Source: Lysobacterales bacterium
Lineage (GTDB): Bacteria; Pseudomonadota; Gammaproteobacteria; Xanthomonadales; Marinicellaceae
Assembly: GCA_026988115.1 (NCBI GenBank)
Contig: JALSLV010000076.1
Location: 1 to 51,012 of the forward strand
Reading direction: 5' to 3'
Length of the DNA: 51,012 nt
This document shows, piece after piece, positions 1-51,012 of this stretch (its first letter is position 1; each line of letters starts with the position of its first letter). The notes beneath the pieces were generated by a model, which searched no databases, was not told the DNA's origin, and saw only the letters and a program-made list of their open reading frames with translations. A program made the position numbers and the translations under genes.

Positions 1-69
1 TGCGGCGCTATGATGACTATTTTCTATTCTAAAGCAAAAAAACAATCGACTTTATCATTATCAATGTGA
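1..69 (+). CDS. Possible C-terminal tail of an upstream gene (partial)
   Basis: Frame 1 is open from the window edge to a TGA at 67-69 and would encode about 22 residues ending in a basic, polar tail after a short hydrophobic stretch (MMTIFYS). This could be the end of a membrane protein, but a second frame is also open for ten codons (to 32), so coding is not proven. Nothing identifies a family. Confidence 0.25.
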   Translation, partial: CGAMMTIFYSKAKKQSTLSLSM

Positions 70-138
70 TTTAATTATAACTCGTGGCAAAAACCACTCA
101 ACTAGACACACTTATCTGGACGCTACCTCTTTTTATTT

Positions 139-963
139 ATGTTGGTTATATTTATTACTGCAAATATATTCCAACACCAATGGTATGCCATACCCTCATC
201 TTTACTCGTAGCAACTGTTATCGGCGGCGGTTTTTTTGGTGTATTTAGCCTAGTCTTGCTTTTGTTTTATGTACACGGAATACCAACATCATATGTATTA
301 AATGATAACAGCATTGAACAATACACATTAAGTAAAAAGAAAAGATCTTTTAGCCTTTTGGCGTTATTCGGTCTTGCAACTGGGAAAAGTGCTGGTTTCA
401 CCGCGGCAGGTGCCCACATGTTGGCTCGGTCAAGAGAACATATTGTGCTTAATTGGAAGGATATTTCACTGGTTGAAGATTATCCACAGTTACATGAAAT
501 ACGCTTAAAAAACCAATGGCACACAGTCATGCAAGTAGTTTGCCCAAAAGACCAATTTGACTCGATACGGGAGATCATTAAGGTGAAAACGCAGGCAAAG
601 AAACAAATTTCTAAAAAGAGTCATGAGGTAAAACCAACATTTGAGAAAAAGGTTTTATTAACCTTAATTATCATGGTTTGTGGGTCTTTCTTCTTTGCAA
701 GGCTGCCCATACACTATATTGGACTTTTTTCAATCATCACCCTAATCACGGCACTAATATCAGTGTGGTCAGAAGGGGTTAAAAAGAAGGTCTTTGCTTC
801 TTTTGTCACTATAATCCCAATCATTGCAGTTGTGGCCGCTTTTGTATTTAAGGAAGTAGATATGACACAATCAGGCGCGGTGTATGCATTGATAGTTGAA
901 TTGATATCCATAAGTTTTTTTATATTACTCGGAACAAAAATTTTATTTAAACAAATAAATTAA
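139..963 (+). CDS. Hypothetical membrane protein with central PH-like segment
   Basis: I do not recognise this protein by family. It has 274 residues with two hydrophobic segments near the N-terminus (about residues 1-12 and 20-47), then a soluble central part (about 50-165) with a beta-rich pattern (VLNDNSIEQYTL, HIVLNWKDISLVEDY) that recalls bacterial PH-like domains. About three to four further membrane segments follow (175-270). No convincing ribosome-binding site precedes the ATG. The frame stays open back to position 106 with hydrophobic codons but no other start, so the true N-terminus is uncertain or the gene may be 5'-truncated. The next gene, 22 nt downstream with a strong RBS, also has a PH-like pattern, so the two may form one unit. 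Confidence 0.6.
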   Translation: MLVIFITANIFQHQWYAIPSSLLVATVIGGGFFGVFSLVLLLFYVHGIPTSYVLNDNSIEQYTLSKKKRSFSLLALFGLATGKSAGFTAAGAHMLARSREHIVLNWKDISLVEDYPQLHEIRLKNQWHTVMQVVCPKDQFDSIREIIKVKTQAKKQISKKSHEVKPTFEKKVLLTLIIMVCGSFFFARLPIHYIGLFSIITLITALISVWSEGVKKKVFASFVTIIPIIAVVAAFVFKEVDMTQSGAVYALIVELISISFFILLGTKILFKQIN

Positions 964-985
964 CCAATTCCCTTAGGAGGCTCAT

Positions 986-1480
986 ATGAACACACAAAAT
1001 GAAAAAATTTTAACCATTTTGCCCAATCTTTCTAAAAAGAAAGGGTTTTTTAGCCTTAGGCGAGACAATTATACCTTAGTGGTAACAGAACAAAGGTTAA
1101 TTTTCGCAAGGCTAAGTAAAGCACTTTATAAAAAACAAATAGCAGACGTCAAAGCCATCATGGAAAAAAACAAGAAAAACAAAGTTGGGTTTTTATCATC
1201 AATGGCGGATAGAATGACAGCCTATTCAAACTGGTTTCAGCGATATTATGATATGTCTATTGAAGAAATCATCTCTGAAACTTCAGATAATATAGTGATT
1301 GAAAAATCTGACATAATAACCTTAAAAGTACTGCAATTTATGGAAGTTAATGAAGACAGTTTTCAAGGTAAAACAAGAACGCCCCTGTTAATTATAAAAA
1401 CAAAAACCGACAAATATAAATTTGTATTTAGTAATAACTATAATTCTGCGGGAATTAAAATTTTAGAACATTGGCATTAA
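986..1480 (+). CDS. Hypothetical PH-like domain protein
   Basis: This 164-residue cytoplasmic protein has no signal peptide or membrane segment. An excellent Shine-Dalgarno sequence (AGGAGG) sits about 6 nt before the ATG, so the start is secure. The N-terminal half reads like a bacterial PH domain that switches into 'TEQRLIFAR' after a hydrophobic strand, a phrase common in bPH-type proteins. The middle is lysine-rich and helical (about residues 50-75), and the C-terminal half has two strands ending in a helix (NYNSAGIKILEHW). It follows the PH-like membrane protein and is probably co-transcribed with it. Function unknown; the PH-like assignment rests on pattern only. Confidence 0.65.
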   Translation: MNTQNEKILTILPNLSKKKGFFSLRRDNYTLVVTEQRLIFARLSKALYKKQIADVKAIMEKNKKNKVGFLSSMADRMTAYSNWFQRYYDMSIEEIISETSDNIVIEKSDIITLKVLQFMEVNEDSFQGKTRTPLLIIKTKTDKYKFVFSNNYNSAGIKILEHWH

Positions 1481-1522
1481 TAGCTCGAATGAACTTTTGA
1501 TAATAGCCACTGTCGATTATAC

Positions 1523-2083
1523 ATGAAAACATTTCTTTTTATTGCATTATTGAGCAGCTCTTTTGTCCGTGCCCAAAGCACTTTGGTTGAAGCTGCAAAA
1601 GAGCGCCTTAAACATTTTGTCATTTACGATGGTTCTTATAAAAAAATACCCTACCCAAATGGTGATGTGGATAAAAATCGAGGTGTGTGTTCGGATGTGG
1701 TGATTCGCAGTTACCGCACACTTGGCAAAGACTTGCAGCAATTAGTGCACGAAGACATGAAAGCACACTTCGATGCTTACCCCAAAATTTGGGGTTTAAA
1801 AAAGCCTGACAGCAATATCGATCATCGCCGAGTCCCAAACCTTGAAATGTTTTTTAAAAGGTACGGAAAAACCTTAAAAATAACCAAAAACCCCAAAGAT
1901 TATCAACCAGGAGACATTGTTAGTTGGCGCCTTGATAACAACCTGCCACACATCGGCATAGTGAGTGATGAACCCAGCAAGTCCAACCCAAATCGCTATA
2001 AAATCATTCACAACATCGGTTTAGGCCCGCAACTTAACGACATGTTATTTGATTTCAAAATTGTTGGGCATTACCGTTATTAA
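1523..2083 (+). CDS. DUF1287 family secreted protein (YijJ-like)
   Basis: This 186-residue protein starts with a signal peptide of about 17 residues (MKTFLFIALLSSSFVRAQ). The mature part matches the DUF1287 family as I know it: an early Asp-Gly-Ser/Tyr segment, then 'GVCSDVVIRSYR' with the conserved Cys, an HFDAYP segment (about residue 82), an 'IDHRRVPNL' motif (about 99-107), a 'PGDIVSW' strand (about 129-135) and 'HIGIVSD' (142-148). The Cys and His pattern suggests an NlpC/P60-like papain fold, but no activity has been assigned that I know of. The location should be periplasmic. It ends 17 nt before the convergent M28 peptidase gene. Confidence 0.85.
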   Translation: MKTFLFIALLSSSFVRAQSTLVEAAKERLKHFVIYDGSYKKIPYPNGDVDKNRGVCSDVVIRSYRTLGKDLQQLVHEDMKAHFDAYPKIWGLKKPDSNIDHRRVPNLEMFFKRYGKTLKITKNPKDYQPGDIVSWRLDNNLPHIGIVSDEPSKSNPNRYKIIHNIGLGPQLNDMLFDFKIVGHYRY

Positions 2084-2099
2084 CCCTGAGGAATAAATA

Positions 2100-3068
2100 T
2101 TAGTCAATTGAATAAAATACCGCATCAACAACCATTGCCATGCGGTTAAAATCAAGTTTTTCAATGGTGTCTTCTTCGGTATGGTAGTTTTTATTGCGAT
2201 TAAAGGCAGTATCGGTAATCATCAGTGCTGGATAACCAAAATGCCAATAATTTAAGTGATCTGAAAAGTCAATTCCTGGTATGGAAGATGGCGCATTAAT
2301 CGAATAAACAGGTAATTTACTGGTGCTTTTTATGCTGGCTTTGAGAGTTCTGGTTATTTCCATTTGCGATAAATCAGCAACTAAAGTAATGAAATTTCCT
2401 TTGTCAGAGTATAAGTATTTCATGCCTTTTACAGGGTAGATTTGTGAACCAACTTCATCACTGAAATATCCAATCATTTCGAGAGAATACATTTGTTTAA
2501 CGTTAATATTATTATCGAATAAACTTTTAGCATGAATATAACTCCCCATATATTCTGTGCGAAAATAAGGTGGTTCTTCAAGTGTGTAAAAGACTAACTG
2601 CAAATCACATTTTGGTGGTTTTAGGCTAAATAATCTCACCAATTCAAGTAATCCTGCTGTGCCACTGGAGTTATCATCGGCTCCAGGCAAATAATCATAG
2701 GTATCATAATGTGCACCAATTATTGTAGTGCCGCAGTTTTTTTCACGTCCATCATAAGTTACTACTATGTTTTTATAAGCTTTGCCATCAACATCATATA
2801 TTTGTTCATTAAAGTTGACTGTATATTGTGCAATGTCGGCACTAATAAAAGCAGCCTTTTTATCTAGATTTTCCTCATGGCTATATCTTTTAACAATAGT
2901 TTGCGACAACATTGTTACATGTGACTTGAGATTTTTAACCGATGTATGATTTTCTTGAGTGCTATGAGAAGTAAACACTGGTTGCATTACAACTACTAGT
3001 ATTACAACAAGCATAACAACAAAAACAATAACAAAACGAAAAAGGTATTTAATTATTATATTTTTCAT
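2100..3068 (-). CDS. M28 family zinc metallopeptidase, membrane-anchored
   Basis: The protein has an N-terminal hydrophobic anchor or signal (about residues 5-30) followed by an M28 aminopeptidase domain. Family landmarks are visible: 'GAHYDTY' (first metal ligand His-x-Asp), 'PGADDNSSGTAGLLEL' (bridging Asp), 'YTLEEPPYF' (catalytic and ligand Glu), a metal-ligand Glu/Asp in 'SLEMIGYFSDE', and a final 'FSDHLNYWHFGYPALMITD' His. It should cleave N-terminal residues from peptides in the periplasm. The ATG at 3068 was chosen because it gives a clean signal anchor. A TTG at 3095 would overlap the upstream ligase gene by 20 nt. No strong RBS is seen, and translation may be coupled to the ligase gene ending at 3076. 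Confidence 0.85.
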   Translation of the reverse strand: MKNIIIKYLFRFVIVFVVMLVVILVVVMQPVFTSHSTQENHTSVKNLKSHVTMLSQTIVKRYSHEENLDKKAAFISADIAQYTVNFNEQIYDVDGKAYKNIVVTYDGREKNCGTTIIGAHYDTYDYLPGADDNSSGTAGLLELVRLFSLKPPKCDLQLVFYTLEEPPYFRTEYMGSYIHAKSLFDNNINVKQMYSLEMIGYFSDEVGSQIYPVKGMKYLYSDKGNFITLVADLSQMEITRTLKASIKSTSKLPVYSINAPSSIPGIDFSDHLNYWHFGYPALMITDTAFNRNKNYHTEEDTIEKLDFNRMAMVVDAVFYSID

Positions 3069-3075
3069 AAGTTTG

Positions 3076-4428
3076 TTAATACTTATAAATATCAAAAAGG
3101 TGCTTTAAATCTTTTTCCCACACGCTGTAATACTTACCCAGTTTACGTTCTGCTGGTGTCACATCGGTATCTGCAATGATTTGTAACGGTTCTAAAAACA
3201 TGCTTTCATCTTTACCGCATTTGCCTCGTATATTGCGTTTTTCCAGCCCTAATCGTGATATTTCAAGCATTTTAAGCGCAGTATCGCGGACGATGCCATT
3301 TTGAAATTTTGTGCATAAACCGTATTTGGGTACGTTGTCGCGCAGGTGTTGGTGCTCTTCTAGACTCCAGTTTTTGACTAAATCCCATGCGGCATCCAAG
3401 CACTCCTGGTCGTAAAAAATACCAACCCACAAAGCTGGAAGCGCACATATTCGACGCCATGGGCCTCCATCGGCTCCGCGCATTTCGAGGTATTTCTTTA
3501 AGCGTACTTCTGGAAAAGCGGTGGTTAAATGATCTTCCCAATCTTTCATGGTGGGTAACTCACCAGGTAGAATTGAGAGTTTGCCTTGCATAAAATCACG
3601 AAAAGATAAACCACTTGCATCTAAGTATTTGCCATCGCGGTAAGCAAAATACATCGGCACATCCAACATATAATCGACATAGCGTTCAAAGCTCATCGAG
3701 TCTTCAAAAACAAAAGGAATAATGCCGCATCGGTCGTTATCTGTATCAGTCCAAATATGCGAACGGTAAGATAAATAACCATTAAATTTGCCATTTTTAA
3801 AGGGCGAATTGGCAAAAAGTGCAGTGGCAATCGGTTGCAATGCTAATGAAACACGAAACTTCTTTATCATGTCCACCTCAGATGAAAAATCTAAGTTTGC
3901 TTGAATAGTGCAGGTGCGTTTCATCATATCTAAACCAAGCGTTCCCACTTTCGGCATGTATTCGCGCATGATTTTATAACGCCCTTTGGGCATAAACTCG
4001 ATGTCTTTTTTCTTTGCTGTTGGGTGAAATCCCATGCCGATAAAAGCTGAGTTGTATTGTTTACACACAGCTTTTACCTCTGCCAAGTGCGAATAAGTTT
4101 CTCGACATGTGGCGTGAATATCAGCCAATGGCGCTCCTGATAGTTCCAGCTGTCCACCGGGTTCTAAAGTGACCGAACAACCATCACGGTATAGGGCAAT
4201 AATATGTTCGCCTTCGTATTGAGCACGCCAACCAAACTTGTCCTTTAAACCATTAAGAATATCTTTTATCCCCCCCTTTTCTTTATATCCCAAGGGTTTG
4301 AGTGTATCGGTATGAAAGCCAAACTTTTCGTGCTCGGTTCCAACTTTCCACTCAGATTTAGGTTTGCTTCCGGATGAGATATAGTCTATCAGTTGCGATT
4401 TGTTTTCGATTAGTTCGGATTTGCTCAA
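3076..4428 (-). CDS. gshA: Glutamate-cysteine ligase (GCS2/plant-type)
   Basis: This enzyme makes gamma-glutamylcysteine from glutamate, cysteine and ATP, the first step of glutathione synthesis in the cytoplasm. The 450-residue length and the motif '[10 protein letters not shown]' near residue 30 are typical of the GCS2 class found in plants and many proteobacteria, not the longer E. coli class. Also visible are '[13 protein letters not shown]' (ATP/Glu site), '[12 protein letters not shown]', 'FANSPF' and '[11 protein letters not shown]'. EgtA-type ligases share the same fold, so the exact product could differ. The promoter of the divergent peptide-binding protein gene lies just beyond its start. 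The M28 peptidase gene follows almost without gap. Confidence 0.93.
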
Positions 4429-4440
4429 TTTTCAGCTCAC

Positions 4441-4471
4441 TTGAAATTAGGATTAGTTTATCATGTATAAT
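4441..4471 (+). promoter_or_regulatory. Putative sigma70 promoter for the peptide-binding protein gene
   Basis: A perfect -10 box TATAAT lies at 4466-4471, and a TTGAAA at 4441-4446 could serve as -35 with a long 19-nt spacer. A start near 4478 would leave a leader of about 38 nt before the ATG at 4516. It also argues against the longer reading frame that begins at 4471. Confidence 0.45.
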
Positions 4472-4515
4472 TGACTATTCATAATTTATTCATTTTAAAG
4501 GAATACAATCTAGGC

Positions 4516-6048
4516 ATGAAATTAAATTTTTCAATATTTTTGACATTAATTAGTTTATCCTTTTCTACTTTTGCTGCCGATAAGGTGCTTAATCGGGGCA
4601 ATGGTTCAGAAGTAGACTCTTTAAACATTCATCAAGCACAAGGACTAAACTCGCACAATGTCTTGCGTGATTTATACGAAGGCTTAATGACGCTTGATGC
4701 CCACGGTAAACCCGTTTATGGTGCAGCAATAAGCCATAAAGTTGAGCATAATGTTTGGACCTTCTATTTACGTCCTGATGCCAAATGGTCTGATGGTTCA
4801 CGTGTTGTAGCGGGAGATTTTGTGCGTGCTTGGCGACAAGCAGTTAACCCGAAAATTGCCGCACCTTATGCTTTTTTGTTTGACAATATTGTGCATGCTA
4901 AAAAAATCATGAACATGAAGCTCACACCAAAAAACTTGGGTGTTAGGGCAATCAACGATTTTACATTGCAGGTCAATCTATGGCAGCCTGATTCTGCTTT
5001 TTTGGAAAAGCTCAGTTTGCCAATTTTTTATCCTTTACCCAAAAACAAAGGTGAAAACCATCAAATTATTAGCAATGGCGCATATAAAATCAATAAATGG
5101 GTTGTGCAAGAAAAAATCGAATTGGTGAAAAACCCATATTATTACGATAAAAACAAAGTTTATTTTGAAGGGGTTAATTATTGGGTGACTGAAAACCAAT
5201 CCAGTGAACTCAAAAGGTTTCGTGCAGGTGAATTGGACATAACCGAAAGCATTCCTGATTCGCAAATTAAATGGCTGCAGCAAAACTTGAGCAAACAGTT
5301 ACACATTGCGCCTTATCTTGGTTCGTTCTTTTTAGGGTTAAACCTAGCCGATAAAAACTTGAAAAACCACAAACTACGACAGGCTTTGTCGCTTGCCATC
5401 GACCGTGAAATATTAACCCAAAAAGTATTAAAAACAGGGCAACAACCAGCTTACCATATAATTCCACACGAACTTGTGGGCGACAAGGAGGGTTATTTAA
5501 TCGGCGACAGACAAAACGACAAGACTAAAGCCAAAGAATTATTTAAACAAACGGGCTTAAATGCATCCGATTTAAAAATTGAAATCCTATACAATAACAG
5601 CGGTAACCAACGCAAGGTTGCCATTGCTATTGCTGCTATGTGGCGGCAAACTTTAGGCATAAGAGCTAAATTACTGAATCAAGAGTGGAAAGTGTTTGTG
5701 CAATCGCGAAAATCCATTAAACGCCAAGCCTTTCGTTCGGGTTGGATTGCTGATTATGCCGATGCAATGAGTTTTTTAGAATTATTTACCAGCCATTCGC
5801 GCTTTAATTTTTACCGCTACAAAAACCCTCAATACGATGAACTGGTTGATAAAATTAAGATAACCACTGGTTCTAAACAAAAGAATCTATTAATTGAACA
5901 AGCTCAAAATTATTTATTAAATGACATTCCTGTCATTCCGTTGTACTATTATGTTTCAAGGCATTTGGTGAAGAACCAAATATTAGGATTTGTTGATAAT
6001 GTAGCGGATAGGCATTTATCAAAATTTTTATACAAAGAAGGGGATTAA
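4516..6048 (+). CDS. Peptide ABC transporter substrate-binding protein (OppA/DppA family, SBP_bac_5)
   Basis: This is a periplasmic oligopeptide-binding protein of about 510 residues with a clear signal peptide (MKLNFSIFLTLISLSFSTFAA). The start at 4516 is preferred over 4471 because it begins the signal peptide and follows AAAGGA. Family features: 'LNRGNGSEVDSLN' at the mature N-terminus, 'RDLYEGLMTLD', 'WTFYLRPDAKWSDGSRV', 'FVRAWRQAVNP', 'LRQALSLAIDRE' and 'GWIADYADAMSFLELF'. These match OppA/MppA-type proteins that bind peptides, possibly murein peptides. No permease or ATPase genes are adjacent, so it must work with a transporter encoded elsewhere or act in peptide recycling. The DUF3011 gene starts 1 nt after its stop codon. 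Confidence 0.92.
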   Translation: MKLNFSIFLTLISLSFSTFAADKVLNRGNGSEVDSLNIHQAQGLNSHNVLRDLYEGLMTLDAHGKPVYGAAISHKVEHNVWTFYLRPDAKWSDGSRVVAGDFVRAWRQAVNPKIAAPYAFLFDNIVHAKKIMNMKLTPKNLGVRAINDFTLQVNLWQPDSAFLEKLSLPIFYPLPKNKGENHQIISNGAYKINKWVVQEKIELVKNPYYYDKNKVYFEGVNYWVTENQSSELKRFRAGELDITESIPDSQIKWLQQNLSKQLHIAPYLGSFFLGLNLADKNLKNHKLRQALSLAIDREILTQKVLKTGQQPAYHIIPHELVGDKEGYLIGDRQNDKTKAKELFKQTGLNASDLKIEILYNNSGNQRKVAIAIAAMWRQTLGIRAKLLNQEWKVFVQSRKSIKRQAFRSGWIADYADAMSFLELFTSHSRFNFYRYKNPQYDELVDKIKITTGSKQKNLLIEQAQNYLLNDIPVIPLYYYVSRHLVKNQILGFVDNVADRHLSKFLYKEGD

Positions 6049-6049
6049 C

Positions 6050-7372
6050 ATGAAAAAATTACTTATTTTATTAGTGGCATTGAGTTGTGCTGGCTTTGCA
6101 CAAACCGCAAAAAACCAACTCAAGCACCAAAACAACACGGCACCAATTGTCGTTGACAAAAAAGCACAATTACGCATTCAGGCAGGTAACAAATCAAATA
6201 GCAAATACCTAAACCGCTATAATTACCAAAATAACAACCAAACCATTGTTTGTGAATCCGTAAGAGGACGACGCAACCACTGTACTATTGATACGCGCTA
6301 TGGTGTAAATCTTGTACGCCAATTATCGGGCTCAACCTGCAATTACCATTGGGGTTATGACAACACAGGTATTTGGGTTGATGGCGGATGCCGAGCAGAA
6401 TTTAGTATAAACCTCGGTTGGGATCAACCCGGAGCAGAAGGCAATATAATGGTTTGCGAATCCCACAACTACCAACGCAATTATTGCCCTGCTTATTTAG
6501 GTGGACGTGATGTGTTTTTACTGCGCCAAGTCAGCAACTCCTCCTGTGTCAACAACTGGGGATACGATAGAAATGGTGTTTGGGTAACCAACGGATGCCG
6601 AGCAGAATTTGTAGTGGAAGACAGAAGTTATAATTTCGGCAACGATATTGTTGTTTGCAGTTCACGAAACAGGCGTTTTCAAGGCTGTCCTGCTGATACA
6701 CGAGGAGGTGTTGAGTTTCTTCGCCAATTATCACGTGCTAGCTGTAATGGCAACTGGGGATATGATCGCCAAGGCATTTGGGTTAATAACGGTTGTCGAG
6801 CAAAATTTAGGTTAATACCCTATCAAAACTATGGAAACAATGGCTATGGCAATAACAGCAACATTGTATCGTGCTCTTCACGCCACTTAAAAAGAAGGTT
6901 TTGTAATGCCGATACTTCTGGTGGCGTGCGCCTCAAACGTCAAAAATCACGCTCGCCTTGTCGAGGAAACTGGGGATTTGACCGCAATGGAATCTGGGTA
7001 ACCAATGGATGTCGCGCAACATTTGAGTTATACGTAGACGGCAGAGGTCGAGGGTATAACAACGGCGGATTCAACAATGGCAACAACGGTTACTCAAACA
7101 ATGGTCATCCGCACAATGGCAACAACGGTTATGGAACAACAGGACCCTACAACAATGGCAATAACGGTTATGGAAACAATGGCAATCTACAAAACAACAC
7201 CTTGATTTGTTCATCAAGAAACCTTAAAAGAAACGCCTGTGCCATTCCACAAGGAGCCAAAATAACCATGAAAAAACAACTCTCCAAAAGTTCCTGTGCA
7301 GGCAACTGGGGCTACAACCGCTATGAGGTTTGGGTCAACAACGGCTGCCGTGCTCAATTTAACATCTACTAA
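6050..7372 (+). CDS. Secreted protein with five DUF3011 repeats
   Basis: A signal peptide (MKKLLILLVALSCAGFAQ) is followed by five repeats of about 50-55 residues. Each carries a pair 'V/I-x-C-x-S' ... 'C', a 'R-Q-x-S-x-x-x-C' segment and the signature 'WGYDRxGIWVxxGCRAEF', so each repeat has four conserved Cys that could form disulfides in the periplasm. This matches DUF3011. A low-complexity Asn/Gly linker (about residues 340-385, NGNNGYGNNG units) separates repeats four and five. The RBS (AAGGGG) lies inside the end of the preceding gene, so the two are coupled. Function unknown; a secreted or cell-surface binding role is inference. A strong terminator follows immediately. Confidence 0.9.
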   Translation: MKKLLILLVALSCAGFAQTAKNQLKHQNNTAPIVVDKKAQLRIQAGNKSNSKYLNRYNYQNNNQTIVCESVRGRRNHCTIDTRYGVNLVRQLSGSTCNYHWGYDNTGIWVDGGCRAEFSINLGWDQPGAEGNIMVCESHNYQRNYCPAYLGGRDVFLLRQVSNSSCVNNWGYDRNGVWVTNGCRAEFVVEDRSYNFGNDIVVCSSRNRRFQGCPADTRGGVEFLRQLSRASCNGNWGYDRQGIWVNNGCRAKFRLIPYQNYGNNGYGNNSNIVSCSSRHLKRRFCNADTSGGVRLKRQKSRSPCRGNWGFDRNGIWVTNGCRATFELYVDGRGRGYNNGGFNNGNNGYSNNGHPHNGNNGYGTTGPYNNGNNGYGNNGNLQNNTLICSSRNLKRNACAIPQGAKITMKKQLSKSSCAGNWGYNRYEVWVNNGCRAQFNIY

Positions 7373-7383
7373 AGCAAGAAAAC

Positions 7384-7410
7384 AAAAGGCGTCCACTGTG
7401 GACGCCTTTT
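7384..7410 (+). terminator. Rho-independent terminator after the DUF3011 gene
   Basis: A perfect 13-bp inverted repeat (7384-7396 with 7398-7410; stem GGCGTCCAC flanked by A4 on one side and T4 on the other) begins 11 nt after the stop codon. The A/T flanks would let it work in both directions. Confidence 0.85.
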
Positions 7411-7481
7411 AATATAAACGAACCCCACCAAAGTAAATCATCGCACAGCGCACACAATGAAAAGAAAAAACCCAACCACAT

Positions 7482-7506
7482 GTAGGGTGAGCCATGCCCA
7501 TCGGCA
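7482..7506. repeat. REP-like palindrome (GGGTGAGCCATGCCCA family)
   Basis: The core GGGTGAGCCATGCCCA at 7485-7500 is found again, inverted, at 48812-48837, and a looser relative lies at 50481-50507. It is an imperfect hairpin in noncoding DNA, of the type spread by REP-associated transposases. Confidence 0.6.
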
Positions 7507-7562
7507 GTGTGTGGACTGCCTCAATATTAAAAAGAAAATAAAATCCTGCAACTAAAACAGTT

Positions 7563-7641
7563 ACTGGTAAGTGAGATTTATCCCACTCAAAGACAAACAA
7601 AACCTAAAAACGTCGGTTATAACCGACAATCCAACAAAATC
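7563..7641 (-). repeat. Double-palindrome dispersed repeat, copy 1
   Basis: Read on the minus strand it is TTGTTGGATTGTCGG, a palindrome GTCGGTTATAACCGAC, an AT-rich spacer, then GTGGGATAAATCTCAC-like palindrome and TTACCAGT. Copies 2 and 3 lie at 10876-10950 and 49848-49925. It directly abuts the stop codon of the Schlafen-like remnant at 7645. Confidence 0.75.
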
Positions 7642-7644
7642 GAA

Positions 7645-7770
7645 TTATTCGAGTCCATCGATTCTAGGTGGTAATTGAAAGAGTTCTGTATAGAAAAAAA
7701 CTTTATCCATACCACTGCCCTTTTCTTCACAATACCCCTTTCTACGCATTAAATCAGCAATTTCTTTAAA
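7645..7770 (-). pseudogene. Remnant of an AlbA_2/Schlafen-like ATP-binding regulator (C-terminal end)
   Basis: The minus strand encodes about 41 residues: F-K-E-I-A-D-L-M-R-R-K-G, then CEEKGSGMDKV, ending in ELFQLPPRIDGLE. This is how the C-terminal winged-helix part of AlbA_2 (AAA_4, 'putative DNA-binding domain') proteins reads, with its E-E-x-G-S-G motif. The frame is closed just upstream by a TAG, there is no start codon, and the rest of the protein is missing, so it is a fragment. It lies in the same decayed island as the restriction-enzyme remnant. Confidence 0.6.
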
Positions 7771-7880
7771 CTTAATAAAAATCAACTAAAAGTTAACTAT
7801 TATTTAACCAAGGGTTGAATTTTTGGGTATTTGAGCCCATAATTGGGTCATCTCATCTTCCATGTTGAAGAAGGAGTTAC

Positions 7881-7903
7881 GGGGGCGTTCTTGCGAACGC
7901 ACC
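7881..7903. repeat. Short hairpin in the decayed island
   Basis: GCGTTC at 7885-7890 pairs with GAACGC at 7895-7900 around a TTGC loop, flanked by GGG and CCC, so a longer stem is possible. No T-run follows on either strand. It is a REP-like palindrome just beyond the fragment ORF ending at 7915. Confidence 0.4.
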
Positions 7904-7914
7904 CAGCTTTATAT

Positions 7915-8100
7915 CTACCAGGGTCTTTTCTGGTATCTTTCAAACTCTCGTTGTTTTTTCAATTTTTGATGTTTGTATTCAATACAAAAAGCTGTCCAAG
8001 GCAAAATGTATCCTTTTCTTTGTGCTAGTACAACAAAATAATTTGCCTCTTCTAACAAATATAATGAACGTTTCGTTATTTGATATAATCTTATATAACC
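7915..8100 (-). pseudogene. ORF fragment without start codon (about 60 residues)
   Basis: Directly after the TAA of the 165-residue gene at 8101, the same minus-strand frame stays open for about 60 codons to a TAG at 7915. The text looks coding: SLYLLEEANYFVVLAQRKG, then ILPWTAFCIEYKHQKLKKQR and an Arg/Tyr-rich end EFERYQKRPW. There is no ATG; a TTG inside 'SLYLLEE' is the only plausible start. It could be the 3' end of a deleted gene, a small gene using TTG, or a C-terminal extension of the upstream gene lost by a stop codon. I do not recognise a family. Confidence 0.4.
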
Positions 8101-8598
8101 TTACATGTATTTTATTAAAGTAAAATATAAAGAATTAATACTATCGCGGGTATCTTTTATTCTAGAAGAGTCGGGTTTTCTTTGCTTAGAGTTAAAATCC
8201 CCTCCTGTAATAATTGCTATCATTTTGAAAGTAGTGTCATTAATTTCCTTCTTTAATAATTCACCGCTTTTTCTATCAATATAATCATTGGTGTAAATAT
8301 GTATTAATTTTAAGAATTCTGAAGTTTTTGAATTCAAACTATGTTCTAGATAATGTCTTTTTTCAGTGTCTAATTTGTTAACAAATGAATCTATACAATT
8401 TTCATTTCCTTTTGACCAATAGGAATAAACATCCTTTAACAAAGATTCCTTTAGAATACTCATAGTCTCAAGAAGTATAAGCTTCTTTTTATATTCATTA
8501 TCAGATTTTTTTAGAAGTTTCGTATAAAAATAAGAAGCTGATGAACCAACTAATGCTCCAATAATAGCAATAAATAAAGTTATGTACCAAGGGCTCAT
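8101..8598 (-). CDS. Small membrane-anchored hypothetical protein, third gene of the GHKL/STAS module
   Basis: This 165-residue protein has one N-terminal transmembrane segment (about residues 4-25, YITLFIAIIGALVGSSASYF), followed by a Lys-rich junction that predicts a cytoplasmic C-terminal domain of about 135 residues, mostly helical. I do not recognise the soluble part. The gene lies 10 nt after the STAS-like gene on the same strand, so it is very likely co-transcribed with it and the GHKL ATPase gene, and could be the membrane output or sensor of that module. Base composition is more AT-rich than in the housekeeping genes nearby, consistent with transfer. Confidence 0.65.
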   Translation of the reverse strand: MSPWYITLFIAIIGALVGSSASYFYTKLLKKSDNEYKKKLILLETMSILKESLLKDVYSYWSKGNENCIDSFVNKLDTEKRHYLEHSLNSKTSEFLKLIHIYTNDYIDRKSGELLKKEINDTTFKMIAIITGGDFNSKQRKPDSSRIKDTRDSINSLYFTLIKYM

Positions 8599-8608
8599 TT
8601 ATTGGATA

Positions 8609-8986
8609 TTAGATAGCTTTTGGTTCTTTAGATTTAAAATTCTTGATTGCATTTAATATATGTCGCCAAATAAAATTTTTATACATTTCAAAATAAGGTT
8701 TGTTAGGGTATGTGATTTTTATAATTCTTTTTATTTCTTCAATATCATGAGGAAGTATTTCATCTCTAACAGCGCCACCAAAAACAGACTCAATAAACGA
8801 GTCACCATAACCTTCAACATCATCAATGATGATTTCAAGTATAACTCCTTTTTTCCGTGCTTTTTTTATAGCTGGTTCAAGCCAAATTTCTCTGAATTCT
8901 TCACCACTTTTAGGCCCATCTTTGCGATATCTACCAAATGGGGCATGTGTAAATTCACCAATATCAATTTTTTCTATATTGCTCAT
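8609..8986 (-). CDS. STAS-like domain protein (DUF4325)
   Basis: This 125-residue protein matches the DUF4325 'STAS-like' family: an N-terminal 'FGRYRKDGPKSGEEFR' (about residues 17-32), a hydrophobic strand, then 'IDDVEGYGDSFIESVFGGAVR' (about 53-73), where the Asp/Gly-Ser-Phe pattern resembles the phosphorylated loop of anti-sigma-factor antagonists. In RsbV/SpoIIAA-like systems such a domain is bound and phosphorylated by a GHKL kinase. Here a GHKL ATPase is encoded 1 nt upstream, which supports a kinase/antagonist pair. No sigma factor gene is present, so the target is unknown. Confidence 0.75.
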   Translation of the reverse strand: MSNIEKIDIGEFTHAPFGRYRKDGPKSGEEFREIWLEPAIKKARKKGVILEIIIDDVEGYGDSFIESVFGGAVRDEILPHDIEEIKRIIKITYPNKPYFEMYKNFIWRHILNAIKNFKSKEPKAI

Positions 8987-8987
8987 A

Positions 8988-10127
8988 TTAAAACCTCACC
9001 GACCAAGTTATTATTGTGCCCTTTAAATTTACTCTTTTCTCTGAAGAAATTTCAGTATTATCTTCAGAGCTAAACATATAATACCCTTTTCCGCTTACAA
9101 TGTGTAGTTTACCACATATTCCTTCATTAACAAAGCCTCTAAAACAATGCAGTCCATTACCTCGAAATATTTCTGATGAGCTGGTACCACCAATTTGCAT
9201 TGCTTTTTTTATTCTATGACTATCGTGATTCCAAAGAGTGGTGTTTTTTATTTGCTCTAAAATCTTTTTACCTTTTTCTGAAACCTCCATACTTTTTGGT
9301 ATAGTTATACCTCTATCACAAAATACAATTCTCAATTCTCTTTTTGTAGAATCATAGGAAGAAGTTAGCCACCAAGGTTTATTTTTATCTACAGGGTAAG
9401 CGTGATATTGCACATTTAATATTGATTCACTTACGGCTCTAAAAAAATTAGTTTGACTAAGTACTGGAAGATTTGAACCTATCATTTTTTCAATTCTACT
9501 ACGAATGCTTACGATTAAATCCCCAGTATTAATTGAATTATCTGCAGCATTATAAGATTCAAATTTTAAGAAATTAACAATGTTTCTTTGGGCTATACGA
9601 TTGTCATCTACAGGGCAGTTTAATAAAACAAAAAATCCTAGTTGATTCAATTGGTTTAATACTTGAGCATTCCATTGTTTTGTATCAACTCTTAATGATA
9701 CATTATTTTTATTGCGCCATGTATCAATTTCAGCAGATAATAAAATACATGCAGATGTTGAAAGGTATTCTAATCTTTCAAAGAATATCTTCACAAGAAT
9801 TCTACATTTGTTTTTGAATTCGAACTCGTTAATTTCTCTAAAAGCTTGAATAATTATAATTGTACTATTATAAGAACTCTCAAGGTCGAAATTTTCAGGA
9901 AGGTTTAGTGATACTTTATTGCCGAACTTTTTCAAACAACTAAATTTTACCAATAATAGCTTTATAAATTTTTCATTAATGATTTTAATTTTATCATTTA
10001 TATTGTTATGATTAGCATCATTCGATTTCCATTTCTCTTTTCTTTTTAGTTCTTTTATATGCTTTGTTTTAGAATAATATTTATGCCAAACTCTTTGTTC
10101 TTTAGATAGTTTCTTCATATTTTTCAT
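8988..10127 (-). CDS. GHKL (histidine-kinase-like) ATPase, RsbW/SpoIIAB-like C-terminus
   Basis: This protein has 379 residues: an unrecognised N-terminal part (1-200, Lys-rich at first) and a C-terminal ATP-binding domain with the GHKL boxes. N-box 'AVSESILNVQYHAY' (E234, N238, H242), G1 'CDRGITIP' (271-277), G2 'RGNGLHCF' (322-329), and the final strand 'GTIITWSVRF'. There is no HisKA phosphoacceptor domain, so it is not a classical sensor kinase. Its ATG (10125-10127) overlaps the TGA of the restriction-enzyme remnant (10124-10126) in an ATGA arrangement, so the module was once translationally coupled to that enzyme. It probably pairs with the STAS-like protein encoded next. Confidence 0.75.
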   Translation of the reverse strand: MKNMKKLSKEQRVWHKYYSKTKHIKELKRKEKWKSNDANHNNINDKIKIINEKFIKLLLVKFSCLKKFGNKVSLNLPENFDLESSYNSTIIIIQAFREINEFEFKNKCRILVKIFFERLEYLSTSACILLSAEIDTWRNKNNVSLRVDTKQWNAQVLNQLNQLGFFVLLNCPVDDNRIAQRNIVNFLKFESYNAADNSINTGDLIVSIRSRIEKMIGSNLPVLSQTNFFRAVSESILNVQYHAYPVDKNKPWWLTSSYDSTKRELRIVFCDRGITIPKSMEVSEKGKKILEQIKNTTLWNHDSHRIKKAMQIGGTSSSEIFRGNGLHCFRGFVNEGICGKLHIVSGKGYYMFSSEDNTEISSEKRVNLKGTIITWSVRF

Positions 10128-10461
10128 CCACCCTCAACATTCCCAATCTCTTCATCGGTCAATCCATACAACTCATAAACCATTGCATCGATTTCATTCT
10201 CGGTTTGGGTGATTTGGGATTGTAGGTGGTGAAATAATCTTGCCATTCGTCTTGTTGGTGCTGTGAAAGGGTGATTTTTTGTTTTGTTAATTCGGTAATC
10301 TGGGTTTTAAAATCATGGTCGTAAAAGCTGTTGAGTTGTATGATTTGGTCTACCTTTTGTGGGTTGTAGTTTTCTTGAAACTTGGAATAAGCTGATACAA
10401 CTTTGCTTTCATCAAGGTGGTTGAGGTGTTTATTGAGAACTGATTTTTGAAATAATGCCAT
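10124..10461 (-). pseudogene. Remnant of an Eco57I-like (type IIG) restriction-modification enzyme
   Basis: The start encodes MALFQKSVLNKHLNHLD, the usual N-terminus of large Eco57I-type methylase/restriction proteins of over 1000 residues. By about residue 40 the text jumps to the C-terminal end (ITELTKQKITLSQHQQDEWQDYF). A frameshift follows: the other frame continues with QITQTENEIDAMVYELYG and LTDEEIGNVEGG to a TGA at 10124-10126, the normal C-terminus of such enzymes. A large internal deletion and a small frameshift therefore reduced the gene to its two ends. The frame without correction stops at 10159. Confidence 0.75.
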
Positions 10462-10537
10462 TTTAGTGATTTTTGGATTTGTTTTTTAGTTTATCATTGT
10501 TAGGATATATTTAAAATATTTTTTTAACATCACGTAG

Positions 10538-10589
10538 CGACAAGGCATTGCCTTGTCGATGATTGGTTGGGTATTACCTTATTGGTAAT
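10538..10589. repeat. Pair of hairpins in intergenic DNA (REP-like)
   Basis: A perfect palindrome built on ACAAGGCATTGCCTTGT spans 10538-10558. It is followed by ATTACC/GGTAAT (10573-10578 with 10584-10589). A GGTAAT/ATTACC hairpin also lies at 50518-50533. There is no T-run, so it is more likely a mobile palindromic repeat than a terminator. Confidence 0.55.
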
Positions 10590-10875
10590 GTGGTGTTTTT
10601 TTGGTTTATTAGGTGCGACAAGGGATTGTGCTATAGTCGTGTTTTCTCTATCGTGATTAGGCCTTTTTGACTTCTTTTCACATCAGTATATCGGTAGTAT
10701 ATCGGGACACCCATCTTATTACTTTTTTTATCTTTCAGCTCTAAGATTGAGATGGCCAAAACACTGCCGTTAGGCAAGAGCATCCTATCCAAAAATTAGT
10801 TTTTATCTGCGTTTTTTTGCGTACATCTGCGGAAAATTGCTTTTGATGTTCGCTACGCCGCAGTACGATTATAAT

Positions 10876-10950
10876 TTTTGTTGGATTGTCGGTTTTAACC
10901 GACGTTTTTTAAGTTTTGTTTGGTTTGAGTGGGATAAATCTAACTCACCA
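10876..10950 (+). repeat. Double-palindrome dispersed repeat, copy 2
   Basis: It reads TTGTTGGATTGTCGG, with palindrome GTCGGTTTTAACCGAC, a T-rich spacer, GAGTGGGATAAATC and TCACCAGT. The second palindrome is degenerate here (TAACTCACC for TCCCACTTACC). Same element as 7563-7641 (inverted) and 49848-49925. Confidence 0.75.
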
Positions 10951-11023
10951 GTTTGGTTTTGGGAAAGGCTAAAGCAAATTTTTATCCTTTGAGTGTTTTT
11001 AAAATCCCAAAACGATAGAATAC

Positions 11024-11032
11024 TGCTAAAAT
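11024..11032 (+). promoter_or_regulatory. Putative extended -10 promoter for tdk
   Basis: TGCTAAAAT (TG-N-TAAAAT) ends 29 nt before the tdk ATG. Similar extended -10 elements (TGCTAGAAT at 23802, TGCTATAAT at 46739) precede other genes in the window. No good -35 box is visible. Confidence 0.4.
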
Positions 11033-11061
11033 AGATTTTTTAATCCATACATCTATTTACT

Positions 11062-11694
11062 ATGGCTAAGCTGTATTTTTATTATTCGGCGATGAATGCG
11101 GGAAAAACCACGCATTTGTTGCAATCCAGTTACAATTACCGCGAACGTGGCATGAACACGTTGATTCTATCACCGGCTTTTGACAACCGTTTTGGTGTCG
11201 GCAAGGTGACTTCGCGGATTGGTATTGATTCGCCTTCTGTGATTTTTTCGGAAAAAGAAAATTTGCTGAATTTGGTTAATAAATACCACAAAGAACACAA
11301 TATCCATTGTGTTTTGGTGGATGAAGCGCAGTTTTTAAGTAAAGATCAGGTCTATCAGATAACCGAAGTGGTGGATCAATTGCATATTCCTGTTTTGGCT
11401 TACGGTTTGCGGACAGATTTTCAGGGTGAATTGTTTACTGGCAGTCAATATTTATTGGCGTGGGCCGACCATTTGGTGGAGCTTAAAACCATTTGCCATT
11501 CGGGTGCAAAAGCCACCATGGTGGTGCGTGTGGACGAGGCAGGACGTGCGGTTAAGTCAGGAGCACAGGTGGAAATTGGCGGCAATGACCGTTATATTTC
11601 GGTGTCTCGTGCCGAATACAAGCGCATATTTTATGATGAAGGCATTATTGAGTCCATCCAGCTATCTTTGCCAATTGTGGAGAAAAAATCATGA
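11062..11694 (+). CDS. tdk: Thymidine kinase (type II)
   Basis: This enzyme phosphorylates thymidine to dTMP with ATP in the salvage pathway. Visible are the P-loop '[12 protein letters not shown]' (about residues 9-20), the Walker-B-like '[15 protein letters not shown]' (about 85-99), '[15 protein letters not shown]' and the lasso-region '[11 protein letters not shown]'. The 210-residue length is slightly longer than the E. coli enzyme. The zinc-site pattern looks eroded: only the first Cys of the usual CxxC remains (CHSGAK), and the later Cys/His pair is replaced (SVSRAEY). It overlaps fmt by 4 nt (ATGA) and heads the tdk-fmt-rsmB-DUF4390-ntrY operon. Confidence 0.93.
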
Positions 11695-12611
11695 GAATAG
11701 TCTTTTGCGGAACCCCAGAATTTTCAGTTGCTCCTTTAAAAAAATTAATTCAAAACGAGTACGAAGTGGTTGCCGTTTATACGCAACCCGATCGAGGGGT
11801 TGGACGCGGTCGAAAGGTGCAGTTTTCGGCAGTTAAACAATGTGCTTTGGAGCATAATATTGAGGTTTATCAACCGGTTTCCTTGCGTGATGAAGATGCG
11901 ATTGAAGAATTGCGCTCTTTAAAACCAGACTTGTTGGTGGTGGTTGCTTATGGTTTGATTTTACCGCAAACTGTTTTGGATATTCCCACGATTTCGTGCT
12001 GGAATATCCATGCTTCGTTATTGCCTCGTTGGCGTGGTGCAGCCCCTATTCATCGTGCTCTATTGGCAGGTGATAAAACCACTGGTGTGGGCATTATGCA
12101 GATGGAAGCAGGCCTTGATACTGGTGCGGTGTATGTGCAGCATGAATGCGCTATAGCCGATGATGAAACCACTGGAAAATTACACAATAAATTAACTGTG
12201 ATGGGCGCGAATGCCTTGCTTGAAGCCATTGAGTTATTGCAGGACAACAATTTGCCACCGCCAATGATCCAAGATGAAGACAAGGTGACTTATGCCAAGA
12301 AATTAACAAAGGCTGAGTCGGTGATTGATTGGAATCAAAGTGCTGAGTTGATTGATAGAAAAATTAGGGCCTTGGTTCCTTGGCCTGGAACCGTTGCAAA
12401 CATTGCTGGTGATGATTATAAAATATGGCAATCAAAATTTATTGAAGAGGACAGTCAAGCCGCAGTGGGAGAAATTGCCCATGCAAACAAATCTTCTTTG
12501 TTTATTCAGTGCCAAAGTGGTCAATTGCAAATTTTATCCATTCAGAAATCAGGGAAAAAACGCTTGGATATTGCTCAGTTTATGCAAGCCAAGGCAGATT
12601 GGTTCACATGA
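11691..12611 (+). CDS. fmt: Methionyl-tRNA formyltransferase
   Basis: Fmt formylates initiator Met-tRNA using 10-formyl-tetrahydrofolate. Its substrate is made by formate-tetrahydrofolate ligase, also encoded in this window (33224-34894). The 306-residue protein shows 'FCGTPEFS' at the N-terminus, '[11 protein letters not shown]', the catalytic '[20 protein letters not shown]' (Asn/His, about residues 105-124), and 'DTGAVYVQ'. A C-terminal OB-fold-like domain follows. Start overlaps the tdk stop and its own stop overlaps the rsmB start, so translation is coupled. Confidence 0.97.
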
Positions 12612-13849
12612 GTAATCAACGCATAATTGCCGCACAAATCACTTATGAAGTGGTTTTTAAAAAACAAAACTTAAGCGAGCTTTTTAAGCAACGCCTAAGT
12701 GAAAACCTTGCTCCTGAGTTTAAATCAGCAGTCAAGGCCTTGTGTTATGACACCATTAGGCATTATTTGCAGTTGCAAGATCGCTGGCAACAGTTCGTGA
12801 AAAAATTACCTAAGGATAAATTGGTTCGAGTCATTTTATCGCAAGCCCTTGCCGAGTTTTATTACCAACAAAAGCCCGAACACGTAGTGGTCAATGAAGC
12901 CGCTAATGTGGCAAAAAAACTTAAAAAACGTTGGGCATGTGGATTAATCAATGCCACGCTAAGACAGGTTTTGAAAAACAAAGAGTATAAGCCGAAAGAT
13001 GAGGTTGCACAATATGAGCACCCGCAGTGGTGGATAGATCAACTCAAGAACGATTGGCCTGCTGATTGGCAAACAATCATGCAAGCCAACAACCAAAAAC
13101 CACCACTATGGGTGCGCTCTAAAAAACCTGTAGAGTGTGCTCAAAAACACCCAAGTATTGAAGGTGCTTATAAGATTGAAGCACAAATTATTACTAGTAA
13201 TGACGATTTTTTATCTGGTAATTTATCAGTACAAGATGCCAGTGCGCAATTGGCAGGACATATTTTAAATCCGCAAGACAATGAACATATACTTGATATG
13301 TGTGCCGCTCCTGGCGGAAAAACAGGGCATTTGCTTGAGTTGAATAGTAATATTTCACTCGATGCTTTAGAGTTATACGAAAATCGTGCACAGAAAATTC
13401 ATGAAAATTTGCATCGTTTAAAGTTAAACGCTAAGGTAATTGTTGGCGATGGTTCGCAAAGTGATGCATGGTTTAGCGGTCAAAAATACCACAAAATTTT
13501 ATTGGATGCTCCATGCAGTGCCTCAGGAATTGTGCGCCGACAAGTGGATATTAAGTTTCAGAGAAAGCCCGAAGATTTAAAGGCTATATGCCAAACACAA
13601 CAAGAGCTTTTGTCCTCGGCTGCAAAATTATTAACAACTAGAGGGCGGCTGCTTTATGCCACCTGTTCGGTTTTTAAGCAAGAAAATAGCCAACAGATTA
13701 AATTATTTTTAAATTCTCACCCTGAATTTAGTGAAATCAAGTTAAAATATCCCTTTGCAATGAATTGTGAGTTTGGTATTCAAGTAATAACGGGCTCACA
13801 AGATATGGATGGTTTTTATTACTGTTACCTTCAAAAAAATGAACATTAA
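12608..13849 (+). CDS. rsmB: 16S rRNA (cytosine-967-C5)-methyltransferase
   Basis: The 413-residue protein has an N-terminal NusB-like helical domain (about 1-140) and a C-terminal Rossmann methyltransferase domain. SAM-binding 'DMCAAPGGKTGHLLEL', catalytic 'LLDAPCSASGIVRR' and 'YATCSVFKQEN' (the second conserved Cys) are all present. The ATG at 12608 forms an ATGA overlap with fmt. A longer reading frame from 12509 only adds out-of-family residues. The DUF4390 gene starts inside its last codons. Confidence 0.96.
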   Translation: MSNQRIIAAQITYEVVFKKQNLSELFKQRLSENLAPEFKSAVKALCYDTIRHYLQLQDRWQQFVKKLPKDKLVRVILSQALAEFYYQQKPEHVVVNEAANVAKKLKKRWACGLINATLRQVLKNKEYKPKDEVAQYEHPQWWIDQLKNDWPADWQTIMQANNQKPPLWVRSKKPVECAQKHPSIEGAYKIEAQIITSNDDFLSGNLSVQDASAQLAGHILNPQDNEHILDMCAAPGGKTGHLLELNSNISLDALELYENRAQKIHENLHRLKLNAKVIVGDGSQSDAWFSGQKYHKILLDAPCSASGIVRRQVDIKFQRKPEDLKAICQTQQELLSSAAKLLTTRGRLLYATCSVFKQENSQQIKLFLNSHPEFSEIKLKYPFAMNCEFGIQVITGSQDMDGFYYCYLQKNEH

Positions 13850-14369
13850 ATTGTTACTAACACTGTTGTTTTTCAGCACGCTTGTGGTGGCTGAAAACCA
13901 TGTTATTTTTTTAGAAATTAGCAGCAATGAAACCAGCACAGTTATTAAGCCTCAACTTGATTTTCACACCTCAGCGCAAATTAAAGAAGCCATTGATAAC
14001 GGTATTCGCATTAATATTATAGCAAAAGTGGATTTGTATGAACCGCAAAGTTTGTGGTTTAATAAAACCTTAAAAAAACAAAAAATCACCTTAGAGATTT
14101 CTTACTTTTCATTGGGCAAACATTACAAAATTAAGAACTTAAGAACCGATGAGCAAATCGGCGTTAATGAATACCCGCAACTGTGGAAAGAACTTGAAAA
14201 GTTAATGGTTTTTGAATTTCCTAACTCTGCAATAACCTCAAAGAGTTGGGTAAAGTTACGCATCATGCTTGATAAAGGCGCTCTTCCTATTGCCATGCAA
14301 CTGCCTGTTTTATTTGATTCCAATTGGGATATAAATACGCCATGGCATGAACAAAAAGTGATGCAATAG
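13839..14369 (+). CDS. DUF4390 family secreted protein
   Basis: This protein of about 176 residues starts with a signal peptide (MNIKLLLTLLFFSTLVVA). The mature part is typical of DUF4390: a 'LDFHTSAQIKEAIDNGIRI' segment (about residues 41-59), an aromatic strand pair, 'ISYFSLGKHYKI', and a C-terminal 'PVLFDSNWDINTPWH'. The family sits between rsmB and ntrY in many gammaproteobacteria and has no known activity. It was started at 13839 for the signal peptide, overlapping rsmB by 11 nt. Its TAG overlaps the GTG of the kinase gene. Confidence 0.9.
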   Translation: MNIKLLLTLLFFSTLVVAENHVIFLEISSNETSTVIKPQLDFHTSAQIKEAIDNGIRINIIAKVDLYEPQSLWFNKTLKKQKITLEISYFSLGKHYKIKNLRTDEQIGVNEYPQLWKELEKLMVFEFPNSAITSKSWVKLRIMLDKGALPIAMQLPVLFDSNWDINTPWHEQKVMQ

Positions 14370-16522
14370 TGAAAAAAAGCCTGCTCAAAAACACATTAAT
14401 CATTCTGGTCGTATCGGCATTGCTCTTTGCCTTATTCTCTTTGGGTGAGATTATCAAAGGTTCTCAGCAGTTTAATCGTATTTATTTGTGGCTTTTTGGC
14501 GCATCAATTTTAGCGGTTTTAATTTTAGTCATAATTATCACTCAACGACTGGTTTGGCTGTATTTAAAAAATAAAAAAAAGGAAGCTGGCATTCGCTTAA
14601 CGACTCGAATGGTAACGACTTTTGCATCGCTTTCATTGCCACCTGTTCTTATCATTTATCTCTTTTCCACTCAAATTTTAAATAACTATATTGACAGTTG
14701 GTTTGACATTAAAATTGACAAAGCGTTAAATGACTCTCTTGAATTAGGTGAAATATTTTTAAATACGCAAAGTAAACAGGCATTAGATCAAACCAAAAAA
14801 ATAGCGTCTCAATTGGCAGATATAGACAACCCAAGGCAAGCCATTTACTTAGAAAAATTTCTTGATGAATCCAATGCCACCAGCCTTTCGTTAATCTCTG
14901 CTAGTGAAAAAATACTCGAAAGAGCCAGCATTGATATCCTTGATTTAACCACTGACTTGCCTCCACAAAATGCCTTTCGAGATGTTCGTAATGGCACCAA
15001 TTTCACCCGCATAGAAACCAGAGAAGGGTCTTTGTTGCAAATCAGGGTGTTAGTGAAAATTGAAAACGTGTTGCGAGTTTCCTCAAATTTTAGGTATTTA
15101 CAGGGCCTCTTTGCCATTCCAAAACAATACAGCAAGTTAGCCTATAACATTGAAGAAGCTGCCATTGGTTATAATCAGCAAAAATACCAACGAGAACAGC
15201 TCAAGAACTCTTATAACATTATTTTGGCGTTGGTGTTGTTGCTTGTCATGTTGTTGGCCTTGTTGTGGGCCTTTTCAGCAGCTAAAAATCTGGTTGCACC
15301 TGTTCGGCTGCTCTACAAGGCAACCGAAAGAATAGCAGAAGGCGATTACAGCAAAACGATACCCGTTACCTCCAATGATGAAATTGGATTTTTGGTTAAA
15401 TCCTTTAATTCCATGTCTTCTCAATTAGCCGCTTCCAGTGCACTGGCTCACCGAGCGCAAACAGATGCCTTGAATCAACAGCTTTACCTGCAAAATGTGT
15501 TGTCGCATTTATCCAGTGGTGTCTTGAGTGTCAATAAAGAACAACGCATTCTTATGGCAAACTCTGCAGCTTTGAAAATAGTGAATCTCAAGTCAATAGA
15601 TATTGTTAACCAAAATATTCACCAATTAACCGTTAAAAATGAAGGGTTAGAACCTTTAGTCGAATTAATTATTACTAAATTAAATGACCACAACGAGGAA
15701 TGGCAACAAGAAATTTTAATTACCCAAAAGGATGAGCGAAAAGTGTTGGTTGTGCGTGGCAGCCACATTCCTGAACAAGAACAGGATGAGGGTGGTATTG
15801 TTGTAGTTTTTGATGACCAGACCATTATCAATCAAGCCCAACGGGATGCCGCTTGGTCGGAGGTGGCTCGGCGTTTGGCGCATGAGGTAAAAAATCCCTT
15901 AACACCGATTCAATTATCTGCCGAACGGTTGCGTCTGCGTTTTTTAAAAAAACTACCCGAAGAAGACAAAGATGTTCTTGATAGAGCCACTCAAACTATC
16001 GTCTCTCAAGTGGATAATTTAAAAACATTGGTGAATGCGTTTTCAGATTATGCCAAAGCCCCTGAATTAAAACGAGAACCGCGTGGACTGAATCGTTTAA
16101 TCAAAGAAGCCGTGGATTTGTATTATATTTCACACGCTGGCATAAATTTTGATTTGGTTTTACACAACCCTGAACCCACTATGTTTATTGATAAAGTGCG
16201 TTTTTCACAGTTATTAACGAACTTAATTAAAAACTCATCTGAAAGTGCTGAAGGTCAAGAGTTGACGATTAAAATTGAAACCCGAATCAGTGAACAATTA
16301 GATAATATACTGGTGTTGCGATTTAGTGATAACGGCAATGGTTTTAAACAAAGAATTTTAGAACATTTATTTGAACCTTATGAAACCACCAAAGCAACAG
16401 GTTCTGGGCTTGGTTTAGCTATTGTTAAAAAAATTGTTGAAGAGCACGGGGGAAATATTAAGGCTTATAATGATGCTCTTGGTGCCGTTATTGAGATTAA
16501 TTTGCCCATCTACAAAAAATAG
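14369..16522 (+). CDS. ntrY: NtrY-like membrane sensor histidine kinase
   Basis: This 717-residue kinase has three or four transmembrane segments (about 8-28, 40-60, 85-105 and 283-303), a periplasmic loop between the last two, a HAMP domain (about 305-355), a PAS domain (about 375-490), and the HisKA motif 'RRLAHEVKNPLTPIQ' with H505. The ATPase domain follows: 'LLTNLIKNSSESA', 'FSDNGNGF', 'GSGLGLAIVKKI'. The domain order is that of NtrY, which senses nitrogen or redox state. It starts with GTG at 14369, overlapping DUF4390. The usual partner NtrX is absent: the next gene, mutM, is on the other strand, so the response regulator must be elsewhere. Confidence 0.9.
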   Translation: MKKSLLKNTLIILVVSALLFALFSLGEIIKGSQQFNRIYLWLFGASILAVLILVIIITQRLVWLYLKNKKKEAGIRLTTRMVTTFASLSLPPVLIIYLFSTQILNNYIDSWFDIKIDKALNDSLELGEIFLNTQSKQALDQTKKIASQLADIDNPRQAIYLEKFLDESNATSLSLISASEKILERASIDILDLTTDLPPQNAFRDVRNGTNFTRIETREGSLLQIRVLVKIENVLRVSSNFRYLQGLFAIPKQYSKLAYNIEEAAIGYNQQKYQREQLKNSYNIILALVLLLVMLLALLWAFSAAKNLVAPVRLLYKATERIAEGDYSKTIPVTSNDEIGFLVKSFNSMSSQLAASSALAHRAQTDALNQQLYLQNVLSHLSSGVLSVNKEQRILMANSAALKIVNLKSIDIVNQNIHQLTVKNEGLEPLVELIITKLNDHNEEWQQEILITQKDERKVLVVRGSHIPEQEQDEGGIVVVFDDQTIINQAQRDAAWSEVARRLAHEVKNPLTPIQLSAERLRLRFLKKLPEEDKDVLDRATQTIVSQVDNLKTLVNAFSDYAKAPELKREPRGLNRLIKEAVDLYYISHAGINFDLVLHNPEPTMFIDKVRFSQLLTNLIKNSSESAEGQELTIKIETRISEQLDNILVLRFSDNGNGFKQRILEHLFEPYETTKATGSGLGLAIVKKIVEEHGGNIKAYNDALGAVIEINLPIYKK

Positions 16523-16529
16523 TGAATAC

Positions 16530-17348
16530 TTAGTTTTTTTGACATTTAGAACAATAAAACGTACTGCGCTGACCAATAACCACTTTCTTTATAGAGGTCC
16601 CACAATCCACACATGGTTCATTTTCTTTTCCATATACTTTGAGTTCTTGCGCGAAATAACCTGGTTTTCCATCAGCATTTACAAAGTCTGATAAAGTTGT
16701 TCCACCTGCTGTTATGGCACGAGATAATACCAGTTTTATTTTATCGGCAAGGTTTTGGTAACGCTTGAGAGAAATCTTTCCTGCAGGTTTTGTGGGTTTT
16801 ATTTTTGCCATGAACAGGGCCTCACTGGCGTAAATATTGCCAACCCCAACAACAACTGTACCATCCATAATAAAGTTTTTTACCGCTTGAGTTTTGTTTT
16901 GAGCTTTTGTTTTGAGTCTTGTGCCATCAAACTCATCGGCTAAAGGTTCAGGTCCAAGATTTCTGATAAGTTTATGATTCAAATAATCTTGGCTATCGAG
17001 AATGCAACCAAACCGACGTGGATCATTAAAGCGAAGAGAAGTATTATCATCCATAACCATTTCAAAATGGTCATGTTTGGCAAGTGATGCATTCTCCGTG
17101 TTGACAACTAAAGAACCAGACATGCCTAAATGCATTATCAAGGTAGTGCCACTATCAAGGTGAATGAGAATATATTTTGCTCGACGTGTAACGCTTGTCA
17201 CTGTTTGGGTTTGGTATTTGTCGGGCAAATTTGCAGGTATTTTCCAACGCAAAGAGTCATTATAAATGTTAATTTTTTTAATGACTTTATTCTCAAGCCA
17301 TGGCTTTATGCCATTTACCGTGGTTTCAACCTCGGGCAGTTCAGGCAT
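16530..17348 (-). CDS. mutM: Formamidopyrimidine-DNA glycosylase
   Basis: MutM removes 8-oxoguanine and formamidopyrimidines from DNA. The N-terminus MPELPEVET supplies the catalytic Pro1 and Glu2 after Met removal. 'LIMHLGMSGSL', 'NDPRRFG' and the helix-two-turn-helix region 'VVGVGNIYASEALF' follow. The C-terminal zinc finger is complete (CVDC...CSKC). Length of 272 is normal. It converges on ntrY with a 7-nt gap, and its start overlaps the end of nudC by 8 nt. Confidence 0.97.
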   Translation of the reverse strand: MPELPEVETTVNGIKPWLENKVIKKINIYNDSLRWKIPANLPDKYQTQTVTSVTRRAKYILIHLDSGTTLIMHLGMSGSLVVNTENASLAKHDHFEMVMDDNTSLRFNDPRRFGCILDSQDYLNHKLIRNLGPEPLADEFDGTRLKTKAQNKTQAVKNFIMDGTVVVGVGNIYASEALFMAKIKPTKPAGKISLKRYQNLADKIKLVLSRAITAGGTTLSDFVNADGKPGYFAQELKVYGKENEPCVDCGTSIKKVVIGQRSTFYCSKCQKN

Positions 17349-18231
17349 CTTGTTCTTCTAACCACTCAACAATAAGGTTGTGTGCTACGGTATAACGCGG
17401 TGCAATGGTGACGTAGCCTTCTTTAAGCATTTCATTAAGTTGTTTGCGCGTAAACCATTGCACATCCTCCATTTCCTCATTTGTTTTGATGTCTTCGTTT
17501 TCTGCCTCAGCGGTAAATGCCAGCATTAAGGCTGCTGGAAATGGCCACGGTTGTGAACCGTAATAGTCCACATTATGAACTCGGATATTGGATTCTTCTT
17601 CGACCTCTCGTTTAACCGCCTCTTCAATGGACTCACCTGGTTCTACAAATCCCGCTAAGGTTGAATAGGCATAGCTTTGCCATTCTGGTTTTCGACCTAA
17701 AAGGCACTTGTTTTTATGTGTAACCAAGACAATGATGGCGGGTTCTATATGAGGGAATTGTTCGTGGTTGTTTTCGCATAACAATCGGTGCCCTGCCCAA
17801 TCTAAGGTGTTTTTAGTGCCACATTTTGGACAAAACAATCGGTTTCTTTGCCACAAATCTAAACCCCGAGAGTACAGTGCAATATGAGCCAAGTCATCAT
17901 TAAGTTTTAAGGCGTAACGCCGAATAGAAGAAAATTGTTTGCCCACTTCCTTTTCAAGTTTTTCAGCTTGTTGCTCGTTTAAGGGACAGGAAAACCACAT
18001 TTGCTCGCCAACAAAACCTAAAAAGCAGGTGGCTTCGCACTCGAAGGGTTTGGATCTGCGGTAAATGCTGCCGTGACGGTTCATGTAAATGTGGTTGCCG
18101 TTATAGACTGGTATATACTTGCAGTCATGTGAGGCTTCCATGTCTTTAAGTTCAGCCGCTCGTTCACGTAAATGAGAGGCTCTATCAAGTTTTTGTGCTC
18201 CAAAATAAATGTTTTTTTCGTTTTTGCTCAT
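17341..18231 (-). CDS. nudC: NAD+ / NADH diphosphatase (Nudix)
   Basis: NudC hydrolyses NAD(H) to NMN(H) and AMP and can remove NAD caps from RNA. The 296-residue protein shows the zinc ribbon 'CPKCGTKNTLDW...LLCENNH', in which the fourth ligand appears to be a His instead of Cys. The Nudix box 'GFVEPGESIEEAVKREVEEES' (about residues 194-215) and the family-specific 'SQPWPFPAALM' follow. It is the middle of a minus-strand group from bactofilin to mutM; whether these form one transcript is inference. Confidence 0.93.
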   Translation of the reverse strand: MSKNEKNIYFGAQKLDRASHLRERAAELKDMEASHDCKYIPVYNGNHIYMNRHGSIYRRSKPFECEATCFLGFVGEQMWFSCPLNEQQAEKLEKEVGKQFSSIRRYALKLNDDLAHIALYSRGLDLWQRNRLFCPKCGTKNTLDWAGHRLLCENNHEQFPHIEPAIIVLVTHKNKCLLGRKPEWQSYAYSTLAGFVEPGESIEEAVKREVEEESNIRVHNVDYYGSQPWPFPAALMLAFTAEAENEDIKTNEEMEDVQWFTRKQLNEMLKEGYVTIAPRYTVAHNLIVEWLEEQDA

Positions 18232-18239
18232 TTTTTACC

Positions 18240-18572
18240 TCAAATTGAAAACGAGCTGCCGCAGCCACAGGTTGTTTTGGCATTTGGGTTATCCACAACA
18301 AAACGTGAGCCTTGCAAGTCTTCCTTATAATCGACGACAGAGTTTATCAAATAAGGATAACTCATGGGATCAACCATCATGCAAACACCGTCATTATCAA
18401 TAATAAAATCACCTTCTTCGGTTTCATCTTCAAAAGCAAAGCCATATTGAAAGCCAGAACAACCGCCACCGATGATATATACCCGCAGTTTTAAGTCTGG
18501 GTTTTGTTCCTCTAAGACCAATTCTCTAATTTTGCTGGCTGCTGAGTTGGATAAAACAATAGTGTTTTGCAT
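18240..18572 (-). CDS. erpA: Iron-sulfur cluster insertion protein
   Basis: This 110-residue A-type carrier delivers Fe-S clusters to apoproteins. Conserved Cys occur in '[11 protein letters not shown]' (about residues 32-42) and 'CGCGSSFSI' at the C-terminus. The N-terminus '[15 protein letters not shown]' and the middle '[16 protein letters not shown]' match ErpA better than IscA. There are no isc or suf genes nearby, which is usual for erpA. The large oxidoreductase complex encoded at 35-39 kb needs several Fe-S clusters, so such carriers would be relevant. Confidence 0.92.
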
Positions 18573-18574
18573 GA

Positions 18575-19006
18575 TTATTTGCTTTTCTTGTCTTCAATGT
18601 TAGCAATTTTACTGTTCTTTTTATCGTCCTGATAAATTAACTGCCCATTAATTCTTGAACCCGTATTCATTTCAATAGTGCGATAATAAACATTGCCCTC
18701 AATATTTGCTTTTGAGGCAACTTCAACTTTTCCTGATGAGCTAATATCTCCTTTAATTTTGCCATTAACGACTATATTGGCGACATTAATTTTGCCTTCA
18801 ATTAATCCACTTTCACTGATGGTTAATACATCATCATTTTGTGATCCGGTGATGCTTCCTGTGATTGTTCCATCTAAAATTAACATGCCATTAAAGCTAA
18901 TATCGCCATTTATTGTTGTTCCTTCACCCAATAATGTATGGCCTTTTTTTGTGTTGCCAGTTGATGTGTTGTTTGATTTTGTGTTGTTGTCTTTGCTATT
19001 AAACAT
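18575..19006 (-). CDS. Bactofilin
   Basis: This 143-residue cytoskeletal protein has a flexible Ser/Thr/Asn/Lys N-terminus, then a beta-helix repeat core (about residues 25-120): '[28 protein letters not shown]', '[21 protein letters not shown]', '[11 protein letters not shown]'. These are the short hydrophobic repeats of the DUF583/bactofilin family, which self-assemble into filaments under the membrane and help cell shape. It ends 2 nt before erpA. Confidence 0.93.
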
Positions 19007-19015
19007 AATGTTTAC

Positions 19016-19720
19016 CTATTTTATTAATGAGTGCCACGGGGCTTTGTATTCTATTGTTTTTGCTTTTTTAATCTTGGGAAATAATTTTACTACCAGTTGT
19101 TCGGGTTTAAAACCATCTGGCAAAGAAAAGTCAAAAGAAACCTTATGGAAATACCTGAATCGGTATTTATTTGTTTCCTGATCTAATACGTTAATGCTTT
19201 GTTGGTTGTTGCCTTTTTTCCCCTGTATCTGAATGCTGTATTTGCCATAAACTTCGTTCGCTCGTGCTATTTTGTTCACAAAAATAATCGACAGCGTTTT
19301 TAGTGTTGCCGATTTTTGGGTAATAACGGCTTCAAACACGCGCAAACCTTTGTTTTTAATGTTTGGGCTTAACAACCGTTCATAAAACTGAATGTCTTTT
19401 TTAGATTGATTGAGCTCGTCAAGGCGTAACTTGTAATCGTTTTGTAGGGCATTAACGGCTTGTTGTTTAATTTTTAACTCTGTTTCAAGCAAGCTGTTTT
19501 TGTTTTCTAATTGGGCTATTTTATCTAAATTAACTCTGTTATTTTCTTCTAGCACATCATTTTGCACTCTAAGTGTCTCAAGTTTTCTATTGGAGTATAG
19601 TTCATTAAAAACAAAACCAACGACAAGTGCAATAAGAGCACTTAGGATGATAGGCGCGTTTGAACGCGGTTGCATCGTCCCTTTTTCTTGAATAACATAT
19701 TTTGGTATCTCTATACCCAC
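19016..19720 (-). CDS. DUF6776-like membrane-anchored coiled-coil protein
   Basis: It has one N-terminal transmembrane segment (NAPIILSALIALVVGF), a coiled coil of about 90 residues rich in Glu/Lys/Leu/Asn (RKLETL... to about residue 125), then a beta-rich C-terminal domain (VFEAVITQKSATLKTLSIIFV ... SFDFSLPDGFKPEQLVVKLFP). This matches DUF6776 proteins that lie next to bactofilin genes in gammaproteobacteria. A GTG at 19720 was chosen because 'EIPKYVI' resembles the family's usual N-terminus; ATG at 19675 is possible. A longer frame to 19795 starts with unlikely residues. It may recruit bactofilin to the membrane; that is inference from context. Confidence 0.7.
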   Translation of the reverse strand: MGIEIPKYVIQEKGTMQPRSNAPIILSALIALVVGFVFNELYSNRKLETLRVQNDVLEENNRVNLDKIAQLENKNSLLETELKIKQQAVNALQNDYKLRLDELNQSKKDIQFYERLLSPNIKNKGLRVFEAVITQKSATLKTLSIIFVNKIARANEVYGKYSIQIQGKKGNNQQSINVLDQETNKYRFRYFHKVSFDFSLPDGFKPEQLVVKLFPKIKKAKTIEYKAPWHSLIK

Positions 19721-19801
19721 GTGGATTTTAACCTTTATTAAAGAATGCGAATTATAGCACTTCATTTGTGGTGATAGACAAGGTAAACTTAACATTTATC
19801 A

Positions 19802-20245
19802 ATGAGACTGCTTATGCTTTGGGTTAAAACCTTTCATCTTTTTTTTGTAATTTCTTGGTTTGCGGGTATTTTTTACTTGCCTCGGCTGTTTGTGAACCAT
19901 GCCAGTCAGAAAGACACGGTTCATCATGAGCTTTTAATTGGAATGGAGCACCGTTTAATAAAAATGATGGATTTCACCCTTGTTTTTGTAGTTATTACGG
20001 GTACGTGGTTGCTTTATATTGTTTCTGGCAGTTTTGAAAAATTTTATTTCCAGCAGGGATGGATTCACGCCAAAATTTTATTTGTGATTTTATTAATTGC
20101 CTACCATTTTTGGTGTAAAAAGATTCACCAAAATTTTATAAACAATAAAGAAACACACTCCCATAAATGGTTTCGGTGGTTTAATGAAATGCCCGTCTTT
20201 ATTTTAATCGCAATAATTTACCTTGTTTTGGCAAAACCCTTTTAA
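19802..20245 (+). CDS. hemJ: HemJ-like protoporphyrinogen IX oxidase / CopD-family membrane protein
   Basis: The 147-residue protein has four predicted transmembrane segments. Conserved residues near the start 'LWVKTFHLFFVISWFAGIFYLPRLFVNHA' (His and Arg) and the later 'WIHAKILFVILLIAYHFWCKKI' match the UPF0093/HemJ family, which oxidises protoporphyrinogen IX in haem synthesis. Relatives called CopD-like look similar, so the gene name is likely but not certain. The start may be the later ATG (LWVKTF...). Its stop overlaps the start of the MATE gene by one base, so the two form an operon. Confidence 0.8.
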   Translation: MRLLMLWVKTFHLFFVISWFAGIFYLPRLFVNHASQKDTVHHELLIGMEHRLIKMMDFTLVFVVITGTWLLYIVSGSFEKFYFQQGWIHAKILFVILLIAYHFWCKKIHQNFINNKETHSHKWFRWFNEMPVFILIAIIYLVLAKPF

Positions 20246-21573
20246 TGCAAGCTCACTTTACCCAAGGTTCAATATATAAGCACATCATTAAAATGTCAGT
20301 ATTGTCTGCCATAGGGTTATTGTCTATTTTTATTGTGGACTTGGTGGATTTGTATTTTTTGAGTCTGTTGGGTGAAATCCAAATGGCATCTGCCATCGGT
20401 TTTGCCGGTATCATTTTGTTTTTTACCATTGCCATTAGTATTGGTTTTATGATTGCCATGGGCGCGATGGTAGCTCAATCAATTGGAGCAAAAGACCTTG
20501 AAGGTGCACGAGCCTATACCACCAATGTATTCGTTCTTTGTCTAATCATTGGCAGCTTGGTTGGTTTTGGTGTGTGGTTTTTTGTGCCAGAAATATTAGC
20601 CTTTTTGGGAGCAAAGGGCCGGTCTTTAATTTTGGCAAGTTCTTACCTTGCCATTATTGTACCTTCATTGCCAGTGCTTATGGTTGCTATGGCAGCAGCG
20701 GGAGCCTTGCGTTCAGTTGGTGATGCAAAGCACGCCATGTATGTAACCTTATTGGCAGGTATAATTAATGCTGTTTTAGATCCTTTGCTTATATTTACTT
20801 TTGATATGGGCATTGCAGGAGCGGCATGGGCATCTGTTGCTGCACGGGTAGGCATGATGATTTATGCCCTCTATTTGGTTGTGTATAAACACAAACTATT
20901 AGGCATATTTGATATAGAGCGCTTTAAAAAAGATTTGCCTGTAATTGCTCATGTCGCCTTACCCGCGGTTCTAACTAACATAGAGACACCAGTTGGCAAT
21001 GCTTATGTTATGTATGTGCTTGCTGATTTTGGCGATTCTGCAGTGGCAGGTTTTTCCATTATTGGACGTATAATCCCCGTTGCTTTTTGTTTGGTTTTTG
21101 CTATTTCTGGAGCTGTTGGGCCTATTATTGGGCAAAATCATGGAGCAAAACTATATGAGAGAGTGCATCAGGTTATCAGAAAATCTTTTGTCATCATCGT
21201 TGTTTACAGTGCCGTTATTTCATTACTTTTATTTGCACTCAAGGGCACTATTGTGAGTGTTTTTAATGCCCAAGGTGAGGCGTCTTACTTAATTGTCATG
21301 TTCTGTACTTGGTTGGCGATTCTTTCTGTTTTTCGTGGTTTTTTATTTGTTGCCAACGCTGCATTTAACAACCTTGGCAAGGCACAGTATTCAACAGCAA
21401 TGAATTTTGGTAAAGCCACTTTAGGCACGGTTCCTTTTGTTTATTATGGAGCTAAATATTACGGTGCCTTTGGTATTTTATTATTTGAAACTATTGGTTC
21501 AATTGTTTTTGGAATTATGGCCTCTTTTGTGGCATTCCGTACGGTGAAACAACTTAAAAAAGCTCATCCTTGA
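20245..21573 (+). CDS. MATE family efflux transporter
   Basis: This 442-residue protein has 12 predicted transmembrane segments and the MATE pattern: two halves with 'MASAIGFAGIILFFT' and a later half, conserved 'GAKDLEGA', 'AAGALRSVGDAKHAMYVTL', and 'ISGAVGPIIGQNHGA'. These proteins expel drugs or metabolites in exchange for Na+ or H+. A Na+-coupled member would fit the Mrp-type system later in the window, but coupling cannot be read from this sequence. It ends at a hairpin shared with the convergent AsmA gene. Confidence 0.9.
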   Translation: MQAHFTQGSIYKHIIKMSVLSAIGLLSIFIVDLVDLYFLSLLGEIQMASAIGFAGIILFFTIAISIGFMIAMGAMVAQSIGAKDLEGARAYTTNVFVLCLIIGSLVGFGVWFFVPEILAFLGAKGRSLILASSYLAIIVPSLPVLMVAMAAAGALRSVGDAKHAMYVTLLAGIINAVLDPLLIFTFDMGIAGAAWASVAARVGMMIYALYLVVYKHKLLGIFDIERFKKDLPVIAHVALPAVLTNIETPVGNAYVMYVLADFGDSAVAGFSIIGRIIPVAFCLVFAISGAVGPIIGQNHGAKLYERVHQVIRKSFVIIVVYSAVISLLLFALKGTIVSVFNAQGEASYLIVMFCTWLAILSVFRGFLFVANAAFNNLGKAQYSTAMNFGKATLGTVPFVYYGAKYYGAFGILLFETIGSIVFGIMASFVAFRTVKQLKKAHP

Positions 21574-21577
21574 GCTT
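21555..21577 (-). terminator. Rho-independent terminator for the AsmA gene
   Basis: AAGCTCA (21560-21566) and TGAGCTT (21571-21577) form a 7-bp stem around TCCT. Read on the minus strand the stem is followed by T6, so it terminates AsmA transcripts after reading past the AsmA stop. The hairpin overlaps the MATE stop codon. Confidence 0.7.
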
Positions 21578-21591
21578 CCAAAATTATTGTT

Positions 21592-23775
21592 TTAACCAAA
21601 TATCCCTTTCAATAATTTTTTCTTTATTTTGTCTTTATCTGACTCAGGTTCTTTTTCTTCTTTGCTTTCTGAGTCTTTTGTTTTTTGTTCACTTTTATCA
21701 GAAGGGTCCTTTGCTTCTTTTTCTTTACTTTTGTCTTTTCCAAACAAAGAATCCATTAATTTACCTTTAAGTTTATCTTTTTCCTTATCAATGCGTTCTT
21801 TTTGTGAAGCCAACAACAACTTTTTAGCATCGATTGAGATTTTAGGTTCTAACAACGAACCACTAAGACTAACGGGAATCGCTAGGTTTAATAACTTTTT
21901 GTATTTATCTGATACCAACTGTTCAGGAATATCAATTAACATGGGTTCAATCGTTCCGTTTATGGTCATGTTAACTAAATCAATTTTTAATTTGCCGCCA
22001 ACTTTGAGGTAAGGGGATTCAACTTTAAGTGTGTTGGTAGTAAACACTCCTTTGTCTATATCGCCATCAATTTGCATTAAAGCAAAGCTGGTTTTTTTCT
22101 CGCCATCAGTTGATTCTTCTTTTACTTCAGGATAAAGCATGGATAAACCTTTTTGCATCATCCCAAAAACATCAACGCCATAAATTGCCCCATCCGTTAA
22201 GGTGTATTTTATTTTCCCGTGTGCAGTTTTAAGAGGCACATCACTAAAGGGACGGTCTATTTTTAAATCAACATTAAAATCACCCAAACCCGTAAGTAAT
22301 TTACTGCCCGCCAAATCAGTTAGCAAAGGCCCTGCATGAATTTTGTTCATGTTATGTTCTAAAATCACCTTATTGCTCTGTGCTTTTGTATCAATTTTAA
22401 TAGCAGAAATGAGCAAGCCTTGGTAAAAGTCAGCCTTAATAGGTGACATAACCAGTTTTGGGCCGTTGGTTTTAACAGTGATTTTTAAATTTTCAACCGT
22501 CGTGCCGCTGGCAAGCAATTTATCGATGATTAACGAGCCATTCAAATGACCAAAGTCAATGTTCGGAGTTGTGGAAGAACTGGCGTCTTGACTGCTGCTG
22601 GCGGTTTCCTCTGTTCCCATGAAATCATCCACATTAAATTGATTTAGGTGTAATTTGAATGTGCCTTGCATTTTCTCAAGATTTTTTATGTTGGCATCGC
22701 CTTTGATGGCTGTATCTGAGTAATTGATTTTTAAATTGGATAATATCATGCGATTAGTGCCCATAAACCATGAGCCTGAACTGCTAAAATCACTTAAGGT
22801 GTTATTGGTAACAAAATAAGCCCCTGTCATTTTCTTCAAAAATTCGTTCAAATCAAACGCATCGATTTGGTAAGCACCTGAAATCTGGCTGCTGGCTTTA
22901 CTGATATTTTTACCCGTGACGTCGGTGGTTATTTTGGCATCACCCAGAGCGACTAGAAGTTGTGGGAAAAATAAAGTATCATCGTTTAAATTAATATTGC
23001 CCGGCTTTTGTAAAGCAACCTCAAGTGGCAGAATGCTGTCGGCACTTAATTTACCTTTAACCGTAAAATCATTTAGCTCAAGTTTTATGCCTGTATCTGA
23101 TAATAAGTTTTTCGCCAAGACATCGGCATTAATATTCACGTCCAAACCTGTATCTGGCATAGTTACGTGCATTGAGGTGTCGAGTTGCACTGGTGATGTC
23201 TTGGTTATTTCACCCGTAGTCAGGTTAAATTCAGAAACAATGGCTTTTGTGTTTGTTTGTAAATCAGTGTAATTTAAGTTTATGTTTTTTAAATCAATGC
23301 CAGCAATATTAAGCGAGCCGGCTGTGTTGCCTTCATTTGATTCGCTGCCTGAATTTGTGTCTTTATCAAGGTTGGTTAAAATGCTTTGCCAATTGCTGTT
23401 GCCTTTTTTGGTGATTTGTAAATTAATCTGCGCATTTTCAACAGCGACCCGTCCAATTTCAATGTTTTTTGAAAGCAGAGGCATAATTTTGACGCGCGCA
23501 GTCAATTTTTGAATTTCGGCTAAGGATTTGCCTTTAAAACCTTTTTCGTTGTCAATTTTGACATCATTTAGCGTCAGTGCCAACCAAGGAAAGACCTTCC
23601 ACTGAATTTCTCCATCAAGATGAATTTCCCTACCAATTTGGTCTTTAACTTTGCTTGTGATTGTGTCTTTATAATCATTAGGGTCAATAACCATAGGCAA
23701 CACAAAGGCTGCAATAACAATAAGTAAAACCAGTGGGATAGTAATTCTTAGCATCCATTTAACTAATTTTTTCAT
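21592..23775 (-). CDS. asmA: AsmA family protein
   Basis: This is a large envelope protein of about 727 residues with one N-terminal membrane anchor (LRITIPLVLLIVIAAFVLPM). The classic AsmA start follows (DPNDYKDTITSKVKDQIGREI and DGEIQWKVFPWLALTLNDV), then long repetitive beta strands as in inner-membrane proteins that move phospholipids toward the outer membrane. A Lys/Glu/Asp/Ser-rich tail of about 100 residues (from about 630) is unusual in its length. The ATG at 23775 has GGAG 7 nt upstream and is preferred over a TTG four codons earlier. The bulk of the protein should lie in the periplasm. Confidence 0.92.
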   Translation of the reverse strand: MKKLVKWMLRITIPLVLLIVIAAFVLPMVIDPNDYKDTITSKVKDQIGREIHLDGEIQWKVFPWLALTLNDVKIDNEKGFKGKSLAEIQKLTARVKIMPLLSKNIEIGRVAVENAQINLQITKKGNSNWQSILTNLDKDTNSGSESNEGNTAGSLNIAGIDLKNINLNYTDLQTNTKAIVSEFNLTTGEITKTSPVQLDTSMHVTMPDTGLDVNINADVLAKNLLSDTGIKLELNDFTVKGKLSADSILPLEVALQKPGNINLNDDTLFFPQLLVALGDAKITTDVTGKNISKASSQISGAYQIDAFDLNEFLKKMTGAYFVTNNTLSDFSSSGSWFMGTNRMILSNLKINYSDTAIKGDANIKNLEKMQGTFKLHLNQFNVDDFMGTEETASSSQDASSSTTPNIDFGHLNGSLIIDKLLASGTTVENLKITVKTNGPKLVMSPIKADFYQGLLISAIKIDTKAQSNKVILEHNMNKIHAGPLLTDLAGSKLLTGLGDFNVDLKIDRPFSDVPLKTAHGKIKYTLTDGAIYGVDVFGMMQKGLSMLYPEVKEESTDGEKKTSFALMQIDGDIDKGVFTTNTLKVESPYLKVGGKLKIDLVNMTINGTIEPMLIDIPEQLVSDKYKKLLNLAIPVSLSGSLLEPKISIDAKKLLLASQKERIDKEKDKLKGKLMDSLFGKDKSKEKEAKDPSDKSEQKTKDSESKEEKEPESDKDKIKKKLLKGIFG

Positions 23776-23801
23776 AAGGAACTCCAATCAATATAGAAAG
23801 G

Positions 23802-23810
23802 TGCTAGAAT
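23802..23810 (+). promoter_or_regulatory. Putative extended -10 promoter for elaA
   Basis: TGCTAGAAT (TG-N-TAGAAT) ends 30 nt before the elaA ATG in a 65-nt divergent gap with asmA. No clear -35 is visible. Confidence 0.4.
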
Positions 23811-23840
23811 AACATGTTAAGCGTTAAAAAAATGTGACAA

Positions 23841-24293
23841 ATGTTAAAATCTACTGATATTGTAAGTAAAACTTTTCAACAACTAAGCAGTAAAGAGCTT
23901 TATGCAATACTGGCTTTGCGAATGGAGGTGTTTTGTGTTGAGCAAGATTGCCCCTACCAAGACGCTGATGGCTTGGATTTTAGTGCTCACCATTTGTATT
24001 TGGGCACTGAAAGCAGGGTTCATGCCTATGCACGCATCTTACCGCCAAAGCAGGGCAAATGCCATATCGGACGAATTGTTGTCGCTAAAGAGAGCAGAAA
24101 CCAAAAATTAGCCACAAAAGTTATTAATTTTGCCATTAAATTTTGTCAAAAGCATTACCCAAAGAGCATTATTGAAATTTCTGCACAGTCCTATTTAACC
24201 GATTATTATCAATCTTTAGGCTTCAAAAGCACAGGCAAATTCTATTTAGAAGACGATATTCCCCATGAACAGATGCAAATTTTAGCTAATTAA
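23841..24293 (+). CDS. elaA: ElaA-like GNAT N-acetyltransferase
   Basis: This 150-residue acetyl-CoA-dependent transferase shows 'LYAILALRMEVFCVEQDCPYQDADGLD' (about residues 21-47), the typical ElaA N-terminal region. The GNAT motif 'GRIVVAKESRNQKLATKVI' (about 80-98; pyrophosphate-binding loop) follows, then 'YQSLGFKSTGKFYLEDDIPHEQM' near the C-terminus. The natural substrate of this family is not known to me. It lies 46 nt before pgk, possibly with its own promoter. Confidence 0.88.
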   Translation: MLKSTDIVSKTFQQLSSKELYAILALRMEVFCVEQDCPYQDADGLDFSAHHLYLGTESRVHAYARILPPKQGKCHIGRIVVAKESRNQKLATKVINFAIKFCQKHYPKSIIEISAQSYLTDYYQSLGFKSTGKFYLEDDIPHEQMQILAN

Positions 24294-24339
24294 GATAAAA
24301 TTCGTTCACTTAAATTCATAACAACAGTAAAGAAACACT

Positions 24340-25527
24340 ATGAACATATTAAAGATGCAAGAGCAAGATTTGCAAAATAAGCGCGTTTTAATTCGTCAAG
24401 ATTTAAATGTGCCCATTAAAGATGGCAAGGTAACCAGCGCAAAAAGAATTACCGCTTCATTGCCTACCATCAAAGCCGCACTCGATGCCGGAGCCGCTGT
24501 TATGGTCATGTCTCACTTGGGTCGACCAACAGAAGGCGAATATGAAGAGGAGTTTTCTTTGCAGCCTGTAGCGGATTATTTATCCGAAACAATGGAGCAA
24601 GAGGTCAAATTAATTAAAGACTGGTTGGGCGGTGTAGAAGTTAAACCGGGCCAACTTGTTTTACTCGAAAATGTTCGCTTTAATGTCGGTGAAAAAGCCA
24701 ACGATGAAGAGCTTTCCAAAAAGATGGCGGCTTTATGTGATGTGTTTGTTATGGATGCCTTTGGTACAGCACACCGAAAACAAGCCTCGACTTATGGTGT
24801 TGCGCAATTTGCACCGATGGCGGTGGCAGGTCCGCTGTTATACAACGAACTAGAATCTTTAGGTAAAGCATTGGATAATCCAGCTCGTCCCATGTTGGCA
24901 ATAGTTGGAGGATCAAAAGTTTCAACAAAATTAACCGTTCTTGAAAGCCTTTCTAAAAAAGTGGATCAACTTATAGTCGGTGGTGGAATTGCTAATACCT
25001 TTATTGCCGCAGCAGGTCACAATGTCGGTAAATCCCTTTATGAGCCCGACTTAATAGAACAAGCACAACATTTAATGCAACAAGCCATTGACCAAGGTCG
25101 AGAGATTCCTGTACCAACCGATGTGGTTTGTGCAAAAGAGTTCAGCGAATCAGCAGAAGCCTCTATTAAACCCGTAGATGCAGTAGAAGACGATGATTTG
25201 ATTCTTGATATTGGTCCTGAAACGGCGACAAAATTTGCCGAAATGGCTCGCAAAGCTGGCACAGTTGTCTGGAATGGTCCTGTTGGCGTTTTTGAAATCA
25301 ATCAATTTGGAAATGGCACGGAGACACTAGCTGCAGGCATTGCCGCAGGAGAAGGGTTTTCAATTGCAGGGGGTGGTGACACGCTTGCTGCCATTGATAA
25401 ATACGATATCGAAAACCAAATTTCCTATATTTCAACAGGAGGTGGCGCATTTCTTGAATTTTTAGAAGGTAATGTATTACCAGCGGTTGAAATACTAGAG
25501 ACACGCTATATAAAGACCTCAGAATAA
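24340..25527 (+). CDS. pgk: Phosphoglycerate kinase
   Basis: Pgk interconverts 1,3-bisphosphoglycerate and 3-phosphoglycerate with ADP/ATP. Substrate-binding '[16 protein letters not shown]' and '[11 protein letters not shown]', hinge '[12 protein letters not shown]', and nucleotide-site '[19 protein letters not shown]' and '[14 protein letters not shown]' are all present. At 395 residues it has normal length. The next gene is class I aldolase; in related genomes pyruvate kinase often sits between them but is absent here. Confidence 0.98.
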
Positions 25528-25582
25528 ATCTAAAAATTGTTTGTTATTAAACACAAACATAAACATAAAATAAGGTAAAAAA

Positions 25583-26602
25583 ATGAATGTAGAACAGTTA
25601 TTAGAAACTGCAGCAGCAATGGTTGCGCCTGGTAAAGGCATCTTAGCAATAGATGAAAGCACAGGAACAATTGCCAAAAGACTGGCATCAGTTAATGTCG
25701 AAAATACAGAAGATAATCGCAGAGCGTACCGTGAAATGTTGTTAACAACACCCGATATAGGAGAATACATTTCCGGAGCAATCTTATACGATGAAACCAT
25801 CCGACAAAACGCATCAAACGGACAAAAACTGGTTGATATCATGTTAGAGGCAGGAGTTATACCTGGCATTAAGGTTGATACAGGTGCACATCCAATGGCA
25901 GGGTTTGAAGGCGAACTCATCACCGAAGGGCTTGATGGTTTGCGAGCACGCTTAAAAGAGTATGCGGAATTAGGTGCACGCTTTGCCAAATGGCGTGCGG
26001 TTATTACCATCACTGATGACTTGCCATCACAAGCCAATATTGAAGCCAATTGCCATGCATTGGCTCGGTATGCGGCTTTATGTCAAGAAGCTGGCATTGT
26101 GCCCATTGTTGAGCCAGAAGTTTTAATGACAGGCGATCACGATATTGATACGGCTTATGATATTAGCGAGCTGGCTCACAAAACATTATTCAAGCACCTT
26201 TTTGAACAAGATGTTATCCTGGAGGGTTGCATCCTAAAACCTTCAATGGTTATTGCAGGAGATAAATGTCCTGAGCAATCTGGTGTTGAAGATGTTGCCG
26301 AAGCAACAGTCAATTGTTTACTCAACTCAGTTCCTGCAAGTTTAGCCGGAATCGTATTTTTATCTGGTGGGCAAAGCGAAATTCAAGCCACTCAAAACTT
26401 AAATGAAATGAATGAACTAGGCCCACTGCCTTGGCCCTTAAGTTTTTCTTACGGTCGTGCTTTGCAAGCCAGCGCTTTAAAAGTATGGGGTTCAGACATT
26501 AAGAAAAACACCTCAGCTGCACAGCAAGAACTCGCACATCGTGCACGTATGAACTCGTTGGCAACACAAGGCGAATACAACGCAAATCTTGAGTCCTCAT
26601 AG
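25583..26602 (+). CDS. Fructose-bisphosphate aldolase, class I
   Basis: This 339-residue enzyme splits fructose 1,6-bisphosphate into two triose phosphates through a Schiff base on lysine. Class I landmarks are 'GKGILAIDESTGTIAKRL', 'ISGAILYDETIRQ', 'PGIKVDTGAHP', 'AKWRAVI', 'VEPEVLM', the Schiff-base-lysine strand 'EGCILKPSMVIAG', and 'LSGGQSEIQAT'. It belongs to the eukaryote-like class I branch found in Xanthomonas-type bacteria. A 55-nt AT-rich gap separates it from pgk, and a weak AAGGT precedes the ATG. Confidence 0.96.
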   Translation: MNVEQLLETAAAMVAPGKGILAIDESTGTIAKRLASVNVENTEDNRRAYREMLLTTPDIGEYISGAILYDETIRQNASNGQKLVDIMLEAGVIPGIKVDTGAHPMAGFEGELITEGLDGLRARLKEYAELGARFAKWRAVITITDDLPSQANIEANCHALARYAALCQEAGIVPIVEPEVLMTGDHDIDTAYDISELAHKTLFKHLFEQDVILEGCILKPSMVIAGDKCPEQSGVEDVAEATVNCLLNSVPASLAGIVFLSGGQSEIQATQNLNEMNELGPLPWPLSFSYGRALQASALKVWGSDIKKNTSAAQQELAHRARMNSLATQGEYNANLESS

Positions 26603-26633
26603 AGCACTTTATAGGGAAATGAAGTAAAAACCG

Positions 26634-27959
26634 ATGAAAATAGCAGTAATAGGAAGTGGATATGTAGGCTTAGTTAGTGGAGCTTGTTTTGCTCAAATGG
26701 GTAATAACGTTACTTGTGTTGACATAGACCAAGACAAAGTTGCCAAACTAAAACAGGGCATCGTACCTATTTATGAACCGGGTTTAGAGCGCATGGTTAA
26801 ACAAAACCATGACAATAAATCATTGCTGTTTTCATCTGATTTTGAACAATCCATCCAAGATGTGCAACTGATTTTTATCGCTGTTGGCACGCCCATGGGT
26901 GATGATGGCAGTGCCGACTTACAACACGTCTTAGCGGTGGCGAAAAACATTGGACAACACTTAAACCAATACACCGTGATAGTGGATAAATCCACCGTGC
27001 CTGTGGGCACGGCAGATAAAGTTAAGGCTGCGATTCAAACGCAATTAGATGCACGAGACTCTGAGGTGACTTTTGATGTGGTCAGCAATCCAGAGTTTTT
27101 AAAAGAAGGCGCTGCTATTGATGATTTTATGTGCCCAGATAGAGTGGTAGTTGGGGCGCAAAGTGAAAAAGCACTAGCCATCATGCGTGAACTGTACGCG
27201 CCATTTATGAAACACCATGATCGCTTTATTGCCATGGATATTCGCAGTGCAGAAATGACAAAATATGCTGCCAATGCCATGTTGGCAACCAAAATATCGT
27301 TTATTAATGAGATTTCAAATATCTGTGAACTGGTTGGAGCCGATGTCAATAAGGTCAGAAATGGCATAGGCAGCGACAGTCGAATTGGTTACAGCTTTAT
27401 CTATCCTGGTTGTGGGTATGGCGGCAGTTGTTTTCCCAAAGACGTGCAGGCACTGGTCAAAACATCCACTGATAACGGTTATTATCCCGAATTACTCAGT
27501 GCGGTCGAATTGGTCAACAAAAGACAAAAGCACGTGTTATCAAACAAAGTCATCAACCATTTTGGTGAAGACTTAAATGGTTTAACCTTTGCCATTTGGG
27601 GGTTAGCATTTAAACCTGGTACCGATGACATGCGCGAAGCACCTGCCATCACCATAATTAACGAACTAACCAAACGCGGTGCAAAAGTACAAGCCTACGA
27701 CCCTAAAGCCCTTCATGAAGCCCAAACGCACTACCTCAAAGACAACAAAAACATTCGTTATTGCGATGAGAAATACCAAGCCCTTAACAATGCCGATGCG
27801 TTGTTATTGATTACCGAATGGCAAGAATTCCGCAGTCCAGACTTCAACAAAATCAAATCACTACTCAAAACCAACCTCTTTTTTGATGGACGCAACCAAT
27901 TCAACAAAAAACAAATGCACGAAAATGGCTTTGCCTATTTGCCGATGGGAACAAAGTAA
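26634..27959 (+). CDS. ugd: UDP-glucose 6-dehydrogenase
   Basis: This 441-residue enzyme oxidises UDP-glucose to UDP-glucuronate with two NAD+, feeding polysaccharide synthesis. NAD motif 'IGSGYVGLVSGACFAQMG', the 'PTPMG-like' loop as VGTPMGDDGSADL, 'STVPVGTADKV', 'SNPEFLKEGAAIDDF', catalytic 'YPGCGYGGSCFPKDVQAL' (Cys in GGSCFPKD), and 'GLAFKPGTDDMREAPA' are all seen. It lies 31 nt after the aldolase gene and no other sugar-nucleotide or glycosyltransferase genes follow, since a REP region comes next. Confidence 0.97.
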   Translation: MKIAVIGSGYVGLVSGACFAQMGNNVTCVDIDQDKVAKLKQGIVPIYEPGLERMVKQNHDNKSLLFSSDFEQSIQDVQLIFIAVGTPMGDDGSADLQHVLAVAKNIGQHLNQYTVIVDKSTVPVGTADKVKAAIQTQLDARDSEVTFDVVSNPEFLKEGAAIDDFMCPDRVVVGAQSEKALAIMRELYAPFMKHHDRFIAMDIRSAEMTKYAANAMLATKISFINEISNICELVGADVNKVRNGIGSDSRIGYSFIYPGCGYGGSCFPKDVQALVKTSTDNGYYPELLSAVELVNKRQKHVLSNKVINHFGEDLNGLTFAIWGLAFKPGTDDMREAPAITIINELTKRGAKVQAYDPKALHEAQTHYLKDNKNIRYCDEKYQALNNADALLLITEWQEFRSPDFNKIKSLLKTNLFFDGRNQFNKKQMHENGFAYLPMGTK

Positions 27960-28340
27960 AACACTTAAATTGCGTAAAGAATGATGTGCTTGGTCAGGTT
28001 TATAAACAAAAAACGTATGCCAAAGAGAATGGAATAACAAATACAGACGAACTTCTGACTTGTTTCATATTAATTGTCAAAAATGTTGGGTATCGCTATG
28101 CTCCACCCAACTTACAAAAACCAAAAGAACCGTAGGTTGGTGTAGAGCCTGCGAAACCCAACAATAACAGAGTTTGATTCATATCTCATTAATAAATGGT
28201 TATAGCATTGCTTATTTATTCTAAAGTAGGTTTGGTTCCACAAAACCTACGGAGCTTATCGATGAATAAGCTTTATCAAATTCATCTTAAAATTATAAGT
28301 GAAAGAATAGAGTTGCTTTGATGAATTTGTGTAGTATTTC
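27960..28340. other. Intergenic region with several inverted repeats, no gene
   Basis: No ORF of interest was found in 380 nt. Apart from a REP pair (28084-28163) there are hairpins at 28226-28250 (GTAGGTTT/AAACCTAC) and 28253-28272 (AGCTTAT/ATAAGCT), and an inverted repeat CAAATTCATC (28277-28286) with GATGAATTTG (28320-28329). The last ones may end transcripts of the two convergent operons. Confidence 0.55.
28084..28163. repeat. Head-to-head pair of REP elements
   Basis: The right unit reads GTAGGTTGGTGTAGAGCC then TGCGAAACCCAAC (from 28132). The left unit is its inverted relative (GTTGGGTATCGCTATGCTCC, then ACCCAACTTAC, from 28084). Both resemble the widespread GTAGGTTGGG...GCGAAACCCAAC palindromes, and the pair forms a BIME-like arrangement between convergent genes. 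Confidence 0.7.
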
Positions 28341-30188
28341 TTATTCAAAATAAAAAACAGGCTTATTGGTTTTAAAAGGCAAGCGGCATCCTTTGGGTAA
28401 TAAATAGGCGTGCTTGTGTTTGATTTTTATGTGGTCAATATAACCATCAGTAATAATTAAAATTGGGCCTGTTTTTGGAAAATCATCGGCTTTTTCTAGT
28501 AAATTTATTGCGGGTTGTAATATTGTACCTCCTCGACCTTTAATTTCCACACGATGTAACAAAGAATCGGTGGTTACATAACCTGCATCATAAGGGCTTG
28601 CATCACAATAAACTAAACGTATAGCAATAACCTCTCTACTCATGGCATAAGCACAGATGGATCCTGTGGCTTTACCCAAATCTTGACGTGACATAGAGCC
28701 AGAGGTGTCCAAAACTACGGCAAAAGTTTGAGTGGCAGAATTTTCTTCGGGTCGAATCCAGCGCGGTCTTGGTATGTCGGGTGTGGCACTTTGGCGACGA
28801 CTCATACGCGAATAGCTGCGTTTTTTCTCAGGAATTTGGATATATTGATCAAGCCAGTGAGCCAGTTCAACATCCCATTTTATTGGTGGTTGATTGAGTT
28901 TACGAATTTCTTCAATTAAACCTGCAGGTAGAAAACCACGGTCTTTACCCTGGTACCATCGTTGACCTTCATACAAACAGCGGCGATAAAAGGCATCTAA
29001 ATCGACGCCGTCACCTGATGTCCACCATCCAGCTGGTTTTTCAGTAATTATATCAGGTTCACCATAAGTTCTTGGTGTTTTGGTTTTCTTTAATTTCCTT
29101 TGCCAACGTAGGTTTTTTACAATTTCATCATAAATATCTTCAGCAGATTGTTTGACTAATTTTTCATCGTATAACATTCCAATGATCGGAATTTGCCCAA
29201 TATTCATTTCAATTAACCATGCATTGATGACATAGTCACAGGCGACATTCCAAAAATAAGGATCTCGCCCTTGAGCTCGAACATCATGGCGCAAGCCCAC
29301 ATGAAGCATTTCATGTGTAAGTATGAAAATCAATTCTTGTAAATCAAAATTCCATCGAGGGTTGACATAAATTTCATGTAATTCAGGGTGGATTGCTGCC
29401 ACTTCAATATGCATAGAGTTGCAAATTTCTTCATCTTCAATCAAGGAGAAACTGGCTGCCATAGCAGATAACAGAGGGAAAGAACTAATAATCAAACTGT
29501 GGGCTTTTTGAATTTCTTTACTCAGCTTTATTTTAGTCAAACTTTGATTGGATGCTTTGGCAACTGCTTGTTTAACTGATTTTTTCAAACCTTTGACAAA
29601 ATTAGCCGAACGCCATTTTTCGACTTCTTCAGGTAGTTTTTGTTTATCAGTATCCAAAACCCAACTCTCTGCATAATTACCTATGCCAAAACCTGAAAAA
29701 GTCTCTAAGTTGTTTTTTTGTAAAATGTATTTGTGCAACACTTCTTCATTGCGAGTGGGAAATTCATCTTGTACGATTTTTTTAAATTCTTCAGGAATTT
29801 TGCCAAATTTTATGGTTTGACTAAACGCTTGAACATATATTTCACATGAACACATCCATGCTTTATCCTTTTTTTCAGGTCTTAAGTGATTTAAACCCAA
29901 ATGTAACAAGGCTAAAGAAATAAGGTATGCCCATTCTTGTGGTGTGAGTCGTTGTTTGAAATTGACGATAATTTCGGCTCGTGATTGATAATGCGAAGAA
30001 TAATAATTTTTCTTCATGTCATCGTTAATTTGACACCATGTATTATTAACGAGTTTATTTTCTTCTATAAAGACAATATTGCCAATGGTACGTAATAAAT
30101 GTGAAAACAATGGGTGAGACTCCACTATTTTTTCAGCCTCAACAATAAACTCTTTATTCTTTTTCCATTTGCCTTTTTGTTGTTTCAT
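28341..30188 (-). CDS. VWA-domain putative metallopeptidase (DUF2201-like) with duplicated N-terminal half
   Basis: This 615-residue protein shows two related metallopeptidase-like regions. The second (about residues 229-340) has the zinc motif 'ILTHEMLHVGLRHD' (H292, E293, H296). The first (about 20-135) aligns by eye but reads 'LISLALLHLGLNH' at the same place, so its catalytic His-Glu are gone. The C-terminal part is a VWA domain with the MIDAS 'VVLDTSGSMSRQDLG' (D494, S496, S498) and 'LVYCDASPYDAGYVT'. Such proteins pair with MoxR-type ATPases, and the MoxR gene directly overlaps (stop/start at 30188). The pair resembles cobaltochelatase-like or MoxR-VWA chaperone systems; the substrate is unknown. 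Confidence 0.85.
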   Translation of the reverse strand: MKQQKGKWKKNKEFIVEAEKIVESHPLFSHLLRTIGNIVFIEENKLVNNTWCQINDDMKKNYYSSHYQSRAEIIVNFKQRLTPQEWAYLISLALLHLGLNHLRPEKKDKAWMCSCEIYVQAFSQTIKFGKIPEEFKKIVQDEFPTRNEEVLHKYILQKNNLETFSGFGIGNYAESWVLDTDKQKLPEEVEKWRSANFVKGLKKSVKQAVAKASNQSLTKIKLSKEIQKAHSLIISSFPLLSAMAASFSLIEDEEICNSMHIEVAAIHPELHEIYVNPRWNFDLQELIFILTHEMLHVGLRHDVRAQGRDPYFWNVACDYVINAWLIEMNIGQIPIIGMLYDEKLVKQSAEDIYDEIVKNLRWQRKLKKTKTPRTYGEPDIITEKPAGWWTSGDGVDLDAFYRRCLYEGQRWYQGKDRGFLPAGLIEEIRKLNQPPIKWDVELAHWLDQYIQIPEKKRSYSRMSRRQSATPDIPRPRWIRPEENSATQTFAVVLDTSGSMSRQDLGKATGSICAYAMSREVIAIRLVYCDASPYDAGYVTTDSLLHRVEIKGRGGTILQPAINLLEKADDFPKTGPILIITDGYIDHIKIKHKHAYLLPKGCRLPFKTNKPVFYFE

Positions 30189-31243
30189 TATTGCCCAATA
30201 AGGCGTGGCAAATCTCTGGCAATTTCAAGCATAAACCAGTCAGGAAGATTGTTACCTTGTTCGTCTTCGCTGACCATCAACTGTGCCATTTCTAGTGATA
30301 TTCGAGATAATTTAATCAACAAATCTTTACTGCGAATGACTAAATCTTGAGACTTTGCATTGAGTTTCTTTTTATTTTCGGGCAAAGTTTTTATTAACTG
30401 AGCACGTAATGATTGCACCATAAAATACAAAACATCACGTTCTTCCGGCTTATCAGGCCATGATTTTTCACCTTTCAAAATTGCACTTAAAGTAAAGGTA
30501 TGCGCTTTTTGTTTGAAAAAGGCTTTAAACTGACGTGCATGATTTGGTGTTAATAAGCCACAGGAGAGCACATCAATAATTTGTTCATCTAATAACTCTT
30601 GTTTATAAGCATTAATGGCATCTGAAAGCATATGCCAAGACCGAGGTGTGGAAAATGGTTCTTCATGAGCAGGTGGTTTTGACCATAAATGATCGGGGCG
30701 AAGAATAATATAATCAATCACTAATTGATTAATGCCATTGTTGTGGGCCCAAATCAACCAATCTTTGCTGTTTGCTTTTAAGCTAACATGAACCATTCGA
30801 TTAATTAATGCAGAAGACAATGGCTTTACAATTGCAGCATCTTGGACACGATTTCCAGCACCAATTACAATAGAACCTTCAGGCAGTTCATATTCGCCAA
30901 TTCGGTGGTCATTAATCAAACTATAGAATGCTTTTTGTACTTCTTGAGAACAGGCATTGAGTTCATCTAAAAATAGGCAAAAAGGTTTATCCCTAGCAAT
31001 CAAAGTCGGTGGGCAAAAACGAGATTTGCCATCCACAATTTGTGGTACACCAATAATATCTTCAGGAGCTAGTTGTGAACCAAGCATGCTAACACAATCC
31101 AAACCCACTTCTTTAGCAAACTGTTCCACTAATGATGATTTACCAATACCTGGAGGGCCCCAAATAAAAATTGGACGAATCGGTGCAACATTTAAAATAA
31201 ATTCAAATATTTCACTGGGCTTTAACGTTTGAGTGGCATCCAT
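30188..31243 (-). CDS. MoxR-type AAA+ ATPase
   Basis: An ATPase of about 351 residues with Walker A 'FIWGPPGIGKSSLV' (about residues 25-38), Walker B 'FCLFLDELNA', sensor 1 'VIGAGNRVQD' and arginine-finger region 'LSSALINRMVHVSL'. The family remodels proteins, often together with a VWA protein, and here the VWA-metallopeptidase gene follows with a one-base overlap. ATG 31243 (MDATQTLKPSE) is preferred over 31291 because the extra residues do not look like part of the domain; no RBS is obvious. The pair is divergently transcribed from miaA. Confidence 0.88.
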   Translation of the reverse strand: MDATQTLKPSEIFEFILNVAPIRPIFIWGPPGIGKSSLVEQFAKEVGLDCVSMLGSQLAPEDIIGVPQIVDGKSRFCPPTLIARDKPFCLFLDELNACSQEVQKAFYSLINDHRIGEYELPEGSIVIGAGNRVQDAAIVKPLSSALINRMVHVSLKANSKDWLIWAHNNGINQLVIDYIILRPDHLWSKPPAHEEPFSTPRSWHMLSDAINAYKQELLDEQIIDVLSCGLLTPNHARQFKAFFKQKAHTFTLSAILKGEKSWPDKPEERDVLYFMVQSLRAQLIKTLPENKKKLNAKSQDLVIRSKDLLIKLSRISLEMAQLMVSEDEQGNNLPDWFMLEIARDLPRLIGQ

Positions 31244-31383
31244 GAGTTTAATTAGATTATTAGAAAAACAAATAATACTCGATATCAACAAGAAAACAAA
31301 AGCATAAATATTAATTACTGGTTTAATCTATGTAATCTTCTCTATCTACGGATATAATAATCATTTAAATCTTAAGCAATTAA

Positions 31384-32313
31384 TTGAACAAAAAAACTAT
31401 CTTTCTCATGGGTCCTACGGCAGCAGGTAAAACTGATGCAGCGATATTTTTGCATGAAAAATACGGTTGCGATATTATTTCGGTGGATTCGGCTTTGGTG
31501 TATCGGCAAATGGATATTGGTACGGCAAAACCTGATGAGCAAACCTTAATTAAAGCACCGCATGCGTTGGTGGATATTATTAATCCGTGGGAATCGTATT
31601 CTGCGGCTAATTTCGTCGATGATGCTTATAAATTGATGGAACGCTCGCGAAATGAATGCAACATGCCTTTATTGGCAGGTGGTACAATGATGTATTACCG
31701 TTCCTTGCAACAAGGTTTGTCTAAATTACCCGATGCCGATGCAGTGATACGTGCAGAACTTGAACAATCGGCTAAAGACATTGGGTGGGATGGTTTACAT
31801 CAACGTTTAACTCAAATTGATCCAGATTCTGCTGCGCGCATTAACAAAAATGATCCCCAGCGCATTGGACGGGCTTTGGAGATTCATGCCATTACCGGTC
31901 AGACCATGACTGAGTTGCATAAAAAAGACCAAGGAAATAAACTGGATTATGATGTGTTGAAAATCGTCATTGCTCCTGAACGTTCTTTGCTGCATAAGCG
32001 CATTGAACAACGCTTTGAGGTTATGCTGAAACAAGGCTTTATCGAAGAGGTGGAAAAATTAAAGGCCAATCCCAAGATAACTTTTGACATGCCCTCCATG
32101 CGTTGTGTCGGCTACCGCCAAGTGTGGCAGTATCTTGAGGATGAGTTGAATAAGGAAGAAATGATTTTCAAATGCATTGTTGCGACACGACAATTGGCAA
32201 AAAGACAATGGACATGGTTACGCAAGGAAGAAAATGCCGTTTGGTTGGATTCGACTAAGGCTGGTTATTTGGATGAAATTAAACGCCTAACTTCGGAATT
32301 TATTGAAAGCTAA
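31384..32313 (+). CDS. miaA: tRNA dimethylallyltransferase
   Basis: MiaA adds an isopentenyl group to A37 of tRNAs reading UNN codons. P-loop 'FLMGPTAAGKTDAA' opens the protein, followed by 'IISVDSALVYRQMDIGTAKP', 'HALVDIINPWESYSAANFVDDA', 'PLLAGGTMMYYRSL' and 'FDMPSMRCVGYRQVWQYL'. The 309-residue length is normal. It seems to start with TTG at 31384, since the family start (hydrophobic strand then GPTA) fits exactly. A TATAAT at 31353-31358 could be its -10. Confidence 0.95.
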   Translation: MNKKTIFLMGPTAAGKTDAAIFLHEKYGCDIISVDSALVYRQMDIGTAKPDEQTLIKAPHALVDIINPWESYSAANFVDDAYKLMERSRNECNMPLLAGGTMMYYRSLQQGLSKLPDADAVIRAELEQSAKDIGWDGLHQRLTQIDPDSAARINKNDPQRIGRALEIHAITGQTMTELHKKDQGNKLDYDVLKIVIAPERSLLHKRIEQRFEVMLKQGFIEEVEKLKANPKITFDMPSMRCVGYRQVWQYLEDELNKEEMIFKCIVATRQLAKRQWTWLRKEENAVWLDSTKAGYLDEIKRLTSEFIES

Positions 32314-32340
32314 AACGCATTTACAGTATCATAAAAGAAT

Positions 32341-33213
32341 ATGAATATACTTATCTTATCAAGGAACAAAAGACTTTACTCTACCCAAAGACTTTTTGAA
32401 GAATCACAGAAGGCCAAACACAATACTGCCATTGTCGATTATATGCATTGCAACATCATTTGTGAAAAAGAAAATCCCGTGGTTTATTACAACGGACAAT
32501 CACTACGATTTATTGATGCGCTGATTCCTCGTATTGGCGCCACTTTTACCTTTTATGGTTCGGCATTGATTCGCCAATTTGAAATGCAAAATGTTCCCAC
32601 TTTAGTTGCTTCTCAAGCTTTATTGATGGCACGAGATAAATTGCATTGTCTGCAAGCACTGACTATTGAAGGTGTCGGCATGCCCAAGACCTATTTTACC
32701 CATTATTTTTACAATATTGATGAAATTATTACCGCAGTTGGTGGTTTTCCTTTTGTCATGAAACAGCTAGAGGGGACACAAGGTTTTGGTGTTTTTCTGA
32801 TTAAAGACCGCAAACACGCTGGTGAAATTATCAATGCCCACCAAAGTGCCAACAAGCGATTTATCATTCAAGAGTATATTGCCGAATCCAAAGGAGCGGA
32901 CATTCGTGCCATTGTTGTGGGAGGAAAGGTCGTTGCTGCAATGAAACGTCAGGCCAAAAAAGGCGACTTTCGCTCCAATTTACACCAAGGAGGAAAAGGC
33001 ATAAATATTGAATTGACTGATGACGAACAAGAAACAGCGATAAAATCAGCCAAAGCCATGGGCTTAGAAGTGGCTGGTGTGGATATGTTGCAATCAAAAC
33101 GCGGGCCTTTAATTATTGAGGTTAATGCCTCACCTGGTTTGGAAGGCATTGAGAAAACAACCAAAATAAATGTCGCTAAAAAAATAATTCAGCACATTCA
33201 CAAGATTACATAA
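32341..33213 (+). CDS. rimK: RimK-type ATP-grasp ligase (ribosomal S6 glutamate ligase)
   Basis: This ATP-grasp enzyme is expected to add glutamate residues to the C-terminus of ribosomal protein S6. The 290-residue protein aligns with E. coli RimK from memory over its whole length: 'LILSRNKRLYSTQRL', 'DALIPRIGATFTFYG', 'RDKLHCLQAL', 'MKQLEGTQGFGVFL', 'IQEYIAESKGADIRAIVVGG', 'KKGDFRSNLHQGG' and 'LIIEVNASPGLEGIEKTT' (metal-binding end). Closely related paralogues have other acceptors, so substrate is likely but not certain. It converges on fhs. Confidence 0.88.
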   Translation: MNILILSRNKRLYSTQRLFEESQKAKHNTAIVDYMHCNIICEKENPVVYYNGQSLRFIDALIPRIGATFTFYGSALIRQFEMQNVPTLVASQALLMARDKLHCLQALTIEGVGMPKTYFTHYFYNIDEIITAVGGFPFVMKQLEGTQGFGVFLIKDRKHAGEIINAHQSANKRFIIQEYIAESKGADIRAIVVGGKVVAAMKRQAKKGDFRSNLHQGGKGINIELTDDEQETAIKSAKAMGLEVAGVDMLQSKRGPLIIEVNASPGLEGIEKTTKINVAKKIIQHIHKIT

Positions 33214-33223
33214 AAGTCTCTGC

Positions 33224-34894
33224 TTAACCAACTCCTGTAATTGTACCATCTGCTTGCACTTCAATTTTAGTTGCCACAGGGACTTTGGGCAAACCAGGCA
33301 TACGCATAATATTACCTGTAAGAACCACTAAAAATCCAGCACCAGCATTTATCTGTATACCACGAACTGTCACTTGAAAATCCTTGGGTATGCCGTGCAA
33401 TTTAGGGTCATCGGATAAAGAACTTGGCGCTTTAGCAATACAGACGGGTAGATGTTCTAGACCTAATTTTTTGATTTGCAGTAAATCTTTTTCGGCATCT
33501 TTAGTAAATGAAACATCATCAGCACCATACATTTTTTGGCTGACTTTGATGACTTTTTCGAAGACAGAATCACTGCTTTGATAAAGCGGTTGAAAAGCTT
33601 GATGATTGGTTGCGACATCAATTAAGGCTTGGGCTAATTCAACCGAGCCTTTTCCACCTTCGGTAAAATGACGTGACTCAGCAAATTTGATGCCCAGTTT
33701 CTCCACATGTGATTTAACAATGGCAATTTCGGCATCGGTATCAGCTGCAAAGCGGTTGAGTGCGACAACCATCGGTTTATTGAATTGTTGTACGCTATCA
33801 ATGTGCTTGTTTAAGTTATCCAAACCAAAGGCTACAGCGCTTAAATCTTCTGATTCTAAATCGTTTTCCTCTTTACCACCATGTAATTTCAAAGCACGAA
33901 TAGTCGTGACTAACACCACGGCAGCAGGATCTAAATCGGCCGATTGGCACTTAATATCAAAGAACTTTTCTGCACCCAAATCAAAACCAAACCCCGCTTC
34001 GGTAATAGCCCAATCCGAATAGTGCATCGCCATTTTGGTAGCCACCACAGAATTACAGCCATGAGCAATATTGGCAAATGGGCCGCCATGAATAAAAGCT
34101 GGGCAGCCTTCTAAAGATTGCACTAAATTTGGGTGAATGGCATCATTTAATAAAGCCATGAGTGCGCCAGTAAAATTTAACTGTTTTAAATAGACCGGTT
34201 CATTGTCATGTGTATACCCCAACAAAATTCGATTGAGCCTTTTGCGTAAATCTTCTTTATCATTGGCTAAACACAAAATCGCCATAATTTCAGAAGCCGC
34301 AGTGATATCAAAACCACCTTCACGAGGTACACCTTGAAACTTGCCACCCAAACCCAAAACAATTTGACGCAAGGAGCGGTCATTCATATCCATAACACGC
34401 CGCCAAACGATGCGTCTAGGGTCGATGTTGAGTTTATTGCGGTGATAGATGTGGTTATCTAACATGGAGGAAATCAAGTTGTTTGCAGAGGTTATTGCAT
34501 GAAAGTCTCCAGTAAAATGTAAATTTATTCGACTTGCAGGAACAACTTGGGCATAACCACCACCTGTTGCCCCACCTTTGATACCCATACAAGGACCAAG
34601 GGAAGGTTCTCGTAATGCCAAACAAACAGACTCACCTAATTGTTTTAAACCTTGAGCTAAACCAATGGAAGTTGTGGTTTTTCCCTCACCTGCTTTGGTT
34701 GGTGTTGTGGCTGAAACCAATATCAATTTATTGGGTTTCTTACCAGGTCTTTTGCCTTTGAGTGCATCCAAATGCACCTTGGTTATCTCTTTGCCATAAG
34801 GCATCAAATGTGTTTCATCAATGTGCATTTTTTCTGCAACCGATAAAATGGGTTTAACTTTGGTTTTTTTTGCAATTTCACTATTTGACAACAT
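33224..34894 (-). CDS. fhs: Formate-tetrahydrofolate ligase
   Basis: This 556-residue enzyme makes 10-formyl-tetrahydrofolate from formate, ATP and THF. Motifs seen are 'LILVSATTPTKAGEGKTTTSIGLAQGL' (P-loop), 'LREPSLGPCMGIKGGATGGGYAQVVP', 'NLHFTGDFHAITSANNL', and 'VRGIQINAGAGFLVVLTGNIMRMPGLP' at the C-terminus. The presence of this ligase gives a route for formate into one-carbon metabolism. The ferritin-like gene ends 3 nt upstream, so it belongs to the same transcript, and the 13-gene oxidoreductase operon lies before that. Confidence 0.97.
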   Translation of the reverse strand: MLSNSEIAKKTKVKPILSVAEKMHIDETHLMPYGKEITKVHLDALKGKRPGKKPNKLILVSATTPTKAGEGKTTTSIGLAQGLKQLGESVCLALREPSLGPCMGIKGGATGGGYAQVVPASRINLHFTGDFHAITSANNLISSMLDNHIYHRNKLNIDPRRIVWRRVMDMNDRSLRQIVLGLGGKFQGVPREGGFDITAASEIMAILCLANDKEDLRKRLNRILLGYTHDNEPVYLKQLNFTGALMALLNDAIHPNLVQSLEGCPAFIHGGPFANIAHGCNSVVATKMAMHYSDWAITEAGFGFDLGAEKFFDIKCQSADLDPAAVVLVTTIRALKLHGGKEENDLESEDLSAVAFGLDNLNKHIDSVQQFNKPMVVALNRFAADTDAEIAIVKSHVEKLGIKFAESRHFTEGGKGSVELAQALIDVATNHQAFQPLYQSSDSVFEKVIKVSQKMYGADDVSFTKDAEKDLLQIKKLGLEHLPVCIAKAPSSLSDDPKLHGIPKDFQVTVRGIQINAGAGFLVVLTGNIMRMPGLPKVPVATKIEVQADGTITGVG

Positions 34895-34897
34895 TAT

Positions 34898-35416
34898 TTA
34901 GTTTCCTGGTCCGCCACTGTGGATAATTTCGTAGTACTTCTTTTCCAATTCTAACTTATGTTCCGCTTCTTCGATAGCCAAGAAACGAAAAGTGTCTTGT
35001 AATTCACCTTCAGGCGCATTATCTGCCAAATCTTGGTATTGCTTCATTGCCGCATCTTCGCGTGCCAGCGCATATTGCAAAATCGTTTGGTCATCGGGAT
35101 TGTCACCCAAGTCCAACAACTGCACATAATCAGAAAACTTGTGGTTTTCAGTTGGCGTTTTGATGCGTTCATCCAATTGAGTCTGTACATAAGGGTCATT
35201 TTTTAAGGATAAAAACAAATCGTAATGCTGCTGCTCTTCTTCGGCCAATTCTTCCACAATATAACGTATGTTTTTACTTACTTTAGGAATCATCGCTGTG
35301 TAGAAATCCCGTGCCGTTTTTTCAAAAGAAACCGCCACATCTAAGATTTCTTTAAGTGTCGTTTTCGACTTCAATTTTTCATAGGACTTTGAATGTCCTT
35401 CTTTGTGTTTACTCAT
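34898..35416 (-). CDS. Ferritin-like diiron protein (rubrerythrin-type domain)
   Basis: The 172-residue, four-helix protein shows paired metal motifs: Glu in 'AVSFEKTARDFY', ExxH in 'EELAEEEQQHYDLF', Glu in 'ALAREDAAMKQYQDLA', and a last ExxH in 'LAIEEAEHKLELEKKYYE'. This is the rubrerythrin/ferritin-like diiron pattern without a rubredoxin domain, for iron oxidation or peroxide removal in the cytoplasm. An AGGAGA sits 9 nt before the ATG. It lies between the NuoI-GltD gene (separated by a REP element) and fhs, suggesting protection or iron handling for the large Fe-S complex; that is inference. Confidence 0.85.
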   Translation of the reverse strand: MSKHKEGHSKSYEKLKSKTTLKEILDVAVSFEKTARDFYTAMIPKVSKNIRYIVEELAEEEQQHYDLFLSLKNDPYVQTQLDERIKTPTENHKFSDYVQLLDLGDNPDDQTILQYALAREDAAMKQYQDLADNAPEGELQDTFRFLAIEEAEHKLELEKKYYEIIHSGGPGN

Positions 35417-35431
35417 TATTCATTTTCTCCT

Positions 35432-35480
35432 AGGGGCATGGACTTTAGTCCATGAAATATCGACTGAAGTCGATACCCCA
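35432..35480. repeat. Double-hairpin REP element between complex operon and ferritin-like gene
   Basis: Two perfect hairpins, CATGGACTTTAGTCCATG (35437-35454) and ATCGACTGAAGTCGAT (35459-35474), are bracketed by GGGG (35433-35436) and CCCC (35476-35479). A relative with the same two hairpins in inverted order is inside the MITE at 48091-48163. It may act as an mRNA-stability or attenuator element between the 13-gene operon and its downstream genes. Confidence 0.7.
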
Positions 35481-35485
35481 ATAAT

Positions 35486-37312
35486 TTATTTATTCAAAAA
35501 TCTATCAATATCCTTTGCCACACGATGCCCATCGGCTACTGCATTGATCACATCTGGGCCTTTGACCATATCACCAGCAGACCACAGCCATTCAACAGAT
35601 GTGTGGCCATTTTCATCAATCTGTATTCTGCCACGATTCCATTCTAATTCTTCGGTAAGTTCTTCACCCAAGATGGAAACATCACTCATCTGACCAATGG
35701 CCTCAATCACCATGTCCGCTTGGTGAAACTGCAAGTCTTCTTCATCGTATTTTGGTGCAAAGCGACCTTGAGCATCAAAAATTGAGATGACTTTAACCGT
35801 TTCAAGCCCCACTAGTTTGTTATTTTTTATCACACATTGCTTTGGTCCTCTTGCATCCAAAATACTTATGCCTTCTTCCAAAGATTCTTTAACTTCCTCA
35901 TCATCGGCTAAAAAGGTTTTACCTAATTGCTCTAGTGCAGTTAGAGTGATATTAACTTCACCGTATTTTTGTTGTTGCAACCGAGCCATGGAGCGGGCAA
36001 TATCCATCGCCACGTTACCACCGCCGATTACTACGGCAGATTTCGGCACATTAACTTTATCGCCTTTGGGTATCATGCGTAATAAATCAACCGCCTTGAC
36101 CACCATTTTGTGGTCGCTACCTTTTATTCTGGTAGAACGCCCCATTTGTAAGCCGATTGCCATCACCACGGCATGGTTGTCTTTGTACAATTGCGCCATA
36201 GAAATATCGGTGCCAACTTTGACATTGTATTTAATGTCAACACCAACGGATTGTATGACTTCAATGTCTTGATCTAATCTGTCTTCTGGCAAGCGGTAAT
36301 TGGGGATGCCATAGCGAGTCATGCCACCGGCTTTTGGTAAAGATTCATAAACTGTTACTTTGTGGCCTTTTTTAACTAAATCAAAAGCAGCTGTCAAACC
36401 AGCAGGTCCGGCTCCTACCACAGCAATGCTTTTACCTGATTTTTTGCGGGCTTTGCCTTTGCGGGCAATTTGCTTAATCTTGGTTTTGGAAACATTATCC
36501 ATGGCAAAGCGTTTGAGCCAACGAATCGCAATCGGGTCAGACTCGCCTTCGCCATGCCCAAGTGAGCAAGCTGTTTCACAAATATGCGTACAAACACGCC
36601 CACAGACATGTGAAAACGGATTGGTTTCATACATCCATTCAACTGCTTGTTCCAAATTGCCTTCGTAAATCGAACGGATATAATTGGGGGCGTGCATGTG
36701 TGCTGGGCAAGCATCTTCGCACAAGCCACAATCGACACATCGCGAGGCTTCTTGCACCGCCATTTCTAGGGTGAAACCATCCACAATTTCATCGAAATTA
36801 TCTATGCGCGCCTCAGATAACATTTCACCCATTGGGCGACGAATTCTATCCAGTAAGTCGCTGTCTTCGGTTTTGGTCCAGCCTTTTTCAAAGCTATCAC
36901 CATGAATTCCCGTTTCTTTAGGAAAGATAAAATAACTATCGGTTTCATCACCATCACAGGTGTGTACATATTCACGAGTCATTTCTATGGCACTGGTTGG
37001 GCAAATATCCACACACAACGCACACCAACAGCAACGACCGTAGTCAATGGCTGGACGTAAATTGCGTAAACCTTTGGCAGCATCTTCTTTAATGGAGGGC
37101 ACTTCAACCATGGTAATAGCAGCGTTGTCACAAATCTTTTGGCACGAACTGCAACCAATACACTTATTTAAGTCGTTAATATGGAAACCACGGTAACTGG
37201 CACTGGCATCTCGTGGGCCAAGCGGTTCCGTGACGGGTTTTCTGGCATAAAACTGTAGATTCTTTAACGGATTTAAAATGCTGCCTTTGTCATTGTAATT
37301 AATTTTTTTCAT
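35486..37312 (-). CDS. NuoI-type ferredoxin fused to GltD/NfnB-like NAD(P)H flavoprotein
   Basis: This 608-residue fusion has two parts. Residues about 40-110 form a NuoI/MbxN-type ferredoxin with two CxxCxxCxxxC motifs (C51-C61 and C94-C104). Residues about 185-260 carry another motif (C192, C195, C198, C202 with C237-C249), typical of the GltD/Nfn N-terminal Fe-S domain. FAD binding follows ('VVGAGPAGLTAAF', about 298-310; 'AGGMTRYGIPNYRLPE') and a NAD(P)H site ('VVIGGGNVAMDIARSMARL', about 427-445). 'SAGDMVKGPDVINAVADG' ends the flavin fold. It would pass electrons between NAD(P)H and the complex through its Fe-S chain. It is the last subunit gene of the operon, overlapping nuoD by 1 nt. 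I know the two parts as separate genes in MBX-like loci. Confidence 0.9.
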   Translation of the reverse strand: MKKINYNDKGSILNPLKNLQFYARKPVTEPLGPRDASASYRGFHINDLNKCIGCSSCQKICDNAAITMVEVPSIKEDAAKGLRNLRPAIDYGRCCWCALCVDICPTSAIEMTREYVHTCDGDETDSYFIFPKETGIHGDSFEKGWTKTEDSDLLDRIRRPMGEMLSEARIDNFDEIVDGFTLEMAVQEASRCVDCGLCEDACPAHMHAPNYIRSIYEGNLEQAVEWMYETNPFSHVCGRVCTHICETACSLGHGEGESDPIAIRWLKRFAMDNVSKTKIKQIARKGKARKKSGKSIAVVGAGPAGLTAAFDLVKKGHKVTVYESLPKAGGMTRYGIPNYRLPEDRLDQDIEVIQSVGVDIKYNVKVGTDISMAQLYKDNHAVVMAIGLQMGRSTRIKGSDHKMVVKAVDLLRMIPKGDKVNVPKSAVVIGGGNVAMDIARSMARLQQQKYGEVNITLTALEQLGKTFLADDEEVKESLEEGISILDARGPKQCVIKNNKLVGLETVKVISIFDAQGRFAPKYDEEDLQFHQADMVIEAIGQMSDVSILGEELTEELEWNRGRIQIDENGHTSVEWLWSAGDMVKGPDVINAVADGHRVAKDIDRFLNK

Positions 37313-38463
37313 TATCTATCAACCTCTGGTGGACAGGCATCGAGCGAGAACATAATCTGTGCAACATCTTCTAAACGAGCACCTTTAGCTAAAAACTCCA
37401 GCGTTTGTACTGCATGCATGGAAGAGGGCCCTCGAACATGAACCCGATAAGGTTTGTCACCGCCATCTGAAACTACGTAATAAGCCAATTCACCTTTTGA
37501 AGATTCTACCCGTGCATAGGCTTCGCCTTTACGAACATTCCACGATAAAGGATTAGGAATTGGCGTGCGAATTTTGCCCTTAATTGATGGCAAGCGTTCG
37601 ATGATTTGACGTAAAATTCGTATGCTTTGGAACAGCTCATCACGCCTGACTAAAATACGCGAATAAGCATCACCATGTTTCTGTCTCGGAATATCAAACT
37701 CTAATTCATCATAAACCAAATACGGATCATCACGACGCACATCATAAGCCAGACCACAAGCCCGTAAATTAGGGCCTGTGACACTCAATTCTAAGGCTTG
37801 GGATTGTGTTAATGCACCACAACCTTTGGCACGCTCGACAAACACTTGGTTGGTGAACAATAAATTATCGTAATCGTTTTGACGTGATTCGAGATAATCC
37901 AATAAGTTGCTGAGTTTTTGTAAAAACTCTGGAGGCAATTCGCGGCGAACACCGCCTGGGATATTGTAAATACTGTAAACCCGACCACCTGTAAAGTCTT
38001 CGAACAAATCCAACACCAAATCACGGTCGGCAACACCCCAAAACATCGGTGTGTACATGCCTGTTGTGGCAGCATGTCCACCAAAGGTGAATAAATGTGC
38101 GGCAACACGGGATAGTTCCAATTGCATGGTACGAATCCATTGTGCTCGAATCGGTGCTTCGATACCCATGATTTCTTCAACCGCCATGGAATAAGCCACT
38201 TCCATTGGTGCTGGATCGGGCACACAAATCCGCGGAACAATGGCTAAGTTTTGTATCCACAAACGGCCTTCCATCAGTTTTTCAAAGCCACGGTGCAAAT
38301 AACCTGCATCAGCCTTGCCGCTGACGACGATATCGCCATCGAGCATTAATCTAAAGGCATAGTTGCCTTCGATTCCTGGATGATTTGGGCCAATGAAAAT
38401 TTCGTATTCATTGCTATCGCCGAGTTTTACGGCTTGGTAATTTTCTGGTCTCATTGTTTCCAC
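37312..38463 (-). CDS. NuoD / MbxL-like catalytic subunit, [NiFe] ligands incomplete
   Basis: This 383-residue protein is homologous to the 49-kDa complex I subunit and to group-4 hydrogenase large subunits. 'IGPNHPGIEGNYAFRLMLDGD', 'GYLHRGFEKLMEGRLWIQN', 'RTMQLELSRVAAHLFTFG' and 'NIPGGVRRELPP' are clear. The hydrogenase CxxC pairs are broken: the N-terminal site reads RIC(80)VPD and the C-terminal site DAC(377)PPEVDR, so the second Cys of each is Asp or Glu. Nickel-iron catalysis is therefore unlikely. This may fit MBX/MBS enzymes, whose active site is also not a normal [NiFe] site, or a quinone-type site. It overlaps nuoC by 13 nt. Confidence 0.9.
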   Translation of the reverse strand: METMRPENYQAVKLGDSNEYEIFIGPNHPGIEGNYAFRLMLDGDIVVSGKADAGYLHRGFEKLMEGRLWIQNLAIVPRICVPDPAPMEVAYSMAVEEIMGIEAPIRAQWIRTMQLELSRVAAHLFTFGGHAATTGMYTPMFWGVADRDLVLDLFEDFTGGRVYSIYNIPGGVRRELPPEFLQKLSNLLDYLESRQNDYDNLLFTNQVFVERAKGCGALTQSQALELSVTGPNLRACGLAYDVRRDDPYLVYDELEFDIPRQKHGDAYSRILVRRDELFQSIRILRQIIERLPSIKGKIRTPIPNPLSWNVRKGEAYARVESSKGELAYYVVSDGGDKPYRVHVRGPSSMHAVQTLEFLAKGARLEDVAQIMFSLDACPPEVDR

Positions 38464-39104
38464 CCCTGCATTTTGTCATTGGCCTTAACTGCGGCAGCCT
38501 TGGCTTTATCACGCTCTCGGTGTGTTGACATATTATGCGTGTTTCCAGCCGTGCGAATGTCTTCAGGTTTAACCGCAATACCGCCACCTTGGTCGGTTAA
38601 TTCTTGTAACCAATCTGGGTTGTAATCAGTCCATTTAAAAGTTTCTTGTACGTAAGCTTCGGCATCAAAATCTTTGAGCATTGGTGGTACGCCATTCCAT
38701 TCGGTGAGGATGAATTTTTCCATACGTGGTGAACCAATAAAGGTCACACCGTACATTTCAAAAATATCACGTTCAAAGAAATCAGCGGGTTTAAATAAAT
38801 CATAAACCGAAATGTATTTTGCTGGATTTTTTTCACTACCGCGGTCAATGCGCGTGTGTGCCGAAATTAAACATTTCTCTTCATACGACCACACGTGGTA
38901 AACCAGTTCAAACTGGTTATCTGCAATCCAATCCACACACGTTATGGCGGATAAGTGAATGTATGATGCACGCCCCTTTATCAATTCTAAAAGTGTTGGT
39001 AAGGAGTCAGCATCGACATCAACCCGAATGCGTGTTTTACGTTTGTGCGTTATCTTGATGCCATTAACCTTATTTAAGATTTCATCTATTTGTACTTTGT
39101 TCAT
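38451..39104 (-). CDS. NuoC / MbxK-like subunit
   Basis: This 217-residue protein matches the 30-kDa subunit: 'LPTLLELIKGRASYIHLSAITCVDW', 'FELVYHVWSYEEKCLISAHTRIDR', and the signature 'RDIFEMYGVTFIGSPRMEKFIL' (about residues 113-134), followed by a basic and acidic tail of about 60 residues. It forms part of the peripheral arm near the NuoB/NuoD interface. Its ATG overlaps the NuoB stop by one base, so the arm genes are translated together. Confidence 0.92.
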   Translation of the reverse strand: MNKVQIDEILNKVNGIKITHKRKTRIRVDVDADSLPTLLELIKGRASYIHLSAITCVDWIADNQFELVYHVWSYEEKCLISAHTRIDRGSEKNPAKYISVYDLFKPADFFERDIFEMYGVTFIGSPRMEKFILTEWNGVPPMLKDFDAEAYVQETFKWTDYNPDWLQELTDQGGGIAVKPEDIRTAGNTHNMSTHRERDKAKAAAVKANDKMQGWKQ

Positions 39105-39799
39105 TATTTAATCCTCATTTCTTGAGGTAATAAAGGTGTTTGGTGTTTCTCTAACAACTTAGTGTGTTTGCCGTAAGTTTCTTCGGTTTCTAAGCCATAG
39201 AGTTTTGCCTCAGCAATAATGTCCGTTGGCGTTTGCCAATCCTCACCAAACAAAGCTTGTTGGTTGCCCAAATAATAATCATAACGCTTAAAATAATCTT
39301 TCCAAGCACTGCCTTTGTGCTCTTTTTTATCGTTACGAATATTGTCTTTTAACCGTTGTAAACCTGCCATCACCGCTTCAGGTCGTGGCATACATCCAGC
39401 GATATAAACATCAACGGGCATATACTCATTGAGTTTTTTGGCTGTGGCATAACTTTGCCAATACATACCGCCATTGACGGTACATGAACAAATACCAATA
39501 ACGTATTTGGGTGACTGCATTTGTTCGTAAGTCAGAATCACACGTTTAAGTGTTTTGATGGAAACATAACCGGTAATCAATAAAATATCGGCTTGTCTGG
39601 GTGTCACCATCGGTTGAATACCCAAGCGCTCCATATCAAAACGCGAAGTCATGGCAGGTGGTAACTCTATCGCTCCGCAACCCGTGCAATAATGCAGCAT
39701 AAAAAGGGACTTGGATTGGCAGAAGCGGATAAAATCATCGAACACATGAGCCAATGGATTGGTCCGTTCTTTTTGTTTAATTTTTAATTCTTTTTTCAT
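39104..39799 (-). CDS. NuoB / MbxJ-like Fe-S subunit
   Basis: This 231-residue protein carries the last Fe-S cluster (N2-like) before the catalytic subunit. Ligand candidates are C38 and C41 in 'HYCTGCGAIELPPAM', C104 or C106 in 'GICSCTVNGGMYW', and C136 in 'AGCMPRPEAVMAGL', which fits the group-4 hydrogenase/complex I small subunit. The C-terminus is about 60 residues longer than the core family, with an acidic/basic helical part. It lies 14 nt from the NuoH gene. Confidence 0.92.
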   Translation of the reverse strand: MKKELKIKQKERTNPLAHVFDDFIRFCQSKSLFMLHYCTGCGAIELPPAMTSRFDMERLGIQPMVTPRQADILLITGYVSIKTLKRVILTYEQMQSPKYVIGICSCTVNGGMYWQSYATAKKLNEYMPVDVYIAGCMPRPEAVMAGLQRLKDNIRNDKKEHKGSAWKDYFKRYDYYLGNQQALFGEDWQTPTDIIAEAKLYGLETEETYGKHTKLLEKHQTPLLPQEMRIK

Positions 39800-39813
39800 A
39801 ATTATTTACTTCC

Positions 39814-40701
39814 TTAAAGGATAAACGCCAAACTAATCAAACCAAGCATAACTGGCCATTTCCATAAAATGCGTATCACATCTTCGGTCTTATAACGCGG
39901 GAACATAAAGGCAATACTCATGGGTAATGCCACCACTAAAAAGGCTTTGGGTAATAAGGTCAAGAAGCTTGTACCACCACCAAGGAATAAAGAGGCATAC
40001 AAAACACCTGCGGTGTAAAGTTGAAAAGTCTGCATCACAAACAAGCCACCCATGTATTTACCACTCATTTCTACCATTGGACCGGTGGCAATTTCAGCTG
40101 GGGCAATATAAATTTCAAACGGTTGTTTACCCAACATGCCTTGCAAAGCAAAGAGTCCTGCAATGGCTAATAGTGGCATTTCAACAATACCCCATTGGTG
40201 CACTTGCTGATACTCGATCATGCCAATTAAGGATGTACTTTGGTAATGCCAAGCAGCACCAAACACCACCAAGATGAAAGGAATATCATAAGCCAACATC
40301 GCGGTTAGTGCGCGGGAAATACCGATTGAACCATTTGGATTAGCACATTGACCAACGCCAAGAGCCATACCCAATGAAGGAATCATCAAAAAGTAAGACA
40401 AGGTAATTACGCCACCTTTCGCCGCAATGCCTTCCATACCTGGCACAGGCAATAAAATCTCTGCACCGATATAACCACCCACAGCCATAATAATGCCAAT
40501 ATCGTGAATTAATCCGTGTGAAATTTGCGTGTCTTTGCCATAAAGTTTTACAATATCATACAAAGGTTGAAAAAATGGAGGACCAATTCGGCGTTGCAAG
40601 CGTGCCGAAATTTTACGCATCATCAATACCATCATCATGCCGACGATAAAAGCAATCAAAGGCATAAAGATGAGTTCGGCCATTAAGTGTAAAGCATTCA
40701 T
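39814..40701 (-). CDS. NuoH / MbxM-like membrane subunit
   Basis: This 295-residue protein has about eight transmembrane segments and links the Fe-S arm to the antiporter-like subunits. 'MMRKISARLQRRIGPPFFQPLYDIVKLYGKD' is the typical first cytoplasmic loop. The acidic stretch 'GLFALQGMLGKQPFEIYIAPAEIATGPMVEMSGKYMG' corresponds to the conserved charged loop of NuoH and MbhM. The start overlaps the antiporter-like gene by 4 nt. In complex I this subunit contributes to the quinone site; here the site seems to serve a non-quinone or unusual acceptor. Confidence 0.93.
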   Translation of the reverse strand: MNALHLMAELIFMPLIAFIVGMMMVLMMRKISARLQRRIGPPFFQPLYDIVKLYGKDTQISHGLIHDIGIIMAVGGYIGAEILLPVPGMEGIAAKGGVITLSYFLMIPSLGMALGVGQCANPNGSIGISRALTAMLAYDIPFILVVFGAAWHYQSTSLIGMIEYQQVHQWGIVEMPLLAIAGLFALQGMLGKQPFEIYIAPAEIATGPMVEMSGKYMGGLFVMQTFQLYTAGVLYASLFLGGGTSFLTLLPKAFLVVALPMSIAFMFPRYKTEDVIRILWKWPVMLGLISLAFIL

Positions 40702-42587
40702 GCGCCTACTCCTAAGTTTCTATACAGTGCCAACAGGGCTAATACCACGCCAATCAGTAATAACATGACGGGTTGTTTGGCACGGTAAATATTTTCAAAG
40801 AAAACCGAGAAAAAGCTCATCACCGAAACGATGGAGTTTTCCAGCCATTGAAAACTACCACGGTACCAAGTGCCAATAAGATGCATCAGTCCAGGGTAGA
40901 AATTATTAGAATAATGGTAACGCACATCAGAGGTAAGAAAGTGACCACCCGCATAGTTATCGTATTGATGAACACGTTTGGATTTGCCACCAAGGAAATA
41001 AAAGATCAGAGCACCGACACCAAAACCGTAAAACAGTATACCGCTGACCCAAATCATATCCAATCCACCTTTGGCGTATTCGATACCACCAAGGTGATGC
41101 GCAATAACGGGTAAGCCAACACTTTCTTGCACCGATGCAATCCACGGTAAAATCAAGCCAGGCATAAATCCTGTGATAAAGACAATGACCGACAAACCCA
41201 GCATAGGTACTAACATACTCCAAGGCACTTCACGAACGTTTTGGTGCTCGAGACGTAATTGACCCAGAAAAGTATTGTGAATTAATTTATAAACCGAAAG
41301 AATAGTACCCAAAGTACCAAGTACCGCCGCAACAAATAACAAGGGTTGCCCATTAACCAACAACGAACGATAAACCAACCATTTAGACACAAAGCCATTC
41401 ATCGGTGGTAATCCTGCCAAGCCGATGATGCCAATTAACATCACTAAAAAGGTCAATGGCATTTGCGTGACCAAGCCACCGAGTTTATTCAAGTCTGATG
41501 TGCCTGTGCGGTACATCACTGCCACAACAGTCATAAATAACGCTGCTTGATAGGATGCGTGATTAAGCACATGCATCAAACCACCCGCACTACCAATGCT
41601 ATCAAACATGATAATCCCCAACAACATATAACCACCTTGTCCAACACCGTGCCACGCCAATAAGCGTTTAGCATCGTGTTGTTGTAAAGCAATATAAGTA
41701 GGTATAATGGTAGTCAATGCCGCCACCCAAGCCAACAAGGTTTGCATATTGGCAAATGAAGTGCCTACACTTTTTAATCCTCCTAAGCCGATAAACTGCA
41801 CAATCACCAAGACAATGGTAAACATGCCCATACGGGAGGAAATAGCACCCAAAAAGGCAGCACCAGGCCCTGGAGTTTCGGCATAGGCAACCGCTTGCCA
41901 TAAGTGAAAGGGCAACAAGCCCATCTTGATGGCAAAGGCAACAAATAACAGTAACACCAAAGCGACTTGCGAGGAGCCACTCATTTGGGCAAAGACGATA
42001 CTAATTTGTTCAAACTCAAGAGAATCATTAACCGCATAAATCATCACAATTGCCACCATCAGTGCCATTGCACCAGTCATAGCATAAACGATGTATTTAA
42101 CCGCAGATTTCTTGGCTAATTTACTGGGTGACAAAACCATCATCAAGAAACTCGCCCAAGAGACAAACTCCCAACCAATAAATAAGGACAACAAATCACC
42201 ACTGCCAAGTAATAAAATCATACTGAATACATTGACGATTAGTGCTAATTGCAACATACCATAATTACCACCACCCTCGCGGTATTGCCTACCCCAATCA
42301 CCCGACATAAACACCGCTGATGCCAAGGCAGCAACAAGGGTAATAATAGCAAAATACCACGACAAAGCAGTAAATTGCCAATGCATTTTAAAACCAAGCA
42401 AATCAAGAGAGAAGGATGATAGGTATGCATCTCCACCATAAGCCACTGATGCCATACGTACCAACATGATAAGGATGAGCCCATATAAGACAGGGGCTAA
42501 TTTATCAACGATGGGTAAATTTCTCACAACTGAAATAGCAATCAAACAGGAAAAGACAACGATAAACAAATGGTCTAATAAAGTCAT
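40698..42587 (-). CDS. NuoL/MrpA-like antiporter-type subunit (MbxH'-like)
   Basis: This 629-residue membrane protein has about 15-16 transmembrane helices and the Proton_antipo_M core: 'IGWEFVSWASFLMMVLSPSKLAKKSAVKYIVYAMTGAMAL' (key Glu and Lys), 'LPFHLWQAVAYAETPGPGAAFLGAISSRMGMFT', 'AWHGVGQGGYMLLGIIMFDSIGSAGGLMHVLNHASYQAALFM', and 'AGLPPMNGFVSKWLVYRSLL'. It is the second antiporter-like subunit of the operon and should carry out Na+ or H+ translocation. It overlaps its neighbours by 4 nt on both sides. Confidence 0.93.
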   Translation of the reverse strand: MTLLDHLFIVVFSCLIAISVVRNLPIVDKLAPVLYGLILIMLVRMASVAYGGDAYLSSFSLDLLGFKMHWQFTALSWYFAIITLVAALASAVFMSGDWGRQYREGGGNYGMLQLALIVNVFSMILLLGSGDLLSLFIGWEFVSWASFLMMVLSPSKLAKKSAVKYIVYAMTGAMALMVAIVMIYAVNDSLEFEQISIVFAQMSGSSQVALVLLLFVAFAIKMGLLPFHLWQAVAYAETPGPGAAFLGAISSRMGMFTIVLVIVQFIGLGGLKSVGTSFANMQTLLAWVAALTTIIPTYIALQQHDAKRLLAWHGVGQGGYMLLGIIMFDSIGSAGGLMHVLNHASYQAALFMTVVAVMYRTGTSDLNKLGGLVTQMPLTFLVMLIGIIGLAGLPPMNGFVSKWLVYRSLLVNGQPLLFVAAVLGTLGTILSVYKLIHNTFLGQLRLEHQNVREVPWSMLVPMLGLSVIVFITGFMPGLILPWIASVQESVGLPVIAHHLGGIEYAKGGLDMIWVSGILFYGFGVGALIFYFLGGKSKRVHQYDNYAGGHFLTSDVRYHYSNNFYPGLMHLIGTWYRGSFQWLENSIVSVMSFFSVFFENIYRAKQPVMLLLIGVVLALLALYRNLGVGA

Positions 42588-44044
42588 GATTTCTCTCCCA
42601 AGTAACGTGCTGGCAACACCGTGTGGATATAAATTTGTGGGTTTGCTGAGTGATTTGCTATGTCTTTTAAGCGTTTGGAAATTGGTGAAACAAACACCAT
42701 AGAGACCAACAACAACAAAGCAAATAATTTAGCAAAGGTATAAGAAGCACTGTATCTCTTGTTTAGTGGTGTTGAGTCAGCATCAGCTTTTAGGTACATT
42801 GTTTGTACAAGATTAAACATATAAGCTGTTTCTATTATTGTCGCTAACAAAATAACACCAATTGCTAAATAATATAAACCTCCACCAAGTTCTGCTAAAT
42901 TCATTACTAGTGCCATTTTAATCCAAAACCCAGGCAATGGCGGAACACCAAGCAATGATAATATAAACACTAGGAAAACCGCAGCAGACATAGGAGAATG
43001 ATGCGCCAAGCCTTTGAGTTTATCGAAGTGACCACTGAACCTATCCGCCATTAAAAATAATCCGCCTTTAACTAGTAAATGGTGCAACATAATGGCAATA
43101 GCTAGCCATAAACCTTTAGAGCCACCGATGGATAAAGCAATAAATAAAACACCCAAATGAGCAATAGAAGAAAACGACAACATACGAATCATGTCTTTTG
43201 CTCGCCATGCCACCATTTCGCCACTAATCACACCCAACATACCAACCACCAAGAGCAAATCAAATGCCGCTTGTACTTGAAACACCATCAGTAACATTTT
43301 TATAATTAAAACAACCGCTAGTTTTGAAATCAAACCAGCAAGCAAAGCCGATAACTGTCTTGGTATCGTACCGTAAACTTCTGCCACCCATGAATTAACG
43401 GGGAACATTTCCGCTTTCACGCCAGCACCTATAGCAATCAAAGCAAAAGCTGAAAGCCCTGCAAAACCATGAAGGTTTTCTGTCATCGTTGCTAAGTGAG
43501 CAATATTTAAGGTGCCGGTTAAGGTATAAATGATGGCAATACCCAATAACAACATCACAGAGCCAGCACTGCTGATAAACAAATAACGCAAAGAGGCTGC
43601 AGTCGCTGAAGAATTTTTTTGCTTCGCTATAATTCCGTAAGTTGCCACAGCTAATAATTCATAAAATACATACAAGTTAAATAAATCCGCACTCAAGGCC
43701 AAACCAAATGATGCGGCTGACAACAACATATATAAAGAGTAAAGTCGAGATTCTTTTGCATCCCAAGGCCACACTATAAGCACCATACTGGCAATTAATC
43801 CAGAAAACAGTAAACTAAAATGATCAATATAAAAGACAATGCCAACAGGTGGTAAAAAGCCTCCTAAGAAAATCGCATGTGCACCACTACCAACCTTTAC
43901 CCAAGCCGACATTATCAATAACAAATTAATACACAACACCACAGGCCCTGTGAACAAGGCTAATTTAGAGGAAAATTTAGCCACCACAGGAATAATAAAT
44001 GCTGCAAAAAGAGGTAAAACCATCAATAAGACTAAACTGTTCAT
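42584..44044 (-). CDS. MrpD/MnhD-like antiporter subunit (MbxH-like)
   Basis: This 486-residue membrane protein has about 14 transmembrane helices and is homologous to MrpD and NuoN. 'DLFNLYVFYELLAVATYGIIAKQ' (key Glu), 'GAGVKAEMFPVNSWVAEVYGTIPRQLSALLAGLISKLAVVLIIK' (Lys-rich channel), 'SFSSIAHLGVLFIALSIGGSKGLWLAIAIMLHHLLVKGGLFLMADR' and 'GVPPLPGFWIKMALVMNLAE' are recognisable. The order MrpC, MrpD, second antiporter-like gene is that of MBX-type operons. Translation is coupled to the MrpC gene by a 4-nt overlap. Confidence 0.93.
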   Translation of the reverse strand: MNSLVLLMVLPLFAAFIIPVVAKFSSKLALFTGPVVLCINLLLIMSAWVKVGSGAHAIFLGGFLPPVGIVFYIDHFSLLFSGLIASMVLIVWPWDAKESRLYSLYMLLSAASFGLALSADLFNLYVFYELLAVATYGIIAKQKNSSATAASLRYLFISSAGSVMLLLGIAIIYTLTGTLNIAHLATMTENLHGFAGLSAFALIAIGAGVKAEMFPVNSWVAEVYGTIPRQLSALLAGLISKLAVVLIIKMLLMVFQVQAAFDLLLVVGMLGVISGEMVAWRAKDMIRMLSFSSIAHLGVLFIALSIGGSKGLWLAIAIMLHHLLVKGGLFLMADRFSGHFDKLKGLAHHSPMSAAVFLVFILSLLGVPPLPGFWIKMALVMNLAELGGGLYYLAIGVILLATIIETAYMFNLVQTMYLKADADSTPLNKRYSASYTFAKLFALLLLVSMVFVSPISKRLKDIANHSANPQIYIHTVLPARYLGEKS

Positions 44045-44490
44045 GAGTTTTCTCCTTCAATGAGTTTTACTGGTGCTGGCGCTTCGTTACTGCCAGGTGG
44101 TGTTACACCTGCATTCTCTGCTATTTCACGTTCCAGTTTTGAGCGGATAGTACGCATATCCATACTGCCGTAATGCTTTTTTACTCGAAAAATTAACGAT
44201 AATGCCAGTGCCTGTACACCAACACCAATGACTATCGCTGTGAGTACTAAAGCTTGTGGCACAGGGTCATTCATCACTGCACCACTATTGCCATCTAAAA
44301 AGATAGGTGCGATACCATTGCGGATAAAACCTGATAAAACCAACACTAAGTTTGCACCCGCTTCGAACAAGACTAATGAAAGTAACAGACGAAATAGGTT
44401 TTTAGAAACCAACAAGCCAAACAAGCCTATAATGGATAAGGATATGGCGCCAAAATAAAGAATACCTTCTACGGTAAAAAAATGATTCAT
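44041..44490 (-). CDS. MrpC/MnhC subunit (NuoK-like)
   Basis: This 149-residue protein has three transmembrane helices in the first 105 residues: 'YFGAISLSIIGLFGLLVSKNLFRLLLSLVLFEAGANLVLVLSG' and 'DPVPQALVLTAIVIGVGVQALALSLIFRVKKHYG'. This is typical of MrpC and NuoK, including the Glu in the second helix. A hydrophilic C-terminal tail of about 40 residues (Arg/Glu/Pro-rich) is longer than usual. It overlaps both neighbours by 1-4 nt. Confidence 0.93.
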   Translation of the reverse strand: MNHFFTVEGILYFGAISLSIIGLFGLLVSKNLFRLLLSLVLFEAGANLVLVLSGFIRNGIAPIFLDGNSGAVMNDPVPQALVLTAIVIGVGVQALALSLIFRVKKHYGSMDMRTIRSKLEREIAENAGVTPPGSNEAPAPVKLIEGENS

Positions 44491-45212
44491 CAGTCTACCA
44501 CCTCATCTGAGTTTAATGCCAACAACAAACCAGCCAATTCTGCCCCAACTTTTAAACCAACAGCCAAATACAACAAAGGCAAAGTACCTGCCGACCAAAG
44601 ACTACCGAATTCGCCATGACTTAACAAAGGCTGTAAAAAACTTTGACCTTTAAATAAGGCAATGACACCAATCAAAATAAAACTAACGCCAGCAAAACTT
44701 TCGATAATCGAAACCATGCCGTGATTAATGGATGCTCTTCGTGGTCGAACGATAACCAACATGGAAAAAGCCACGGCTAAAACCACACCACCTTGAAAAC
44801 CACCACCAGGGGTTAAATGACCGTGAGTAATAATGTACATGCCCACAACCAACAACAAAGGGAAGATTAAATCAATGGCATTGACAGCGACAAAGCCACT
44901 GTCATGGTGATCGTGTTTATCATTATTGGCACTTGCTGCCTTATTGAAACTGGATTTAGTTAAAACCAAACCAACAACCGAAGCGGCTGCAAATAAAATG
45001 GATAGTTCGCCAAGCGTATCCAAACCTCGATAACCCAATACCACCGAAGTCACCACATTAGCCGCTCCTACTTGGTCTTTAGCGCCTTCCAAAATAGCCT
45101 TTCCTACTAGCATTGGTGTGTGACTGTCTGAAAAGATGGGCAACAACCCTGTTATTACCATGAGTAAAAACACTAAACCAGAAATAAATAAAAGAGCAGA
45201 ATATTTAGTCAT
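44490..45212 (-). CDS. MbhE-like domain fused to MrpB/MnhB
   Basis: This 240-residue protein joins two subunits that are often separate. Residues 1 to about 90 (LLPIFSDSHTPMLVGKAILEGAKD, then 'NVVTSVVLGYRGLDTLGELSILFAAASVVGLVL') match the MbhE/MrpA C-terminal segment. Residues about 105-240 ('NAIDLIFPLLLVVGMYIITHGHLTPGGGFQGGVVLAVAF', 'AELAGLLLALN') match MrpB. 'HGHLTPGGGFQGG' is the MnhB signature. In P. furiosus MBH these are separate genes, as I recall, while in many bacteria the first part sits in MrpA. Its start overlaps the DUF4040 gene by 8 nt. Confidence 0.9.
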   Translation of the reverse strand: MTKYSALLFISGLVFLLMVITGLLPIFSDSHTPMLVGKAILEGAKDQVGAANVVTSVVLGYRGLDTLGELSILFAAASVVGLVLTKSSFNKAASANNDKHDHHDSGFVAVNAIDLIFPLLLVVGMYIITHGHLTPGGGFQGGVVLAVAFSMLVIVRPRRASINHGMVSIIESFAGVSFILIGVIALFKGQSFLQPLLSHGEFGSLWSAGTLPLLYLAVGLKVGAELAGLLLALNSDEVVD

Positions 45213-45483
45213 GACGTTCTCCTGCTTTGACTTTGTCTATTGAATCGGTTTTCCAATAACCCAAGCGTTTTAAACCAATGGCTAAAATTAACGAGCTTAA
45301 ACCAGCACCAATCGCCGCCTCGGTCATGGCAACATCGGGAGCTTTTAATACGGCAAAAATAACCGTCAAGCATAAAGAAACCACTGCCGATGCGACCACT
45401 GCCGCAATCATATTGGGCAAAAACAACACCGCAAGTGCCGCTGCTAACATAATAAACACCACTACCGTAACTACCCAAATCAT
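45205..45483 (-). CDS. DUF4040 / MbhD-like subunit (MrpA C-terminal-type)
   Basis: This 92-residue protein has three transmembrane segments: 'VVTVVVFIMLAAALAVLFLPNMIAAVVASAVVSLCLTVIFAVLKAPDVAMTEAAIGAGLSSLILAIGL'. The 'LKAPDVAMTEAAIGAG' stretch is the DUF4040 signature, homologous to NuoJ-like regions of MrpA. The protein should lie in the antiporter core beside MrpC. The soluble end (KTDSIDKVKAGERHD) is short. It is encoded between MrpG and the MbhE/MrpB fusion, the position it has in MBH-like operons. Confidence 0.92.
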   Translation of the reverse strand: MIWVVTVVVFIMLAAALAVLFLPNMIAAVVASAVVSLCLTVIFAVLKAPDVAMTEAAIGAGLSSLILAIGLKRLGYWKTDSIDKVKAGERHD

Positions 45484-45800
45484 GCGTCTTTCTCCTCTTT
45501 ATCAGATGCTCTGTCATCCTTATGCCAGACTTTAATGCCACTGCGGTAAAACGCACGGGAAATGGCAGAAGAACTCACCGGAGAAGTCAAAAGAGTGAAA
45601 CCTAAAATCACCAACAATTTGCTCCACCATAATGGATGAATCAAAAACAAACCAAATAAAACACCAATCGCACCCAAGGTCACACCTTTTGTGCCAACCT
45701 GAATTCGGTTGTAAACATCAGGCATACGGATTAAACCCACCGCGCCTAAAAAAATAAATACAGCACCGAACAAGATAAATAGGTCACCAATAAAATGCAT
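45480..45800 (-). CDS. MrpG/MnhG subunit
   Basis: This 106-residue protein has three transmembrane segments and the MnhG signature 'GAVGLIRMPDVYNRIQVGTKGVTLGAIGVLFGLFL' (about residues 19-53), followed by 'LLTSPVSSSAISRAFYRSG'. MrpG is an accessory membrane subunit of the Na+/H+ antiporter part. It overlaps DUF4040 by 4 nt and shares one base with MrpF. Confidence 0.93.
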   Translation of the reverse strand: MHFIGDLFILFGAVFIFLGAVGLIRMPDVYNRIQVGTKGVTLGAIGVLFGLFLIHPLWWSKLLVILGFTLLTSPVSSSAISRAFYRSGIKVWHKDDRASDKEEKDA

Positions 45801-46075
45801 CAGCCTTGCTCCTTTTCATCTGCTTTGGACTCAATCACACGCGCTAGAGCAATCATGCCAACAAAGGACAAAACTGCATAAATCAAAGCCACATCTAAAT
45901 ACAAAACGCTGTCAAAAAATAAAGCCAGCAAAACCAAAACAACAGAGGCAATCAAATTTAACGCATCGGTTGCCACAATTCTATCGGGATTTGTTGGGCC
46001 AAAAATCAATCGATACAGCCCAATTAATGCCGCCAACCCAATAAGTAGCATGGCAATAATTTCAATAATAGTCAT
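45800..46075 (-). CDS. MrpF/MnhF subunit
   Basis: This 91-residue protein has three transmembrane segments and typical MnhF text: 'YRLIFGPTNPDRIVATDALNLIASVVLVLLALFF', then 'YLDVALIYAVLSFVGMIALARVIE'. The 'GPTNPDRIVATDAL' part is the family signature. It is the second gene of the operon, 10 nt after MrpE. Confidence 0.93.
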   Translation of the reverse strand: MTIIEIIAMLLIGLAALIGLYRLIFGPTNPDRIVATDALNLIASVVLVLLALFFDSVLYLDVALIYAVLSFVGMIALARVIESKADEKEQG

Positions 46076-46085
46076 ATCATTATCC

Positions 46086-46589
46086 TCATTTTAAAAACCC
46101 CTTAAGATACTTCTCAAACTTAGCCACCACCAATTTAGTGTTTGTCTTTATATCTGTATTTTTTGGTACATCAATCCAATGCACCAATAGGCTGTCACCA
46201 ATAACATCCACAGTTAATGTACCTGGTGTTAAAGTAATACTATTAGCTAAAAACAATTTGCCCAAGTCCGAACGCATAGTGGTTTTGATTTCAACCACAT
46301 CGGGATGTAACTTCATGTCTTTAGAAACTACTCTTTTAGCTAAATCAAAATTGGCTTTAATTAACGCCATAAAGAAATACCAAAGGTAACTAATCAAACC
46401 CAAGAAAAACCCAAGATGCAATCGCAAACCATTGAGAATCTTCATTTTAGGTGCAGATATTATACTGACCACCAATGAAATAATGACACCACTGATGAGC
46501 TCATCAGCAGCAAAAGATGCTGTTAACAATAGCCAAAGCAATAAGCAAATGACGAAAGTAACAACATACGGAGAAGACGAATTTTTCAT
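46086..46589 (-). CDS. MrpE/MnhE subunit, first gene of the 13-gene operon
   Basis: This 167-residue protein has two N-terminal transmembrane segments ('VTFVICLLLWLLLTASFAADELISGVIISLVVSII') and a third at about 60-80, then a soluble MnhE domain ('NFDLAKRVVSKDMKLHPDVVEIKTTMRSDLGKLFLANSITLTPGTLTVDVIGDSLLVHWIDVP'). This is the MnhE pattern with 'LTPGTLTVDV' conserved. AAGGA 8-9 nt before the ATG gives it its own RBS. No MrpA large subunit is present. The operon promoter should lie in the 197 nt up to the divergent aspartoacylase-like gene, but I could not identify it with confidence. Confidence 0.92.
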   Translation of the reverse strand: MKNSSSPYVVTFVICLLLWLLLTASFAADELISGVIISLVVSIISAPKMKILNGLRLHLGFFLGLISYLWYFFMALIKANFDLAKRVVSKDMKLHPDVVEIKTTMRSDLGKLFLANSITLTPGTLTVDVIGDSLLVHWIDVPKNTDIKTNTKLVVAKFEKYLKGFLK

Positions 46590-46738
46590 ATGCTTTTCCT
46601 TACAAATAAATTGTTGAAGCTGTTTGAAATTTCACCATGACTAATCCCCTCAGCCTCTAATCGAGATTCTAACCGTGTTAGGGGTAAAGGTAATTGACAT
46701 GAATCAAATATGCACAATGGAACAGGAATATTGGCTTG

Positions 46739-46747
46739 TGCTATAAT
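46739..46747 (+). promoter_or_regulatory. Putative extended -10 promoter for the aspartoacylase-like gene
   Basis: TGCTATAAT (TG-N-TATAAT) lies 39 nt before the ATG at 46787. It is the best promoter element seen in the divergent region shared with the 13-gene operon. No -35 box is clear. Confidence 0.5.
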
Positions 46748-46786
46748 TGAATTTCCAACACAAGAATTAGGCTTAACAAATACCAC

Positions 46787-47719
46787 ATGAAAATTGCAGG
46801 AGTAGAAATAAAAAAAGGGCAAACCAAAAAGATAAACCTAGCGATTGCCAAACTAACCTCAGGGACAAAAATTGATATTCCTGTTGTTGTTTCGCGTGGA
46901 ATTAGTGATGGGCCTGTTTTGTTATTGATGGCTGGTTTGCATGGCGATGAAATAAATTCGGTGGATGTAGTTCGACGTATCTTGGATGAAAAAATCAACC
47001 ACGTCGAAAATGGCACAGTTATTTGTATCCCTATTTTAAATATTTTTGGCTTTATTAATTATTCACGCGAAGTTCCCGACGGCAAAGATGTAAACCGCTC
47101 TTTTCCTGGGTTTTCCAAAGGCTCACTTGCCAGTCAAATAGCTTACCATTTAACAAAAACCATTTTGCCCCATTGCGATTACATTATTGACTTTCATACG
47201 GGTGGTAAAAGCCGATTTAATGCCGCTCAGGTTCGTGCGGTGTTAACCGATGAAAAAAGTGCAGAATTGGCACTGGCATTTAATGCACCATTTACTTTAC
47301 ATTCCAATCTCATTCCGCAATCACTGCGTGAAACAGCCAGTGAAAAAGACAAAACGATTATTGTTTTTGAAGGAGGAGAATCCCTGCGTTTTGACCAAGA
47401 AGTAACAGAAATAGCACTCTCTGGAGTTAAGAAAATCTTAAATTTTCTTAACATGGCTGATTACGCTGAAAACATCAACCCAAGTAAAACCTTCCACAAC
47501 CGAAAATGGCTACGAGCACCTGTTTCGGGTTTCTTTCATCCAACGATTAAGGTAGGAGACAAGGTTAAATTTAAACAAACCCTTGGTTCTATCTGCGGAC
47601 CCTTAGGTGATTACCACAAATCCTGCAACTGCCCAAAAAATGGCTATGTCATTACACTCAACAACAATCCCGTGGTTAATCGCGGTGATGCCATTATACA
47701 GGTGGCTTATGACGCTTAG
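46787..47719 (+). CDS. Succinylglutamate desuccinylase/aspartoacylase family zinc hydrolase
   Basis: This 310-residue protein belongs to the AstE/AspA (M14-like) family. Zinc ligands are visible: H52 and E55 in 'GLHGDEINSVD' and H137 in 'IIDFHTGG'. 'DVNRSFPG' (Arg104) follows the family's substrate-binding pattern. The C-terminal part (about 235-310, 'LRAPVSGFFHPTIKVGDKVKFKQTLGSICGPLG') is the usual beta domain. It removes acyl groups from an amino acid, but which one cannot be read from the sequence. The next gene overlaps by 11 nt. Confidence 0.88.
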   Translation: MKIAGVEIKKGQTKKINLAIAKLTSGTKIDIPVVVSRGISDGPVLLLMAGLHGDEINSVDVVRRILDEKINHVENGTVICIPILNIFGFINYSREVPDGKDVNRSFPGFSKGSLASQIAYHLTKTILPHCDYIIDFHTGGKSRFNAAQVRAVLTDEKSAELALAFNAPFTLHSNLIPQSLRETASEKDKTIIVFEGGESLRFDQEVTEIALSGVKKILNFLNMADYAENINPSKTFHNRKWLRAPVSGFFHPTIKVGDKVKFKQTLGSICGPLGDYHKSCNCPKNGYVITLNNNPVVNRGDAIIQVAYDA

Positions 47720-47996
47720 CGACTCAATAGATTATTTAGCAAAAAACCGCAAACTGGTTATTTTGTTTTTATTTATCTTCTACCCTTTTGGCGTTTATTT
47801 AATGTGGAAAGGCAAGCATTTTAATCCTGATTTACGATGGATGATTACTTTTTTCTGGTTACTCATTTACCTCATTATGCCTGCGCAAGAAACACCACAA
47901 GACAGCACTTCTGAATGCAGTGCCACCTTTTATCAAAACGGTTGCACCTACTACCGAGACAGCGATTGCCAAGTAATTGCACAATCCTGTGATTGA
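47709..47996 (+). CDS. Small membrane protein with cysteine-rich tail
   Basis: A 95-residue protein starting at ATG 47709 (overlapping the aspartoacylase-like gene), with two transmembrane segments ('LVILFLFIFYPFGVYLMW' and 'WMITFFWLLIYLIMP') and a C-terminal tail of about 33 residues with four Cys (CSAT...NGCTYY...DCQVIAQSCD), possibly disulfide-bonded outside the cytoplasm. A longer frame from 47607 adds residues inside the upstream gene and was not used. I do not recognise a family. It ends 4 nt before the ATG of the broken GrpB gene. Confidence 0.65.
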   Translation: MTLSDSIDYLAKNRKLVILFLFIFYPFGVYLMWKGKHFNPDLRWMITFFWLLIYLIMPAQETPQDSTSECSATFYQNGCTYYRDSDCQVIAQSCD

Positions 47997-48015
47997 ATCC
48001 ATGCGGTTTTTCCAA

Positions 48016-48213
48016 AGCAAGGAGTAACTATTCAGCGTATTGATAAAAACAGACTTATTTCAGAAAGAGTTGCCATGATAGTTGTATATATTGGGTTGTT
48101 GACTTCAGTCGACCTGATTTTTAACTCTCTTTTTGAGATAGGTTGGCTAAAGCCAACAACCCATAAGAGTTCATATTAAGTTTTTCATTTACGCTGAATA
48201 GTTACAGCAAGGA
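48016..48213. mobile_element. 182-bp MITE with 15-bp TIRs and 8-bp target duplication
   Basis: Terminal inverted repeats GTAACTATTCAGCGT (48024-48038) and ACGCTGAATAGTTAC (48191-48205) are perfect complements over 15 bp. The flanking direct repeat AGCAAGGA occurs at 48016-48023 and 48206-48213. No ORF lies inside, so it depends on a transposase in trans. GTAA-starting ends with an 8-bp duplication are the pattern of the IS66 family, as I recall. It carries a nested REP-like double hairpin. Confidence 0.9.
48091..48163. repeat. Double-hairpin REP element inside the MITE
   Basis: An outer stem TGGGTTGTTG (48092-48101) pairs with CAACAACCCA (48154-48163). Inside are GTTGACTTCAGTCGAC (48098-48113) and the perfect hairpin GTTGGCTAAAGCCAAC (48142-48157). 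The core words GACTTCAGTC and GGCTAAAGCC / GGACTAAAGTCC are shared with the element at 35432-35480. Confidence 0.7.
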
Positions 48214-48681
48214 TTATCAAACCCGTTGCCAAAAATTGTTTGAAGATTACCAACAAAAAATTCAAAAACAGTTACCCAATGCCCAAGTCGAACACATCGG
48301 TGCTTCTTCAATTCCTGGGTGTTTATCAAAAGGAGATTTGGATATTTATGTCGCCGTAGATAATGTCGAACAAGCCATTGCCATAATTGAACAATTAAAT
48401 TTTAAAATCAAACAAAACACCATGCGAACACCGCAACTGTGTATGCTCGAATCACAAAACAATAAAGATGTCGCAATCCAATTGGTAGAAAAAGGTTCTG
48501 TATTTGAAGGTTTCCTGTGTTTTCGTGATAAATTGCAATCAAATCCCGAGTTGATCGAACAATACAACCAAATGAAATTGTCCTGTGAAGGGTTTACCCA
48601 AGAAAAATACCGCCAAGTGAAATCACGGTTTATAGAAGGTGTTTTAGATATTAACGTTTAAGTATAAATTAAACACCCTTT

Positions 48682-48719
48682 GTCATTCCAGCCGAGCCTA
48701 AGCGAGAGCAGGAATCTGG
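48682..48719. repeat. dRS3/'ATTCC-GGAAT'-type palindromic repeat
   Basis: GTCATTCCAGC (48682-48692) and GCAGGAATCTGG (48708-48719) form an 8-bp stem with one mismatch around an imperfect inner palindrome. This resembles the widespread repeat in which CATTCCxGC...GCxGGAATC forms the ends. Confidence 0.6.
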
Positions 48720-48811
48720 TTACTCGATAAGAATCGGGATACTTTAGCTGAAAATAATGCCTTTTAAGAGGGTGTTAACAAAACTGGATTATTTTCATTC
48801 ACTAAAACTCT

Positions 48812-48837
48812 GTTCGGTGGGCATGGCTCACCCGACC
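48812..48837. repeat. REP-like palindrome (GGGTGAGCCATGCCCA family, inverted)
   Basis: TTCGGTGGGCATGGCTCACCCGA is the reverse complement of the family seen at 7482-7506; the 16-nt core is identical. Confidence 0.6.
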
Positions 48838-49045
48838 AATAACTTTATAAAAGGCACTTTTAACCTGATATATGCACATATTAACGCTAACGCACATATA
48901 ACACGATAAAGGCGTAAATTATTGCGTAATCTTAATGCTTTTATTCAGAAAACAACTGTGGTACGATAAAAAACCATGAAAAACACTAAAATTAAACACG
49001 AATTAACAACGATATATGGCTTGAATGCACATATACTAAGTTGTT

Positions 49046-49726
49046 ATGCTTATGGAGTATGATTTGAGCAATTTCATTAATGGTGAGTTATTACCTCTAT
49101 TTGGAGGTGGAGTTGTAATTATTTTAGCCATGTCAGCATGGTTAGGTAAACTATGGTCAAAAAGAATAATTCAAAATGAAAAATTTAATTTAGATGAAAA
49201 GCTAGAACGTGAAAAAGCGCTCTATGTAGCAAATTTAGAAGTCACAAAAGCAGAGCTTACTGAAAAAGCGAAACTATTCGAGCATAGATTAAATACTATT
49301 AGTCAAAAACGATTTGATGCGATCACTGAAAATTATGAATTACTCGCGGATGTTTGGTTGCAATGCAGGTGGGCTATTCAACCAGATGAATTAGGCAGAG
49401 ATAAACCTCCTGCAATTGAAAGAATGGACAAGGCTGCTTTGGCTCTTGATAAGTATTTTCATGATTTTGAAAAGAAAAAGTTATACCTATCGGATACTTC
49501 GCAGAAATCTGTTTATAGTTTTCTAACCAGTGTATGGGAAAGCTTAACTAAACTTAGAATTTTTGCCCAGTCTAACGATTCACATGAAGAACGATTACAG
49601 GAACTCTATAGTCCCTGGATCCATGAACATTTGCCAAAATTAAATGCTGCTCGTAGTGAAATTGAAGCTGAATATAAATATATAATTGGCGTAGATAAGC
49701 ATAACAAGCAAATCAACAAGGACTAA
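49046..49726 (+). CDS. Gene-cassette protein: membrane-anchored coiled coil, unknown function
   Basis: This 226-residue protein has an N-terminal transmembrane segment (about residues 14-35, PLFGGGVVIILAMSAWLGKLW) and a long charged coiled coil (about 40-85, Lys/Glu-rich). A helical C-terminal domain (about 90-215) follows. I do not recognise a family. The gene begins right after a GTTATGC (49043-49049), and its last codons lie inside the attC at 49699-49794, so it is the only gene of an integron cassette of about 745 bp. ATG 49046 or 49052 could be the start; no good RBS is seen. Confidence 0.65.
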   Translation: MLMEYDLSNFINGELLPLFGGGVVIILAMSAWLGKLWSKRIIQNEKFNLDEKLEREKALYVANLEVTKAELTEKAKLFEHRLNTISQKRFDAITENYELLADVWLQCRWAIQPDELGRDKPPAIERMDKAALALDKYFHDFEKKKLYLSDTSQKSVYSFLTSVWESLTKLRIFAQSNDSHEERLQELYSPWIHEHLPKLNAARSEIEAEYKYIIGVDKHNKQINKD

Positions 49727-49794
49727 AAACAGCGGGCTGTTCGCTCCGCTCCATTTTGACCCACTATTTTTTGCCTGTTAATAGGGCGTTATGC
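49699..49794 (+). repeat. attC recombination site of an integron gene cassette
   Basis: The site starts with GCATAAC (49699-49705) and ends with GTTATGC (49788-49794), exact complements. Between them two long arms match imperfectly: ATCAACAAGGAC with AAAAACAGCGGG on one side, and ATTAACAGGC with AAAAAATAGTGGG on the complement of the other. The centre (TTCGCTCCGCTCC) is the usual variable loop. Length 96 nt is in the attC range. The left arm overlaps the end of the cassette ORF. Confidence 0.8.
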
Positions 49795-50001
49795 TATGGA
49801 TAACAACCGTTAGTAGAGTGAATTTAACCAAAGGGGTTGGAGGATTTGATTTTGTTGGATTGTCGGTTTTAACCGACGCTTTTAAAGTTTAAGTTTAATT
49901 TTGAGTGGGATAAATCCCACTTACCAATAAACGCTAATGGTTTGTTTTTTAATAATCCAACATTAAACATCGTCAGTTTTTTACTTACTTTTCTGACCAA
50001 A
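49795..50001. other. Noncoding flank after the cassette
   Basis: No second attC is visible after 49794. The stretch is AT-rich and contains copy 3 of the double-palindrome repeat before the next gene, which lies on the opposite strand. Confidence 0.55.
49848..49925 (+). repeat. Double-palindrome dispersed repeat, copy 3
   Basis: GATTTTGTTGGATTGTCGG, palindrome GTCGGTTTTAACCGAC, spacer, then perfect GTGGGATAAATCCCAC and TTACCA. This is the most complete copy; the others are at 7563-7641 and 10876-10950. Confidence 0.8.
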
Positions 50002-50451
50002 TCAAATCACTTCACTTCCTGCATTAGTATACTCTCCCCAACTTAACACAATTTCTTTTTTGGGGTGACGCTTTTTCATTTTTCCAAAACCATAAAAGTT
50101 CAAGTATACATAGTGGTCAAAACAGCCTTCTACCATAATATTTCCATCGGACGGTCTAATTTTTACAACTTTTAAGTCTTGGAATTCTTCTGGTATTTCT
50201 CTGTCTTTTCGATGTCTACTGTATCCACCTATTGGTAAATTATCTTTATTTGAGAATTTTTCCATATCATGATAGAGCTGAGTTAACCGCTTTTGACTCA
50301 GACCTCTGGCGTAAGAAACGGCTTCAGAGCTTTCAGTGCTTTCAGTGCAAGTAGTGTTGCTGCAACCATAAGCAGAACAAACTAACACCAAAAGAATTGT
50401 ATTTTTTAGTTTTATTATTTTAGTTTTTCTAGTCTCTGTTATTACTGCCAT
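50002..50451 (-). CDS. Lipoprotein-like hypothetical protein
   Basis: The 149-residue protein starts with a hydrophobic segment (NTILLVLVCSAYGC) ending in a possible lipobox (S-A-Y-G-C), though the long charged N-terminus (MAVITETRKTKIIKLK) is unusual for a lipoprotein. The mature part starts Ser/Thr/Glu-rich and contains 'LPIGGYSRHRKDREIPEEFQDLKVV' and 'YLNFYGFGKMKKR'. I do not recognise the family. It lies on the minus strand, facing the cassette, with REP sequences on its upstream side. Confidence 0.65.
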   Translation of the reverse strand: MAVITETRKTKIIKLKNTILLVLVCSAYGCSNTTCTESTESSEAVSYARGLSQKRLTQLYHDMEKFSNKDNLPIGGYSRHRKDREIPEEFQDLKVVKIRPSDGNIMVEGCFDHYVYLNFYGFGKMKKRHPKKEIVLSWGEYTNAGSEVI

Positions 50452-50480
50452 TTTTTAAACTTTTAATTTAAACGAAAATT

Positions 50481-50533
50481 GCTCGGTGGGGCACCGCCCA
50501 CCCAACAAGTTGTTTGTGGTAATTCGCATTACC
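50481..50533. repeat. REP-like palindrome and GGTAAT hairpin
   Basis: CTCGGTGGGGCACCGCCCACCC (50482-50503) is a divergent member of the GGGTGAGCCATGCCCA family. GGTAAT (50518-50523) and ATTACC (50528-50533) form a hairpin also seen, with another loop, at 10573-10589. Confidence 0.5.
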
Positions 50534-50547
50534 TGCTAAAAATTGAT

Positions 50548-51012
50548 TTATTCAAATTCCATCGCGCGAAAAATACGACCGATGTTTTGTTTAGCTAAAT
50601 CATCAAAAGTGTCTAGTTGCTCATAAGCGGACAAATCCATTTCGTAGGCTTGTTGTAAGTCGCCGTCGTTTTCGAGGACTATGGCGACTTGTTCGCGTAC
50701 GTATTTGAGGTAATCGACCGTATATTTACGCACTTCTGCCATGGTTGTCGGTGTGCCGTGTCCTGGGATAACAATTTGTGCGCCTAATGGCTCAAATTTG
50801 GTTTCCCATGTGTTTATCCATGCGGCAGTATCGGTGTGTTCGGTGACAGGTAATAGGCGTTGGTGAAAAGCCATGTCGCCTGAAATAACCAGCTTTTGTT
50901 GCGGTAACCACACCACAATATCGCCAGGTGAGTGAGCAGGACCCAAGTGCAGGGCTTGGATGGTTGTGCCGCCCATGTTTAATTCAAACTTGTCATCAAA
51001 GGTAATGTCAGG
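50548..51012 (-). CDS. MBL-fold metallo-hydrolase (partial, 5' end beyond the window)
   Basis: The reading frame runs without a stop to the window edge; residues PDITFDDKFELN precede the first internal Met. About 155 residues of a metallo-beta-lactamase-fold C-terminal part are visible: 'HLGPAHSPGDIVVWLPQQKLVISGDMAF' (the His and Asp typical of metal sites) and 'QIVIPGHGTPTT' (the conserved His near the C-terminus). The N-terminal HxHxDH is outside. It resembles the zinc hydrolases often annotated next to quinoprotein or SoxH-like systems, but the role cannot be fixed from this fragment. Confidence 0.8.
   Translation of the reverse strand, partial: PDITFDDKFELNMGGTTIQALHLGPAHSPGDIVVWLPQQKLVISGDMAFHQRLLPVTEHTDTAAWINTWETKFEPLGAQIVIPGHGTPTTMAEVRKYTVDYLKYVREQVAIVLENDGDLQQAYEMDLSAYEQLDTFDDLAKQNIGRIFRAMEFE

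Follow-up and report, generated by a model that had tools for sequence, protein, structure and literature searches.

What would a complex of the archaeal MBX/MBS type do in a gammaproteobacterium? The question is raised by an operon in the window, by which we mean the whole stretch of DNA analyzed here (51,012 nucleotides of contig JALSLV010000076.1 from a Lysobacterales bacterium). An initial annotation had described 13 MBX/MBS-like genes at positions 35486 to 46589 in archaeal order, with neither NuoEFG nor hydrogenase maturation genes among them, and both statements are borne out by the domain matches and positions of the operon genes. All 13 genes lie on the minus strand, from 46589 down to 35486, and neighbors overlap or sit at most 15 bases apart. 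Their order matches that of the archaeal MBS subunits, and the set comprises A, B, C, D, E, G, H, H', M, J, K, L, and N (subunit names from PMC7684303; Table 1). Two parts of that annotation needed revision. The last gene had been called NuoI, which holds for about residues 8 to 125 of the product, the rest being a Fer4_20 domain (residues 169 to 277) and an FAD/NAD(P)H oxidoreductase module (about residues 295 to 608); moreover, a rubrerythrin-like gene had been missed, with which the operon counts 14 genes. The adjoining formate-tetrahydrofolate ligase gene (33224 to 34894) is probably not part of the operon, since L003 and L004 are the only loci whose flanks show it immediately after the operon, and in L015 the two are separated. 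Neither an Rfam scan (gathering threshold) nor a tRNA scan gave a match in the window.

Table 1. Genes of the MBX/MBS-type operon in the window, with the matches on which their assignment is based
Product	Coordinates	Strand	Evidence
MrpE-like (MbsA position), 167 aa	46086..46589	-	PF01899, 124 bits
MrpF-like (MbsB position), 91 aa	45800..46075	-	PF04066
MrpG-like (MbsC position), 106 aa	45480..45800	-	PF03334
MbhD/DUF4040-like (MbsD position), 92 aa	45205..45483	-	PF13244
MbhE-MrpB fusion (MbsE position), 240 aa	44490..45212	-	PF04039 over cut-off; PF20501 (MbhE), 26.8 bits versus 27-bit cut-off
MrpC-like (MbsG position), 149 aa	44041..44490	-	PF00420
Antiporter-like subunit, MbsH type, 486 aa	42584..44044	-	Best PDB match 6u8y_H, 193 bits (next 136)
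Second antiporter-like subunit, MbsH' type, 629 aa	40698..42587	-	Best PDB match 6u8y_X, 190 bits (next 132)
NuoH/MbsM-like membrane anchor, 295 aa	39814..40701	-	6u8y_M, 180 bits (next PDB match 61)
NuoB/MbsJ-like subunit	39104..39799	-	6u8y_J, 207 bits (next PDB match 119); motifs
NuoC/MbsK-like subunit, 217 aa	38451..39104	-	PF00329, 88 bits
NuoD/MbsL-like subunit	37312..38463	-	6u8y_L, 393 bits (next PDB match 269); motifs; tree
NuoI/MbsN-like + Fer4_20 + FAD/NAD(P)H module, PRK13984-like, 608 aa	35486..37312	-	
Rubrerythrin-like protein (14th gene), 172 aa	34898..35416	-	PF02915

We propose that the bacterial MBX is a reversible, ion-translocating NADH:polysulfide oxidoreductase of the MBS type, a reading that we consider rather probable. 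Starting from what the sequences themselves contain (the subunits present, the active-site residues, the fused module, the missing NADP motif, the conserved gene neighborhood, and the association with sulfur-oxidation genes), we infer substrate, cofactor, ion, and direction of the complex as follows. The catalytic site would probably be a [4Fe-4S] cluster that is coordinated by three cysteines, lies where a hydrophobic chamber of the NuoB-, NuoD-, and NuoH-like subunits ends, and reacts with polysulfide or other sulfane sulfur. Electrons would move in either direction along a linear path linking NADH, FAD, two [4Fe-4S] clusters, two NuoI-type [4Fe-4S] clusters, the NuoB cluster, and polysulfide, coupled to the two antiporter-like pump subunits and the Mrp-type cation/proton module. 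The potentials are about −320 mV (NADH) and −260 mV (polysulfide), and the complex should be reversible because this redox span is small. Running forward, it would pass NADH electrons to stored or environmental zero-valent sulfur and build an ion gradient; running in reverse, it would form NADH from reduced sulfur at the expense of such a gradient.

Among solved structures, the P. furiosus MBS (PDB 6u8y) is the closest match for all six subunits compared; for the NuoI-like part of the fusion protein, MbsN scores 70.8 bits versus 44.4 for the next NuoI-type chain. The NuoB-like residues C38, C41, C106, and C136 align with MbsJ C25, C28, C93, and C123, that is, with the ligand positions C28/C93/C123 and with the non-ligand C25 in the ungapped CTGC motif (roles of the MbsJ, MbsL, and quinone-site residues according to PMC7684303). 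Related operons form two subtypes, A and B, and the NuoB motifs CTGC, SC, and GC are retained in 33/33 subtype-A rows. An extra NuoB cysteine near a cluster ligand (C104, in 31 of these 33 rows) could restore full ligation and thus counts against a three-cysteine site; the absence of a C25 equivalent from subtype-B NuoB, whose rows lie outside the main NuoB alignment, fits three-cysteine ligation. The NuoD-like C80 and C377 align with MbsL C85 and C385, and the subtype-A rows (34/34) share all three MbsL-type motifs without change and retain the equivalents of C85 and C385. In subtype-B NuoD (three rows), the C385 equivalent is missing, as is that of C85 in some rows, which counts against our proposal. 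The main NuoB and NuoD alignments and the pump-residue alignments were passed through a length filter that removed rows with short matches. In the alignments with complex I, the quinone residues H38/Y87 are absent from the NuoD-like subunit and the tandem-cysteine (CC) motif from the NuoB-like subunit.

In a tree of NuoD sequences, the window protein grouped with P. furiosus MbsL and was separated from the three complex I sequences included (support, 100/100), these four being the only references, with no MBH row and with long branches. The initial annotation had named a grouping of NuoD with complex I as the result that would refute it; the tree sets the two apart and, together with the conserved MBS residues, strongly supports an MBX/MBS-like complex. 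On the residues, scores, and tree, we reject the idea of a complex I that lacks its NADH module. A hydrogenase (group 4 [NiFe]/MBH) is likewise rejected, as two of the four NiFe cysteines are retained, the motifs PRICVPDP and LDACPPEVD keeping one cysteine each.

Both antiporter-like subunits are Proton_antipo_M proteins, and 7 of the 10 charged pump residues named for MbsH and MbsH' (PMC7684303) are identical in them. The MbsH-type subunit retains E138, K250, and K393, with E219 replaced by lysine and H330 by a hydrophobic residue (28/28 rows), while the MbsH'-type subunit retains E128, K217, H336, and K399, with K248 replaced by arginine (30/30 rows). These three changes make the predicted pump chemistry less certain; they leave our overall assessment as it was, because MbsH' itself carries a lysine, K217, at the place of E219.

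The initial annotation had left the electron partner open, and here the fusion protein is informative. P. furiosus MbsN (6u8y_N) has 208 amino acids, and the 608-residue fusion is thus not the MbsN free of a nicotinamide module that a ferredoxin-only MBS would have. Its flavin module is of the GltD/NfnL-like FAD-NAD(P)H type, with matches to the NfnL and StnC folds; the mediocre predicted structure (mean pLDDT, 65.6) adds only this NfnL/Stn-type fold. The NCBIfam equivalog PRK13984 gives 817 bits, below its cut-off of 946. K267 of the fusion aligns with StnC K170, and this lysine occurs in 45/45 Mbx fusion rows (one contig counted twice), so that the glutamate ligand of the FAD-proximal cluster, a feature of bifurcating NfnL present in both NfnL sequences aligned, is absent from all of them. 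The FAD of StnC has been called non-bifurcating (PMC10482914). In addition, 43 of the 45 rows have lost the NADP-binding YRR motif, and in DsrL-1 absence of YRR goes with NAD(H) use (PMC7596348). The StnC-type lysine and the missing YRR therefore predict a linear NADH link, and the fused module probably handles NADH.

Of the 38 loci with enough space, 37 have the rubrerythrin-like gene on the operon's strand, no more than 704 bases downstream (36 of 37 when L024 and L073, which are one contig, are counted once); with mechanically assigned starts, three of these gaps (L005, L022, and L067) are computed at over 200 bases. Its ligand residues of the di-iron type are invariant in 20/20 aligned rows, and its structure model matched ferritin-like folds at E values of 0.039 or worse. 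The protein probably protects or maintains the oxygen-labile cluster, or serves as an alternative acceptor, which is the weakest step of our proposal. No further conserved neighbor was found in the locus flanks, where the widest families reach 4 loci, and no plasmid-borne relatives were found at an E value of 1e-60.

Such a complex had been called unexpected in this type of organism, a view that does not hold: we found related operons in 18 of the 369 genomes sampled from the class Gammaproteobacteria, and passages of PMC11636981 already name a "putative Mrp-Mbx complex" in the tubeworm symbiont Endoriftia. All 18 Mbx-positive genomes carry dsrA and/or soxB (dsrA in 17/18 versus 14/41 Mbx-negative genomes; soxB in 16/18 versus 16/41). 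The Mbx-positive set holds every genome found, without a size or completeness filter, including partial matches at contig ends (G290 and G208) and one match reported in two pieces although the frame is open (G319), whereas the 41 Mbx-negative genomes were every fifth genome of the survey with at least 2.3 Mb and at least 85% completeness, chosen before the gene searches. The threshold for dsrA was an E value of at most 1e-90, with partial dsrA below the model's cut-off in G264 and G208; soxB was counted over its cut-off, and RuBisCO without the weak matches in G150 and G260. Since the genomes are related, Fisher p values are merely indicative. The host of the window has one apparently lone soxB and no dsrA or aprA match in the gene searches, so that its own link to sulfur rests on this soxB, a point against our proposal. 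For sulfur-oxidizing autotrophs, we tentatively suggest as a possible role that the complex runs in reverse, the ion gradient driving a direct electron transfer to NAD+ from sulfide or sulfane sulfur and so bypassing the quinone-based reverse transport that uses complex I; the missing YRR motif, also absent from the oxidative DsrL-1 enzymes, might then be an adaptation to NAD+.

The same survey bears on an energy-converting ferredoxin:NAD+ oxidoreductase, with reduced ferredoxin docking on the NuoI part, NAD+ binding to the flavin module, and a chamber whose sole task would be to couple redox chemistry to pumping, without sulfur chemistry. POR-family genes are found in 18/18 Mbx-positive versus 20/41 Mbx-negative genomes and, within dsrA-positive genomes, in 17/17 versus 9/14 (P = 0.012), and a passage of PMC6349859 states a ferredoxin:NADP+ role for Pyrococcus Mbx. 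We nevertheless regard this reading as unlikely: a route from ferredoxin to NAD+ need not cross the NuoB/NuoD chamber, yet the chamber cysteines are invariant in subtype A; NuoB, NuoD, and NuoH have the highest identities among the subunits in most loci; and the host already has an Rnf cluster. The POR-family genes, together with the NfnL-like fold of the flavin module, would also suit a bifurcating or confurcating complex linking NADH, ferredoxin, and polysulfide, but the operon genes include no NfnS-like gene and the lysine in place of the bifurcating glutamate is that of StnC, making such a three-way complex quite improbable. A quinone-reducing variant of complex I, equipped with an NADH module that is either its own or borrowed, is highly improbable, since the homology to NuoB/C/D/H/I, the NCBIfam NuoD and NuoB matches over cut-off, and a spare NuoE-NuoF fusion in the host (a lone gene on C53) are set against the missing quinone and tandem-cysteine residues, the higher MBS scores for L, J, and M, the NuoD tree, and a separate complex I operon in the host. 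The absence of a complex I set noted initially applies to the operon and not to the genome, where NuoF and NuoE- and NuoG-sized genes adjoin the other nuoD on another contig. An action of nuoE/F/G with Mbx had been named as a further refutation; the genes exist, and nothing shows that they act with Mbx. The lone NuoE-NuoF fusion could be another NADH partner for Mbx.

An NADH:polysulfide oxidoreductase of this kind would address a recurrent question, namely, where sulfur-oxidizing autotrophs obtain NADH and how they handle zero-valent sulfur. If our proposal is true, an archaeal-type sulfur pump operates in bacteria that also have complex I, and the module architecture leads to specific tests of NADH versus NADPH, the polysulfide partner, the linear flavin relay, and the rubrerythrin-like partner. 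The complex is not wholly new, as the tubeworm-symbiont complex is in print and Thermotoga maritima has a relative; new are the module architecture, the cofactor prediction, the rubrerythrin partner, the division into two subtypes, and the co-occurrence with sulfur-oxidation genes.

The complex in Endoriftia is probably the same as that of the window, since subtype-A operons occur in Escarpia and Lamellibrachia symbionts. In the passages of PMC11636981, MBX figures among complexes whose function or direction is unknown, and no module architecture is given. In their network, the Mbx genes share neighbors with rTCA and hydrogenase genes, whereas most sulfur-oxidation genes share neighbors with the CBB cycle, which speaks against our proposal. 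The MBX of T. maritima is described in passages of PMC9431562 as having 13 subunits homologous to MBS, and the PRK13984 cut-off, which the window fusion does not reach, is exceeded by a match in T. maritima, a comparison made without the T. maritima operon sequence. The FAD/NAD(P)H and two-cluster fold is shared with StnC and NfnL, the lysine with StnC, and the missing YRR with DsrL-1 (DsrL itself not being in the alignment), but unlike in StnC, NfnL, and DsrL, the flavin module is fused to a NuoI-like domain within an ion-pump operon. Compared with the P. furiosus MBS, the operon has the same 13-subunit plan, two antiporter-like subunits, the MbsJ/MbsL residues, and no quinone residues; it differs in the added rubrerythrin-like gene, the extra NuoB cysteine, and 3 of 10 changed pump residues. 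Finally, whereas the archaeal MBS takes its electrons from ferredoxin, the NuoI-like subunit here carries a fused GltD/StnC-like FAD-nicotinamide module.

The operon is a genuine member of the MBX family. All 13 genes of the MBX/MBS-like operon claimed in the initial annotation were found, close-packed on the minus strand and each with a Pfam family, and their order is that of the subunit set of the membrane-bound sulfane reductase (MBS) of Pyrococcus furiosus, as listed in the available part of PMC7684303. Among the six subunits compared, MBS (PDB 6u8y) was the top solved-structure match for the NuoD-like (393 bits versus 269 for the next), NuoB-like (207 versus 119), NuoH-like (180 versus 61), MbsH-like (193 versus 136) and MbsH'-like (190 versus 132) subunits, and MbsN led among NuoI-type chains for the NuoI-like part of the last gene product (70.8 versus 44.4 bits).

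Positions of the features discussed (window nucleotides unless another contig, locus or residues are named)
Feature	Positions	Strand	Remarks
Mbx operon	46589-35486	minus	13 genes
NuoB-like gene	39104-39799	minus	C104
Fusion gene	35486-37312	minus	608 aa
NuoI/MbsN-like domain	residues about 8-125		in fusion
Fer4_20 domain	residues 169-277		in fusion
FAD/NAD(P)H oxidoreductase	residues about 295-608		in fusion
Rubrerythrin-like gene	34898-35416	minus	14th gene
Formate-tetrahydrofolate ligase gene	33224-34894		3 bases past rubrerythrin-like gene
Cysteine-motif protein	6050-7372		440 aa; several repeats, NNGCRAxF type
Complex I operon	contig C43 (L077)
Rnf cluster	contig C37
NuoE-NuoF fusion	contig C53, L079 8892-10499		535 aa; stands alone
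soxB-like gene	contig C8, L084 9311-11275		apparently stands alone

The last gene had been read as NuoI, which holds for its N-terminal part; the Fer4_20 and FAD/NAD(P)H oxidoreductase domains that follow had been overlooked. The top NCBIfam model for this fusion was PRK13984, at 817 bits below its cut-off of 946, which only Thermotoga maritima passed among 14 control genomes. The survey across gammaproteobacteria that had been proposed as a check located the fusion, full or partial, in 18 of 369 sampled genomes of the class, these 18 falling in 16 families; it was absent from the four further genomes sampled from the window's order. Among the named relatives are symbionts of Escarpia and of Lamellibrachia as well as metagenome-assembled genomes bearing the label Lysobacterales; in one Lamellibrachia symbiont scaffold (L014), additional NuoB/NuoC-like pieces lie inside the operon, reflecting either a duplication or an assembly fault. 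When 219 genomes from across the phylum were sampled, 5 matched at 1e-150, including four that lie outside the class, and five members of the window's order gave no match. All four genomes from outside the class carry a rubrerythrin-like gene and a second operon subtype (B; seen at L060, L072, L074 and L089-L092), in which one antiporter of about 1045-1150 amino acids replaces two; in L089, where this was tested, it is a fused double antiporter with two Proton_antipo_M stretches.

Downstream of the fusion gene we found a rubrerythrin-like gene, overlooked in the initial annotation. It lies on the same strand in 37 of the 38 loci with room, out of 40 with the fusion gene (L024 and L073 being one contig), and overlaps by 4 bases in 9 loci. 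Its product was modeled as four long helices, and E32, E60/E61, H64, E120, E149/E150 and H153, invariant in all 20 aligned rows, are the putative di-iron ligands judging by the family. No such gene lies within 1370 bases in L072, and that of L074 is divergent (34% identity). A formate-tetrahydrofolate ligase gene in this position was otherwise seen only in L003 and L004.

According to the accessible text of PMC7684303, the proximal cluster of MBS has three cysteine ligands (MbsJ C28, C93 and C123), with C25 too distant to bind, and the quinone residues H38/Y87 are absent. The CTGC, SC and GC motifs are kept in all 33 NuoB rows of subtype A (two antiporter genes), and all 34 subtype-A NuoD rows retain three MbsL-type motifs and lack the quinone residues. 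A real caveat is an extra cysteine, C104, two residues before a NuoB cluster ligand in 31 of the 33 rows (absent from L023, L068 and P. furiosus), which could act as a fourth ligand. Subtype B has FGTGC in NuoB, without a C25 equivalent, and its NuoD lacks the last cysteine. Among the charged residues named for MBS, 7 of 10 are retained: MbsH E138, K250 and K393 (28/28 rows) and MbsH' E128, K217, H336 and K399 (30/30). MbsH E219 is replaced by Lys and H330 by a hydrophobic residue (28/28), and MbsH' K248 by Arg (30/30). This pattern makes ion pumping likely, in a manner differing from MBS in detail.

We compared gene content between 18 genomes with the fusion gene and 41 without it; since the genomes are related, the Fisher p values are only indicative: dsrA (17 versus 14, p = 1.3e-5), soxB (16 versus 16, p = 5e-4), RuBisCO (15 versus 18, p = 0.009) and POR-family genes (18 versus 20, p = 6.6e-5). 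All 18 carry dsrA or soxB, versus 18 of the 41. Among dsrA-positive genomes, POR occurred in 17/17 versus 9/14 (p = 0.012); the POR counts favour a ferredoxin role and a sulfur role equally. The window genome, the sole one of the 18 lacking dsrA and also without an aprA match, does carry soxB as well as genes of the RuBisCO type and of the POR family. No tie to Mbx was found for its complex I, Rnf or NuoE-NuoF fusion, the last of which, from gene sizes and starts, appears to adjoin 2-oxoglutarate dehydrogenase genes.

Among solved structures, the flavin module is related to NfnL, NfnABC and StnC. K267 of the window's fusion protein aligns opposite StnC K170, described in the available part of PMC10482914 as a likely cluster ligand in a protein whose FAD is termed non-bifurcating; all 45 Mbx rows carry Lys at this position and the two NfnL rows compared carry Glu. 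The YRR motif, through which NfnL binds the phosphate group of NADP, gives way to A-L/I/M-E/D in 43 of the 45, and is retained only in L072 and L074. In PMC7596348, as far as its text was available, YRR marks the NADP(H)-using DsrL-2 and is absent from the NAD(H)-using DsrL-1. Together, the StnC-type Lys and the loss of YRR predict a linear, NADH-linked module. The most likely predicted reaction, which we consider probable, is a reversible oxidoreduction between NADH and polysulfide that is coupled to ion transport; that the complex runs in reverse as an NADH source is the boldest remaining reading, and a doubtful one. Excerpts of PMC11636981 name a "putative Mrp-Mbx complex" in Endoriftia, with network neighbors common to the rTCA and not the CBB cycle, and place MBX with the complexes whose function or direction is not known. 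For proteobacterial Mbx, the NADH module, rubrerythrin partner and cofactor prediction were not found in the available portions of the main texts of open-licence papers. The T. maritima MBX, in the accessible part of PMC9431562, has 13 subunits, and its mbxA transcription rises with sulfur; what is new in the present operon is the NADH-type module and the rubrerythrin-like partner.
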